64,000 bases of DNA from Periplaneta americana. Its lineage: Eukaryota; Arthropoda; Insecta; Blattodea; Blattidae. Under the pieces are notes generated by a model that saw only the letters and a program-made list of their open reading frames with translations, was not told the origin of the DNA and did not search any database. The DNA lies in the NCBI RefSeq assembly GCF_040183065.1, contig NC_091124.1, positions 61,636,501 through 61,700,500 of the forward strand, read 5' to 3'. Made by a program: the position numbers and the translations under genes. Below, one piece after another: positions 1-64,000 of this stretch (positions are counted from its first letter, which is position 1; every line of letters begins with the position of its first letter).

Positions 1-899
1 CGGCTTCACTCCTTCCAATGATATTAAGATGCTAGTGTCTACTCTATGTATTCTGTGCTCGTTGAATATAACCTTTCTTGGATAGGTAAAAATACTTTTT
101 AAATCTGTGTATTTGAAATTGTGAACTTCCCCAGCAGAAGTTTTTTTTTTTCCTTTTAGAGAAGTAAAAATTAATAAAAACCCTAAATATGTAGATTGAT
201 GTAATACCAAACCATAATATTGTAATGTGGGGATAAATATGTAAAAATATGTAGTATCAAATTTTAATATATTAATGGTAATTACAAGATTCGCAAAGAT
301 TTGTTATTTATATACGGTTAGGTTGAAAGGAATATAATATGTAATTACATAAAAATCCGGTCCCTAGTTATAGCTGTTGTTATCTCCCTTTGACTGAGCA
401 CTGGTTGATGGCTAATGACTCTTAAGTCTTAGGGAGGCCGTCTTAAGCCACAGTTCCGGTTCAACGAAAGTTTAGCTAACACATCTGCTATAAAATTAAC
501 ATGCAGGTATACAGTATATATATTTTTTGAGGTAACGTAACAGTCAATAGATTGTAGATTCCACGTACCACGAATAACAAAAGCTGCCTGCCCAGTATAT
601 AAAAAATATAATAAATTTCGAGAATCACTGAGTACTTAGCAAGCAAGAAAGATCGAGATAGTTCCAGTGACGAGTAGATCTAATATTAATGCTTCCATGT
701 AGCAAGAAGAACGCAAACTACTTTCTCAGAAAGTATGTTTCGCTTGATGGAAGTAGTTTCCGTTTTCCTCGCTAGAGAATAGATGGAATTAGCAATTTTT
801 GTCATCTTCATAACTTCCGCGGACGGAGCCCCAGAGAATCATTCGCGGGAGCACACTTTGGGAACCACTGATATACAGTAATATTTGATAGGCTCTTCG
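1..899. other. AT-rich intergenic, no gene seen
   Basis: No open frame, RNA gene or terminal repeat that I can support. A 19-bp word (GTATTCTGTGCTCGTTGAA) at 48-66 recurs in direct orientation at 3799-3817, on the other side of the hAT element, so this stretch may belong to an older repeat that the hAT entered. Confidence 0.4.
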
Positions 900-907
900 T
901 TTATAGT

Positions 908-3748
908 CAGACATCGGATTTTTAGGCACTAAAAATTGCAGTTTTAGGCGCCTAAAATAAGCTCAAAATTTGTAAAATTAGGCTCTATTTTAATGAAAAT
1001 AGGCATTTTAGGTACATCAAGGTATCATACTTATTTCTTTCACTGAAATTTTTAGTTATACACTAAAATACGCACAAAAAAGTATGTTTAAACATTAAAA
1101 AATAATACTATATTATATTTATAAACAGAGCTGCACAAATTTAATATATTGAAACTAATGAAATAATGATTATTGATGTCAAGATTAAGTTATTGAAATT
1201 CAGTTCCATGCTCAGACTTTATTATAATTATCTGCACAGTACACCACCAGAATTTTTTCTAAATTCTCCACAGTTAACCTTTGCCTTTTGTCACTGAGAA
1301 TCATTTTGAAAGCAGAAAAACTTCTTTCAACCGAAACTGATGTGAGAGGCGCAAATTTTAAATTAGGTACAATAGAAACATCAATACTTACTGGAACATT
1401 TACACTTTCCCCCGATATCACTCTTGATACTTTTTCCAACAATGAAAATCCTACATTCTTATTTAATACGTTGTCCCACTTATTTTTAACTTTTTTCCCA
1501 GTTTCGCCCAAAGCAGAATGTATGTTCACTTGAGCTTCCTTTACTATTGCTATTTGGCTACAAAGAGATTGTTTTTCACGTTCTAATTGCTCAATGCTTG
1601 CAGGTATGAAAGAAAAGTTTGATGTTATGTAGGCAATATCGTTTTTCACTCGTGAGTCATTCAGACAATCTTTCACTGCTTTCACACACGCTGCACCATC
1701 AGTTTCAGGTAATTTATCAATAACTGTGACCACTTCTTTAAAATACTTAGAATAATACACCACTGACTGAATCCAGGTTCCCCATCGTGTAACAACCGGC
1801 TGAGGTGGGAGTGGGATATCTGGAAAGTTCTCTCTGAATATTGAAATCCTGGATGGGGCTTTACAAAAACATTTTTTTGTGTTAGAAATAAACTAATTGA
1901 CAAGAGGAAATTCATTCCGGATTGTTTCAGAAACCCTGTGAAGGCCATGTGCTAGACAGGTTACATGCGTGAGGTTAGGATAAAATGTTTTAAGAAGTGG
2001 AGCTGCAGCAACCATGTATGAGGCAGCATCAGTACAAAACAACAGAACTTTAGAATCGTCTATATTACCTGAGTATAAAGACTGTAGGCCTTTATTTACA
2101 AAATAAGCAATGGCTTGGCTATTCACTTTCGAAAGTTCCTTAACACATACGAGGTGTGGAATCGAAGGTCCTTCAGGACTAAGTTTTCCTACTACCATAT
2201 TTACTATATACCTATTCATAGGATCTGAGGTTTCATCCACAGAGACCCATATGTAAGAATCACCTATATCCTCCCGAATGGAAGCTAAAGTTTCATTGTA
2301 TATTCTGTCTAAGTAATTTTTTCTTAGGGTCGACTCAGATGGGATATTTTGTTTGCAGTATTTTTGTAAAAACTGTCTTAAAACCGGATTTTCAATTGCA
2401 TTCCAGGGAATGTTAGCAGCAACAAACACTCTGGTTAAATCAGTATAGAAATTGCTGCTGAGATTGGATGAAGTAGGCTGTGTTAGTAAAGTTTGTTGCA
2501 GTTGATTTTTCTGCTGAGCTTTAGCCTTATGAGTCGCTCCTTGCACATGCTGCTTTAGGTGGCACTTCTTTTCTTGCGAAATCTAAAAATGTGAAGTAAA
2601 CTGAATTAAAATAAAATCCTAATTGTTGTATTGCCGTATTTCTATCACAAAGTTAGTGGGTTCGAACAATAAAAATTTTAATGACCTGCAAATACTTTAA
2701 CTATCGGAATTTAAAAGGTTAAAGTGTAGTGGTCTTAAAAAGAATTATACCTCAGGATAGCTCAGTCAATGTATAAATATTATAGGCCTACTCATTAAAA
2801 TTAATAGAATTTATATATTTCAACTATTGTTACATACCTGTTTGCTGCAAATCTTGCAGAATATTATTTTTCCATCATAAGTGAATTCTGAATATTCTGT
2901 TAGCCATTGCCGGATCAATGTAGATTTTGCACTTATATTTTTCGGCATTATCGCGTTAAACTTCACAGGAAAACGTCCTACCGCTCAAAAATTCTCAACA
3001 CAAATAAGGTGAGGGAAATAGCAACTGTTAACGAGCATTCAAATGAACTGTTGTTATTGAGATTCAATTGGACAAAAATACTAAGTTCCACTTATTGTTG
3101 CATTTCCTTGTAGTGTTAACACTAGGAGGGCCATTCTTTAAATATTTTGTAACGGTTTACCCTACTAATTCGGAGTTTTACGACTTTTCATAAATATTTC
3201 AAAAACACTCTTTCTCCAAAAATTGTGATTTTATGACACTCTGAAGGGCAGTACAGCTAATCGGTTTCAGACCGAAAACAGTCATTTTTATAGTATAGTA
3301 TATCTCTGAATCGGTAGCAGCACATGTTGTGATTGTTGCCTGCTTCAAAACTAAGGTTGGTTCTTTGTCGGCATTTATGCCTCCAAACATGTTAAATTCG
3401 GTGAAATCTATTGCGAGTGTCGTGAGATTCAAAACATTTTGTTTCCTTTATCAATGGTTTCATGGCCGGTGTGAAGCAAACTTTCCACTTTTTAAATGCC
3501 TTAAATTTCGCAGTGAATGCATGTATAAATTATAAAAAGTATGAGTAAAATGCGAAACTTTACAGTGAGTTAGGCATTTTTAGGCGAATATTAACAAATT
3601 AGGCTCTAATAACCGTTTTAGGGCATTTTAGGGCATTATAAAACTCTTTGAATACCTTTCAATTTCCATGAAACACAAATATTAATAATTATTTTTACTT
3701 TTCTCCTAAAGAAACAAAATAGGCATTTGCCCTTGAATCCGATGTCTG
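908..3748 (-). mobile_element. hAT DNA transposon, complete ends
   Basis: The element has perfect 13-bp terminal inverted repeats (CAGACATCGGATT at 908-920 and its complement at 3736-3748). It is flanked by an exact 8-bp target-site duplication, TTTATAGT (900-907 and 3749-3756), the hallmark of the hAT superfamily. Subterminal regions are rich in TTTTAGGC/TTAGGC words at both ends, probably transposase binding sites. It carries a minus-strand, two-exon transposase gene. Both ends and the TSD are intact, so the insertion is relatively young. Confidence 0.93.
1212..2948 (-). pseudogene. hAT transposase, BED finger, one in-frame stop
   Basis: Two exons. Exon 1 runs from the ATG at 2946-2948 to a GTATGT donor after 2838; exon 2 begins at 2582 after a TTTTTAG acceptor and runs to 1212. 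The joined frame has about 490 residues. Residues 31-55 form a BED-type zinc finger (FCKIC, then H49 and H55: C-x2-C-x14-H-x5-H) split by the intron. Downstream are VDETSD, CLAHGLHR and TRWGTW, and near the C-terminus the hATC dimerisation motif SVSVERSFSAFK with KRQRLTVENLEK. The N-terminus resembles CGGBP1-like hAT proteins of arthropods. One TAG at 1893-1895, between PLVN and FISNTKK, is the only break I find, so the gene is a very recent pseudogene or rarely read through. The inactivating change is a single codon. Confidence 0.88.
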
Positions 3749-4551
3749 TTTATAGTATATAATTAGATTATAACGGCGAACAAAAGTGAAGTGTATAAGT
3801 ATTCTGTGCTCGTTGAACAGGCCTACCACGCTATATGACATGCAGTTGTTTTTTCGTTCGCAACGCTCCTGTCCGACGAGTTAGAAACAGAAAGATATAG
3901 AGTGGTCATTGCGCCGCCATGTTTGAAGAAATTTGAACGACCGTTGGAAATGAACTTATGCGCCCAAAACAAAGTGGGCGTGGTGATAACTGACATTACA
4001 ATAGTCAGCTGTCTTAATTTCGTTTGCATAAATCAGTTAAACTGAAGTGGAAAAACCTAGTATTTCGTCAAATACGTGCTAGGAACTTAATCTAAACTTA
4101 TGTACGCTAAATTTAAAACACTTGAGCTATTCCTAGAAGGAATGCTTAAAAGAATAACCTAAGCAAAATTGTCATGTAGTATGACAAGAAGTCCTAGCAA
4201 ATATACTGAAGAAAATGTTAATATTCCTAGGTTCTTTTAAATGCGACCTGCAAGATTGCCTATAAAATGAACGAGTATGATTCGGATGATTTTATTAAAT
4301 TGTTTTCCCAGTCTCTACACGTTGCAAAACTACTTACTATGCCATAAGATATAGAATGAAAGTAGGCCCTATATGTAGTAAACAACCTTTACCTCCAAGC
4401 TTGTAATGTGGGTGAAACATGACAAAACACCCTTTCAGATTTTTTGTTACAGTAAAGTATAATTATTATCGAAATGTGAACGTGAGGCCAACAGCCGGCT
4501 GGTCTGTCTGAGCCTTTAAAGGGCTGTGGCACCACAGATACTTATTAGTGT

Positions 4552-4640
4552 ATAATTGAGCACCCACGTACAATAATGGGGCAAGTAGTTACGAAATATA
4601 TTCATACTTACCCCATTATTGCACGTGGGTGCTCAATTAT
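4552..4640. repeat. Near-perfect palindrome (36-bp arms)
   Basis: Arms 4552-4587 and 4605-4640 are reverse complements with two mismatches, separated by 17 bases. Each arm reads ATAATTGAGCACCCACGT and onward. Such a hairpin may be a tiny fold-back element or the fused ends of one; I see no clear TSD. Confidence 0.8.
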
Positions 4641-4710
4641 GTTCTTTCATGTCCTTCCAGTCAAAATACTAACAACAATACGACCTAGCCCAGAGTTTTG
4701 CGTTATTTTG

Positions 4711-5050
4711 GATGCGAGTGTCGAAATACAATTTTAATATTTGATTGCTATTACTAGGTTTGAAACGGAATTGTAGCGGTTTTATCCGTATTTAGTTTAA
4801 CTTTATTACTAGTGAACCATTTATTTGATTAATCGTTTGTCTTCCAAATAGGCCTACTTCTTATCAGCTACAGCTCATCGTCTTCTTGTATAAGCAGTAA
4901 GGACAGAAGGAGCAGAAATAAAGGATGCCGGTGACGAAATACAGTTTTAATATTGTATTGTATTTGTTTTTCACTGGGTCTGAAACGGAATTGTATTGGT
5001 TTTATCCGTATTTAGTGTAAGTACATTACCAGTGAACCATTTATTTTGTT
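4711..5050. repeat. Diverged tandem duplication, about 125-bp units
   Basis: Units at about 4711-4830 and 4924-5050 share GAAATACA, TTTTAATATT, TGAAACGGAATTGTA, GGTTTTATCCGTATTTAGT and AGTGAACCATTTATT in the same order. The offset is 213 bases and the copies have diverged clearly, so the duplication is old. No coding potential. Confidence 0.75.
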
Positions 5051-5951
5051 TATGCTGGGCGTTGTTACACATTTATGCATGAAAAAAATGCTGCTAATTA
5101 ACAAAACTATGGACTTAACTTCATAAAATTTACATGAAATATGATATATCAGTTGTCTTTTTCCTTTTGACATTGCAGTTATATGCAGCACTCACAATAG
5201 GCATGTTTTTTCTTCGTTTTTTTGTACTCCTTACCTCCGTTAAACAACATTGTAAGCAGACGAATTTTTACGAAGGTGGGCGCTTAGCTCAGATCTGCCG
5301 TGTTTCGCGGTGGCACCGCAAAGAGCGCTGTACAGGACAACATGGCCACTCTATAGTCTTCTCTTTCTATCTCGTTGCTCCTGTCATGTCCCATCTTTCA
5401 GAAAAACAAATATACACTCTACAGAATATAATTTCCCGCATTACTAATTCTGTTTGGAAGCAGTTGATTTTATTTGGATGAATACTTTATTTTATTTTAT
5501 GCCAGTTAAGAATGATCAAAATGAGGACAAATTAACTGTAAAGTTGCTCGAAAGGTTGTTCGTCACGTCATGAAAATTTTGTCGTTAAATGATGATACTA
5601 AAAATCGCCAGCTCCAATGACTTGCCAATGAAGTTGGCAGCCATGGTGCAATGATTTTGGCGGGGTGTATGGCAGTGATTTCTCTTGATGTTGTGTTCAG
5701 AATTGTGAGGATATTTTCGTTCGTACATACTACTTGTTTATAAACATACTTTATCAACTATTGAAATCAGAAAAAACAGATTGAGACATGCAAGGTATGA
5801 TTAGACGTTTAATATAGGTTATAATGAAATTAGCCTATGATATGGGCAAATGCGCCGAAAGGAGTTAAAAGGTGACATTTTTCGTGGATTACAATCGAGT
5901 GCCGTAATTTTCTCAGTACATACCCTACACTAGGTTTCTCATCCACCTGTA
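5051..5951. other. No gene supported
   Basis: The longest open frame (5134-5481, 115 codons) has a hydrophobic start but no family resemblance, no neighbouring exon signals and ordinary AT-rich composition, so I do not call it. Around 5330-5400 there is weak inverted similarity to about 3865-3910 (AGAAAG/TATAGAGTGG words), suggesting an old inverted-repeat element between them. Confidence 0.35.
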
Positions 5952-6938
5952 TAGGTCAATTCCACGACAGGTTGGACATTCAAGTTAAAATTAAATATCG
6001 TGTTCAGTATATGTTCTTTATATCATTTTCTTCAGGAAAGTTCATATTTTTAGAAATTAGCAGAAAAGTTCGATTTATTTAATTCATCTTTGTTTTACAT
6101 ACATCCGAAGTGAATATTTTTAGTGTGTACTTTTGATCTGTCAAATTTACTTTGGCAGTTTGCTGCCAAACCATAACTTAGAATTAATAAACAATGCTGT
6201 TCTCTGTTATAATTCTATTAACAGAAAGAGAAGACTTTAAAATCAGTATCAATTTACTTTTATGAATGTCAATGAGTGTAGAAATTTGCTATTTTAAAAA
6301 TAAGTGTTTTTATGTAACACCTGTCACAGATTATGCTTAACGTTACTCACTTGCTCTCAGTTTTTGGCCTGAAGGCACCAATTTTTGATAGCTAAGTCGA
6401 AATATGATGCCAAAAGTATAGTATTTTTTAAACTAAAAATAAAAAGTGTTTTAATGTGACGGGTGTTACAAAATTAGAGCACGGAGAACACAGGAATTCT
6501 GTATTTTGATTTATTGCAGGTAGTTCCCACAACACATTATTAAATAGGTTTCAAATGTTGGTAAATCTGAAGTTTAAGTTATGAACAGTCGTCAATACCT
6601 GTTTCTTCGAAAAGCTTACTTGTCTGAAAGGTTTCCCACCAAATTTACATTAAGCTGAATGTTTGGTCGAAAGTTCTGATTTACATAAAAATTATAGGCT
6701 ACAAAGGTAAATGTACTTTTGTTCTATTTTAGTTAATCATACTACTTTTCTATTCTGTAACATTATTTCTTGCTTAACAAGGAATGAATTACTGAAGATA
6801 TTAACCACTAGCATAACCTAATAATAAATGTAGATTAAGCTGCTGCATTTTTAGGATACACGAAGCTGCATGTTAACCATGCAATTATTTATTCTAACGT
6901 TTTGAGATAGCTGGATACCATATATATTTAATTGCAGA

Positions 6939-7482
6939 ATGGGGAAATCAGCAGCTGAGAGGCAACCTGAATGCCGTAGGCGAAGAAAATTAAATAAAGA
7001 TAAAATTCTGTGGTGTTCGAGTAAAGGGGGATAAGTAATTTTTTGTGCAGATGGAATTTTGTTCCCCAGATGAACACACAGTTAAATTATACAAGTGAGT
7101 GTGCAAAAATGAAAAGAATACTAGCAGTTGATGTGTTTTGTGTAGAAAAGTATTTTCAGTAAGAGTTCCAAGTTTAATTTTCATTTATCACCAAGCTCAT
7201 TTTATGACATCTCCCTTTACCCAAACAACACAGATATGAAGACTATTTGCAGAAGGAAAGAGAGAGGGAAAAGCTTAGGAGAACAAAGAAGCTATCAAGA
7301 AAAGAACTTACTGCTTACAGTAAGAAAACAAAACTGAAAGTTTGAAACAAAAGGGCAAGAAAAGCTGCATTAATAAACACTAGTGTTTTCAGTGATTCAC
7401 CTGTGTACGAAATTTCAGTCACTAGGAAAAGCTGTCCAAATAGTAAAAATTGAGACAGCTCTGAGTATGATGCTGCTTAAGT
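6939..7482 (+). pseudogene. Basic SAERQ-type protein remnant
   Basis: An ATG just after an acceptor-like TTGCAG opens MGKSAAERQPECRRRRKLNK. A matching second part starts near 7234 (YEDYLQKERERE, KLSRKELTAYSKKTK) and has an in-frame TGA and TGA before its end at about 7480. The highly basic, coiled-coil-like pattern (SAERQ, then Y-E-Y-x-K-x-R-x-R) recalls N-termini of uncharacterised insect and cnidarian proteins often found in repeats, but I cannot give a function. The two parts are separated by a segment with inverted ends (7006-7235). It may be the original gene of the outer element; it is broken now. Confidence 0.45.
7006..7235. repeat. Possible small MITE splitting the SAERQ frame
   Basis: The ends TCTGTGGTGTTCGAGTAAAG (7008 on) and the complement of CTTTACCCAAACAACACAGA (7214-7233) match at most positions, giving an imperfect 24-bp inverted repeat around about 225 bases. 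Removing it would join KLNKDK to YEDYLQK. No clear TSD, so this is tentative. Confidence 0.4.
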
Positions 7483-7664
7483 TGTTGCATTTTGTTTTGT
7501 AATTACAGTTTTAGTAAAATTTATTAAATTCCATTGTGAGAAATATAAATTTATATTTAGCATTTGTTGAAGTGAGCATATATACTAAAAAGTAAATTTA
7601 TGTTAGGAAAAACAGTTTAATATCAAAAGCGGATCTGTTTTTCTAGCTACACTCTTTAGATTTT

Positions 7665-8612
7665 ATGGATGTATTTTTTTTGTTTCTATCACCTTTACTT
7701 TTTAACTTCGCTTTAGAATATGCCATTAGGAAAGTTCAGGATAACAGGCAGGGTTTGGAATTGAACGGGTTACATCAGCTTCTTGTCTATGCGGATGACG
7801 TGAATATGTTAGGCGAAAATACACAAACGATTAGGGAAAACACGGAAATTTTATTTGAAGCAAGTAAAGCGATCGGTTTGGAAGTAAATCCCGAAAAGAC
7901 AAAGTACATGATTATGTCTCGTGACCAGAATATTGTACGAAATGGAAATATAAAAATTGGAGATTTATCCTTCGAAGAGGTGGAAAAATTCAAATATCTT
8001 GGAGCAACAGTAACAAATATAAATGACACTCGGGAGGAAATTAAACGCAGAATAAATATGGGAAATGCGTGTTATTATTCGGTTGAGAAGCTCTTATCAT
8101 CCAGTCTGCTGTCCAAAAATCTGAAAGTTAGAATTTATAAAACAGTTATATTACCGGTTCTTCTGTATGGTTGTGAAACTTGGACTCTCACTCTGAGAGA
8201 GGAACATAGGTTAAGGGTGTTTGAGAATAAGGTGCTGAGGAAAATATCTGGGGCTAAGCGGGCTGAAGTTACAGGAGAATGGGTAAAGTTACACAACACA
8301 GAACTGCACGCATTGTATTCTTCACCTGACATAATTAGGAACATTAAATCCAGACGTTTGAGATGGGCAGGGCGTGTAGCACGTATGGGCGAATCCAGAA
8401 ATGCATATAGTGTGTTAGTTGAGGGACCGGAGGGAAAAAGACCTTTAGGGAGGCCGAGACGTAGATGGGAGGATATTAAAATGGATTTGAGGGAGGTGGA
8501 ATATGATGATAGAGACTGGATTAATCTTGCACAGGATAGGGACCGATGGCGGGCTTATGTGAGGGCGGCAATGAACCTTCGGGTTCCTTAAAAGCCATTT
8601 GTAAGTAAGTAT
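7665..8612 (+). pseudogene. Non-LTR retrotransposon, 5'-truncated reverse transcriptase
   Basis: A 308-codon open frame contains only the C-terminal part of a LINE polymerase. It has [11 protein letters not shown], then the catalytic YADD in [13 protein letters not shown], the thumb region [12 protein letters not shown] and KYLGATVTN, then the downstream [21 protein letters not shown] and [17 protein letters not shown]. The stop is at 8589-8591, followed by a short 3' tail ending in GTAAGTAAGTA, a microsatellite-like tail. The frame is open from truncation to stop, so insertion was fairly recent. A fragment of the same family ends at 26908-26957. The clade is not certain (RTE-like layout). 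Confidence 0.88.
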
Positions 8613-9027
8613 TAAATATTTGTATTAATTTACTTTAGAGCGTCAGAAGTACAATTTTGAACCTGTCAATATCATATTTGTAATTTACTAAGTGAAAGTT
8701 AACTTTAAAAAATTGCATACTTTGAAAACATATGTCTACCGTTGATATTAGGCTACCAGTACTCTTAAGTCTATGTAGTGAACCACAGAAAATGTATGTT
8801 CTATGGTTTGAGCCAAAAAATAAAAACCAAATGTGAAATTTCTTCAGACAAGTAACACCCGTCACATTATTAAGTAACACCCGTCACATAAGATTAATTA
8901 AATTGTAAGTGCAAGGCTTAATATTTTAATTACATCCATTATATCACTCAATTCCTTGAACTTTCCTCTCACTGAAAATAGGTAACACCAGGGGCGAATG
9001 CTGGTCACGAAAGTTAGGCTTGCTCTT

Positions 9028-9396
9028 TTATTGATGGGGGAAGATATAATTGATCTGGCTTGCAGACTTTTCGTGTCTTGTAATAGACAATGTTAAAGTA
9101 TTGAAACTGTCAAAGCCACTTTTACACCATACACCGTTATCTGTAGAAAATAACAAACATGGCCAACAAAACAGTTTATTCAGTTTTTTCGATCCTGCCA
9201 ACCAATGCGTATTGTTGTATTGAGATGTACTGAACGAGCGCACATATTCTCTATTTTTCTCCTTGTGCTGTCTTTTTAAATCTGGGAGCTCTGGACATGG
9301 TCTGCCGTTCTTTATAATGTCGGTCTTCTCTTGAATAGTCCTCCGGGAAAATGGATTTGATAATAAAGTTTCAATAACACACATTTCCGAACTCAT
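9028..9396 (-). pseudogene. hAT transposase N-terminus (TTF-type zinc finger)
   Basis: The 122-residue frame from the ATG at 9394-9396 contains HWLAGSKKLNKLFCWPCLLF followed by GFDSFNTL and RHEKSASQINY. This is the W-x-C-x-C-W-P-C-L-L-F pattern of the TTF zinc finger that begins ZMYM1-like hAT transposases. Family proteins are several times longer; here the frame ends at FPHQ near the left end of the element, so the catalytic domain is gone. A related, separate copy lies at 58403-59407. Confidence 0.8.
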
Positions 9397-10077
9397 TGCA
9401 ACACTTCAAATTAACGTTTAAGAATTAATAATACATGCAGCAGCTAACATATGGATTCCGCTCATAAAATTACATTACACTCGCAAATCACAGCACATTC
9501 ACTGGTAAAAACTGCTGCCAATCAGTGTTGCCAACTCGATTCTTAAACATCCGCTGTGAAGCCTTGCAGAAACCGCTAAATTGCTATATTGTCCATGGTG
9601 GGAATATAATGGTGAAGCAGTGCGCAGCCTCGCCCATTCTCCTACTACGTGATGACGTCACTCGGGAAGCATTGCAGACTCTCTCGCAGCTTGCTAGCTT
9701 AGCTCAGCTCAGCTCTGTAAGGTTTTGGAAGTGGGGTAGGTTAATTGATATGAATACCAAGAAGCTGTATTAACTAATCCCTTCCCTACTAATGTCTTGT
9801 CAGGAACGTGATGCGCTCCCAAAGCATAGCCATCTAGACATGCCGTCTTTGTGACGCTGCGACTTTTATTTACAGTTTTCATTCAAGCTGTCAAATGCAG
9901 TTTTTTCAAGCTGTCTATTTAGAGGGTTGTTGTATGTTGTAAAACGATCTTTTGTGAAGAAGAGGAGTTATTTTCCTCTAAATATACGCGAAAGGTTTTC
10001 CAGAATTCTAACTGTTTGAATAAAAGTGCATTGAAGTTCTGTCCTGCATTCCAAGTGGAATTAACAAAGTTTAAGAA

Positions 10078-10700
10078 AGGGAATCAGAATCGGGGTCTTG
10101 TAAGAGTTATTGGCAATAAAGTGACATGACAGAAAAGGTCTGTCTACGAAGCACAACATTCACATGGTCAACATAAAGGAAAAAGGGTAACAGTGAAGGG
10201 GAATAAACAGTGGTAAAACTGAAGGGCGTAATAGAGTACAATAACGTTATGTTGTGGGTTGACTGTCAGGTCAGCGTCAGAATGAAGTTTTATATCCCTT
10301 CTCCATTATGGGAAAATACGTAAAAAAAAAAACAACACAAATGTTTCTTCAATACTGTATAATGTTTATGGTACTTTTCAGCTTTTCAATATCTACGTAA
10401 TTGCATGTAAGACCATGAAGGGAAGCAAACCCAGGAAGGAAAGGATCTATACAAATCTTCGACTTGACCTGGAAGCAGGCATTTTATAGAGGGTTAACCT
10501 TGTCTAACTGAAGTGTTAGTGAAAGGGGAGGGGATGCTGGAGTTACGACGACAATATTACAAACAAGCTGTTGGGCTTATTTCCCCCCTCCCGTCATATA
10601 CCTACCATCCACAGAAAAAGAAGCCAGTAAGAACCTGCAAAGTTTGTAAATCTCACAAGAAAGAAGCGAAACAATGTGGGGATGCAAACAATGTTTTGTA
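10078..10700 (+). pseudogene. piggyBac-like transposase, C-terminal remnant
   Basis: Broken frames on the plus strand give NQNRGLVRVIGNKVT, then VIEYNNVMLWVD (compare the piggyBac Y-N-x-x-M-x-G-V-D motif), a hydrophobic stretch, YTNLRLDLEAGIL, and finally KKKPVRTCKVCKSHKKEAK, the beginning of the cysteine-rich C-terminal finger. Several frameshifts and stops separate these pieces. The later cysteines of the finger are missing. Confidence 0.6.
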
Positions 10701-11296
10701 CTGGAGTCTTTCGAAACTTAACATACTGTTCAAACTGTTACCAAATTATGAGTATAATATCACAATTTGTAGTAAAAGACCCATGTTTATTGCAAACGAC
10801 CTCCACCTGCCTTTAAATGTCACTTACCGCACACCACCAATTCACTGTTTGCGCGTGGAGATTTAAATAGAGATTCCAGGCAATAAACCCGTCCTTTTAA
10901 ATCTGACTGCATGAACTTAAAGGTAGCAACAAGCAAACTTTAGAAAAGAGTCAATAATGAACATTTGTTAAAGGCAGGTGTCGAATTAATTACGTTCATT
11001 CTGGTGTACTGCTTTCGTTAGAAGATATCTTAAGTTCATGGACTCAACTCGGTTTGATCCATTAAGGGTGATGGACAGAATACGTTCTGAATCAGACCTT
11101 CGATTTCAGGCTGGCTTTAAAGAGGCTGAAAATGTGAATTGCAACAAATGTCAAGTGTAGCATGATGAAGTGTCCCTAAAAGAAGGCAAATTCGGAAAAA
11201 AAACACATTCTCGATAAAATGTGGACTTAACGCATTTTGATTCCGAACTCCTCAAATACGTTCAATAAAGTTTCATCGTCAACATTTTTACATTAC

Positions 11297-11654
11297 TTAA
11301 AAAACACACCAGTTTTTCATTCCAGTGATTCTGCATATTTCTTTTACTAAAATGCTCCTGCACACAATTTTAATATATGAATATTTTTTACACAAATTAA
11401 GTCCACAATTTCCACATCTGACATTAATTTTCGTAATGTGAACGGCTTTCTTGTTAGCAGCTAGTACTTGAAATAGACCTTGATTCACCCTCACCAACCA
11501 CTTCTGTATTATCTTCCTCACTACCACTTTCTTTCTTCAAATCTGCCGGTAAATCAATTTCCAATAGCACTATAATATCACGTTCACACAAAACATTAAG
11601 GCTGCTATTATCCACAAAACAACTCATATCTATGTTCTGTATCCCTGAATACAA
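11297..11654 (-). pseudogene. Acidic N-terminal fragment, piggyBac-like
   Basis: The minus-strand frame from 11654 reads through DIIVLLEIDLPADLKKESGS followed by EEDNTEVV. An acidic, D/E/S-rich start is typical of piggyBac transposases. A candidate piggyBac end, GCTAGGG followed by TTAA (12044-12054), lies upstream of it. The opposite orientation to the C-terminal piece means the element was rearranged. The fragment alone would not be identifiable. Confidence 0.4.
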
Positions 11655-12349
11655 CTAGGTTTGAATAAACACCAGTAAAGAAAGAACAAATTTACCAACT
11701 CAAGTTTCTACACTGCAAGTAAATGGTAAAGTGGAGAATTGAAACAGTAAACGACTTTAACTGCATTACAAACAGTTACAACAATGGACAAAAATCACAG
11801 AATTCAAACTATAAAATGTTTAAAAGTGGGTCATATGAAATGCCAAGGGTGGGTAAAATCTGTCCACTAACAAATACTTCAAATTATTAATCTGCTATAT
11901 TTGAAATCTAAAACAGTACACATGTGTGCATAATTTATCATGTTAGAGACAAATAGAGTAAAGGTGAAGGCTGTCAGATTTCATTAATTCGAAAAAATTT
12001 AGAAAATAAAAAGGGTGGGCAATTTTTTCCCAACCGTGATAATGCTAGGGTTAAGCGAGAAAATAATTATTTTATGCCCATTGATTGACGCCTTTTTTGC
12101 TCCTCTATTGACATTCGAGACAATTGAATCCTTCCATTTACTGAAGCCTTTTCTGTCTGGAAGTTGTTAAAATATACCACAGCTTTAACATTTTATGAGA
12201 CTTAATTAAGTCCTTTTAGCTTAGAAAGTTTTGAAGAACTATGAGAAAATTATTCCCTTCTGCGGAGCCACTCATACATGAAAAATTTTAACACTAAGAT
12301 ACACAGGAACATACTAGTTAATAGTTATTATAATGCTGTAATTACTCAC

Positions 12350-12961
12350 GTTTCGTTATTTAGGTCTAATGCACTATCCTCTGATACATGTTCGTCTGAA
12401 TTGGTTTTGGAAGTGGCCTGAAGAGTACATGAACTATTGGCAATGATGTCATGAATTTCTTTTCTCCTTCTCCGTTTTTCACATCTGTCCAATCTCAGAT
12501 TATCTGTTGATTTTCGTTTCAAGCAAGACTGCGCCAGAGCTTTTGTGGGTACAGCGTCTACTTTCAGATTACGACTGCTTTTTGGTTCATAATTTAGGAG
12601 TTTCTGCTTTAAAGGTACTTCGTAACTTGACTCCTCAAAATGAAGTGAACATGTTCGAGCTGAAACAACATTAAGTCTTAAGATTTTTACCCCCTTTCTT
12701 TTCCCTCAAAGCATCTATGGAATAAGTCAAACAATAAGTTTAACATGAAAATATATTTTGCAAATGAGTTGTGAAGCAAATAAAATTTATTAACATGCGA
12801 GAAAACTCATCGTGCTGTAAACTGACTTCATCCTCCCTTCTACAAGCATGCAACCATTGTCTTGCCAAGTCTTCATTCTTCGGAAACCTATAATATTTTA
12901 CGTCAGTTCCTTTTGTTTTTCGATTGTAACTCAAACAACCAGATACTGCACATCCAGGCAT
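12350..12961 (-). pseudogene. THAP-domain DNA-binding exons of P-like transposase
   Basis: Exon 1 (12961 to about 12795) starts MPGCAVSGCLSYNRKTKG and continues YYRFPKNEDLARQWLHACRR. Exon 2 (12659-12350, after a TTTCAG acceptor, ending at GTGAGT) starts RTCSLHFEESSYE and then has a basic stretch KRRRRKEIHD. Together these give the THAP C2CH finger (C4, C9, the C-x2-H-F), with the conserved P, W and F. The splice phase between the exons is off by one base with canonical sites (exon 1 would end at AT|GTTAAT), which suggests a small deletion. The catalytic part is absent, so the product could at most bind DNA. Confidence 0.78.
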
Positions 12962-13997
12962 ACTAATAGCATGTGTCACATTAATAGCATTACTGATACA
13001 AGAATAACATTCAATATAATATATACTGTATAAACAAAGAATTAACCCCGTGCACGTACACACAACAGCTGTTTGTTTTGTTCCTCGAGGACTGCGGTGC
13101 GAATTAGCGCGCCGCTGCTGCTTCCCAAGTGACGACATGCGCAGTAGAAAATGAGTTTGAGTCGACCATCTGCTACACCATTATATTCCCACCACGATAT
13201 TGTCAATGTAAAATTATATTATTTTGCCGCTGTGAGTGCTAAAAGTACCCGCTAAATCCCTAGATCAGCAATACAAGTTTCATAAATTTTACCCGCTAAA
13301 CTAATGCCGAAAAACGCTAGATCTAGCAGGAAGACCGCTGAATTGGCGGCAACACTGCTGCTATCTGTGTAACGTTAATTATAGTCTCTGGTGTAGCTCT
13401 CGGACCAGAGCTTCATACAGCATATAACAGAAGCATGTGCGACTGGGACGGATTAGGAACTAGGAAGAAGGCACTTGTGCGCGCATCATATTCTCGCTGT
13501 TTCTACGTCTTTCCTGTAGCTCCGAGAAACGAGCAAGCGTTGCGATCTTGCGGTGCGCAACCTGCAGATGGTATTATGCCTAGACATTATTACAAAAATC
13601 AAAAGAAATTTTAATGTACGTAATCCCATTTTGAGAAATACACATTCTACGAAAATATTGGGCTTGCGCAGCAAGCATAGCATGCCCGGAGAAATCGCCC
13701 CTGGGTAACACAAGTAATTCAAACTGTGAATTTCACAGAGTTATCAGTTAAACTGTATCATTAATTTATGCATGTCTTTTTCATGTTACACCCGTCACAT
13801 TGTTTATTTCATTTATATCACCTGACAAATAATGGTTAGAAAAAAAATAATTAGTTGTGTCTGACAAGCAAGAAGTGGAGATTCATTGGAGAACAAAAAA
13901 AACTGGTAAAAATATTTTATTAATTATTGTATTCTAGTTAAATTTCGAAGAATCTCTTTCTGAAAGTAACACCCGTCACAGTGGAATTGACCTATAC

Positions 13998-14723
13998 ATA
14001 ATTTAAGATGTGTGGTGCTGTTCTCCCACTATATGCAGATTTTTGTAATTCAAAATCTGAGAGTTTCCATCCATATGGAAATTTAATTTCGGGATGTATA
14101 TTATCATTAGACATTGGACAATCTCTAGCGGAATTTTGTCTACAAGATGTACGTCCTACATATTGCATATATTTGTTACGGAACAGGAATTAAAGTTATT
14201 TTGTTTTTTTTTTTTTTATTGAAAACTTTGTAACGTTGCTTATGACAGGATTAGTATATTTAAATTACTGGAGACTATAAGCGACTTTCTATGAACTAAC
14301 AATCCCATTCTATAAAGATAAATAAGTATAGCCTGTCCCACATTGATGTAATAGATCTGATGGTGGGAGCACGAGGTACCATATTGTTGTCACGCCAGGA
14401 GAAGGCGGCTGAACTACTTAGACGGGGCGGAGGGGAAACAGTCGCGCATGCACACCACGCTGTTCACTGCAATATTCCTGTTTCACAAACATCTACTGCA
14501 CGTGTCTATGAATCTTTGCGACTTTGTGAAAATAATAGTGGGGTTTTTACTGTAGTGTTCTATTAGTTTCAACAAGACAATTGTTTTCAGTATACCACAA
14601 ATCTTGTATTGCTTTAGTTATCCTTTGCTTTTCGTGTTAATAGTGTTGATAATATAGTTAATAGAATTTATGTTATTGTATACTGATATTTAGATTTATA
14701 GCAGTTTTTTGTTTATTGTAAAT
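13998..14723. other. No gene supported
   Basis: AT-rich sequence with short spurious frames. It precedes the decayed DDE transposase and may include its lost 5' end. Confidence 0.4.
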
Positions 14724-15838
14724 ATGTCGACAAAGAGGAAACAAGGATTGACAATCTATAGCAAAGAAAGGAATATTATTAGAAGTGCAAAATAATTCTG
14801 TGATGAAGAAAAAGAATAACAGTGCCTTTGCATTCCTCTTACGAAACCTACAGCAAAGGTAGAAAAGTACTCTAATCTATCCACAAGAACAATACAGCGT
14901 ATAAGGAATGAAATGAAAGACTGCACAGAAGAAAGTGCGTTGTCGACACCTGAGGGAGAAAAAAAATGTAAACGTCCAGACTACCGAAACGCAAATATAG
15001 ATGACTTCGACGGGAGATTGACAAAAAAGATATAATTGAGAATTTTTATTTGAAAAAGAAAGAGGGCCACCGGCGTAGCTCAGGAGGTAGCTCATTTGCC
15101 TGCTGATCTGCAGTTGTGCTCGGGAGTGAGTTCGATTCCCGTTTGCGCTGACTGCCTGGTTGGGTTTTTCCGAGGTTTTCCCAAGCAGAAGGCGAATGTC
15201 AGGTAATCTATGGCGAATCCTTGGTTTCATTTCGCCAAATGCCATCTCGCCATCATCAATTCAATCGACACTGAAGAAGCTAGTAGTTATTATAGTGTCG
15301 TTAAATAACAAGTAAAAAAATAGTACCAAGCTGCAACAAACGTCTACCCTTTTACAAGAGAAAATTGATTTGAAATGAAAGACAACATTAAGACGAATAC
15401 TGAAGAAAAAGGATTTCAGGTGGAAGAAGTGTACAGCAAAAAAAAATTGAGGAAAACACTGTAAATTAGAATATGTGAAGATATCTACAGCAAATAAGAA
15501 AACTTAGGAAAGTGGAAAAACCGATTTTGTATCTGGACGAAATGCAGATAGATAGGCCTACCAATTTAACATTTCCCAAGTTCTGGCACGATAAAAATGT
15601 TACGGGAGTTCTGACTACCGTAAATGTGTCCAGAACACTCATTGTTATTCATCAGGATGGGGGCGGTGGGGCTAATGGCTTTGTTGAGAGATTCGAATTA
15701 ATATATATGGCTGGAACATAAACAGACGGTTATCATGGACAGATCATACTCCAGAAATTTTGAAAAATGTGATAATGATAGTCATAGCGACAGCACCGAA
15801 GATGTGGAATCTTTTATGTCTGACTCCGTTCCTGTGTA
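14724..15838 (+). pseudogene. Tc1/mariner-type DDE transposase, decayed
   Basis: Starting at the ATG MSTKRKQGLTIYSKER, the frames continue as LSTRTIQRIRNE and KRPDYRNANIDDFDGR. A SINE (about 15064-15311) follows, then TLRRILKKKDFRWKK-like residues. From 15512 the frame is VEKPILYLDEMQIDRPTNLT and onward to FVERFELIYMAG, then DGYHGQ and an acidic tail. This order matches an insect IS630/Tc1-related family whose first catalytic Asp lies in Y-L-D-E-T-W; here the T-W is M-Q. There are many stops, and the segment that would hold the remaining catalytic residues is largely deleted. Not functional. Confidence 0.72.
15064..15311 (+). mobile_element. tRNA-derived SINE
   Basis: The head contains a pol III A box (TAGCTCAGGAGG) and a B box (GAGTTCGATTCCC) at tRNA spacing. 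It is followed by a body with CTGGTTGGGTTTTTCCGAGG and GGCGAATCCTTGG and a tail GTCGTTAAATAAC. It interrupts the transposase remnant. No sure TSD. Confidence 0.82.
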
Positions 15839-16365
15839 GCCAAGTAAGTGGACGAAAGTTTTCAGGTCAGAGTGTAGCGTAAAGTTCCCCGTCCCGCCTA
15901 TCTACTCCCCGCACCAACTCGTAGCGCGAAGACAGTACCTTCCTTCTTTGCCAACAAATGTAAAAACCTAGGCCTAACACAAGCATTGTCAAGAGGAAAT
16001 AGCCATTAGTGCCCTTAAAGGATCGGGTCAGATATTGAGAAATCACTTGTATGGGAATGATAATGGAAATTTCAAGTTACCATAACCAATGACTAATAAT
16101 TGGTTTAGATATCAATGTCAATAATCCGTAGCTATTATTTTTCTCGCAGTGAATGGCCTTCAAATCATTCTAACATCTGATAATACTACTATCCCGTGCT
16201 TAACTGCAAATGAGCATATATTTTACTTAGGTGTAAATTTTTCTCTGATGTTTTGTATATTCGATTCCCTAACAGTTTCAAATGTAAATCATTTTACCTT
16301 TTAGGTGTTTTTCCAAATTATATACGCTTTGTCAAATCTGGCAACCTTTTCATAAAGGAAGCTTA

Positions 16366-16428
<63 letters not shown>

Positions 16429-16670
16429 GACATTTTAAAAGTTTATAAGTCCAACTGTATTTCTGGTACGTAGGCTACATAATGCAGTTTCTTTCAAAAT
16501 CATTCCCTGTTATCTTTCATTTCGCATGTATTATTTGGCAATCATGTAAAAGTGTTGTAATTTTTAAGAGAAAGATAACATATGGCATAACTTCTCAGAA
16601 AAATAAAATGTAATATAACATATCAACACACTATGGAGTTCTTTAATTGAATTCCTATCGTTCCCGCTGG
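15839..16670. repeat. Non-coding stretch with (TTA)n microsatellite
   Basis: A pure TTA tract runs from about 16368 to 16428. The rest is AT-rich, with no supported gene. Confidence 0.85.
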
Positions 16671-16679
16671 AACATAGGA

Positions 16680-18640
16680 CTGTGACAACAAGAGTCCTCC
16701 ACTTGGTGCGGTCCCTGGCCAACCTCTTCACTTCACTCCAGGTCTTCTTATCTCTGCAGTTTTTCTATGGTCGTACTTTTCCAGGTCTTTTTGGGATGAC
16801 CCCATTTCCGAGCACTCTGAGGGTTCCAGTCCAATGCTGTCTCTTTAACAGTTCCGTCTGGCTTAGTGTATGCCCAGTCCAACACTATTTCCTCTCTTTG
16901 ATTTGCACGTTGAGTCGACCTGGTTGGCGAGTTGGTATAGCGCTGGCCTTCTATGCCCAAGGTTGCGGGTTCGATCCCGGGCCAGGTCGATGGCATTTAA
17001 GTGTGCTTAAATGCGACAGGTTCATGTCAGTAGATTTACTGGCATGTAAAAGAACTCCTGCGGGACAAAATTCCGGCACATCCGGCGACGCTGATATAAC
17101 CTCTGCAGTTGCGAGCGTCGTTAAATAAAACATAACATTAACATTTGCACTTTGATTGGCTGTTGGTTGGTCTGATTCTCGAGTTCATTTGTAATCACAT
17201 CCGGCCATTTGACATTGAGGATAAGCCGGAGCAGTGGTTAATGAAAGCTTGAAGCTCTTGTTGATTTGCTTTGTCACCTTCAATGTTTCACAGCTGTATA
17301 AAAATATATATTTCCCATTGCTGTTGAAAAGTCGAAGCTTGGTCTTTCTGGAAATATTCATATTTTTTTAGAGTAGAGCTGAACAAACACACCATTTGCT
17401 TTGTGTATGTGGCTACAGCTCCGCACCTCCTTTATTTGTGACAATACTTCCCAGGTATAGAAAGGATTGAGCTTGTTCGACGTCATTCCGTTAATGGTCA
17501 ATCTGATCGCAACATTAGAGTTCTTTCTCATCTTTGTTTTGCAGGCATTGATCTTGAGGCCAGAAAGTTCTGCCTGTAACCTGACCAATTTCTCCTCCAT
17601 CTCCCGGTATCACTGTGCCATCAGATAGATGTCATCCATGAAGTCCAGATTTTCAAGTCTGCCTTGCATCCTTCATTGCACGCCTCTTTTCCATCTCCCC
17701 CTCCCCTCCCCACCCCATCACCTTCTTCATCAGATGATTCAATACCAGCAAGAATTATTTTGGCGAGAGAATACACCTCTGCTGCACTCCCGGATGACTT
17801 GAAAGTGTTCTGTAAATTTCCCCTCATGAAGCATTTGACACTCGTAATCTTCATATGTACAGAATGGACGTAAAATAACCTTGCAGATTGAAAAGGATGA
17901 TAGGGTACGCTTAAATGAATAGAAAACCTATATTATGTTTTGCCATTAAATGCACGGTTAATTAAAAAATTAAGTTTGAAGTTTCAGCAGTCAGGTAACA
18001 TAGCCATTAACACACTCTACTCGTGTTACAGATGTAAGAGGTCAACGAACTCTGTGTGTCTCGGTAGGTGAGCTGCTCTCTGCCTTGATGTTGCCACTTT
18101 TCGTCTCGTGCAGTGACTTGAAATTAGAGATTTTTAAAATTAAAGTTACACGAAAACCGTCCACACTATTGAAATACGCCAGAGGGATAAATTATTCTTT
18201 ATTAGATTTCCTATCAATATGGACAAAAATCACGATCCTACTTGCAGTAGTTACCGAATAAGAGGTTAAACATTTGAGAAAAAAACATTTTTTCTGAAAA
18301 AACTACGAACTTTCCACTAAAATGATATTGTTTTCTGTTACATACAACATGAGCTATTCACTCTGAAGGCTTCTTCACTTCCACCCTGTATTCTTAATAA
18401 TATTGATAATCTTCATGGAGATACTGTATTTCACAAGGGTGTTCCACATAACCCTTCCGTTGACAAGTCGAAAGCCTTTACGAACTCGTTGAAGGTGAGG
18501 TAAAGAGTGTGCTGCCTTTGCTCACTCTGTTCTAGGATAATTTGGAGAGTATTGATGAGGTCTACACAACTACAATGTTGTTGGAAACCTGCCTGCTCTT
18601 TCCTCAGCCTTGCCTCCAATGAGTTCTTGATGCTGTTTAG
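16680..18640 (-). pseudogene. Decayed LINE reverse transcriptase
   Basis: Read on the minus strand from 18619, the pieces are in polymerase order. They are LRKEQAGFQQHCSCVDLINT with LYLTFNEFVKAFD (RT fingers), YEDYECQMLHEGKFTEHF (17850-17740), FMDDIYLMAQ (catalytic Y/F-x-D-D, about 17640-17605), MEEKLVRLQAELSGLKINAC and KTK, and the C-terminal TALDWNPQSARKWGHPKKTW at about 16850-16750. Stops and frameshifts are frequent and an A-box SINE interrupts it. It is an RTE/CR1-like element by motif style, but the clade is not fixed. Old and inactive. Confidence 0.75.
16909..17142 (+). mobile_element. tRNA-derived SINE inside the LINE remnant
   Basis: The 8-bp TSD ATTTGCAC is exact at 16901-16908 and 17143-17150. 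The head folds like a tRNA, ACCTGG pairing with CCAGGT, with A box TGGCGAGTTGG and B box GGTTCGATCCC. The tail is GCGTCGTTAAATAAAA. The LINE sequence continues on both sides. Confidence 0.88.
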
Positions 18641-19526
18641 TATGACCCTTGATAGCTCCTTCCAATTAATTTTTTGGTACTAGGCTATATTTCTAGCGGT
18701 CTAAGCAGATTCGGCATTACTTGAGTCCAATAAATTAGTCTTCTCTTTAACTGTTTGTAGATGCTAAGCTTATCAGGCCACATTCACCATCGAGTTAACA
18801 CTTGTGCAGTTGGAAGTGGAATATTACGTGCTATTGATCTAAATGACTGAACTCTTTGATTGTCAGTTAACAAAAAATGTTCTTTATGGAGGCTTGCAAG
18901 TCAGCGATCTATCACATGATGTTTGAGTGTTCGTATTTCTTTATGGTGATTCATACATTCTATCTCTCATGCAGCTCCCTGCTTTTTGTGTTCACGAGGG
19001 AAAAAATCTTGTAAACCCTATAAATATATCATATAGGTCTTAAAGTATTGAAAATATTATGCATTTATAAAAATGAGGAAAATATACACTTATATGCAAC
19101 ATAAAACAATGCTTAATAAACTCAAAAGTTGATAATTCGTATACATAATGTGTAAGCATACATTTACACTCTCCAGAAAAAAGTATGCACATGCATGAAC
19201 TTATAAGCCCAAGTTATTATATTGTAATTGTTTTTATACATGAAATTGCCAGTTTTTTTATTTCTGTTAATCCGTATTTTGCTAATCTAGTCAACTCTCA
19301 ATCCCAGTTGGTCCAGATTACAGAGGTTTTACTGTATTTGTGATTTATTTTCTAATGGTAGCATTGATCTAATTGAAGAGCTCTCTCCCAAAACAAATTA
19401 AGTCCATTTTCAGTAATTTGACAAGAAGGACAAAAATTCTAGATGCTGTTTCGATTTATGTTGGATGTTTACTGATTGTCTCTTATTATTGTACATAAAT
19501 ATATGTTTTCAGCATAGATAAAATAA
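18641..19526. other. No gene supported
   Basis: AT-rich sequence, no open frame with family resemblance. Confidence 0.4.
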
Positions 19527-19528
19527 TA

Positions 19529-20862
19529 CGAGGCGCATCCAGAAAGTAAGTTTCCCTATTTTTTTAAAAAAAAAGAACACACACTTTCAGGAAAACATTT
19601 ATTGGCAACAGGTACAGCAATGTTTCAGCTATTTTTCAATATAGCCACCATCAGAATTGAGACACTTGTCATATCGTGGGATCAACTTTTGTATCCTTCT
19701 GTCGTAGAATTCTGCCGCCTGTGAATGGAACCAGCGTGTGACAGACGTCTTCAGCTCTTCGTCGTTGCCAAAACACTCACCGGAGGACAGGAATTTCTTG
19801 AGGTGCAAGAAAACGTGAAAATCGCTGGGAGCAAGATCAGGACTTTAGGGTGGATGATCAAACAACTCCCAGCCAAATTCCGTCAAAACAGCTGCTGTGC
19901 GCCGAGCCGTATGTGGACGAGCATTGTCATGGAGGAGCACAACACCTGCAGTAAGCATTCCATGCCTCTTGTTTTGAATGGCACATCGCAATTTTCGCAG
20001 TGTTTCACAGTAACGGTCAGCATTCACTGTTTCACCTCTTGGAAGGAAGTCAATGAGCAGAATGCCCTTTCTCTCCCAGAACACCGTGCATATCACTTTC
20101 CGTGCCGACAGCATCTGTTTGAATTTCTCTCTGACCGGAGATCCACTATGCCGCCAATGCATTGACTGCTGCTTGGTTTCCGGGGTGAAGTGCGAAATCC
20201 AAGTCTCATCGTCCATGACGATCCTGTCGAGGAACTCGTCGTCATCATCGTGATATGTTGCAGAAATGTCAGTGCTGCTCCTAAACATTGCATTTTGTGT
20301 TTGGATGTCAGGTTTTTCGGCACCCAACTGGCACACACTTTTTTAAACAGCAGGTGCTTAGTGACAATCTCATGCAACAAGGATCGCGATATCTGCGGAA
20401 AATGGCTGCTGAGCTCCTTAATCGTGAAGCGACGGTTCTCCGTGATGCACTGCCGCACCAGCACAACACGATCATCATTGATGAGGGACGGTCGCCCACT
20501 GCGCTCTTCATCATGGACACTTTGACGACCTTCGGAAAACTGTCTACACCAGCGACGCACCATCTGCTTACTCATTATGTTCGGCCCATAGACCTGACAG
20601 AGCTGCCGATGAATTTCAATTGGCGCAATGCTTTGTGCATTAAAGAACTTTATCACCGACCGAACCTCGCAGGCGGCGGGAGAAGGAATAAGAGCTTCCA
20701 TTTCGGACCACTGCTGCCATGCTACTGGCACCAGGCGGGACCTGTCCGGCTGGCATATGATTGATACATCATAGATCTGTTACGCATGCACAATTGACAC
20801 GGCTAATTACGTTTACTTTCAAGGGGAAAAAATCGGGAAACTTACTTTCTGGATGCACCTCG
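19529..20862 (-). mobile_element. mariner transposon copy 1
   Basis: TIRs begin CGAGGCGCATCCAGAAAGTA (19529 on) and, complemented, CGAGGTGCATCCAGAAAGTA (ending 20862), flanked by TA at 19527-19528 and 20863-20864. It is 1334 bp with one transposase gene on the minus strand, the usual mariner plan. The second copy lies at 62359-63677 in the opposite orientation. Confidence 0.95.
19629..20731 (-). pseudogene. mariner transposase (DD34D type), two breaks
   Basis: It starts MPVAWQQWSEMEALIPSPAA at 20731. The N-terminal half has the two helix-turn-helix regions (KQMVRRWCRQFSEGRQSVHD). The catalytic half has DDETWISHFTPETKQQ, then VLLHDNARPHTA and, after a stop, SPDLAPSDFHVF. Near 20262 one base is missing (CTGCAACATATC against CTGCAACAGTATC in copy 2), so the frame shifts at FLQ. 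A TAA at 19845-19847 replaces the usual tyrosine in HPPYSPD, just before the third catalytic Asp. Repairing the missing base gives about 367 residues to the final TAG, apart from that stop. Inactive; the same TAA is present in copy 2. Confidence 0.93.
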
Positions 20863-20864
20863 TA

Positions 20865-21500
20865 AATCCTTAGTTTAATTCTTTGTTTTAAATAGGACCA
20901 TTTCTGAAGAAATAAAGTAATAAAAACTCTGTGTGATACTTTTTATTGACCAAAATCCCAGGAACAGTACAAACATGTTTGTGTTTGTAAATTTATACCT
21001 TACATTTATACAAAATTCTCATTTTACACCTCGACATGCATGCAGTAACATGCTACCTACTGCCCTAAGGTCACTGACGAACATCTGACAATAACAGGAC
21101 GAAACTTCTAGTAGTACATGGAACCATGTAAACATGATTCTTTGACTCACTTCGTACTCACTTGCTGTCTCTTGCATAGCTTCTAGCTGATAATCTGAAT
21201 CATCAGGATCTATTTCACTTATAACCTCCAATTTGTCACTATGAAAACCTCTGTTGTTCTCCATGTTTTGGCTGACAGCGGCCTTCTTCATATTCAAGGA
21301 GCACCGGTAGAGGCAAGGAGCACCTTTCGGTTCTTATTGCTAATAGCATCAGAGGCAGCCATGTTAAAAAGCAGAGTTGTAATATTCCTGTGTTAGTTAA
21401 TGCTAGGGCTTCTCCTTTTTTAGGTTAAACCTCCCACCATTAAGGTGTTTGAAACAAGTTCAACTAAATTGTAAATGCTCTGATGTTTCTAGTAATGAAC
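20865..21500. other. No gene supported
   Basis: A 92-codon minus-strand frame (21019-21297) has no recognisable family and is not called. The 3' part may be 5' sequence of the LINE that follows. Confidence 0.35.
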
Positions 21501-21507
21501 ACAGTAA

Positions 21508-24500
21508 TTCACTATTTTTCATCAAAATATTAGGGGATTAAAACAAAAAACTGATGAATTGATCACTTCTTTAGCAACTCAAAAGCATAAACCTCAGATA
21601 TTATGTATAACTGAACATCATATGAAGCAACAGGAAATACTACAACTGTCTTTACATGGATATGTATTAGGTTCTCATTTCTGTAGACATGTCTTCCAAA
21701 AAGGGGGTGCCTGTATTTTTATCAGAGAGGATCCATTATTTAGTAAAATTGATATATCTGATTTTTGCCTTGAACAAGATATTGAAATCTGTGGAATACA
21801 AATTGGTTATGAGATATCAAATTTAATTATCTTATGTGTTTGTAGGGCGCCAATGGGAGATTATAAGAAATTTACAACTAACTTAGATTCATTATTGAAA
21901 AGACTTTATAAACCACATACCGAATTTGTAATCTGTGGTGACATAAACATAGATTATCTATCAGAAAGCTCACGTAAAAGAAAATTAAACTCACTTCTTG
22001 AAACTTATAATCTTAGTCACACAGTAAGTTTTCCAACCAGAACACAAGCTGGAAGTAGTACTGCCATTGATAATATATTTATAGATAAAAGTAGATTGAA
22101 TTCCTATTCAACAGTACCATTAGTCAATGGCCTGTCTGATCACGATGCACAAATTCTAAGTGTTTTCAATATGAGTGAAAAATTCCAAAGTGTTAATCTA
22201 AAAATAAAAAAAAGGATTATAAATGCTGAATCTCTTCATCATTTAAATACATGTCTACAAAATGAATCTTGGGAAAATGTATATAGTACCAATACCATTG
22301 ATATTAATACTAAATTTAATGCATTTTTCACTACATTTACGAATTATTTCAATGAATGTTTTCCAGTCAAGGTGGTGAAAAAATATAAAAGTAAAAACAT
22401 GTGGATAACTCAGGGAATTAAAATATCATGTGCTAGAAAAAGGAATCTATATTTAATGAGTAGGAATAGTGATGATCCTCATGTTCTTAATTACTACAAG
22501 AATTACTGTAAAACTTTGAAAAAAGTTATAAAAGATGCAAAGAAAATGTATCTGAATGAAAAAATACAAAATTCAGATAATAAGATTAAAACTATTTGGG
22601 ATATTATTAAAAATGAAACTAATCGATATTCAAAGAGTGAAAATATTACTTGCATTAAAATCAATGATAGTAAAATAGATAACCCAAAATCAATTGCAAA
22701 TCATTTTAACGACTTCTATATAAATATTATTCAGAACTTAAACATTCAAGATTGTGCAGAAGATGCTGCACTTGGTTACCTAACTGATGCATTTAACACT
22801 GAGTTTTTAGGTCTCAAATTTATTCCCACTACCGCAGTAGAAATCATGCATGTGATAAAACAACTAAAAACAAAATATTCCTCTGGATATGATGAAATTC
22901 CAAGTAAAGTTCTGAAAGCTTGTTCTGAAATATTATCCCCTCCGTTAAGCTATCTATGCAATTTGTCAATGCAATGTGGTATTTTTCCAGAAAGACTCAA
23001 ATATTCAATAGTAAAACCAATACCGTAAAGTGGGGTGACTTTGAACGCCGAGGTGACTTTGAACAGTAATTTAGCGCCTTCCTAAATTAAATACTGTACC
23101 CAATTGCGAAAAAACTGAACTAATTTATTGACGACTTAAACAGTTTTTTCGCAATTGGGTACAGCATTTAATTTAGAAAGGCGCTAAATTACTGTTCAAA
23201 GTCACCTCAGCGTTCAAAGTCACCCCACTTTGCGGTATACAAAAAGGGAGATAAATGTACTATTGCTAATTACAGACCCATATCATTATTAACAACATTT
23301 TCAAAAGTGTTTGAGAAAGTTATGTATAATAGATTATATCATTACCTGGAGTCCAACAATATATTAGTTTTAGAACAGTTTGGATTTAGAAAACAAAAAT
23401 CGACAGAGAATGCTGCTTTTAGTTTGGTGGATGAAATACTAAATTCATTAAATTCGAAACTACATGTAGGTGGGATTTTTTGTGACTTGGCTAAAGCATT
23501 TGATTGTGTAGACCATAGTATATTAGTAAAAAAATTGAAGTTTTATGGTATTAAAGATGAGATGTTGGGTTGGTTTACATCGTATTTATCAAATAGAAAA
23601 CAAAAAGTAGAAGTAAATGTACCAAATAGTCATAAAGTTACTTATTCAGAATTTAGAAATATTAAACATGGTGTTCCGCAGGGGTCAATTTTAGGTCCAT
23701 TGTTGTTTCTAGTTTATATTAATGATTTAGCCTTGACTATAAACAATTCATCCCATGTAATTTTATTTGCAGATGATACAAGTGTAATTATTTCAAGCAA
23801 ACAATACGATCATTTTATAAACACTTCTAATACAGTGCTGAATCTAATGAATGAATGGTTCCATGCAAATAAACTAGCACTTAATGTTGATAAAACCAGT
23901 GCAGTCAAATTTAGTACACACAATAGTGCTCAGGTTTCCTACAGTATTCGATTAAATGGAACTCATCTCAAAGAATCTATAAGCACAAAGTTTCTTGGTT
24001 TAGAATTGGATAATCACTTGAACTGGAAAACGCATATAGAATGTATTACTCGTAAATTGAGCTCTGCCTGTTATGCATTAAGATCCTTATCTACTATTGG
24101 TGATATAAACTTACTTAAAATGTCATACTTTGCATATTTTCACTCTGTAATGAAATATAGATTAATATTCTGGGTTAACTCGTCAGAAGCTAAACACGTT
24201 TTTGTTTTACGAAAGAAAGCTATAAGAATAATGGCCGTTGTGCATAAAAGGACATCATGTAAAAATATTTTCCGAAACTTAGAAATCTTGACTTTACCTT
24301 GTGAATACATTCTTTCCCTAATGATGCTGTATATTAAGAACCAAGATAAATTCAGTACTAATCAAGACATTCATAATTTTAATACAAGACATAAATCAGA
24401 TCTTCATCTATCCTCTGTTAGTCTAAGCTGTTTTAAAAAAGGAGTTCGCTATTCATGTATAACAGTCTTCAATGCACTGCCTAATTATCTTAAAGATTTG

Positions 24501-24581
24501 AAGAACCACGAGAAAAGGTTCAGAAAAGAATTAACCATACTCATACCTTCTACACAATTGATGAATTGTTTATGCTTGTGA
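21508..24581 (+). pseudogene. LINE ORF2: endonuclease plus reverse transcriptase
   Basis: The endonuclease domain begins FHQNIRGLKQKTDELI, with ITEHH, VICGDINIDYL and the C-terminal LSDHDAQ motif. The RT domain has YSSGYDEIPSKVLKA, then the interruption, then NYRPISLL, FDCVDH in a VGGIFCDLAKAFD block, HGVPQGSILGPLLF and the catalytic FADDTSV. A thumb region STKFLGLELDNHLNWKTHI follows. A MITE puts a TAA at 23026-23028; removing it and one TA joins codon ATA (23020-23022) to TAC (23238), in frame, giving about 935 residues. The frame also shifts at a T-run near 21515, so the true start is upstream or lost. It looks like the Jockey/CR1-L2-Daphne range of LINEs. Confidence 0.9.
23023..23235. mobile_element. 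Palindromic MITE in LINE ORF2
   Basis: The 213 bp are flanked by TA (23021-23022 and 23236-23237). The arms of about 96 bp are nearly perfect reverse complements (CCGTAAAGTGGGGTGAC against CCGCAAAGTGGGGTGAC), with an internal repeat of GGTGACTTTGAAC and a short loop near 23115-23140. Excision restores the host frame exactly. No gene. Confidence 0.93.
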
Positions 24582-25275
24582 ATTGAATTATTCTACTTAA
24601 ATGACATGTACAATTTTATATAGCTCAACTAAAATATGTTTTTATATTGACTTAATCTGTTTACTATGTATTGTATTTTTTGTTTAGCATAACTGATGAA
24701 TTGTATGTACTGTAAATTGAATAGTATACTGTATAGGTCAACTGATGAATTGTTTAAGCTTATAAATTGAATTAATCTACTTCATATGAATTGTATAGCT
24801 TAACGAAAATAAGTTTGTAAATTGAACTAATTTGATTGTATATGTTTGTATAGTTCGGCTGATTAATTGTATATGTTCTTAAAATAATTACTAGTCTGTG
24901 TAGCTCTACTGATGAATTGTATATAGACCTACTGTAAATTGAATGGTAATATGTATAGCTCAACTGATGAATTGTTTATGATTATAAATTGAATTAATCT
25001 ACTTGATATTAATTGCACAAATTTGTATAGCTTAATGAAAGTATGCTACTTTGTATTGTATATATTTGTATAGTTTTGGCCGATGAATTGTATATGCTTT
25101 AAATTGAATAGTAATCTATATAGCTCTACTGATAAATTGTTTGTGTTTGTAATTTGAAGTAGTTTGCATGATATGTATTATCAATTTCTGTATATCACAA
25201 CTGGTTGAATTGTTTATGCCTTAAATTTAATTAAATTGTTTTGTATTATAATATAGCTCAACTTATGAATGATCG
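24555..25275. repeat. Diverged tandem repeats in LINE 3' UTR
   Basis: About ten degenerate copies of CTGATGAATTGTNTATG followed by AAATTGAAT occur at roughly 50-120 base spacing (near 24555, 24693, 24742, 24862, 24911, 24965, 25082, 25131, 25202 and 25265). The first copy overlaps the end of the ORF. Confidence 0.75.
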
Positions 25276-25324
25276 TTTGCGTTTGTAAATTTAATAATCT
25301 GATTGGCTATGTATTGTATACTTT

Positions 25325-25620
25325 TAGTAGAGCCATCGATGTAGCTCAGTCGGCAGACTCGCTGGGCTGCTGATCCGGAGCTGCGTTCGGGCTTGGGTTG
25401 GATCCCCCTTTGGACTTTGGTTTCTTCGGAGGTTTTCCCCAGCCGTGGGACTGAAGCCGGATGGTCTATGGCGAGTCCTTGGCATCAACCCCTTTGATTT
25501 GATTACCCCCTTTGATTTGATTACCTGGTTGGGTTTTTCCGAGGTTTCCCCCACCGAAAAGGCAAATGTCGGGTAATATTTTGGCGAATCCTCGGACCTT
25601 ATCTCATCTCACTACATCTC
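25325..25620 (+). mobile_element. tRNA-derived SINE, composite body
   Basis: The A box TAGCTCAGTCGG and a B-box-like GGGTTGGATCCCC are followed by two body segments in tandem, each with a GGTTTTCCCC/GGTTTCCCCC and GGCGAGTCCTTGG or GGCGAATCCTCGG block. They are joined by a repeated CCCTTTGATTTGATTACC. It lies in the 3' UTR of the LINE. Confidence 0.78.
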
Positions 25621-25802
25621 GCCAAAATGTAAAAAAAATGTAAAAAAATTGTACAAAATTGTAAAAATTGTAGAAAATTACTAAATTGTAAAACTATAAA
25701 AATTTGTAAAAATTGTAATTGTAATATTGTAAAATGTTGACATGTTCCACATCTTAAAGCTTCATTGCTCATGTAAGATCTATGGAATAAAATAAATGAA
25801 TG

Positions 25803-25918
25803 AATGAATGAATCTACTGTTTCCTGAACAAATGCACATGCACGAAGGACTTCTGTTTCCTGAACAAATGTGAAGGTGCAAAGGACGTCTGTTTCCTGCA
25901 CAAATGCAGGAAGAACGT
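25803..25918. repeat. 36-bp minisatellite, three copies
   Basis: CTGTTTCCTGAACAAATG recurs at a 36-base period, the third copy reading CTGTTTCCTGCACAAATG, with degenerate AAGGAC linkers. Lies just downstream of the LINE tail. Confidence 0.8.
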
Positions 25919-26080
25919 AAAGTGTTTCGATGGAAATCGAGTTATGGACTTAACTTGTTTTGCATGAAATCGTCATGTTTCTGCCTCGAGATTTACTTCA
26001 TGAAAATGAGTTTCGAGGGAAAACATACAGCAAATCTCTGATGATTGTAAAGAATACTCGGAATACAGCAAAACTTTTTT

Positions 26081-26123
26081 TGTGTGTGTGTGTGTATGCG
26101 TGCGTGCGTGTGTGTGTGTGTGT
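26081..26123. repeat. (TG)n microsatellite
   Basis: An interrupted TG/TGCG tract followed by a T-run. Confidence 0.95.
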
Positions 26124-26313
26124 TTTTTTTTTAAAGAAAAGCTCTTCTGATATGGTATGTGTTCCAAAACAAATTGACAAGGTTGCAAACAGCCGTCAAT
26201 GTTGACTGTGCCTTTTAAATAAACCAATAACATCTTGCATTCTCTCACATATCCCTTTGGAGAGAAGGTTTCAGAAATGATAGAAATCATTAAATGTCTG
26301 TTTATAATTTCAG

Positions 26314-28161
26314 GACCTTATGAAAGATATAAACTACATTGAGAAGTTAAATGCATATATTGAAAACAGTACTTCAGATATTCAACTATGTAATGGTGAT
26401 TCAACAGAAGAGAGTACGGTAAGGGTCTGTAGTCTGTGGATTGTAATATTTTCATGATGTCACTTGCTCTATCTCAACAGGAAACACTGAAGCAGACTTA
26501 CCATCCATCCTCTGCTTCTCAGCCATGGAACTTGGTGTCTCCTCAGTACTCTGTGCCATCATCAAAGAAGAGTCTTCATCATACACCATCTCGTCGTCGT
26601 ATTACACCTTTATTGAGAGAGGAATTTGATGACATTCCAAAGTAAGTGTGGAAGATACCTTGCTTCAACTCATTGGTACCTGCATTCTTAGTTAGTGTCA
26701 CATAACAGTAGCCTAAGTTTCTTCAATTCTTGAGGAGATAGAGCAGGAAGTTGCATAGGTGAAACGAAGGATAACCTATGTTTCTAGGTTCAAACAGCCT
26801 GCCAAATGGTCACCAACATTTTACGATTATAATTAAATTTATATTATCATTGTCATATCATCATCCATGTCCAAGCAGCCAAACTCGGCCCATGATGGTA
26901 TTACACTTATAAATGGCTTTTAAGGAACCCGGAAGTTCATTGCCATCCTCACATAAGCTGTGCTTGTAAGTACGCCTTGAAGACTCTTTGTATCAGAGCT
27001 CAGAACTGAGCCATTTTTGCGTTTTAAATGTCTTGTGAAGACGATACAATGTATACCTGACACTATTTGATATTTTATTACCCCATTGTCGTAGAGATCT
27101 TTCCACAATGTTTTCCATCTTGAAAATTCTCTAAATTACATTTGTTAATGTTTGTTTTAATCTCTGTCTGCTCTTTGATCCTTCCAGCAGGTTCACTAAT
27201 ACTACCTACTAATTTCTCCCTCCTCAGTTTAGAATAAGTTTCTCAAAGTGGTGGCATGAAAGGGTTAATGGACGTACATACCAAGATTTTTTTTTTTTTA
27301 CAGGTACATGAAAGGTCGACTTACATATGAAACAGTCTGTAATTTTATTGCTGCTTTTAATAGCACTTTACAGAAGAAATATCAACTCTTCAGTCGTCCT
27401 ATAAATACTCTCAAAGGGAGAATGTTGACTCAGTATGATATATATAAGAAGCAAGAAAACAAAGAGACCATAGAGAAAGGTAACTTCTGTTGTCATTTTT
27501 GCTGCATGCAATGCATATGTAACTTTATACTTATTTTGTAGAGATAGTCATTATGTGTAATGGTTGAACTCAAATGCAGTTAGTACAGCAAAGGTACTAT
27601 CACATACTTTGATAGGTAGTGTAAATTTAAATTTATAAGATACATTTTCGTGACACCCTGGTGAGCCAGCCAATGACAGGCTTAAGTTGCAGATATACGA
27701 CAGCCAGAGCATCCCCATTGTCTGAAGAAGACAATGTGAAAGCTGTGCGATGTGGAAGTGTCGCAAGGATTTTTTTACTCTTCAGTATACTTTGCTCACG
27801 TCATGTCTCCGCCCAACATCCTGTCTACGTCTTCTCTGTATGAATTGCGCCTAAGATTTTTGTTACATGTGTTTCTCGGTTCGTTGCAGATACTGATTAT
27901 ATCTATTTATTTATAGTTATTAATTATTTGTTTTATGACTGTTTGCATATGTTATATCTGTGTTTTGTTGTTTGGAGACATTGGTGATATGTCTCTCTGG
28001 GGCTTACAGGTATCTACTTTTGTACTGCTGAAGACCTGAAGTCAATGGGAAAACTGAAGTTTGATAAGGCTGAACAGAACATAGTGAATATCCTGAGACA
28101 TGCAAAACGAATGAGAGAGATTCGAAGTACTGGCATTGTCTGTTACACTGTTTTAAATTGA
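26314..28161 (+). CDS. SKA1: SKA1, spindle and kinetochore-associated protein 1 (last four exons)
   Basis: Exons are 26314-26418, 26481-26641, 27304-27479 and 28010-28161. Each has a clean acceptor (TTTCAG, CAACAG, TTACAG, TTACAG) and GT donor, and the phases 0, 2 and 1 fit. They encode 197 residues and the TGA stop. Exon 1 here (DLMKDINYIEKLNAY) matches the coiled-coil part. The rest contains EEFDDIPKYMKGRLTYE, the start of the C-terminal microtubule-binding winged-helix domain, and ends with ILRHAKRMREIRSTGIVCYT. Human SKA1 has about 255 residues, so roughly 60 N-terminal residues lie upstream and were not found, perhaps beyond the LINE. In the Ska complex (SKA1-SKA2-SKA3) the protein links kinetochores to spindle microtubules. 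The basic residues near the C-terminus agree with microtubule binding. A LINE fragment sits in the third intron seen. Confidence 0.9.
26908..26957 (-). pseudogene. LINE 3'-end fragment in SKA1 intron
   Basis: The reverse strand reads YVRMAMNFRVP then stop and AAAAGCCATTT, matching the last codons and tail of the LINE at 7665-8612 ([11 protein letters not shown]). Only the extreme 3' end is present. Confidence 0.7.
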
Positions 28162-28265
28162 ACATATGAATGAACAGTTATTCGTGTTACATTTTAGGAT
28201 TGAAGCAAAAAGAAGACAGTTAAAAGAAAATACAAATGATATTTTTACAGTTTTAAATAATTTTC

Positions 28266-28271
28266 AATAAA
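28266..28271 (+). terminator. Poly(A) signal of SKA1
   Basis: AATAAA about 105 bases after the SKA1 stop, the first such hexamer downstream in this orientation. Confidence 0.65.
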
Positions 28272-28744
28272 ATGACTGAGGTTCATTATTCCATATAGGT
28301 TTATTTTTCTAATCTAAAATTGATTCCTAAGGTATGAAAATAATTGTAGAACAAAAAAGTCTGATAATGCGACACATACCTCTGACTGAAGTTCTGGCTG
28401 ACATGTGTATCTATTATACTGGTCTAGTACAAAAAAAAAAAAAACCTTTTTGTCTGCTACTGAGGAAATTGATGCTCTGATTCCAGATCTGTAATCAAAT
28501 TTATCGTAACACCTTAGGTTTTTGAGTAACATTAATTCTAAATTTTACTATTTAGTATATAGGCCTACCTGTACCATAAAGTTAGAGATATAAATTGTGC
28601 TTAGTTTATATATTCTTTGAAAATTGTTATGTTATTTTAAATACATTTATAAGAAGATATACACTTACAATATGTAGTAAGCACTGAAAACTCTGTTAAA
28701 GTGCTTGAGACCTTTGCTTTTCTGCTTATATTGGCATGTGGTTC

Positions 28745-29250
28745 ATCGCTGTAGGAACCAGCAGAAATCACCCATCATGCTCGGTACCTGGATTCCATCG
28801 TTGATATGTCCTGATGAAACCTCTCACCATGTTCGTCACTTACAGCACCGAGATTTGATGGTAAAAAGTGAAGGCGTGAATGAAGAAAGTGCATTTTTAA
28901 ATACATGCAACAACCTAAATACTGAAATGCTCTAAGCATGTTACATACTACCTCAGCATAATTATCAGCTCGAGAATTCCTAAAAACGTAGTTAACACTA
29001 GTATAAATGTGTCCCAAGCTTCGAGTTCAAGAGCACTCAGTTTTGATCTGAACGTAGTGTCACACATCGACTGTCGTATCTCTGGCCCAATGAAAATTCC
29101 TGCCTTCAATTTTGCATCACTTTCCACTCTCCCAAACTTCTCCTTCAGATACTTGAAGCCTTCACCATCATGATTCAGAGCCTACACAGAGTTTTTCATT
29201 AGGCCACATTTAATGTGAAAGGGGTGGAAGAAATATCTTCTTTGCATCAA
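28745..29250 (-). pseudogene. Orphan transposon-associated gene remnant
   Basis: The minus-strand frames contain IKCGLMKNSV, HDGEGFKYLKEKF, KLKAGIFIGPEIRQSM, then MHFLHSRLHFLPSNLGAVS and DEHGERFHQDISTMESRY. I recognise this as an abundant arthropod repeat-associated protein without an assigned function, usually annotated as uncharacterised. Stops and frame changes break it. It lies downstream of SKA1 on the opposite strand. Confidence 0.7.
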
Positions 29251-29267
29251 CGACTGCCTTGTGCTAA

Positions 29268-29650
29268 AAATTAAAAATGTTGTTTTAAAATTGACATTAT
29301 AGAAAAAAACGGACTTCAGATCTGTAATCAGCACATTTGAATTAAAGTAGCAAAATCAAAATAAAATAAATTAAATGGATTTAAATGTACTAAAAATGTT
29401 ATTTTAAAATTGTGACGTGATAGAAGAAAACGGACTTAAGATCTGTAATCAGCACACTTAAATTAGGGTTGGTACACTTGCTTTGTTCAGTAGCAAAAAT
29501 AAATTAAATGGATCTAAATGTATTAGAATGTAAAAATTAAAAATATTATTTTGAAATTGTGACGTGATAGAAAAAAACGGACTTCAGATCTGTAATCAGC
29601 ACACTCAAATTAGGATTGGTACACTTGTTTTTGTTCAGTAGCAAAATCAA
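29268..29650. repeat. Three tandem copies, about 130 bp each
   Basis: The block with TAGAAAAAAACGGACTTCAG and ATCTGTAATCAGCACA recurs three times near 29305, 29420 and 29570, with flanking AAATTAAATGGAT. The first copy lacks the GGTTGGTACACTTG segment present in the other two. Confidence 0.85.
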
Positions 29651-30805
29651 TGTAGACCAGGGTTATCAGGCAGTACCTCTCACTTGACGATATGTGTCAG
29701 AGGAAGAACAATTGTTTGTATGCATCTGAAGTCTGATTAGTGTAATGTGTAGCTAGTTGGCAATGTATTCAATGGAGGGGGAAAGGAATTGGCTACCCTA
29801 CCCCATTATCTCCTGGCCTAGTTGCCTCATAAGTGGTGCCTTCGTGGTATCACTTGTGGGGTTCAGACCTATCTTCGGACAGTTGACTAAACAACAACAA
29901 TGCGACACAAACTCAAATAGTTGTTCAAATGTTCTAGCACTGGCAACAGTCTGTAAAATGACTTGTTGCACAGGGTCTATAAATCATAAATGATACATCA
30001 GTTGAAATCAGTCACAAGTGGGAAGTCTTCATCAAATTGATGAGGTTGCAACTTCAGTATAACACTAACAAATGTATGATATAAGATTTCCACGTTGATA
30101 AGAACGTAAACCTGTCTGTTGGCAAGATATTAAACTAAATAATCTCAGACTCATGCATGACCCTAGATCATATATACCCAGATTGCTCTGCATTATAGGC
30201 TTTGACAGTAACAACTTTTGTCAGGTTTACTATGCTGCCATCTAGTTGTTACATAAGGAGTCACACCATAACTCCTATTTGAATTGCATTAGCAACTGTA
30301 CTGTCATCTCGTGCTCGTTTATGGCGGATGGGTGATGATCCTGGTGGTTGTTCTCTTCAAAGTGCAACCGATTTTAACATAGGAATGAGCAATCTATATG
30401 TGATCTGGGGCATGACTAATAGAAGGTTAAGGATAAAAGTGCTGTGTTTCTAATGACATGGATGATATTTTGGGGGAGAATTACCAGTCTGAAGAAGAAT
30501 CCAGTTCAGAAGATGAGGTGATAGGAGGAGGAAGAAGATAATGAAGACTGGCAGTGATATCCAGAAAAGACTCGCTAAAGACTGGAACTGAAAACTTGAG
30601 AACAATTTCAAATTTATAAGTTTTTCATTCTGTTCATTCTATAATCTTTTCAAAGTGTAGGTCATATTGTTAATGTTTAGGTAAAAGGACTTAATGCTCA
30701 GTCTTTTAAATTTGAGTTTTTTGCTGTAATTAGTTAAAATTTAATTGCAAAATGTGAAAATATAGTTTTGACAATTGTGTTTACATTCGTTCATATTAGG
30801 TAACA

Positions 30806-30875
<70 letters not shown>

Positions 30876-30945
30876 TGTTAAAATTTAATTTTTGTTGTTT
30901 CTGAAAAATCTCTTTGTGGGATAAGTGCTTTTACACCATTTATAT
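29651..30945. other. No gene supported; (TAA)n tract
   Basis: A pure TAA tract runs from 30807 to 30874. Around 30450-30530 a short acidic frame (DILGENYQSEEESSSEDE) looks like the start of a decayed transposon protein but is too short to assign. The block 29757-29900 looks like part of a dispersed repeat, without second copy here. Confidence 0.5.
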
Positions 30946-32550
30946 TATAAATTCAAAATTCTGCTCTTAAAGCTCTAAATCAACTACATGAATGGAATAC
31001 ATCAAATTTGATGGCACTCAATTTAAGCAAAAGTAACTACCAAATATTTTCACTTGGTAAAAAAGAAAGAGAATTCAATATCCAATACATTGGCCAACAC
31101 CTTCCTAGGACTTATGAATCCAAATATCTTGGAGTTATTTTCGATAGTAAGTTAACATGGAGCAACCATTTGAAATACATTTCTGAAAAAGCTCGTAAAA
31201 GATTCTCCATTCTATAAAGACTAGCAGGAAAGAAATGGGGATGCTCTAGGAATACTTTGAACACTACATACAAAATGTTTATACAGCCAGTGCTGACATA
31301 CTGCAGAGAAATTTTAATTACTTCACCTTTTATAAACGAAATAGAATATGTTCAAAACCAAGCTCTCAGACTCATTACTGGTGGAATCAAAACAACTCCA
31401 ATATATTCTATGAGATTCCTCACTAATATTAACAGCATCAAAATGACAATAGAAGAAAAAGCACTGATTCAATATGAAAAACTTATCAGATTACCAGGAA
31501 ACAATTGGCATTCATACAGTCCTCTCTGTAGATTGAAAACTCAAAAAAGTTTCATATCCATTGTTCAAGAATTAAAACAGAAAATCAATATCCCGAATTT
31601 AAAAGAAAACCTACAAATTAAACCAAACCCTTTAACTCTATTAAATATAGAATATAATCTCAATTTAACAGAAGAAATACTAAAATCAGAAGTAAACACT
31701 GAAATAATGAAACAATTGTCTTTAGAGACAATTAATATTAGGTACCCTCCACAAAACTGGCTTCATTTATACACTGACGGATCCTTGATCTCCAGAGAAC
31801 AAGGTGCCAGTGCAGGTGTTACGTGCTGTCTCTTCTCACTTTAGAGATCTCTTGGGTATGGGACAACAAGTTTTGATGGAGAAATCATTGCAATAAGTGA
31901 AAGTCTCAGGAATCTTCTATGCCACATCAATAAATTTAAAAATGCAGTTATATTGTCAGACTCCAAAGCAGCTATTCTATCAATAGTCTCTAAACACACA
32001 CCTTCATCTCAAACAGCAGAAATAACTAAAATGCTCTCTCAATTAATATCACTCAATAAAAGAATTGTATTCCAATGGATACCATCCCACTGTGGAATCC
32101 TGGGAAACGAGAATGCGGATGCTTTAGCAAAGAAGGGCAGCAATGCTACTTACAAACCTGTTACTAAATCTACATATTACTCTGTGAAATGATTTATTAA
32201 ATCTACATACTTAGACTTCAACAAACAAAATTTGATAACACTATCTCAAGGGAAAAAATGGAACTCTCTGCATCAAAATCCACAGTTAATTCTCGATTTA
32301 CTACGAAAATCATCTGTAGCTGCATTTAGACTGGCAACAGGCCATGATTGTTTGGCCAAACACCTGCATAGAATTGGAATATATCAATCCCCTAACTGCC
32401 CATTGTGCAACTCAAACCAAGAAATGGATTCGGAACACCTCAAAATCTGTGCTTCAGTGGCTGGCCATGATAATATCTTTGAAAAATATTGGAGTGCAAG
32501 AGGTCAAATGACTTTATTGTCAAACGCCTGGCATTAGAAAACAACAACAA
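30946..32550 (+). pseudogene. LINE with RNase H domain, 5'-truncated, copy 1
   Basis: Frames run in order. The first is the RT thumb (MALNLSKSNYQIFSLGKK, YESKYLGVIFDSKLTW). A linker follows, then an RNase H domain with YTDGSLI, GEIIAISES, ILSDSKAA and GNENADALAKK (the D-E-D-D set). The last part is a C-terminal Cys-His motif, CPLCNSNQEMDSEHLKIC. RNase-H-bearing LINEs of this plan are found in the I/Jockey group. Stops: TAG after KRFSIL (about 31216), TAG after CCLFSL (31842-31844), and TGA after YYSVK (32190-32192). The tail is (AAC)n. A second, shorter copy lies at 39798-40875, nearly identical where they overlap. Confidence 0.88.
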
Positions 32551-32577
32551 CTTATTATAAGATATATTATACAAACT

Positions 32578-32840
32578 GTCCACACCTTTGGAGTAACGGT
32601 TAACGAGTCTGACCATGGAACCAGGTGGCCCGGGTTCGATTCCCGGTCGGGACAAGTTACCTGGTTGAGGTTTTTTCCGGGGTTTTTTCCTCAACCCAAT
32701 ATGAGTAAATGCTGGGAAACTTTCGGTGCTGGACTCCACACTCATTTCACCGGCATTATCACCTTCATCTCATTCAGATGCTAAATAACCTAAGATGTTG
32801 AAAAGCGTCGTAAAATAACCTACTCAAATAAAATAAAAAA
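32578..32840 (+). mobile_element. tRNA-derived SINE with TSD
   Basis: The exact 12-bp TSD ATTATACAAACT is at 32566-32577 and 32841-32852. B box GGTTCGATTCCC, body with ACCTGGTTGAGGTTTTTTCC and CACTCATTTCACCGGCATTA, tail GCGTCGTAAAATAACC. It landed next to the LINE tail. The same family occurs at 47273-47484. Confidence 0.92.
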
Positions 32841-33188
32841 ATTATACAAACTAAAAAAAGTTTTAAATGAATTCCAGCGAAGTTTCAAAATCAACAAAAA
32901 CAGTTGTATCACTTTATCTTATTTTTATGTGAAATATCTGACATTTTTGTAATCACGATTACAGTGATTTCACTGCTTTACTTCAGGAAAGTGTTATGTA
33001 ACACTATTAACTTAAAAAAAAAAACTTTCATTTCTTTGCACCCATATGTAATTATATAATTATACATAATAAAGAATTTACAAATTCATATATGTAATTA
33101 AAACAAGATATATAAAGTTACAAGTTACAATTATTCTGTATAGTAACAATGCCAGCCAATGGTATGATCTACAAGTAGTAAACAGAAC

Positions 33189-33380
33189 TCGGGCTTGGTT
33201 TCCAGTGTTGTTTAGGGTGATCACCTGGTTGGTTTTTTATTTCTCCAAGATTTTCCTCAGTCATAAAGCGAATGACAGGTAATCCCATGACGAATCTTCG
33301 AACTCCTCTTGTCAAAATGTCATTTTGCTATCAATTATACTACTATGCAGTTGATACAGAGTCATTAAATAACCTATCAA
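33189..33380 (+). mobile_element. SINE remnant (body and tail)
   Basis: ACCTGGTTGGTTTTTTATTT, GCGAATGACAGGTAAT and the tail GAGTCATTAAATAACC match the body of the other SINEs in this window. The tRNA head is too decayed to recognise. Confidence 0.6.
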
Positions 33381-33641
33381 AAACAATGATGCTGCAGGTA
33401 CTTAGGTAAATAACTTAAATGCTATGGTAATTCCTGTTATCTACACTCACATTTCAAATATTAATCCCCAAATATTGAATTTGTTCAGTATGACGAGTTG
33501 GAATGCAACTTACTACACCACGTGGCTCTGAGAGGACAAGCAAAATGGGAAAATTACATTTCAAATAAGTTCCTCTCAGAATCTAGGAATGTTAGCATGC
33601 CATACACCAGTATCTCAATCCGATCTTGCATTCATCTGTAA

Positions 33642-33973
33642 TCAGTACTTAATGAGAGGAAAGCAACCAATACTGTGTTTCGGACTGAAGTCCAATATTC
33701 CACCCGTGTTTTTTGAGATGACGCTGCTCCACAACACACTGAAGCTATGGTTGGAGGTCGAATAAGCTTCTATGTACATGCTGTCACTGTCATCTGTTGA
33801 GAACGAGTATATGACGCTGTTCACAAGACAGGTGTTGGATATGTTCTGGTGGGAGCGTCCCACGAATTCAAACCTCTGGGCACTGTGAGCACTCAATTCA
33901 GGAGAAAATCGGTACAGTTCTTTAGAGTATGTACCTGAAGACACAAAAAGAACATTTTTATGCATCACAGTAC

Positions 33974-34026
<53 letters not shown>

Positions 34027-34992
34027 CATACATACAGCGTGAGTATAAATGACTTCCCTGATTACGAAAATTATTTGTGGACAAACGAATGAACGTAAAA
34101 AATTGTTAAATATACGAGTGTATGGAGAAACTCTCCAAGTTTTTAAAACATACCTTATAGGTGCTCAATATGAGCTTCCCTTATGACCCTGCAGACATCA
34201 AGCCAGTAGTCCAATTCGTCCCACACACGGCTAAGTGTATCCATATCGATTGCAGCGATGGCATTGATGATGTGGGCGCATAACTCTGGGAGATTTTCCG
34301 GTAATGGAGGTACAAAAACAAAGTCTTTAACATACCCCCATAAGTAGAAGTCACACAGTCCTGAGTCAGGGGAACGTGAAGGCCAGGACAAGACATGCAT
34401 GTCGTCTTTGTCGTTGCACTTTCCAAGTCCAAGCCCTTTCTTTTTTCTCGAACCCACCATGTCAGAACATGTTAGAAGAGTGGCTGATGCCACAGCTGGA
34501 GAGTGATAGTGCTAATTTCATATATCAACAAAATGGCGCTCCACCTCACTTCCACAACGAAGTCCGGACATTCCTGAATGACCGACTGCCAAACAGATGG
34601 ATTGGTCGCGCGAGGAGAGATGACATGCAGCTTTTGTCATAGCCACCACGTTCCCCTGACTTAACACCGTGTGACTTCTACCTGTGGGGGGTTTGTTAAA
34701 GACTCTGTTTTTGTACCTCCATTACCGGAAAATCTGCCAGAGCTACGCGTCCGCATCATCAATGCCATCATTGCAATTGATATGGATACACTTAGCTGTA
34801 TGTGAGACGAATTGAACTATCGGCTTGACGTCTGCAGGGTCACAAGGGAAGCCCATATCGAGCACCTATAAGGTATGTTTAAAAACTTGGAGAGTTTCTG
34901 CATATACTGCTATATATAACATTTTTCTACTTTCAATCGTTTGTCCACAAATAATTTTCATAATCAGGGAAGTCATTTATACTCACGCTGTA

Positions 34993-35034
<42 letters not shown>

Positions 35035-38000
35035 GATTTTGGTTTCAATAATTGAGAAATGAAAAGCTGAAGGAGAGACAAGAAAGAGGACAGAAATTAA
35101 ATTTTATATGATATGAATACTGCTGCATAGCTCAGGCAGGTAACAGAAATAAAATTTCTTGGGAGATATTATGGGATACACTAAAATGGACCAAAATCAT
35201 AATGGAAAGACTTTATATGGATGAATAAAATAATGATAAATGCCGATACTGTATCATTTGTAGGGCAAATTCGAAACATACCAGTGAGATAAATCCATTC
35301 TCCATGAGGCATTGCAGAGGTGAAAGCAATATTTGAAAGCAGTATTGTTTCGGCCATGATGAACCAACTGTCTGAACTTGGATGATAGCAGTAGACCTGA
35401 GGTCCAAACACAAAAATCTGGTCCTTGTGTGTGCAGCAGGCAGCTGAGTACAGGCTGTGGGGCAGCGATGCACAGCGACTCCAGCATTCTGACACAAACA
35501 AGTCACGTTAAGTTCTTGCTGCACATAGACTCCACAATATATCACAACTACTGTTACTTACTTGATCCAACATAATATTTCTCAACAGAGTCCATGATAA
35601 CACAGTGACGGCCAAAACCACCAATGATGTAGATGTAGTCTCCCATGCAACAAACTGAATGGTGTCTTCGTGGGGAAGCTATGCTGTAACACAATAAAGG
35701 TACGGTCACACATTGCTACTTTTGCTGTGCAACTTTTGTACTGCAGCTGTAAAAGTTGCATGTCGTGTTCACACATAAGCCAAAAATAATGCGCTGCATG
35801 CTACTTTTCGTGCTGCGCAACCTGAGCGCTGCAAAAGTTGCAATTGGAGGTTACAAGTCTGTTCACACACAAGGTGCTACTTTTGCAGCCACAGTCTTGC
35901 TGCAGGTTTTCCGCTCAGTGTTGACTTCTCAATATACATTTTGTGGTTATGTTCACATTATTATGAAACTCATGTGATAGCTTACTTATCTATTATTTGC
36001 TTTTCTGTCCTAATATTCAGAAATTGGCATTATTTTTACTATAAAACCATTAAAACACCCATATACTTAAATGATAACAAACAGCATATTCACGGAATCA
36101 ATGTTGGCAACCCTCCTGTTTGAAACTACACTAAGGAAAATTAAAAAAATGAATTATATCGTCAGCAAATATACTCAGACTGTGTTGTACATTAGTAACT
36201 GTTACAAATCGTTTATTTTCATCACATCTAACATTAAAATATATCCAAACAATAAAAGTATCATTGGCACATTTGGGTGGCAACTGCAGCAAAAATTTCA
36301 ACAAAACCGATATCAAAAATGCTGCGGCTACAACCCTGAGAATCCTGCTCACACGTCGCTACTTCTAGGCTGCGCGCAGCGTGAAAAAGTAGCAGGCAGC
36401 AGGTTTGGCAGCCGCTACTTTTTGGGTTGCACCGTTGTTCACACATTGCAGTATAAGAGTTGCGCAGTTTTTTGTACTGCAGCACTGCAAAAGTAGCGAC
36501 GTGTGACTGTACCTTAATACAGCATGGAAATATCTTCTCACATATATATTTCAAATGGCCCTACAAATTGACGAGTTCTTTCATTTCATGGAAGTTTCAC
36601 TTAGTTGTCATATATCAACATGCACCAATCATGAAAATTATTAATGCAGTGTTACTACTTAATGTTTGAAGTTTTGCATCAATCATACCAGCTACCGTAT
36701 TTGCTGGTGTATAAGACACTTTTTTTCTTTGAGAATAAGTCTGAAAAACAGGGTATCTTATAGACAATACTGAATTTGTGAATGGGTCAAAGCTTCAGGA
36801 TGCTGTGAAAACTAAGATAGTGAATGCACTGGATGGTACAGAGAACTCAGATTCGGATTTAGAAGAGGTTTCAAGTGACCCTTCATTTAGCTCTGAAGAT
36901 GAATTTCTGAATTTTGACGAAAATTAAAAGGTATTCTTTCCTAGTTAGATTAGATATTTGATGAAAGTAGACCCACGTATTACTCTATATTTTAAATACT
37001 GTAAATTCATTATAATACAGGTATTCAGTGATAAAGCTTTTTGTAATGGTTGGCATGTTTGAAATCCTGGTTGGGGCTTTTTCCCTCAACCAATTGAAGC
37101 ATCATTACCATAGCCTGGGTTAAGTTCATGGTGCAGCGCGCTGTATTAGTACAAAAGTGCGGCAGTGTGGCAACAGAGTAATCTGTATTAGTACAAGAGT
37201 GCGGCCGTATGGCGAGAGTCATTCACTGCGTGCAAGTCTTCAGGTCTCTCCTCTGTCCCCCCCCAACTTCTTTTCTGAAAGGTGATGTGTCTAATATGCA
37301 GGCAAATACAGTAATTAAAAAATAAGATAGTCTAATTTTTTAAGTCTATTTTTAACATCTGCATATAAAGTTCAAACTTTGCTTGGGCGATGGACGTAAT
37401 TTCTCATTAGACATGATTGCTTGGTATCCAGTGGTTAGGGCCTGGCTCACTCCATTAACCCTCTTGCTTCCCAGTAGAGTTCTGGAATTCTCATTTAGAT
37501 ATTGTGTATTAGATTTCATGTTGCCTCCTAGTGCATCTAATATTTTTATTGTGATGGCAAGAGGATTCTTCTACATTTTCGTATCTTGCAGGTTTAAATG
37601 CTCTGTTTATCCAAATTTTTAATCATAATTCTGTAGCCAGTGCAACTAGAACTGATGAAATATGCATTAAGTTCGTCATTTCCAGGAATCTTGGGTGTAC
37701 TGTAGTGTCATTTTACAACTCTGTATTTGAAGTTTTCGACATGAAGAGCCACAGAATAATTGACCTGAAGTACAAATAAAACGATGTGTCTCCTAATATT
37801 TAGGCAGGGTTGCATATTTTGAAGAGCATAAAAGAGGACATATGTGCTGACATCTACTTCTAACCACAGATTGCTATGACAACTCTTTTTTTAAATAACC
37901 CTACTGTATGTGGGCTATGGATGTGATACATTTTTTTAACTTTCAACAACAAAATAATAATACAAACAATTCAACTGGTTGGTTAGAATCAAATTTTTAG

Positions 38001-41000
38001 TAAGTAACTAATTGTAAAAGTAGATGTGCTGAAACTACAAAAAATTAATAAAATATGTGTTTCAATACATTGGCATCCTATGAAACTCCTATGTCACTAC
38101 ATAAATACCTAATGGACTGTTACTTTCAGATGTACTTCGTTCTTCTTTCTGACGCTGACTGGCTCAATCATATTTCTCTGTAGATCTTATCTTACTTAAC
38201 AACTGCTTATTGTTTAAGATAGGAGCGAAATTTCTCGCAAGGGAGTGATTATTATAATAAATTATATTGCGCTAGCAATATATCTCACAGTAATTCCAAG
38301 AATAAGTTGCCTCTTCATTTGCTTCACTAAGTTTGCATCAAAGAGAAAATGCTTTCCACATTTGCATTATACTTATTTCCATAGAGCTTCAAAGTGGGTT
38401 TTTGGTCTCATTCACAAGCATCTTCTATTCTGCTATATCCTGTGTTCTCTCTTTGTTCCTTCCTATGCGATTCAGGTCAAAGAGGACTTGATTTCTCCAT
38501 ATGAGTTTGGATTTCCCTGCCAAGCTGTTTTTAATAAGGAGGTGTCTTATCTTCTTAACACGGAGTCTTTTGCTCTTAACTATTGCTATTACATCTGGTT
38601 CAGGAAAATAAGAATCTGATTTTTGTTTTTTCTTGATCGCCAAATTCCATCTTTGTTCACTGGACCAGAAATTTTTTGCAACTTTGCTTTTGAAAGTTAT
38701 TAATTTATGTTCAGTCTGTTTTGTGAGAGTCCATGTTCCTGCGCCATAAATTAGGGCTGGCTGTATGATTATGCATATGAATGCATTATTGTGATGAAAA
38801 AAAAAAAACCGTGCAATCTTCTAAAGTTCTGAGTGGCACATAATGTTTTTGAAAGTCAAATACTGAGTCCAGCTTTTGTGCCTGAATTTTAATGAACTCA
38901 TCACCTTTGTATTGATTCACAAACTTCTTAAGGTTGCTGAAATGACAAAAATGAAATAATTGCTTCATCTTAATAACTATTCAAAAAATTGTTCCTTTAA
39001 TATTAATTTCATATTCATTAACCAAAGTACATTTATACATACATAGTGTTCTCTCAAATGGCAGGTTTTTCACTGCAAATCCAGCATTCTCCAATATTTT
39101 CTATTTTCTGCCTTGCTCTTAATCTCCGCATATGATCCATATATCTTAATGCCATCTCTCATCTGATATCTTCTTCTGACCGAACTCTTCTCCCATTCAC
39201 CATTCCTTCCAATGCATCCTTCAGTAGGCAGTTTCTTCTCAGCCAGTGACCCAACCAATTCCTCTCTCTCTTCCTGATCAGTTTCAGCAACATTCTTTCT
39301 TCACCCACTCTTTTCAACACAGCTTCATTTCTTATTCTGTCTTCATGTGCTCCATCCTTCTCCATTTGAACCATTATTTTATTATCAATTATTACTGGTT
39401 CCACGAAGCAGTTTACATCATCTCATTTATGAACACATCCCTATCCAGAAGAAATTCGATGAAAGGTTCCACCTTGTCCCACTCAAGTGACTCACTATGA
39501 GACATCCGAATGAAGGATGGAAACTGTTTCATGGGCTCCAATTTTTCCAGATATTCTATGCAGCTGTCATAATATAAGCTATTTACTTCTGCACAGAATT
39601 TGTCACACTCCGCATCAAGCTACTCCTTATGCTTTTCTTTTAAAAGGCTCTTAACTTTGAGGGATGTAAAACTGTTGCTCTTTCGTTCAGTGAGCATGTC
39701 GTGAACATAGAGTAGGATTTTCAGAACTTCTATGTAAAAAATTAAAACTTTGGAAACGCCATGAGAGCATTCAAATTGTAGTCAACGATCACTAGTCTAT
39801 GAAAAACTTATCAGATTACCAGGAAACAATTGGCATTCATACAGTCCTCTCTGTAGATTGAAAACTCAAAAAAGTTTCATATCCATTGTTCAAGAATTAA
39901 AACAGAAAATCAATATCCCGAATTTAAAAGAAAACCTACAAATTAAACCAAACCCTTTAACTCTATTAAATATAGAATATAATCTCAATTTAACAGAAGA
40001 AATACTAAAATCAGAAGTAAACACTGAAATAATGAAACAATTGTCTTTAGAGACAATTAATATTAGGTACCCTCCACAAAACTGGCTTCATTTATACACT
40101 GACGGATCCTTGATCTCCAGAGAACAAGGTGCCGGTGCAGGTGTTACGTGCTGTCTCTTCTCACTTTAGAGATCTCTTGGGTATGGGACAACAAGTTTTG
40201 ATGGAGAAATCATTGCAATAAGTGAAAGTCTCAGGAATCTTCTATGCCACATCAATAAATTTAAAAATGCAGTTATATTGTCAGACTCCAAAGCAGCTAT
40301 TCTATCAATAGTCTAAACACATACCTTCATCTCAAACAGCAGAAATAACTAAAATGCTCTCTCAATTAATATCACTCAATAAAAGAATTGTATTCCAATG
40401 GATACCATCCCATTGTGGAATCCTGGGAAATGAGAATGCGGATGCTTTAGCAAAGAAGGGCAGCACTGCTACTTACAGACCTGTTACTAAATCTACGTAT
40501 TACTCTGTGAAAAGATTTATTAAATCTACATACTTAGACTTCAACAAACAAAATTTGATAACACTATCTCAAGGGAAAAAATGGAACTCTCTGCATCAAA
40601 ATCCACAGTTAATTCCCGATTTACCACGAAAATCATCTGTAGCTGTATTTAGACTGGCAACAGGCCATGATTGTTTGGCCAAACACCTGCATAGAATTGG
40701 AATATATCAATCCCCTAACTGCCCATTGTCCAACTCAAACCAAGAAATGGATTCGGAACACCTCAAAATCTGTGCTTCAGTGGCTGGCCATGATAATATC
40801 TTTGAAAAATATTGGAGTGCAAGAGGTCAAATGACTTTATTGTCAAATGCCTGGCATTAGAAAACAACAACATGATACTAATGATACAAAACAAAAAACC
40901 CGGACATTTTGCGACACGAATTTTAACCCAAAAAAAGAGGATCTGTCCGGGAAAAACTGGACTTATGTGCAGAGACCTAAAGTGTAGTATAATATACCTG

Positions 41001-44000
41001 CATTTGTACTCTAACTGTAACCTGCAGAAATTTTTCAACATTTTTCCTCATGTTACCGATTTTTGTTCAGTGTAGAATATATTGAACTTTAAAAAATAAA
41101 ACAAAACAAGTGTCTCAGGACTCAGGAGGATATGGTGACCCTAGTTCAGGATAATTTGTATTCACCCAAGAAACAATATTGTAATAATAATTTTCTTCTT
41201 CAGCAATCAATTTGGCTTATGAGTACTTACTTTCACAAATATTCCATGCCTTGCCACTGCTATGAAGTCAAGGTAAATGTATGATTTAGCACTTTTGTAG
41301 TATTCTGCATGGTGAGGTTTTTTGTAGCATGTAGAATCATCCAATTTCCTGAGCTGCATAGTGATTACATAATTGGGAAAGGCAAATGTAATATGTGTTT
41401 AGTATGTACTCATGTATGGTGGTGAGAAGAAGCAGGCCTATTTAGGAAGAAAAGATGCCATTACTTATCTTCCAGCTCAGAAATCTTTGGTAACAAACAG
41501 TTCTGAAGGACCACAAAAATATGGAAAATGACTTGAACAGGCTATCAATCGCAAGTGATATAGAAACTTATTATGATCCCCTATGAGGGCCAAGGAAAAT
41601 GCATTCGAGGCTCTAGACAGAAGACGAGCTCTTTATAATCATTCAATTTAGTATTGAAATAATGTAAATTGTATGCTGTAGGTGTCCATAACTATTTGAA
41701 CTAGTTGATAGCGTTTATGACATGGTACAGTAAGAGTAATGATTTCGCACGTTTATGAGTGTAAACTACTGTACAACGAATGCTACTTCTGTGACACACA
41801 TATAAACAATACCTTGTTTCATATTTCCACACCTCTCTGATTACATCATATTTCCAGATAGACTTGTTCCAGTTGCCATAACCTAGTAAATATTCACCAC
41901 CAATCATATATAAATCCTGTCCTGTGAACAAATAGGAAACAATGTCACATTATGTTATAATGTTTTATTGAGTCTCCAGGATTTCTTTTTCTAAACAAAA
42001 GATAGGGTACTTAAAACTGTGCTGACATTGATGTTATGGACACTGAATACATTTTCTCGAATCCATACAACTATTTATGTGGTGTTACCTGTACACTACA
42101 CAGACGAATAAAGATACTGTACTGGAAATATTTATTGTTAATGTTATTCTAACTCAAGCTTATGATGTAATGTAGATTAGATAGGTAGATCTAGTTAAAC
42201 ACTAATTACGAAATAGTATTTGCCATTTAAAGATTGTAGGCCTACCACATTATTTAGCAATGTGTATCATGCACCAACAAATAGCATGTAAATGTCATGG
42301 TGTAAATAATGACTTGACTTCTCACAAGGTTGGACAATTTAATAACCTCCTCAGCTGTGTAAGATCTTAAAAGCACATTCAATTGTGCCACTATGAAGTT
42401 AATATTTAATTGAAATTATTGTAATTAGGGCTCATAAAGAAGCCATTATTATATGGCACCAAGGACTCGGCCAAACCAATTATTACATCAATAAATGTGT
42501 GACGAAGTACACCTTTCTTAAGGATGCAGCTCTTTCCCGGCAATAACAATGGAAATGAGTTAGATTTAGGATATACGATTGAAATTTACATCACTGTTGA
42601 CATCTCACTTCTTTCATTCTTATAAAATTTAGTGGTAGAGATTTCTTTAGTCGGGCAATTGAAATGTAGGAGCAGTGTAAAACTCCATATATGTATGATA
42701 TATTCGGGAAAAACGTAATACGGCGAACGCAAAGCTCCGCCCACGTCCCCTTTCCACTTTTCCCCTACAAGCTCACCACACACCCTAGCGGGAAAGAGTG
42801 GAAATAGGGGTTTAGGGTGGGTTGACATCTAGTGTAGGAAAGTGGAACAAAAAGAGTAACGACATCTATAAAGCAAAAGAGGAACTTCGTCCTGTCAGTC
42901 TCTCTCCTCTCTCTAGCCTCTCCTTCTCTGTTCCTTGCTTCATGTCGCTCTTTTTTTTTTTTTTTCTTACGACTTCGCAGAAGGGGAGATTCGATCCGAG
43001 AAAGTTCGTAACTAAACCTAAACGCACGCTTTTTGTTCACGCTTTAGACCTCTCGGCTACCGAGGCGAGTTGGGGGTAGAAGGGAAAATGAATCTATTTA
43101 TGTTTAAGGGAACTGCCATAACGTATTGTAGAAGGGGACAATGACCAAATAGCGTGGGTAGAAACTGGTGGGCTTGTGAATGTTGCTTGGTAGGGGTTGA
43201 CTACGGGGATGGCATAAGTGTTAACGCGCGGAGCTTCATTGTGTCTGTGTCCAACTTCGTGTACAGACGTAACCACGTGTAGTGATGATCCATACCGAAG
43301 ACGTGTACTTCTTCCTGAAAATGTCCAGGGAGAATTTGAAGGCGGATCCGGTAAGGTACTGTGAGGAGCATGGACTATTGCTAGTCATTACGAGTGTCAA
43401 CCTGTGGGAAAAAAAGACTATTGTGTTACTTCGAGGATGTGCAAAGGGGAAGTTAACAGGTGAGTGTTGTTTAATGAAAACCACATTACATTGTGTTGTG
43501 TTGTGTCAGTACATGTTGTGGACAGTTGTCTAATGCGTATTGTCTAATGCGTATTGCATTGTGGTTATGGACAGTTGTCTAATGCGTATTGTCTAATGCG
43601 TATTACAATGTGGTAGGCACTGTGGTTGTGGACAGTTGTCTAATGCGTATTACAATGTGGTAGGCAGTGATCCATCGAAGCGGGACAGATAGTAGAGAGA
43701 GAGAGCATGCGAGCGAGGAGCCGAGCGGCGCGGGTGGGGATAACTTCCCCTACTGGCGTTCGCCGTAATACATTTTTGCCTAGAGCTCCTCACCTCCCGA
43801 AGTTAAAACTATACATTCTGGGATAATGCATAAGTTTAATAATGATCAAGAAATTGGATTTCTTCTGATTTTTCCTGGATATTTTAGGCCAACTTAGATG
43901 GTAGTTCAGCTCTGGTCTTATTAATTGGTGATCAGGTAAGAAAAATATGGATCCTACTGATGATTGACTCCAGTCATTTACATATTATATATCATGGTGT

Positions 44001-47000
44001 TGTGTAGATATTTTGTGGAGGTGAAAGACCAAGTAATAGCGAGCGGTCGTGTCAAAAATGCAATAGCACCACTTGGGAAGACACGAATGAAAGTTCCGTC
44101 ACCCAATAATGTTTCAGCTGTAGTCTTTGCTTTCTGCCTTAAATTATATTTACAATGCTTTATTGTATGTTTTCTGCCTTAGATTATGTTTAAAATGTCT
44201 TGTTGTATTTCTCCCCCCCCCCTCCAGTCACACAGTCTTTATTTAATGCTATAATGTCTGAAGGGATCCAGTACAATATTACTTCTTTGTAGAGTCTTGA
44301 AACATTTTCACAACTGTGTGGATTTCATGTAGGTTAGCTTGATGTTTACTGTTTGGAGTGCTGATTTGGAATCACTAAGTTGATTTTACTGAATTTGTTA
44401 TGTTAATATTGATTTAAAGTTGCTTTGAAGCTGTATCGAGTGTTTCTAGATTCCTATTATGAGGTTGGAAATGTCCCAAGTGATAGGTAGAAACTTGAAA
44501 TGCTACATGATCTCCAGACCACTTCTCTGTGATTCACCCTGATCAATGTAAAATTATTCAGACAAGAGGCCAAATGTGACATCCAAAAGCAGCAGAAAAT
44601 GTAAGAATAAAAACTACAATTTTATTCCAAAATTATGATATAAACAGTGGGTTGAAGCAATTTCTCGTCTACTTCTCAGACAATCTGGGTCTCTTTTTAT
44701 GACATTCATTTCGGAATTAATGGAAAAAGAGTGTGATTATAAAAACTGAAGAATCCCAAATGTAAAGATATACATTGTGTGCTAGTGATATTTCCAGAAG
44801 GATTTCTTATGATGTACATTTTGACATATTCAAGATGAATAAAATTTTTTCAATGGTTTTCTTCAGTGACAATTTGAAAAAGTGTTCACATATTACAATT
44901 TGTGATGATAAATGTGTACTTCCCAAATGTATTGAGGTATCTGTGGTGAGAACAGTCTGCAATACAGCTTGGCTAAATAGAAAAAAAAAATGACAAAATT
45001 GTAACAAGTATCTTTACAATAAAAGCATAAACATACAATATTAAATGAACCCTATGGTATCTGATGTCATGTAATTTCAACCCAAAGACCTGATAAAAGT
45101 GATGCAAGAGGCATTACATGAAATCATAACTTTGTCGTAATGACTTCAACAAAAAAAGATGTATATGTCCATTGCCTACCCACTTCATTTTACGTGATTT
45201 GGGTTCCATATAGGGTGGATAGATGGCAGGACTGTGACCCATTTTCTAGTTGCACACCACTTCTGCGGGCCACACTGTACATGATGTGTATCTGTGGAGA
45301 GTTATGTCTTGTACAAGGGTGAGTGTATGGAATGAGTAATGATGATGAAGATTGGAAAGGGAGAAGGGAAAACCTGGTGCTGGCACATGTCTAGTCCTGT
45401 TGAATAACACAAAGGGGACTGCACGGCTTAACTTCCCGTCCAACTGTCAACAGTGACATATGCCTTCTCTCCATATGCACTGCAGAGAGATTTGGGATTT
45501 AACTCAGACATATTGGTGCACAATCTAGTGATTAGAAGTTGTGCACCGCCACCTCTCCTAGTCCCGAGGTAGAAGTTTTACATGAAAATTTCTGATTCCC
45601 ACTGGGGATAGAACCCAAGCTGGCTAGTGTGAAGGCAGACATGCTACCACAGAGCTAACTATATTAAGCAACATTTTTCTCAATTCTAGCAAAGAAATAA
45701 GCTACAATGAAAAACCAAAAAATTGTTTCACGATTGTCCCTGCTATCAAAATCTTTACAACTTATTTCTGAAAATTCTATGATTATTCTTGATATATCTA
45801 TTTATCAGAGCTCAATTTCAATCCAATATAAGATGAAATGCAAATATATAGACAGAAATGAATACAACACACACGAAGAATGGGAAAAGATTAACAAATT
45901 GAATGGTGAAATACCGACCAACATAGACTTCTTAAAGGACTTCTTGACAGCTAATGAGACCACTGGGCCTAAAGCCGTGATTGCATGATGATTAATGATT
46001 CTTAAACTTCTGATCTCGAGATACTATACCTTTGCAAACGATCTTGTAGCCAGTAGGTTCTAGGGGTCCTTCATTGGCTTTAGACAAATGAAGAAATGGT
46101 ATTGGATACTGTGCCTTTTCTTCTTGAAAGTAGATCAAGTAAGGCTTTCCATTATTATCTATAACCTTTTCAGTTTCCATATCATCTTCTGAAATCTTTC
46201 ATTTGCTGCCCAGCCGGCACATCTTGTGGCCAACTACACAAGGAAACACCGGCAATGAGCGAGAGGATACTGACAATAATTGCTTAGCATTCATGAAAGT
46301 CTCGCTGCTGAATCTAATGTGGTCACATGAATGCACGTCAACAGATCGATCGTCCTCTGGAGTACTTGCTGCTTTTGTAACACTGCAACAGTTATTGAGT
46401 AAGCTGCATATTTCAGCTTTCTTTTGCTCTGGCACCCAGCTGTTTTCCTCTTCAAGCAACACTTCACTGTCTATTCTGGTCGAACTAGTTGAAGTTTGGG
46501 TTTGTACATCAGAATCTAAAACATCAAAAACTGTTTCTTCTTTAATGCATATGATGCACTGCAGGATCTGAGCACATTCCTCGTCCTCACTAATAACAGG
46601 GTACAAAAGCATTGATCTAATATCTGAAGGTGAAATATCGACGAAACGGACGCAGTTCAGAATCTTTCTGACATGTTCTTTTCTTTCTGACAATCTGTCT
46701 TGTAACCAATACAGACCTGCTTCGAATACTTCAAATTTACCTTCTGTGGTGTTAAGGCCATTGTTTCTAAGGTACTTCTCCAAGTAATCAATTGTAAGTT
46801 CAAAGAATGTGTCTGTGTCCTTGACTTGAGCAAATTCCCACAAAGCCACTGCTTGTGCTTTATGTTTCAGTGTGATCAAGTCCAACTCATCAGCTATTAT
46901 CATGGTCTGAAGACACGTTGACACTGTGAGCCATTGATGTACTATCATGTCGATGCAAATCTTCTGGACTGATTCAAATTGAAGCATACTGGATGCTTGA

Positions 47001-49670
47001 AGCACTGATAAGATGTCATTTGATTTCAGTATGTCGACCTCTTTCCGCTCCACAGATTGAAGCAGTACTGCCATGGCATCAGGATCCACACCCTGCAAAT
47101 ATTCCAAACATAAGAAAACGCTTATCAGTAATGAACATGGAACATCATACTCAACAAAATTGAGTCTTGGCAATAATATAAAAATAGGCATATTTTTTAT
47201 ATTTTATTTTAACAGTCTTCTCATTCTCTTTGAAACTAGATCCACAATAATTACACCGACTGTGTCTAACATTTTTTTAGTAGGTTATTTTACGACACTA
47301 TATCAACATCTCACGTTATTTAGCATCTGAATGAAATGAAGGTGATAATGCCGGTGAAATGAGTCCAGGGTCCAGCATCGATAGTTACCCAGCATTTGTT
47401 CATATTGGGTTGAGGGAAAACCTCAACCAAGTAACTTGCCCCAACCGGGAATCAAACCAAGGCCACCTGGTTTACCAGCCAGTATGTCTAACATAAAACA
47501 ACGTATAAGCAAATAACAAACAATTTTTTTTCTACCAGTCATAGCTCAAGAGATTCATACTGGATGGTTAAAAAAATGCGTTCTTGTGTCATTGTCTCCA
47601 AGATTGAGGATATCACTGCAGAAGGAAAATGGATCTGAAAATGAGTTGTCAAGGTAAGCTGCTAAAAAGATTTACTTTTTTTGTTGTATGTAAAAACTCC
47701 AAGAAAGTTTTTGTATCATTTCACTGTTTTCTAAAATAGTATTTATTTTGTTGAAGTGTTTGCAGTTAACATTAAGATGAAAATATTAGTTATATTTGCA
47801 TGTACTAACGTCATTAAATAATTATTGGCAACTAATACACTGCATTTAAAGAAAATGTGGGTAATTTTATTTTTACATTCTCTCGACATAGTCTCCACTC
47901 ATGTAAACAACCCATCACCTGATTTTAGTAAAATGTCTATGCTATCACTGTCAGTAGCGTTTTATCAATAGTGTTTGCAGACCATCAGCTTGAAATAGTA
48001 TTATTTTGAGTTGAAGCAAATGCTGCATAGTGGTTCTCTTAGTTTATAAAGCAAGTCGATGTAACATAAACTCATATCAGACGGATGTATATAGGGTTCA
48101 CTAACACCTATCACTGCTTATGCTGAAGAAACTTGATTACAGTGTGATAATATGACACTATGCAATGTCATGAAGAATGATGGAATTTTTGGTTTCAAGT
48201 ACCAGATTAGGTCGTTTTGAATAGCACTGTTTTAATTTTTCTCTCAGCAAACTTTAACCTTAATAAATACATATTGTTAAAATCTTGTGAACATATTTCA
48301 AGGTGCATTTCGATACACGCCAATATTCAAAGTTTAACTATCAAGTAAAGTGCAAAAAATTTCAGGCACAACCAACTAGAATTGCTTGCAAATGAATGTG
48401 TCGGCAAAAAATATTTCATGAACATATTATACTTTAATATAAGTAAAAAAATATACTAAAACAGCAAAATTTGCACCTCTGATAACTGAAATATGGGATT
48501 GATAGTTACATGTTTCAACAGTAGATTAAGAATTTTGCCACCTATATTTAAAGATCATATGCAGTGTAATCCAAATATATAAACTCACACCTAATACTAA
48601 AACTTTTCGGGTGTTTTATTTATGTTGTTATTAGAGATTTAATATTAATTTTATTACTTTTCTGGACTGGCGGCCAAGGTAGCTCAGTTGGTAGAGCAGC
48701 TGACTACGGACTGGAAGGTCCAGGGTTCGACCCAGGTAGTGACGAGATTTTCTCGTTGCCAAACTTCCAGAATGGCCCCGAGGTTTACTCAGTCTCCTAT
48801 AAAATTGAGTACCAGATCTTTCCCGGGGGTAAAAGGTGGTCAGAGTGTAGTGACGACCTCATTCTAATGCCGAGCTCAAGAAAGCATGGGGCTCTATCTC
48901 CATGCCCCCCCCCCCCAAGTACCTTCATGGCATGTAAAGGGGATAAGTACCTTTACCTTTTTACTTTTGTGGACTGAGTAAATTCATTATACATAATGTG
49001 TGAAGCATTGAATTTATTACTATTACAGTTTTAGGGAATTTGCAACAATTCTTATGAACCTCTTGTCACTATTTATCCATACACAGAAACAAACTTAACC
49101 TACTGTAATTACGACCTGGAGGTTGTCACACCTTCAGAATGCCACTGTAACGTAGTATACTTAAGTCATTGTTACACGTGTCCAAAAAAGGCAACTAGGC
49201 CTACAAAAAAAAATCGAATTTCCATTTTACAGAGAGGTGATCTCTCACACGACTCACACGCATTTTGGACCATTTACCAATACAGGGAATAAGCCTAACC
49301 TGACTTCTCCCCATTACAGTGGTCATCTGGAGATTAGCGTAGCCTAGTAAATGGCATTCGTTGTTCGTTCGTGACAGTAGCCTAAGCCTCTGGGAACTGT
49401 GATATGAAGGTGGCTAAATTCAGTTCATCTAATATTTTACGTGTCGGTAGACGTCTATTAAAACATAAAACTAAATACTAGACACTATTCAAAACTATGA
49501 AATCTACCAGCCTGAATTTCAATGGTCGATTTTTCCCTTTCGACAAAATGTTCACCGAACATTGCTTGAAAATACGGACTTTGTTCTGCCAGAACTTTAC
49601 GGTAACAAGGAAATTTCATATTTCCTACTTTCAGTATAACATCATAATTCTTCGTTGCTTCCTTTGCCAT
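33642..49670 (-). CDS. BTB-BACK-Kelch (kelch-like) protein, six exons
   Basis: Exons in order: 49670-49512 (or 49508), 47092-46030, 41921-41813, 35683-35562, 35488-35282, 33934-33642. All later phases join; the sum is 651 codons. Exon 1 opens the BTB domain (YDVILKVGNMKFPCYRKVLA); exon 2 completes it (VDPDAMAVLLQSVERKEVDI) and carries the BACK domain (FEVFEAGLYWLQDRL, ILNCVRFVDISPSDI). Exons 3-6 encode Kelch blades with LYMIGG, YIYIIGGFG, VYCYHPSSDSW, WIYLTG. Such proteins are usually substrate adaptors of Cullin-3 ubiquitin ligases. I cannot name the exact KLHL/KBTBD ortholog. Two oddities: codon 351 is TGA (46199-46201) in an otherwise open frame, and intron 1 fits only with a GC donor (CAG|GCTGGT) or an unseen microexon. 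Introns hold many transposons. Coding constraint on both sides of the TGA argues for a real gene, but the TGA could also mark a recent null allele or error. Confidence 0.85.
33976..34034. repeat. (TA)n and (CATA)n microsatellite
   Basis: Alternating TA from 33976 to 34020 then CATA repeats, directly bordering the Tc1-like element. A matching TA tract lies at 34991-35030 on its other side, as expected for insertion into a TA array. Confidence 0.92.
34155..34440 (-). pseudogene. Tc1-like transposase C-terminus, left half
   Basis: LSWPSRSPDSGLCDFYLWGY then VFVPPLPENLPELCAHIINA and WLDVCRVIREAHIEHL to the stop. The family pattern is W-P-P-R-S-P-D-L-T-P-x-D-F-F-L-W-G, holding the last catalytic Asp. 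Upstream catalytic residues are missing. Confidence 0.82.
34455..34870 (+). pseudogene. Tc1-like transposase C-terminus, right half
   Basis: LEEWLMPQLESDSANFIYQQ, then NGAPPHFHNEVRTFLN (second catalytic Asp region Q-Q-D/N-G-A-P-P-H, here N), then PPRSPDLTPCDFYLWG. Frameshifts follow and the end is SPYRAPIRY in a wrong frame. Longer than the left half but broken. Confidence 0.82.
35698..36514. mobile_element. Harbinger-like MITE beside a Kelch splice acceptor
   Basis: Ends AGGTACGGTCACACATTGCT (35698 on) and, complemented, AGGTACAGTCACACGTCGCT (ending 36514) are flanked by TAA (35695-35697 and 36515-36517), a TWA-type target typical of PIF/Harbinger. The interior repeats GCTACTTTTGCAG-like words in both orientations. 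No transposase. It ends only 14 bases before Kelch exon 4. Confidence 0.83.
36695..37311 (+). mobile_element. pogo/Tigger-like deletion derivative
   Basis: Ends CCGTATTTGCTGGTGTATAA and, complemented, CTGTATTTGCCTGCATATTA, flanked by TA (36693-36694 and 37312-37313). It retains only the C-terminal coding end of a pogo transposase. A ~52-bp tandem repeat (CTGTATTAGTACAA, GTGCGGC) lies at 37140-37222. Confidence 0.78.
36772..36927 (+). pseudogene. pogo transposase C-terminal tail
   Basis: FVNGSKLQDAVKTKIVNALD followed by GTEN, an acidic serine-rich tail and stop. The N-A-L-D-G-T-E motif just before an acidic end is characteristic of pogo/Tigger DDE transposases. DNA-binding and catalytic parts are deleted. 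Confidence 0.72.
37314..38424. other. Kelch intron sequence, no gene supported
   Basis: AT-rich, short spurious frames only. Confidence 0.45.
38425..38784 (-). pseudogene. LINE C-terminal domain fragment
   Basis: An open minus-strand frame gives IIIQPALIYGAGTWTLTKQT, HKLITFKSKV, FPEPDVIAIVKSKRLR. This is the region after the RT thumb in LINEs such as the one at 7665-8612 ([17 protein letters not shown]), but from another family. Truncated on both sides. Confidence 0.72.
39070..39404 (-). pseudogene. LINE C-terminal fragment, second family
   Basis: DRIRNEAVLKRVGEERMLLK, LIRKRERNWLGHWLRRNCLL, KDALEGMVNGRRVR, then a frame change to YQMRDGIKIYGSYAEIK and ENRKYWRML. The W-L-G-H-W-L-R and K-D-A-L-E-G-M-V-N-G motifs mark the C-terminus of a common insect LINE ORF2. 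One frameshift. Confidence 0.75.
39415..39765 (-). pseudogene. Coding-like remnant, unidentified
   Basis: The reverse strand reads VLKILLYVHDMLTERKSNSF, KVKSLLKEKHKE, stop, LDAECDKFCAEVNSLYYDSC, IEYLEKLEPMKQFPSF, SLEWDKVEPFIEFLLDRDVF. Over 100 codons with one stop is unlikely by chance. The style (L-E-x-x-x, L-x-W-x-K-V) recalls C-terminal parts of hAT-like repeat proteins, but I do not assign it. It is bounded by a LINE fragment on each side. Confidence 0.4.
39798..40875 (+). pseudogene. LINE with RNase H domain, copy 2 (5'-truncated)
   Basis: Homology to copy 1 begins abruptly at TATGAAAAACTTATCAG and runs through RNase H (YTDGSLI, GEIIAISE, ILSDSKAA, GNENADALAKK) to the same stop and (AAC)n tail. 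It shares the TAG after CCLFSL with copy 1. Here two bases are missing in CAATAGTCTAAACAC (copy 1 CAATAGTCTCTAAACAC), and the last finger has SNSNQ for CNSNQ. It lies in the Kelch intron between exons 3 and 4. Confidence 0.9.
40876..41812. other. Kelch intron sequence, no gene supported
   Basis: AT-rich; nothing recognisable. Confidence 0.45.
41922..42715. other. Kelch intron sequence, no gene supported
   Basis: No open frame of note and no repeat ends. Confidence 0.45.
42718..43768 (+). mobile_element. GC-richer TA-flanked DNA element
   Basis: Ends ATACGGCGAACGC and, complemented, TTACGGCGAACGC, bounded by TA (42716-42717, 43769-43770). It is less AT-rich than its surroundings, especially toward the right end (GCGAGGAGCCGAGCGGCGCG). 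Inside is an open frame from about 43282 (MIHTEDVYFFLKMSRENLKA) that reaches a good donor (ACAG|GTGAGT) at 43459-43460, possibly the first exon of a lost transposase. The left part has a tRNA-like block on the minus strand (GGTAGCCGAGAGG and GGATCGAATC). Family unknown. Confidence 0.55.
43515..43665. repeat. Minisatellite with TCTAATGCGTATT units
   Basis: TGTCTAATGCGTATT occurs five times, with GGACAGTTGTC and ACAATGTGGTAGGCA modules in a higher-order arrangement. Confidence 0.88.
43771..45469. other. Kelch intron sequence, no gene supported
   Basis: AT-rich with a C-run near 44213-44222; nothing else recognised. Confidence 0.45.
45470..45662 (-). mobile_element. tRNA-derived SINE, minus strand
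   Basis: The reverse strand has A box TAGCTCTGTGGTAGC and B box GGGTTCTATCCCC at tRNA spacing near 45604-45660, then a body toward lower coordinates. End and TSD not found. Confidence 0.6.
47273..47484 (-). mobile_element. tRNA-derived SINE, minus strand, with TSD
   Basis: TSD TGTCTAACAT at 47263-47272 and 47485-47494. The body (CGGTGAAATGAGT, GGGTTGAGGGAAAACCTCAA) and B-box region (GGGAATCAAACC on the plus strand) match the SINE at 32578-32840. Lies in Kelch intron 1. Confidence 0.88.
47495..48654. other. Kelch intron 1 sequence, no gene supported
   Basis: AT-rich; no frame or repeat recognised. Confidence 0.45.
48670..48961 (+). mobile_element. tRNA-derived SINE, different family, with TSD
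   Basis: The 15-bp TSD TACTTTTCTGGACTG / TACTTTTGTGGACTG (48655-48669, 48962-48976) has one mismatch. The head is strongly tRNA-like: TAGCTCAGTTGGTAGAGCAG, an anticodon loop with ACG, and GGTTCGACCC. The body contains CAGATCTTTCCCGGGGGT and a C-run; the tail lacks the TTAAATAAC of the other SINEs. Confidence 0.9.
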
Positions 49671-50486
49671 TGTGAAGAGGCGCCTTACTTCTTTCGCATA
49701 GGATCACACAGGACTTATCTATCCGGATCCTGAGTTAGGATTTATCTTATCAGGTTGTCTAGAATTTTCTTTTTCGAAATAAATTATTGTACACATGACT
49801 TTTTCTTGAAACAAATACAACGACATATAAGTAATAATATTGAAGAATTTGGCCTTCTAGTTACTCTTCGTCTCTCTTCAAATTCTTCTAGCACTCCAAT
49901 GATAGCGAGTCATAGATGCCAAAGGTATATCGCCTTTAGTATTTTTGAAACATATCCAAACAATCTTCTTTAATGTATATTTGCATTATCATAAATTACA
50001 CTCAAGTCATTATACTTAAGGGGATAGGGTGGTCAATTTTGTAATTTCCACATTTTTACATTTAGAATTGTGAAACTTTCACAGCATGTACTTCATATTC
50101 ACACAATACCCACAATATACTAATAAATTGTTATTAACATTTAATAATTGTTGCAAACAAAGAAAAATAAACATTATGAGGATACGTTATTTTTTTTAAT
50201 AACTCTGGAAGTATTCGAGATAAATTCATGAATCTTTTTTTAAAGTGAAGCTGGTATCATAATCTACATTTGTGGGTATTTTTATTTTCCTAGGACGCAT
50301 TTTACTGCTTCAAAATGCTGTCTAAATGAATTCTAATAAAAAGTGTTGCACAATTATAAACAAATAATTGATTATCATCCTAATATCATTCAGATTACAT
50401 TCATCACCCCCCCCCCCAAATGCAGATAATATAATGATGAACATATGCTAAAAATTTCATTGATTAAAGTTCTCGTTAACACTTTG

Positions 50487-50724
50487 TTAAAAACATAAAA
50501 TTTACTCTGTCACATGTTAAAAGTGTTAAAATTGTTAAAAAGGTATTTACCTTCGACAGACGGCCCGTTTCGACGCTATTTGTCGTCGTGTTCAGTGTCT
50601 CTTGAACCAGAGACACTGAAGACGACGACAAATAGCGTCGAAACGGGCCGTCTGCCGAAGGTAAATACCTTTTTAACAATTTTAACACTTTTAACGTGTG
50701 ACAGAGTAAATTTTATGTTTTTAA
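50487..50724. repeat. 238-bp palindromic MITE
   Basis: Arms of about 115 bp are almost perfect reverse complements, meeting at AGAGACACTGAA / TTCAGTGTCTCT around 50618. Motifs include ACGGCCCGTTTCGACGCTAT and GTATTTACCTTCG. No coding capacity. Confidence 0.9.
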
Positions 50725-50893
50725 AAATTTCAGCTCATTATCTCTAATAGTTTCAGAGTTATTCGATAGTGAAGTTCATAAATATAGAAAAATATGATTA
50801 TTGAGAAAACTGAAGTCAAAGTTACAAGTGTTTTTTTAATACAGTAACTGATTCTTTTTTAAACTTACCGATCTTCTGTTGGCCTATGGTCTT

Positions 50894-51681
50894 CTAAAAT
50901 CCTCCAGCACTGTATGTGGTACCTTCCTTTTCTGTTTTCTTTTGTTCAACTCTCAGTTTAGCTGATCTGACAATCTGTCTATACTTCTTATATTTTTCAG
51001 TGGTGCGAATCATGTACAGGTTAGTTCTTCTTTCATCTCTTCTCCAAGCTATATCTATGGTGTTTCTACCTGGTGACAGGCCACTTTCTTTCTGTAGTTG
51101 TACAACAGTACAGTACAATCCAGAATTATATTCTGCCACTGCCTTTCTCACAGCTAATTCAATACGGTGTCTATGAACAAATGTAGTCTTAGGACACTTT
51201 GACCAAATTATGTTGTGTATCGACTCATTTGAATTTTGAGTTTTTCCTTCCACACATCTTTCAAGAAGAGATTCATGTGCTAGTCTACTATAGAGAGGAA
51301 TAACTGCTTTTAGTACATTTTTATTGATTGGTGTATGTATACAGTCACCATGTTTTCCAGGGTTCTCACCCTTTGCAATCATCCTATTGTAAAAACACCA
51401 ACTTTCTTCATCTGTTGGACACTTTATATGCCGGGGTTCATCATCTGTAGAGGAGCAGTGGTATAATGTAGCATATATATATATATATTAGACTTCATAG
51501 CCTGCACATTGTCTAGATTTTGGACTATACTATTTCTATAGTAATGCTGTAAGGTTTCTATAGTTTTGGATTTCAGACTACCTTTTGTCACCCCACCAAG
51601 TGTTATACCCATCTTACTACTTTCTCCGACTAATTTCTTCAATCCAGTACCGGTACCTAATCTTTTGGCAACATGGTTCAC
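50894..51681 (-). pseudogene. Mutator-like/Kolobok-type transposase, C-terminal part
   Basis: The first frame starts NHVAKRLGTGTGLKKLVGES and contains TLGGVTKGSLKSKTIETLQH. The second frame contains TDDEPRHIKCPTDEESW, ECPTD-like C-x-D spacing, ERCVEGKTQNSNESIHNIIW and SGLSPGRNTIDIAW. The H-V-x-K-R-x-G-T and G-K-T-Q-N-x-N-E-S motifs define a transposase family widespread in insects and grouped with Mutator-like domains. The frames are joined through a (TA)n tract (about 51472-51489) inside the coding sequence, whose expansion probably caused the shift. The N-terminal part is missing. Confidence 0.78.
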
Positions 51682-51849
51682 AGTGCAGACATTTATATAG
51701 AAGCTGATTTGACGGGTAAAAAGTCATTGCACACAATTGAGTGTTGAATCAAAATTTACAGAAAGAATTAGGGTATCCAGATAAAATACAAAAAAATAAT
51801 TGTATTTTTCATGAAAATTCATCAAAAATTGACCAGCCTATCCCCTTAA

Positions 51850-53600
51850 GTAGACAAGTACTCTACTGCCACATCAGATAAAACTGCGTTCACCGCATGC
51901 GATTTATTCAGTTTCACCAACTTCTGTCATTAAAATATCCTTTGGAACACCATTGAATAAAGCAGAAAAATCTACACATAAACCAGGACGTGTGCACTAT
52001 TACCGGTATATACTAGCCGTACCCGTGCACTCCGCTGCACCCGTTAGAAATAAATATAAAGTAATTACATAATTAAAATAGGACATTTGATCCAGGGAAC
52101 ATTCGTGTTTGATAGAAGGATAAATCGTTTAATATGTTACTTAATTTAAATTGTATTTAAAATATTAAAATGCGATCATTTTGATCCAGAGACCACTCAT
52201 TTGGTGCAATGACAATTCCTTTAACATGTTTCTTAATTGTTATTACCAATTATTTTTGGAAAAGCGAAAATTAACAGAAAAATTTTGGCTACAGATTTAT
52301 TATTATGTTTATATTATATTATATTATGAAAAAGTGTGTTGATAACGGATGTACTCGAATTAGAAAGTTTTTAATTTGTTGTGGGAGCTCTTGAATCTCA
52401 GGAGAAACAACTTTTACAACAGTGCAACATAATCTGCTTGGCTCATTACCCAATTTTTTTGCATTGCATTTATTGTATATGTATTTTATGTATTTTAACA
52501 CGATTCAATTGAGCATAGTTAAAATTTGAATTATAAAATAATGGATTGCTAAGCTAACGTACTATTACTGCATACTAAATCAATACACTCTCGTTGTTCG
52601 TTAATTCTCTGAGATAAAAATGAATATGTTCATAAACATTATTATAAGAAATACAGGAAATGAATATGCAGAATAACCTATCAAGTTTTCTGTGCATAAG
52701 AAGCTATTTTAATCTTACCTGTCCTCAATTCACTCACAAGTTACTGTAATAACATTATAGCATTATGTCCATCCAGAGAAACTATACTTTCCAATGATGA
52801 AATAATAATTAATTATACAAATCGGTTAATTTAGCTTCTGATATTACTTCATACAAACACAGAAACATTGTCTGTAGGCTGTGTTTCATAGCTTTCGATT
52901 GTTGTGTCCAAGGCCCCTTATAGATGAAGTCATTTGTTTTTTATTTCAATACACCGCCTTAGATGGCAGTTATTTTAATTTTAAAACTCATTTATCTCAT
53001 TAAATATCAGTCCTATCAAAATTTTTCAGAGAATGAAACTTACCAGAAATCATTTTTAAAGAAACTTTTGTTATGTAACATATTTCACAAAAATCAATAA
53101 TAAGCGAGATATTTCGATTTATTTAATTCAGGCCCCCTTATAACCCCCCTTTTAAATAACGTATTTTGAATGCCATATAGCCTATAATCTAAGTTACAAC
53201 GAACTTAATTTATATTCCAATTTTCATCGAAATCGGTTCAGCCATTATCGCGTGAAAAGGTAACAAACATACAGACAAGATAGACAGACATACAAACAAA
53301 AATTAAAAAAAAAAAGCGATTTTCGGTTTCAGGGTGGTTAATTATATATGTTAGGACCAATTATTTTTGGAAAATCGAAAATTACCAGAAAAATTTCGGC
53401 TACAGATTTATTATTAGTATAGATTAGATTTTAAGTATGCATTGACTATTCTGAACTTAACTATATGAAGTCCTATTTTAATAAATTTAAAAGTCTAATA
53501 TTGGTTAAATAACGGGGAATTTTAACCTCCTAAAGGAGAAAAGTAGCTTACCGGAAGACTTCTGGACCGGCATGGACAATGGACAGGAAGAGGGCGTGAC
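51850..53600. repeat. Dispersed-repeat-like stretch with 75-bp direct repeats
   Basis: The block ACCAATTATTTTTGGAAAA through CTACAGATTTATTATTA occurs at 52245-52310 and again at 53354-53418. Between them are CGTACCCGTGCACTCCGCTG and ATCGGTTCAGCCATTATCGC, sequence types I associate with old non-autonomous insect retroelements, but I cannot prove a family. No gene. Confidence 0.5.
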
Positions 53601-53709
53601 TTTGCGGTATTGCCTTGTCAGTATTGCATGCATTGGTATTAAAGCACGTATTGTGTTGTAAAGAGTTTGCTTTTATTTTGTGGTTCTTTTTCTTTACATA
53701 TTTTTAATA

Positions 53710-53790
53710 ATGGTGAAAAAAATTGCCATTTTTGGTGCCACAGGGGGCGTCGGATTACATGTAACAGAAATTGCTTTGAAGAAAGGTGGA
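53710..53790 (+). CDS. Biliverdin reductase B-like protein, first exon
   Basis: The ATG opens MVKKIAIFGATGGVGLHVTE and ends IALKKGG just before a GTAAAC donor (53791), 27 codons in phase 0. The K-K-I-A-I-F-G-A-T-G-x-x-G block is the Rossmann-fold dinucleotide-binding loop at the N-terminus of flavin reductase/biliverdin reductase B (human BLVRB begins with the same layout). These cytosolic enzymes use NADPH to reduce flavins and biliverdin. No further exon was found before 64000; a 6.6 kb hAT lies in what must be intron 1. Other NAD(P)-binding atypical short-chain dehydrogenases share the motif, so the exact subfamily is inferred. Confidence 0.75.
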
Positions 53791-54261
53791 GTAAACCATT
53801 CGATTTGTTGTTTGTTTACATAATTTGTCAGTGCAAGACTGCATACGTAGGAAAAGTGCTATAGTGAAGCAAAGAAGCACTATGTACATCTATGGTTAAA
53901 ATGCATGACAGCATTCTCGATAATTTTAGTTGTGGGGGCGGAAGCGGAATTTACAGTGTTTGTGCAACTCCGTAATGCGATTGTTGTATGTTTAGGGTGA
54001 CCAGATTCACATCGATAAAAAAAAAAAGAGGACACAAAACTTCGAAAAGGAGGTCATTGTTCGAGAAAAAAAAGGACAAAATATTATGTACTTGGGTTTA
54101 TTTATTTATTTTTTTACATGATTATTTAACGACGCTGTATCGACTACAAAGAAAACTCGGTGCGCTGAAACCAGCGGACGTGACTGTCTCGCGCAGATGA
54201 CGTATGCTCCCGTTTCCTGCATGCTCTCGAGCCTATATACTGCAGGGTTTGGGGGGGGGGG

Positions 54262-54343
54262 GTAAGAAGAGTATAGCATGCCGTCCACGAGGAGTCCGAG
54301 CTGAGTTTTGTTTATATGATACCTATAGGTTATTTAGCGTCGA
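54262..54343. repeat. Direct repeat, left copy (partner 59937-60024)
   Basis: About 85 bp containing GTATAGCATGCCGTCCACGA, GGAGTCCGAGCTGAG and ATACCTATAGGTTATTTAG are repeated in the same orientation at 59937-60024 near the other end of the hAT, with few differences. Both copies include the 3' tail of a reverse-oriented SINE, and only the right one has the SINE head. Confidence 0.88.
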
Positions 54344-55072
54344 CAGGGAGGTAAGAGGCAGTGGCGGTTATTCAAGTGAAGTACATGAAGGCCACCTTCG
54401 CCCCTTTTTTCGTGCTTTAATAAAATATATTTCATCAATAAATTAAAATAAAATGAATTCTTCACTAAACCATATTTTGCTCTACTTTTTAATATCTTGT
54501 TCGGCTTAATCCGCTCAGTTAACGTTCACTGCAGTACTTCACATGAACCCCTCACCAGTCAGACCACGTGGCTAGCAGACCAGCTGAAGGTCCGAATGAG
54601 ACTTTCCTTTTCGCCTTCAGTACACACACCCGGTTGCCATGGCAACGAGTTGCTTACTATGAATTATCGACCCTTTTTGCGATGCTATTAGGAAGGTCTG
54701 GGGAGCAGGCATTCATCTCCTTTCTCTTCTTGAAAGACACAATTCTCTCTCTCGTCCAAACATTGGATCAGGGTGGCAAACTGTAATATTTTGCAAATAA
54801 ATAAGAAAGCATAACATATTCTGTAAAGAATTAAATATTGTTTAAATTTAGTATATAATTATATAGTTTGGTATTTTTTAATGTTACCACCTCTTGAATA
54901 TTATGTTTTGTATAGATTTTGAAATAATTTTAGTACCCTATAATAAAGAAAGTTGGCATAACATTTGAAATTATGTTGTACATTTTACCCGTGCTGACCA
55001 AAGATTTCGCTTTTAATCTATAGGCCTACGTATTCTTTGTTGTGACAAGTGCAGCGAAGTGTGAAGGTGTTA

Positions 55073-55514
55073 TAGTCCCGACGTAAGCAACGGTCCCGAC
55101 GCTGTTCCGGCGTGACTCCGCCCCTTTGCTTACTTCTTAGAAAGTAAAGGCTCTATGAAGTCTAGGTAGGTAGTATTGTGGTAGTATCGTTCGCCATTTT
55201 TGTTCTCACATTGCCGAGCTACCATACGAGGAATCTATTTGCCGCACCGTTAAACATTATCATGTCGTAGCTCCTATGATAACAAATCAAATGCACTGTA
55301 ATTGAGCAAATAATTGAGCGGCAAATAACGTCTTCGTGTGTTTTCTGCGAACGCCAAAAAAAAAAAAAAAAAAAAAAAAAGCTAAAATGGCGTGCGATTA
55401 TATAAAGTATTTATCGAGCCTTAAGAAATGAATCGGCGAATCACAAGACGCACACGTTTAAATGTAGCCGACCTGCAACGCGATTGGCTGCCGGAAATTA
55501 GAGCGACGGGACTA
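55073..55514. mobile_element. MITE with TAGTCCCG ends
   Basis: Ends TAGTCCCGACG and, complemented, TAGTCCCGTCG, bounded by TA (55071-55072, 55515-55516). 442 bp with an internal A-run near 55355-55380, no gene. Nested in the 6.6 kb hAT. Confidence 0.8.
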
Positions 55515-55555
55515 TACTAAGTGTATTAATGCGATTTAGTGTGTACTGTGTAATC

Positions 55556-56342
55556 AGCGAATAGGGATTATAAAGAATGGACACTGAGCGAATTTTCCTG
55601 TGTTTTGTTTCTCTGTGCGCCAGCGGCTAGTTCCACTTTCAAGCGCTAGAGGTAGTGTAATCGAGCATACGCTAAGTTAATAATTGAGAATAGAATTAAG
55701 GCGCAGGATCCAAACATCGCCTACCTTATTGCATAATCCAGTAACGCTTTGCTTCAAATAAATTCAAGTTAACAGCTTTTCCTTATTTCTCAGTGACAAA
55801 CTAGTTGTAATAATAATATTTTATATTTCAGATATCAAAAATTATATTATAAAATAATATAATACATTATAAAATTAAGATCGAATTCGTTTAATATTTG
55901 TATATAATATAATATAGGTATATGGTTTTACTTCTCGTAAGAGTTTTGTTTTTCCATTTTCAGCGCTATCAAATCATTACATATTTTAATTGTTGTTGGG
56001 GGTCAACGTCTCAACTCTCATTATAAAGGAACTCTAGAGTCTAGACATTACAGTTAATGAAGGATTTATTATTTTATGGATCCAATTTATTTTATTTGAG
56101 TATATAATGTACCTAGATGTATTAATTGTATGTGTTATATTTCCGCTGTGTCGACTGCTAGCTGGTGTGATGTCAGCGCCAACTCTAGGGAGAAGGCAAA
56201 ATCTGACGCTCTAGCTGGCTTGAAGGTCATTGAAATCAGTCCAGCTACATCAAAGGTACCGACGCGAAGTGTCCATTCTTTATAATCCCTATTCGCTGGG
56301 TACCGACGCGAAGTGTCCATTCTTTATAATTCCTATTCGCTG
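55556..56342. repeat. Tandem pair with an upstream inverted copy
   Basis: GGTACCGACGCGAAGTGTCC and TTCTTTATAATCCCTATTCG are tandemly repeated at 56255-56342 (period 46, one difference). A 31-bp inverted copy (AGCGAATAGGGATTATAAAG) lies at 55556-55587. Could be the ends of a further decayed element. Confidence 0.82.
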
Positions 56343-57532
56343 GTGTAATCTTTTGGAGACACCGTTCTCTCGTTGGTGCGCAGAAGATAAGCAAGATATT
56401 TTAAAATACCGCAGAACAACACCTCCAGAGCCTTCTTTAGTTACAAGCCGGGGCCATTCGTCGGCAACACTGTAATTATCTGTCATCCGGAGGCTGACCG
56501 TACAGTACACGTGTTTGTGCTAATGCCGATTTCCAATGTAAATTAATGTTATAATATAAGTGTGTGTCGATGGAATTATGTTTGCGGTCGTACCAAACGT
56601 TAATTGTTGATGTATTATAAACTAAATGCGTGTTGGTGATAAAAAAACAAGACAATAAATGAAAATAAAATGGTTGCAGTCTTTGGGAATTTTTACGGTT
56701 ATGAATGACAAAGTAATTGACTATTCTATTAAATATTGTATAACCACATTTTTATATTCTTATTTGTGATTTGTGTGTATCAGAATTCTAGTCAAATTGT
56801 TGGGTCTCGCCTGCTAGGTATATCAATAAAGTTACGCCGTTGGTTTTCAAAGTCATTGTAAACAGCTGTTTTGTGATCCCATAAATGTTGCAGTTTTGTT
56901 GAAGATTCGGAATGCCTGCTATACGTCAGAATTATCTATAATTTGTACATGCATATAATCACTTTGTTGGTTTGGTCAATGTTACTTATATCCCGCCCAC
57001 TATAGAGACATAGGCCAATTTTACACATATTTAGTATAACTTGTTGCTTCTTTGACAGGTTAGGTTTGGTTAGTTTAGGTTTTTGTTATAGCCTACCTTG
57101 CATATACGATTATAGCGCAACATTGGCAGTGATAAAAGTGAAATATTCGTTCAGTGGGCGTTGGATACTCTACATTCGGTATTTACAGTCCACTGAGTTT
57201 ACGCTAATTGATACATACATGTACTTAATAGATAATGTTGCGTTTTGTTACGTATTATGTTGAAGGGATGTGTTTTCATTTTTTCATAGATTGTTTTACT
57301 TGGCTTAACTGTATTTACATCCTCATACTTTTATTATAATAGGAATGTCAATAGTTTCTTCTGTTTACATTTTATTTTAGGCCTATTTGCATAATTCACA
57401 TTCTTGGCTTGTTTTCTGTAGTTATATTTATTTAAAATTATATTTTAACAAGTTTATAACAAATAATTTAGGATAACAGTATTGTTATGGTGACTGGCCA
57501 GGTTCAAACTAAAACTGGCTTCCTGGACATCT

Positions 57533-58118
57533 GAAATATTTATAGAAAAGCACGACATAATCGTATGAAATTAAAATGCATATGATATCCTACACCTTTC
57601 ATGGCAAAGGTGAAACAACATTAAGCGGCAAAACATTGTCAATTTACTAGCCACATAATGGTTAATTGATTGGAATAGGGTATTGCGAAAGTACGTCATT
57701 ATTTTATTTATTTTTGGTACAAGTAACATTTCTTTAAGTATTTATTTATTTTCCCTTGTACCATCAATAAAAAAACAAGTATGTTTTTATTTTTTTTTTA
57801 ATTATAAGTGTAGTTGCTACGACACATAGGCACACAGCACTTTCAGGGATCTGAAATATTTGTAGAAAAACACGATAGATAATCGCAGAAGATAATATTA
57901 AAATATATGCTATACCTTTCACAGATGAAACACCATTAAGTCGCAAAACATTGTCAATTTGCTAGCCACAAATTTGTTAACTGAATGGAACTTAAGAATA
58001 CTGCGTAGGAACTTACGTCTTTATTGCATTATTGATTTTATTATTTTCGGTACAAGGAATATCTTTTTTATTTTATTTTATTTATTTACCTTCGTACTAT
58101 CAATAAAAACATGTTTTT
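57533..58118. repeat. Tandem duplication, about 260-bp units, offset about 320
   Basis: Units near 57533-57790 and 57851-58118 share GAAATATTTRTAGAAAARCA, GCAAAACATTGTCAATTT, CTAGCCACA and CATCAATAAAAAAAC-type ends in the same order, with moderate divergence. Confidence 0.8.
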
Positions 58119-58402
58119 TTTTGTAATTATTTTAAGTGGCAGCCTTTGTATGTAAGTAGCCTACTTACGCCGTATTCTGAAGTATAGCTAATTGATTGCA
58201 ATAAAACACTATTTTCGAACCCGTAATAATTTACATCACTACTCTAAATCTTGATCTTACCTTTGTGCATGAAGTAATATTGAAAAAATATGCGTTACGT
58301 ATAACGAAAGCAATGAGCAAACACAATATCACTCTAAAATCTCCCGCCTCCACTCTGCGTTGCCAAACCTACCCATGCCCCGGCTTGTAACTAAAGAAGG
58401 CT

Positions 58403-59407
58403 TTGACACCTCACATTATTATGACTATGAAAAAAGTGAAAAGTAGTGGTCGGTCATACAATATTCAATTTCAAGATTCGTGGTATGCCAATTACAACTG
58501 GTTATGTGGGAGTCACTATAACGAGAAGTTATATTGTTGGCCTTGTCTTCTTCTCGAGAACAAGAAACTCGCTTGGAATTCAACTGGATTTTGCGATTTC
58601 AAAAATGTCAATCGCGGTCTTCACAGCCATGCAGATTCAGCTGAACACATTAAATGTATTTTGCAATTAAAGGCAGGGACGTCGCTAGGGGGGTGCGAAA
58701 GGGTTCGCAAGCACCCCATAAAAATCGGAGCACCCCTTTCCGCACCCCAAAGGGCAATTTATTAAAAAAAATACTAGACATAAGTTATTTTGAAGAACAA
58801 AAACAAACAAAATTTCTTGGATGTGAGAAAACTACGTCCCTTAATGTATTTTTATGGATGTGATGAAAAATAATAATAACAATAATACGTAGTAATATTA
58901 ATAAACAGATGTATAGTATGCGCGCAAGTGCATGAAAAAACATTTTGCATTTTTTATGTACCACATTTTTACAACCCGCACCCCATCCGCACCCCCCCTC
59001 CCTTGCCCTGATCCTGGCGACGTCACTGATTAAAGGCACTGCAGAAGAACATGAACACCATTGCGGATGCACTAAAGGAAAGTTCTAGGTTATACGTAAG
59101 TCAATTTAATGAAAACGTACGTTTAAATAGATTGGTAATGCACACCGTAATCGATACTGTATTGTTTCTAAGCAAGCAGGAGTTGGCTTTTCGCGGTCAT
59201 GTTGAGAATATTTCGTCACAGGGGGAATTTCAAAGCGTTATTGGCTCTCATTTCATTGGCCCTCTGAAAATTAGAAATCACTATGAAAAATTAGGGCTGG
59301 TTTTTTCTGGGAAATCTAAAACAATTCAAAATGAAATAATTGATTGTATTTCTGAATGCATCAATGAACTTGTAAGAGATGAAATTACTATTTTTCCGTT
59401 CAAATGA
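58403..59407 (+). pseudogene. hAT transposase (TTF/ZMYM type), split by a MITE
   Basis: The first part has RSYNIQFQDSWYANYNWL, then the TTF finger LYCWPCLLLENK with FCDFKNVNRGLHSHADSAEH. The second part has LNRLVMHTVIDTVLFLSKQE, LAFRGHVEN and FIGPLKIRNHYEKLG. A 355-bp MITE (58674-59028) lies between; excising it with one ATTAAAGG joins QLKA to LQKN in frame, giving about 214 residues. The frame then stops at 59405-59407, and the central catalytic and hATC parts are absent. Upstream, 58378-58402 encodes PRLVTKEG, which may be the true start. Confidence 0.85.
58674..59028. mobile_element. hAT MITE inside the hAT transposase
   Basis: Ends CAGGGACGTCGC and, complemented, CAGTGACGTCGC, with an exact 8-bp TSD ATTAAAGG at 58666-58673 and 59029-59036. 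C-rich near both ends (GCACCCC words), no gene. Confidence 0.93.
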
Positions 59408-60000
59408 AAGTTTTCTGTTCAGCAGAATACTGCTTTGATTTAATCGTAGCTGCTTGATTTTACTGGATAGGTAAGCTTATATTGGAAGTTGCATGTTCCG
59501 AAGTTGATTTAAAATATGAATACAGTTTACGATTATGATTGTGATTTTGAATTTTGTTATGGGTAATATTTCTTGTGTAGGTACTCTTTTAATTTGATGT
59601 GTTGTATAAAATGTGTTAGATTTTGTCTTTTTTATGTCATGTGGACTTGTGGTTGTTTTATTATGTTGTGGTATGTATTTTGTGGAAGTTTTGTTGGGAC
59701 AGTGACTTCTTCGGGGTTAAGGGGACGTAGCTTCCGAAAATGTTGAAAATTGTTTATTTTATATGTTGTGCTTTTCATAAAACTTAAGAAAATGGTGAAT
59801 ATATTACATTAACTTCATTATGACCATCGTATAAGTTACAAAAGCATTCGCGACGTCACTGCTATATAACGATTCCAGGAAATTACCTAGAATTCTATTG
59901 ACCTTCACCTAATTTATCCGGCACGAGCCCCCACTGGTAAGAGGGGTATAGCATGCGGTCCACGAGGAGTCCGAGCTGAGTTTTGTTTGTAGGATACCTA

Positions 60001-60180
60001 TAGGTTATTTAGTGTCGACAGGATTGTTGATAGCGAGATGATGACGAGGATTCGCCATAGAATACCTGACATTTGCCTTACGGTTGGAAACAGCTCGGAA
60101 AAAACCAAGCGGGGATCGAACCCGCGCCCGAGTGCAGCTCCATATCGGAGTCTTAGCTGACTGAGCTACGCCGGTGGCTA
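60001..60180 (-). mobile_element. tRNA-derived SINE, minus strand
   Basis: The reverse strand begins AGCCACCGGCGTAGCTCAGT, has B box GGTTCGATCCCC, body GGCAAATGTCAGGTA and GGCGAATCCTCG, and tail GTCGACACTAAATAACC. It is close to the SINE at 15064-15311 in head and body. Confidence 0.88.
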
Positions 60181-60603
60181 CTTAGAAGGTTTATATTATA
60201 CTTTAAATTACGTCAATATCTATTTTATTACAAAATATTTACAGTACAGATTTAGGCTTGTATCATACTTAAAAGTATGTTAATATCTATTTTATTACAA
60301 AATAACTACGATAAAACTTAATAATAGGCTAATGATTTTACAGTTCGCTACATATGAAAGTGAAGGTAACTATAATTTTGTTAAAGAGGACAGAAAGAGT
60401 ATATTCCGTCGATGCTGCTGCCATCTATAGGCAAATTACTTGAAAAAGGCGTCAAATTAGTTAACTTCAAAATTTCAGGCACACAAGTTACGAAAAGGAG
60501 GACATTTTTTTATTTTTTTTTAAATTCGCCTTGACCCCGGACAAAGGCCTAAAACGGAGGACATGTCGGGATAAAGAGAATGTCTGGTCACCCTATGTAT
60601 GTT

Positions 60604-62356
60604 CCATTTATGTTTTAGAAAGTAAAAGATTACCCATTTAAGTACTAGACCAGTGATATAATTGTTAAGATCTTCAAATAAAATTTTTACGGCAGATTTA
60701 GTAGTGGTATTAAGTAATCACAAAATGGCTTAAAGAATAAATGACATTACATAGGTAATATAGATGTTCAGCATTTGGGTTTCAACAACGTCATTCTGCC
60801 CAGTGCCTCCTAGAACATAAAGCCAGTGCATGAAAATGTGTCATCATGCATCTTAGCAGTTAAAAAAAATCTCAGCAATGTTAATTTCCATCAAACATGT
60901 GAATATACTGATACAGAATGTTTCATTATATCAGTTAGACATTAATATCAGTCTCATTATTTCAATACTGAATTATTTGCATAGTGTGCTTCATGAAATT
61001 GTTGTGTAAAATACATTTTCTTAGCGGCAAGCAGTCTATAAACTAAAGGCAATTTCACATGATATAGCCTAGCCCAACTAAGTTATAGAAGGTCTGGGAT
61101 GTTTTACATTATAGAGAAATAATATTCTGGAAACTGTTGAATGAATAACCCATTTAGAATCAATTTTAATATTAGGTAATTTACTCTTCACGTCAAAAAA
61201 ATGGAATAAATTATATTACATGTTTCTTTCCCCTTTCTTCACTTTCCAAACTTTCTTTCCTGAGCATATGTTTGTTTGCTGAGCCAATCTGTACAGAGTA
61301 TTTGCAGGTTTTGTAAAATATAATATAGTGAATTTGGAAATAGTGAAGCAACTGTTCCTAGTACTTATAGTACTTATTAGGCGATATCTAAAACATGCTC
61401 ACATTTTCTTGTATTTTCCCTGGTTTTAAATGCAGTGCACATGTTTTAGAATTTGGTTTCACGACGTAATCTTTTTCGACCAATCACTTGCAACCAACCA
61501 TTTTTCTTTTAATTCGGAAACAAGTACATGCTTATCTTCTCATCCCCTTCATAATTGCTCCTTCATCCAGGCACTGAACATTTGTTAACCATTTATTCCT
61601 TTGGATTGTGTATCATCACATTAATTTAGCATCTAGCCAAAGAGACCTTAAGTGTCGATAATAATGTTAGAAATGTAAATCCTGTTTTTTTTTTTTTTAA
61701 TTCTCAGTATTGTAAGATTAATTTTCAGTTTCACTCAATATTAACCTTCTCACAATTTGCTTCCTGTATTCTTACAAAAGTAAAATTCACCATATGTTAT
61801 GTACCTGCCTTAATATTATTAACTCTGGTACTTTAAGATGTGTAATTATGTCTTCTTTAGAAAGTGTCATAAAATATTTATAAAACCACTCTCACATACT
61901 ATTCATTAGGCCATAGTATAATATCTCTTCACATTTCAATAGCCCTAAAGACGTGGCTAACATTAGACATGCCCAAAAGAGTTGTGACGTTATTCATTGT
62001 TAGACCTATGAAGATTGCTCTTTAGCTTTGTGTTCAAGGAGGCATTGGTCTGTCAAACCTTTGTTACATGCCAAACAAGACATCTATTGTTACAGAATAT
62101 AATAATTAATATACATCTTGATTACACAACTATTAACACTGTATCACAAGTCTCATCACAGGAAAGTGTCATCATACATATTCCGAAATAATTAATAGGG
62201 AAACATTAATTGATTATAGGCTACATATATAATTTAAAATAGCAAATTAACATTATTATTGCCAGTAATTCTAATCGGACTTAAGGACACTTTGTCCAAT
62301 ACTGGTCAAGCGAGGTTTGTTAAAATACCATAATCCAGTTTAAATATTGACAATTC
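60604..62356. other. No gene supported
   Basis: AT-rich, no recognisable frame or repeat ends. Presumably intron 1 of the BLVRB-like gene; I searched it for a next exon without success. Confidence 0.4.
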
Positions 62357-62358
62357 TA

Positions 62359-63677
62359 CGAGGCGCATCCAGAAAGTAAGTTTCCCGATTTTCCCCCCTT
62401 GAAAGTAAACGTAATTAGCCATGTCAATTGCGCATGCGTAACAGATCTATGACATATCAATCATATGCCAGCTGGACAGGTCCCGCCTGGTGCCAGTAGC
62501 GTGGCAGCAGTGGTCCGAAATGGAAGCTCTTATTCCTTCTCCCGCCGCCTGCGAGGTTCAGTCGGTGATAAAGTTCTTTAATGCACAAAGCATTGCGCCA
62601 ATTGAAATTCATCGGCAGCTCTGTCAGGTCTATGGGCCGAACATCACGAGTAAGCAGATGGTGCGTCACTGGTGTAGGCAGTTTTCCGAAGGTCGTCAAA
62701 GTGTCCATGATGAAGAGCGCAGTGGGTGACAGTCCCTCATCAATGATGATCGTGTTGAGCTGGTGCAGGAGTGCATCATGGAGAACCGTCGCTTCACGAT
62801 TATGGAGCTGAGCAGCCATTTTCCGCAGATATCGGGATCCTTGTTGCATGAGATTGTCACTAAGCACCTGCTGTTCAAAAAAGTGTGTGCCAGTTGGGTG
62901 CCGAAAAACCTGACACCCGAACACAAAATGCAATGTTTAGGAGCAGCACTGACATTTCTGCAACAGTATCACGATGACTGCGACGAGTTCCTTGACAGGA
63001 TCGTCACGGGCGATGAGACTTGGATTTCGCACTTCACCCCGGAAACCAAGCAGCAGTCAATGCATTGGTGGCATAGTGGATCTCCGGTCAGGACGAAATT
63101 CAAACAGACGCTGTCGGTACGGAAAGTGATGTGCATGGTGTTCTGGGACAGAAAGGGCATTCTGCTCATTGACTTCCTTCCAAGAGGTAAAACAGTGAAT
63201 GCTGACTGTTACTGTGAAACACTGCCATTCAAAACAAGAGGCGTGGAATGCTTACTGCAGGTGTTGTGCTCCTCCATGACAATGCTCGTCCACATACGGC
63301 TCGGCGCACAGCAGCTGTTTTGACGGAATTTGGCTGGGAGTTGTTTGATCATCCACCCTAAAGTCCTGGTCTTGCTCCCAGCGATTTTCACGTTTTCTTG
63401 CACCTCAAGAAATTCCTGTCCTCCGGTGAGTGTTTTGGCAATGACGAAGAGCTAAAGACGTCTGTCACACGCTGGTTTCATTCACAGGCGGCAGAGTTCT
63501 AAAACGGAGGGATACAAAAGTTGATCCCACGATACGACAAGTGGCTCAATTCTGATGGTGGCTATGTTGAAAAATAGCTGAAACATTGCTGTACCTGTTG
63601 CCAATAAATGTTTTCCTGAAAGTGTGTGTTCTTTTTTTTTTTTTAAATAGGGAAACTTACTTTCTGGATGCGCCTCG
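62359..63677 (+). mobile_element. mariner transposon copy 2
   Basis: TIRs CGAGGCGCATCCAGAAAGTA on both ends (complement ending 63677), TA at 62357-62358 and 63678-63679; 1319 bp. Same family as 19529-20862, in the opposite orientation. Confidence 0.95.
62490..63577 (+). pseudogene. mariner transposase copy 2, three breaks
   Basis: Starts MPVAWQQWSEMEALIPSPAA. Breaks: TGA after DEERSG (CGA in copy 1, a CpG-type change), a 16-base deletion after CYCETL that shifts the frame, and the TAA at 63359-63361 in HPP-stop-SPD shared with copy 1. The frame without shifts contains GDETWISHFTPETKQQ, HDNARPHT (after the shift) and SPGLAPSDFHVF; the stop at 63575-63577 ends GGYVEK. The shared TAA lies before the third catalytic Asp. 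Confidence 0.93.
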
Positions 63678-63679
63678 TA

Positions 63680-64000
63680 ATATGGTCCTTATTCATTACT
63701 CCATTGGTTCTGCATTATGGACAGTATGGTAATGGGTAGAGAGACATTCTGTAGAGATAAACTGTCAAATAATCATGACCTGTGTAGAGACAGAGCAGTG
63801 TCCTGATGCTGTCCTCAGGAAATATCAAATATAAAGTAACAGAATTGTAATAGTGTATTGACAGATTAGAACATGTTGCTACTCGCAAGATTATTAATAG
63901 TCTATGTCTACAATTTATTATATCTGGAAATATTGTTGATAACAAAGCTCTGCCATTTATACTCCATCTAAAATAAGCTTCGGTACAACCCACAAAATAC
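63680..64000. other. No gene supported
   Basis: AT-rich flank; short frames only. Confidence 0.4.

Follow-up and report, generated by a model that had tools for sequence, protein, structure and literature searches.

How many transposons lie one within another at this site of the Periplaneta americana genome, and what does their nesting say about the order of their insertion? The preliminary description of this stretch (the whole 64,000 nucleotides analysed, hereafter the window) saw in it a five-layer nest of five superfamilies. In the part examined closely, window positions 5500-14500, we distinguish the following features:

5950..13996, no strand assigned: outer DNA transposon of an unnamed family, with ends TATAGGTCAATTCCAC
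6940..7459, plus strand: coding remnant of the outer element in two frames, MGKSAAERQ... (N-terminal), then YEDYLQKER...
about 7689..8606, plus strand: 5'-truncated non-LTR retrotransposon within the outer element, its start placed by eye
8981..8988, plus strand: left hAT target duplication GGTAACAC
8989..13703, no strand assigned: hAT-type element, internally deleted, with the terminal inverted repeat (TIR) CAGGGGCGA (exact, 9 bp) and an exact 8-bp duplication
9028..9393, minus strand: possible N-terminal hAT transposase fragment, within a 125-aa open frame at 9028-9405
9523..13357, no strand assigned: candidate small hAT-like MITE, whose ends CAGTGTTGCC and GGCAACACTG form a 10-bp inverted repeat
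9586..9593, plus strand: left P-type target duplication ATATTGTC
9594..13196, no strand assigned: defective P-type transposon, whose inverted ends are flanked by an exact 8-bp duplication and which encodes a THAP domain
12038..12054, minus strand: single piggyBac-like end TTAACCCTAGCATTATC, with no partner end
12346..12958, minus strand: the THAP domain that belongs to the P-type transposase, lying in two frames as if divided by an intron
13197..13204, plus strand: right P-type target duplication ATATTGTC
13704..13711, plus strand: right hAT target duplication GGTAACAC

The P-type layer was judged by three characters of its superfamily: terminal inverted repeats of about 27-31 bp, an 8-bp target duplication and an N-terminal THAP domain, all of which are present. 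The ends form a 25-bp inverted repeat (96%) from the third base inward, the second base differing between them, and the repeat extends imperfectly, with gaps, over 85 alignment columns. The duplication ATATTGTC is exact at both flanks, and these are its only two plus-strand copies between 5501 and 14500. The halves of the THAP domain, in two minus-strand frames, match Pfam at E 2.4e-9 and 7.9e-4; joined by hand with an X at the junction they match at E 3.3e-16, and the C2CH residues as well as the P, W, F and P are readable by eye in the joined domain. Against the PDB the region matches 2d8r, THAP2 (E 6.6e-5). The exact duplication, the inverted ends and the THAP domain thereby bear out the P-like element with target duplication first placed at 9594-13196. 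For the catalytic (RNase H-like) domain and the rest of the transposase, Pfam gave no match in the frames scanned; this absence bears on the autonomy of the element, not on its ends, and the element is filed as a defective P-type transposon.

Piggybac-like pieces had also been described inside this element, and a decayed piggyBac insertion there is quite possible, if short of an even prospect. One TTAACCCTAGCATTATC end lies at 12038-12054, and by eye VIEYNN and a Cys-rich stretch in the translations of the interior, which we take to be piggyBac-transposase-like, resemble that enzyme. A piggyBac element, however, would have two CCC/GGG-type ends, each at TTAA, and here a single end stands without a partner: the next best match to TTAACCCTAGCATTATC within 5500-14500 is 12/17. 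Nor did Pfam detect a piggyBac transposase domain, either in three plus-strand frames (stops as X) and minus-strand pieces or in a favourably stitched version of the interior. The best Pfam matches in these tests were to unrelated families below cut-offs (Zn_ribbon_Com, E 0.078; FYVE_2, E 0.0066), and frame 0 of the interior found nothing in the PDB up to E 10. The piggyBac pieces are not confirmed, either by profile or by paired ends.

Another reading of the interior can be entertained tentatively: the element may be a P-MITE-like derivative, in which the P ends enclose an interior that is unrelated to them but that the family itself carries, with no separate inner insertion. P-derived MITEs with 8-bp duplications are described for Anopheles gambiae in the available part of one account (PMC1562414). 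Against this, the 5' part here still codes for a THAP domain, and the 64-kb window is without a second copy of the same interior.

Around the P-type element, a CAGTGTTGCC-ended MITE layer within the hAT element is likely. Minus the P-type element and one duplication, the candidate measures 224 bp. Ends of the CAGTGTTGCC type are known from hAT MITEs in insects, and this speaks against the reading that the inverted repeat arose inside the hAT element by chance, which would leave three DNA layers and which we hold to be somewhat unlikely. In 2000 simulations, a 10-bp inverted repeat between the hAT and P ends arose in 28.7% with any start, in favour of chance, but in 3.1% with a CA start and in just 0.55% with a CAG start; across the whole window, 10-bp pairs with a CA start and no more than 10 kb apart are frequent, 118 being seen against 82 expected. 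Of the layer as first placed at 9523-13357, the 10-bp inverted repeat stands, but its flanks, CTGCCAAT and CTGCTATC, agree at only 5/8 positions, and the absence of an exact 8-bp duplication adjoining the ends again favours chance. So do the fold of the joined 224-bp element (z 0.68, with 156/200 shuffles folding at least as well) and the longest exact direct repeat nearby, the 8-bp ACTGCTGC at 9511-9518/13354-13361, which implies other ends. A further exact CAGTGTTGCC at 56463-56472 is without MITE-like surroundings (alignment score 32; shuffled mean 25, maximum 40). The simulation statistics and the fold of the MITE layer are weak and so count against the explanation by nesting.

Two other self-complementary structures were observed in the window: 244 bp at 50484-50727, which are 95% self-complementary and fold-back-MITE-like, and a 34-nt, 82% inverted repeat at 3876-5375, whose arms enclose a 36-nt hairpin (4552-4640) and which may be another nested pair.

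The hAT superfamily is characterized by short inverted ends starting with CAG and an 8-bp target duplication, and both are found at 8989-13703. The TIR CAGGGGCGA at 8989-8997 has its exact reverse complement at 13695-13703, and the 8-mer GGTAACAC is exact at both flanks, where its only two plus-strand copies between 5501 and 14500 lie; the hAT element with target duplication in the preliminary description is thus upheld. The null model for such structures was first-order Markov windows: a CAG-start exact 9-bp TIR with an exact 8-bp duplication within 10 kb occurred in 0/150 windows simulated with the CAG rule, against 2 in the real window. Because 0.2 are expected per Markov window when the CAG rule is dropped (20 simulations), the hAT structure would not be overwhelming without its family-type CAG start. 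The 12 structures listed of the 186 with TIR and duplication are mostly simple TA repeats, and those with a CAG start among them are the hAT element at 8989-13703 and another at 908-3748. The possible transposase fragment at 9028..9393 may be zinc-finger MYM-like, of the kind in zinc-finger MYM-type hAT proteins. Its 125-aa frame has no match in Pfam or NCBIfam and chance matches only in the PDB (best E 0.27); in viral and prokaryote contig collections, which are unsuited to an animal genome, the hAT frame gave 4 pattern matches, 0 of them confirmed.

The second hAT element, at 908-3748, was observed to have an exact target duplication TTTATAGT, inverted ends and transposase remnants (DUF659, E 3.8e-14; hAT dimerisation, E 1.1e-4).

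The hAT and P layers each have an 8/8 duplication, whereas the middle layer has 5/8, and these unequal flanks hint at either a passenger or a false layer. A passenger here would mean that some of the inner layers, the CAGTGTTGCC element foremost among them, had been part of the hAT copy before it jumped to this site; the difference in flanks favours this, but a flank of 8 bases is a small sample and the CAGTGTTGCC layer itself may be false, and we consider it unlikely. The general point stands apart from this case. As cut-and-paste DNA transposons may carry older passengers, nesting orders insertions into each other and does not give the order of arrivals at a site: if A lies inside B, A entered some copy of B, either here or elsewhere before B jumped. 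The earlier assertion that exact target duplications prove the order thus stands for what inserted into what, but not for arrival at the site. A single nest likewise orders individual insertion events and not superfamilies. Mismatches between the TIRs, and CpG, were weighed as a means of dating and set aside, the basis being too short and a family consensus lacking.

The outer element is bounded by a perfect 18-bp inverted repeat (5948-5965/13981-13998). It is flanked by TA on both sides, and its ends read TATA on both sides; because such palindromic ends hide the true length, the target duplication may be TA or TATA. Where chance would give 0.77 matches to the outer-end pattern in the window at up to 3 mismatches, 2 are found, and the end alone is for this reason weak evidence. 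The case for the element is carried by the perfection of its ends together with its inner motifs: a search of the whole window for GTAACACCCGTCACA at up to 3 mismatches, with a chance expectation of 1.07, gave six matches, and 6/6 lie within the outer element (4 exact, 2 with one mismatch). Its two coding stretches would be joined as exons; for this remnant (6940..7459) Pfam gives E 0.16 at best, and NCBIfam gives no match. When held against the Tc1/mariner criteria, the element has TA on both sides, with a length masked by the TATA palindrome, and no transposase was seen in its translations or by Pfam. That its TA/TATA target, its 15-base inner motif in six copies and its basic MGKSAAERQ... 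stretch mark a cut-and-paste superfamily without a curated profile is very improbable.

Elsewhere in the window a mariner-like element was observed in two inverted copies (19523-20864 and 62357-63683; 94.2% over 1343 columns), with HTH_48, of the Mos1 type, matched at E 3.9e-7 in the frame 20096-20779 of one copy.

The outer element also holds a truncated non-LTR retrotransposon, a side branch of the nest that is absent from the preliminary description. The open frame 7647-8591 matches RVT_1 (Pfam, E 4.6e-12), and the 3' end of the retrotransposon recurs on the opposite strand at 26905-26958 (90.7% over 54 columns). A clean target duplication around 7689-8606 was looked for and not found. The reverse transcriptase frame gave 2 pattern matches in the viral and prokaryote contigs, collections unsuited to an animal genome, with 0 confirmed, and strings from the retrotransposon tail found no match in the literature.

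Further retrotransposon sequences were noted outside the nest. Frames for an endonuclease and a reverse transcriptase are present in the non-LTR retrotransposon at 21508-24578, which is interrupted between 23025 and 23172; at the break lies a self-complementary stretch (23020-23238), perhaps an inserted palindromic MITE. A direct repeat at 31473-32549/39798-40872 (98.6% over 1077 columns), with RNase_H at E 1.5e-6 in its second copy, may represent either a pair of retrotransposon fragments or a duplication.

Taken together, the outer, hAT-type and P-type boundaries are nested and none crosses another, as had been claimed for the outer element, hAT 8989-13703 and P-like 9594-13196. The evidence supports three nested DNA transposons at the least, and probably a fourth. 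Of the five layers first proposed, three DNA layers are well supported and the CAGTGTTGCC layer is likely only, but piggyBac was not shown; the count of five superfamilies falls with it, given a piggyBac without profile support and a MITE layer without a clean target duplication. With considerable confidence, we regard the nest at this locus as an ordinary one, made up of cut-and-paste transposons that have decayed and are non-autonomous. The sequence shows the TA/TATA-flanked element with its repeated inner motifs as the outermost layer, a hAT-type element in the right part of it, and a P-type element within the hAT-type element, with a small CAGTGTTGCC-ended MITE likely lying between the two. 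The 8-bp duplications may be ascribed to staggered cuts of the target by each transposase, followed by repair, and the remnants may have been left by loss of the interior, as in abortive gap repair. The truncated non-LTR retrotransposon represents a separate entry into the outer element. Two further results count against this explanation by nesting: the 64-kb window has no second copies of the ends of the layers, and the hAT and outer open frames have no profile match.

The region is without visible present function. Neither Rfam nor a tRNA scan found a match in the window, and three DNA patterns had 0 matches in the viral and prokaryote contig collections, which are unsuited to an animal genome. 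A literature text search with the sequence strings of the elements returned titles unrelated to transposons, and the combination of P, THAP and cockroach returned none. As a separate observation, a 334-aa frame on the minus strand at 46202-47203 has BACK (E 1.3e-16) and BTB domains and may belong to a host gene as an exon.

In its significance a single nest adds little, since nested repeats and the reading of order from them are routine in repeat-rich genomes; the caution that it carries is that target duplications need checking at every layer before any clock is claimed. The reading of order from nesting was already established in REANNOTATE (PMC2672092), and other methods of this kind are TinT (PMC3014933) and interruption analysis (PMC2517846); as far as the available parts of these reports go, they draw the same inference as the preliminary description, but from thousands of nests as opposed to one here. 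Among the transposons themselves, the element at 8989-13703 shares with the hAT superfamily the short CAG-start ends and the 8-bp duplication, though with no transposase profile match. The P elements of Anopheles gambiae, in the portion of the account at hand, encode a THAP domain, have ends of 27-31 bp and are flanked by perfect 8-bp duplications (PMC1562414). The P-type layer is like these elements and the P-MITEs of that mosquito in its inverted ends of ~27 bp, exact 8-bp duplication and N-terminal THAP domain, and unlike them in that the THAP domain is the only part of the transposase found (PMC1562414). In Galileo, according to the available text, the inverted repeats are long (765/757 bp in the nearly complete copy), in contrast to the about 27 bp and a weaker stretch seen here (PMC4168063). 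The same source lists the C2CH residues and the P, W, F and P of the THAP domain of the P superfamily; these residues, duplications of 7 or 8 bp and many defective copies make up the likeness of the present element to Galileo and the P superfamily (PMC4168063).
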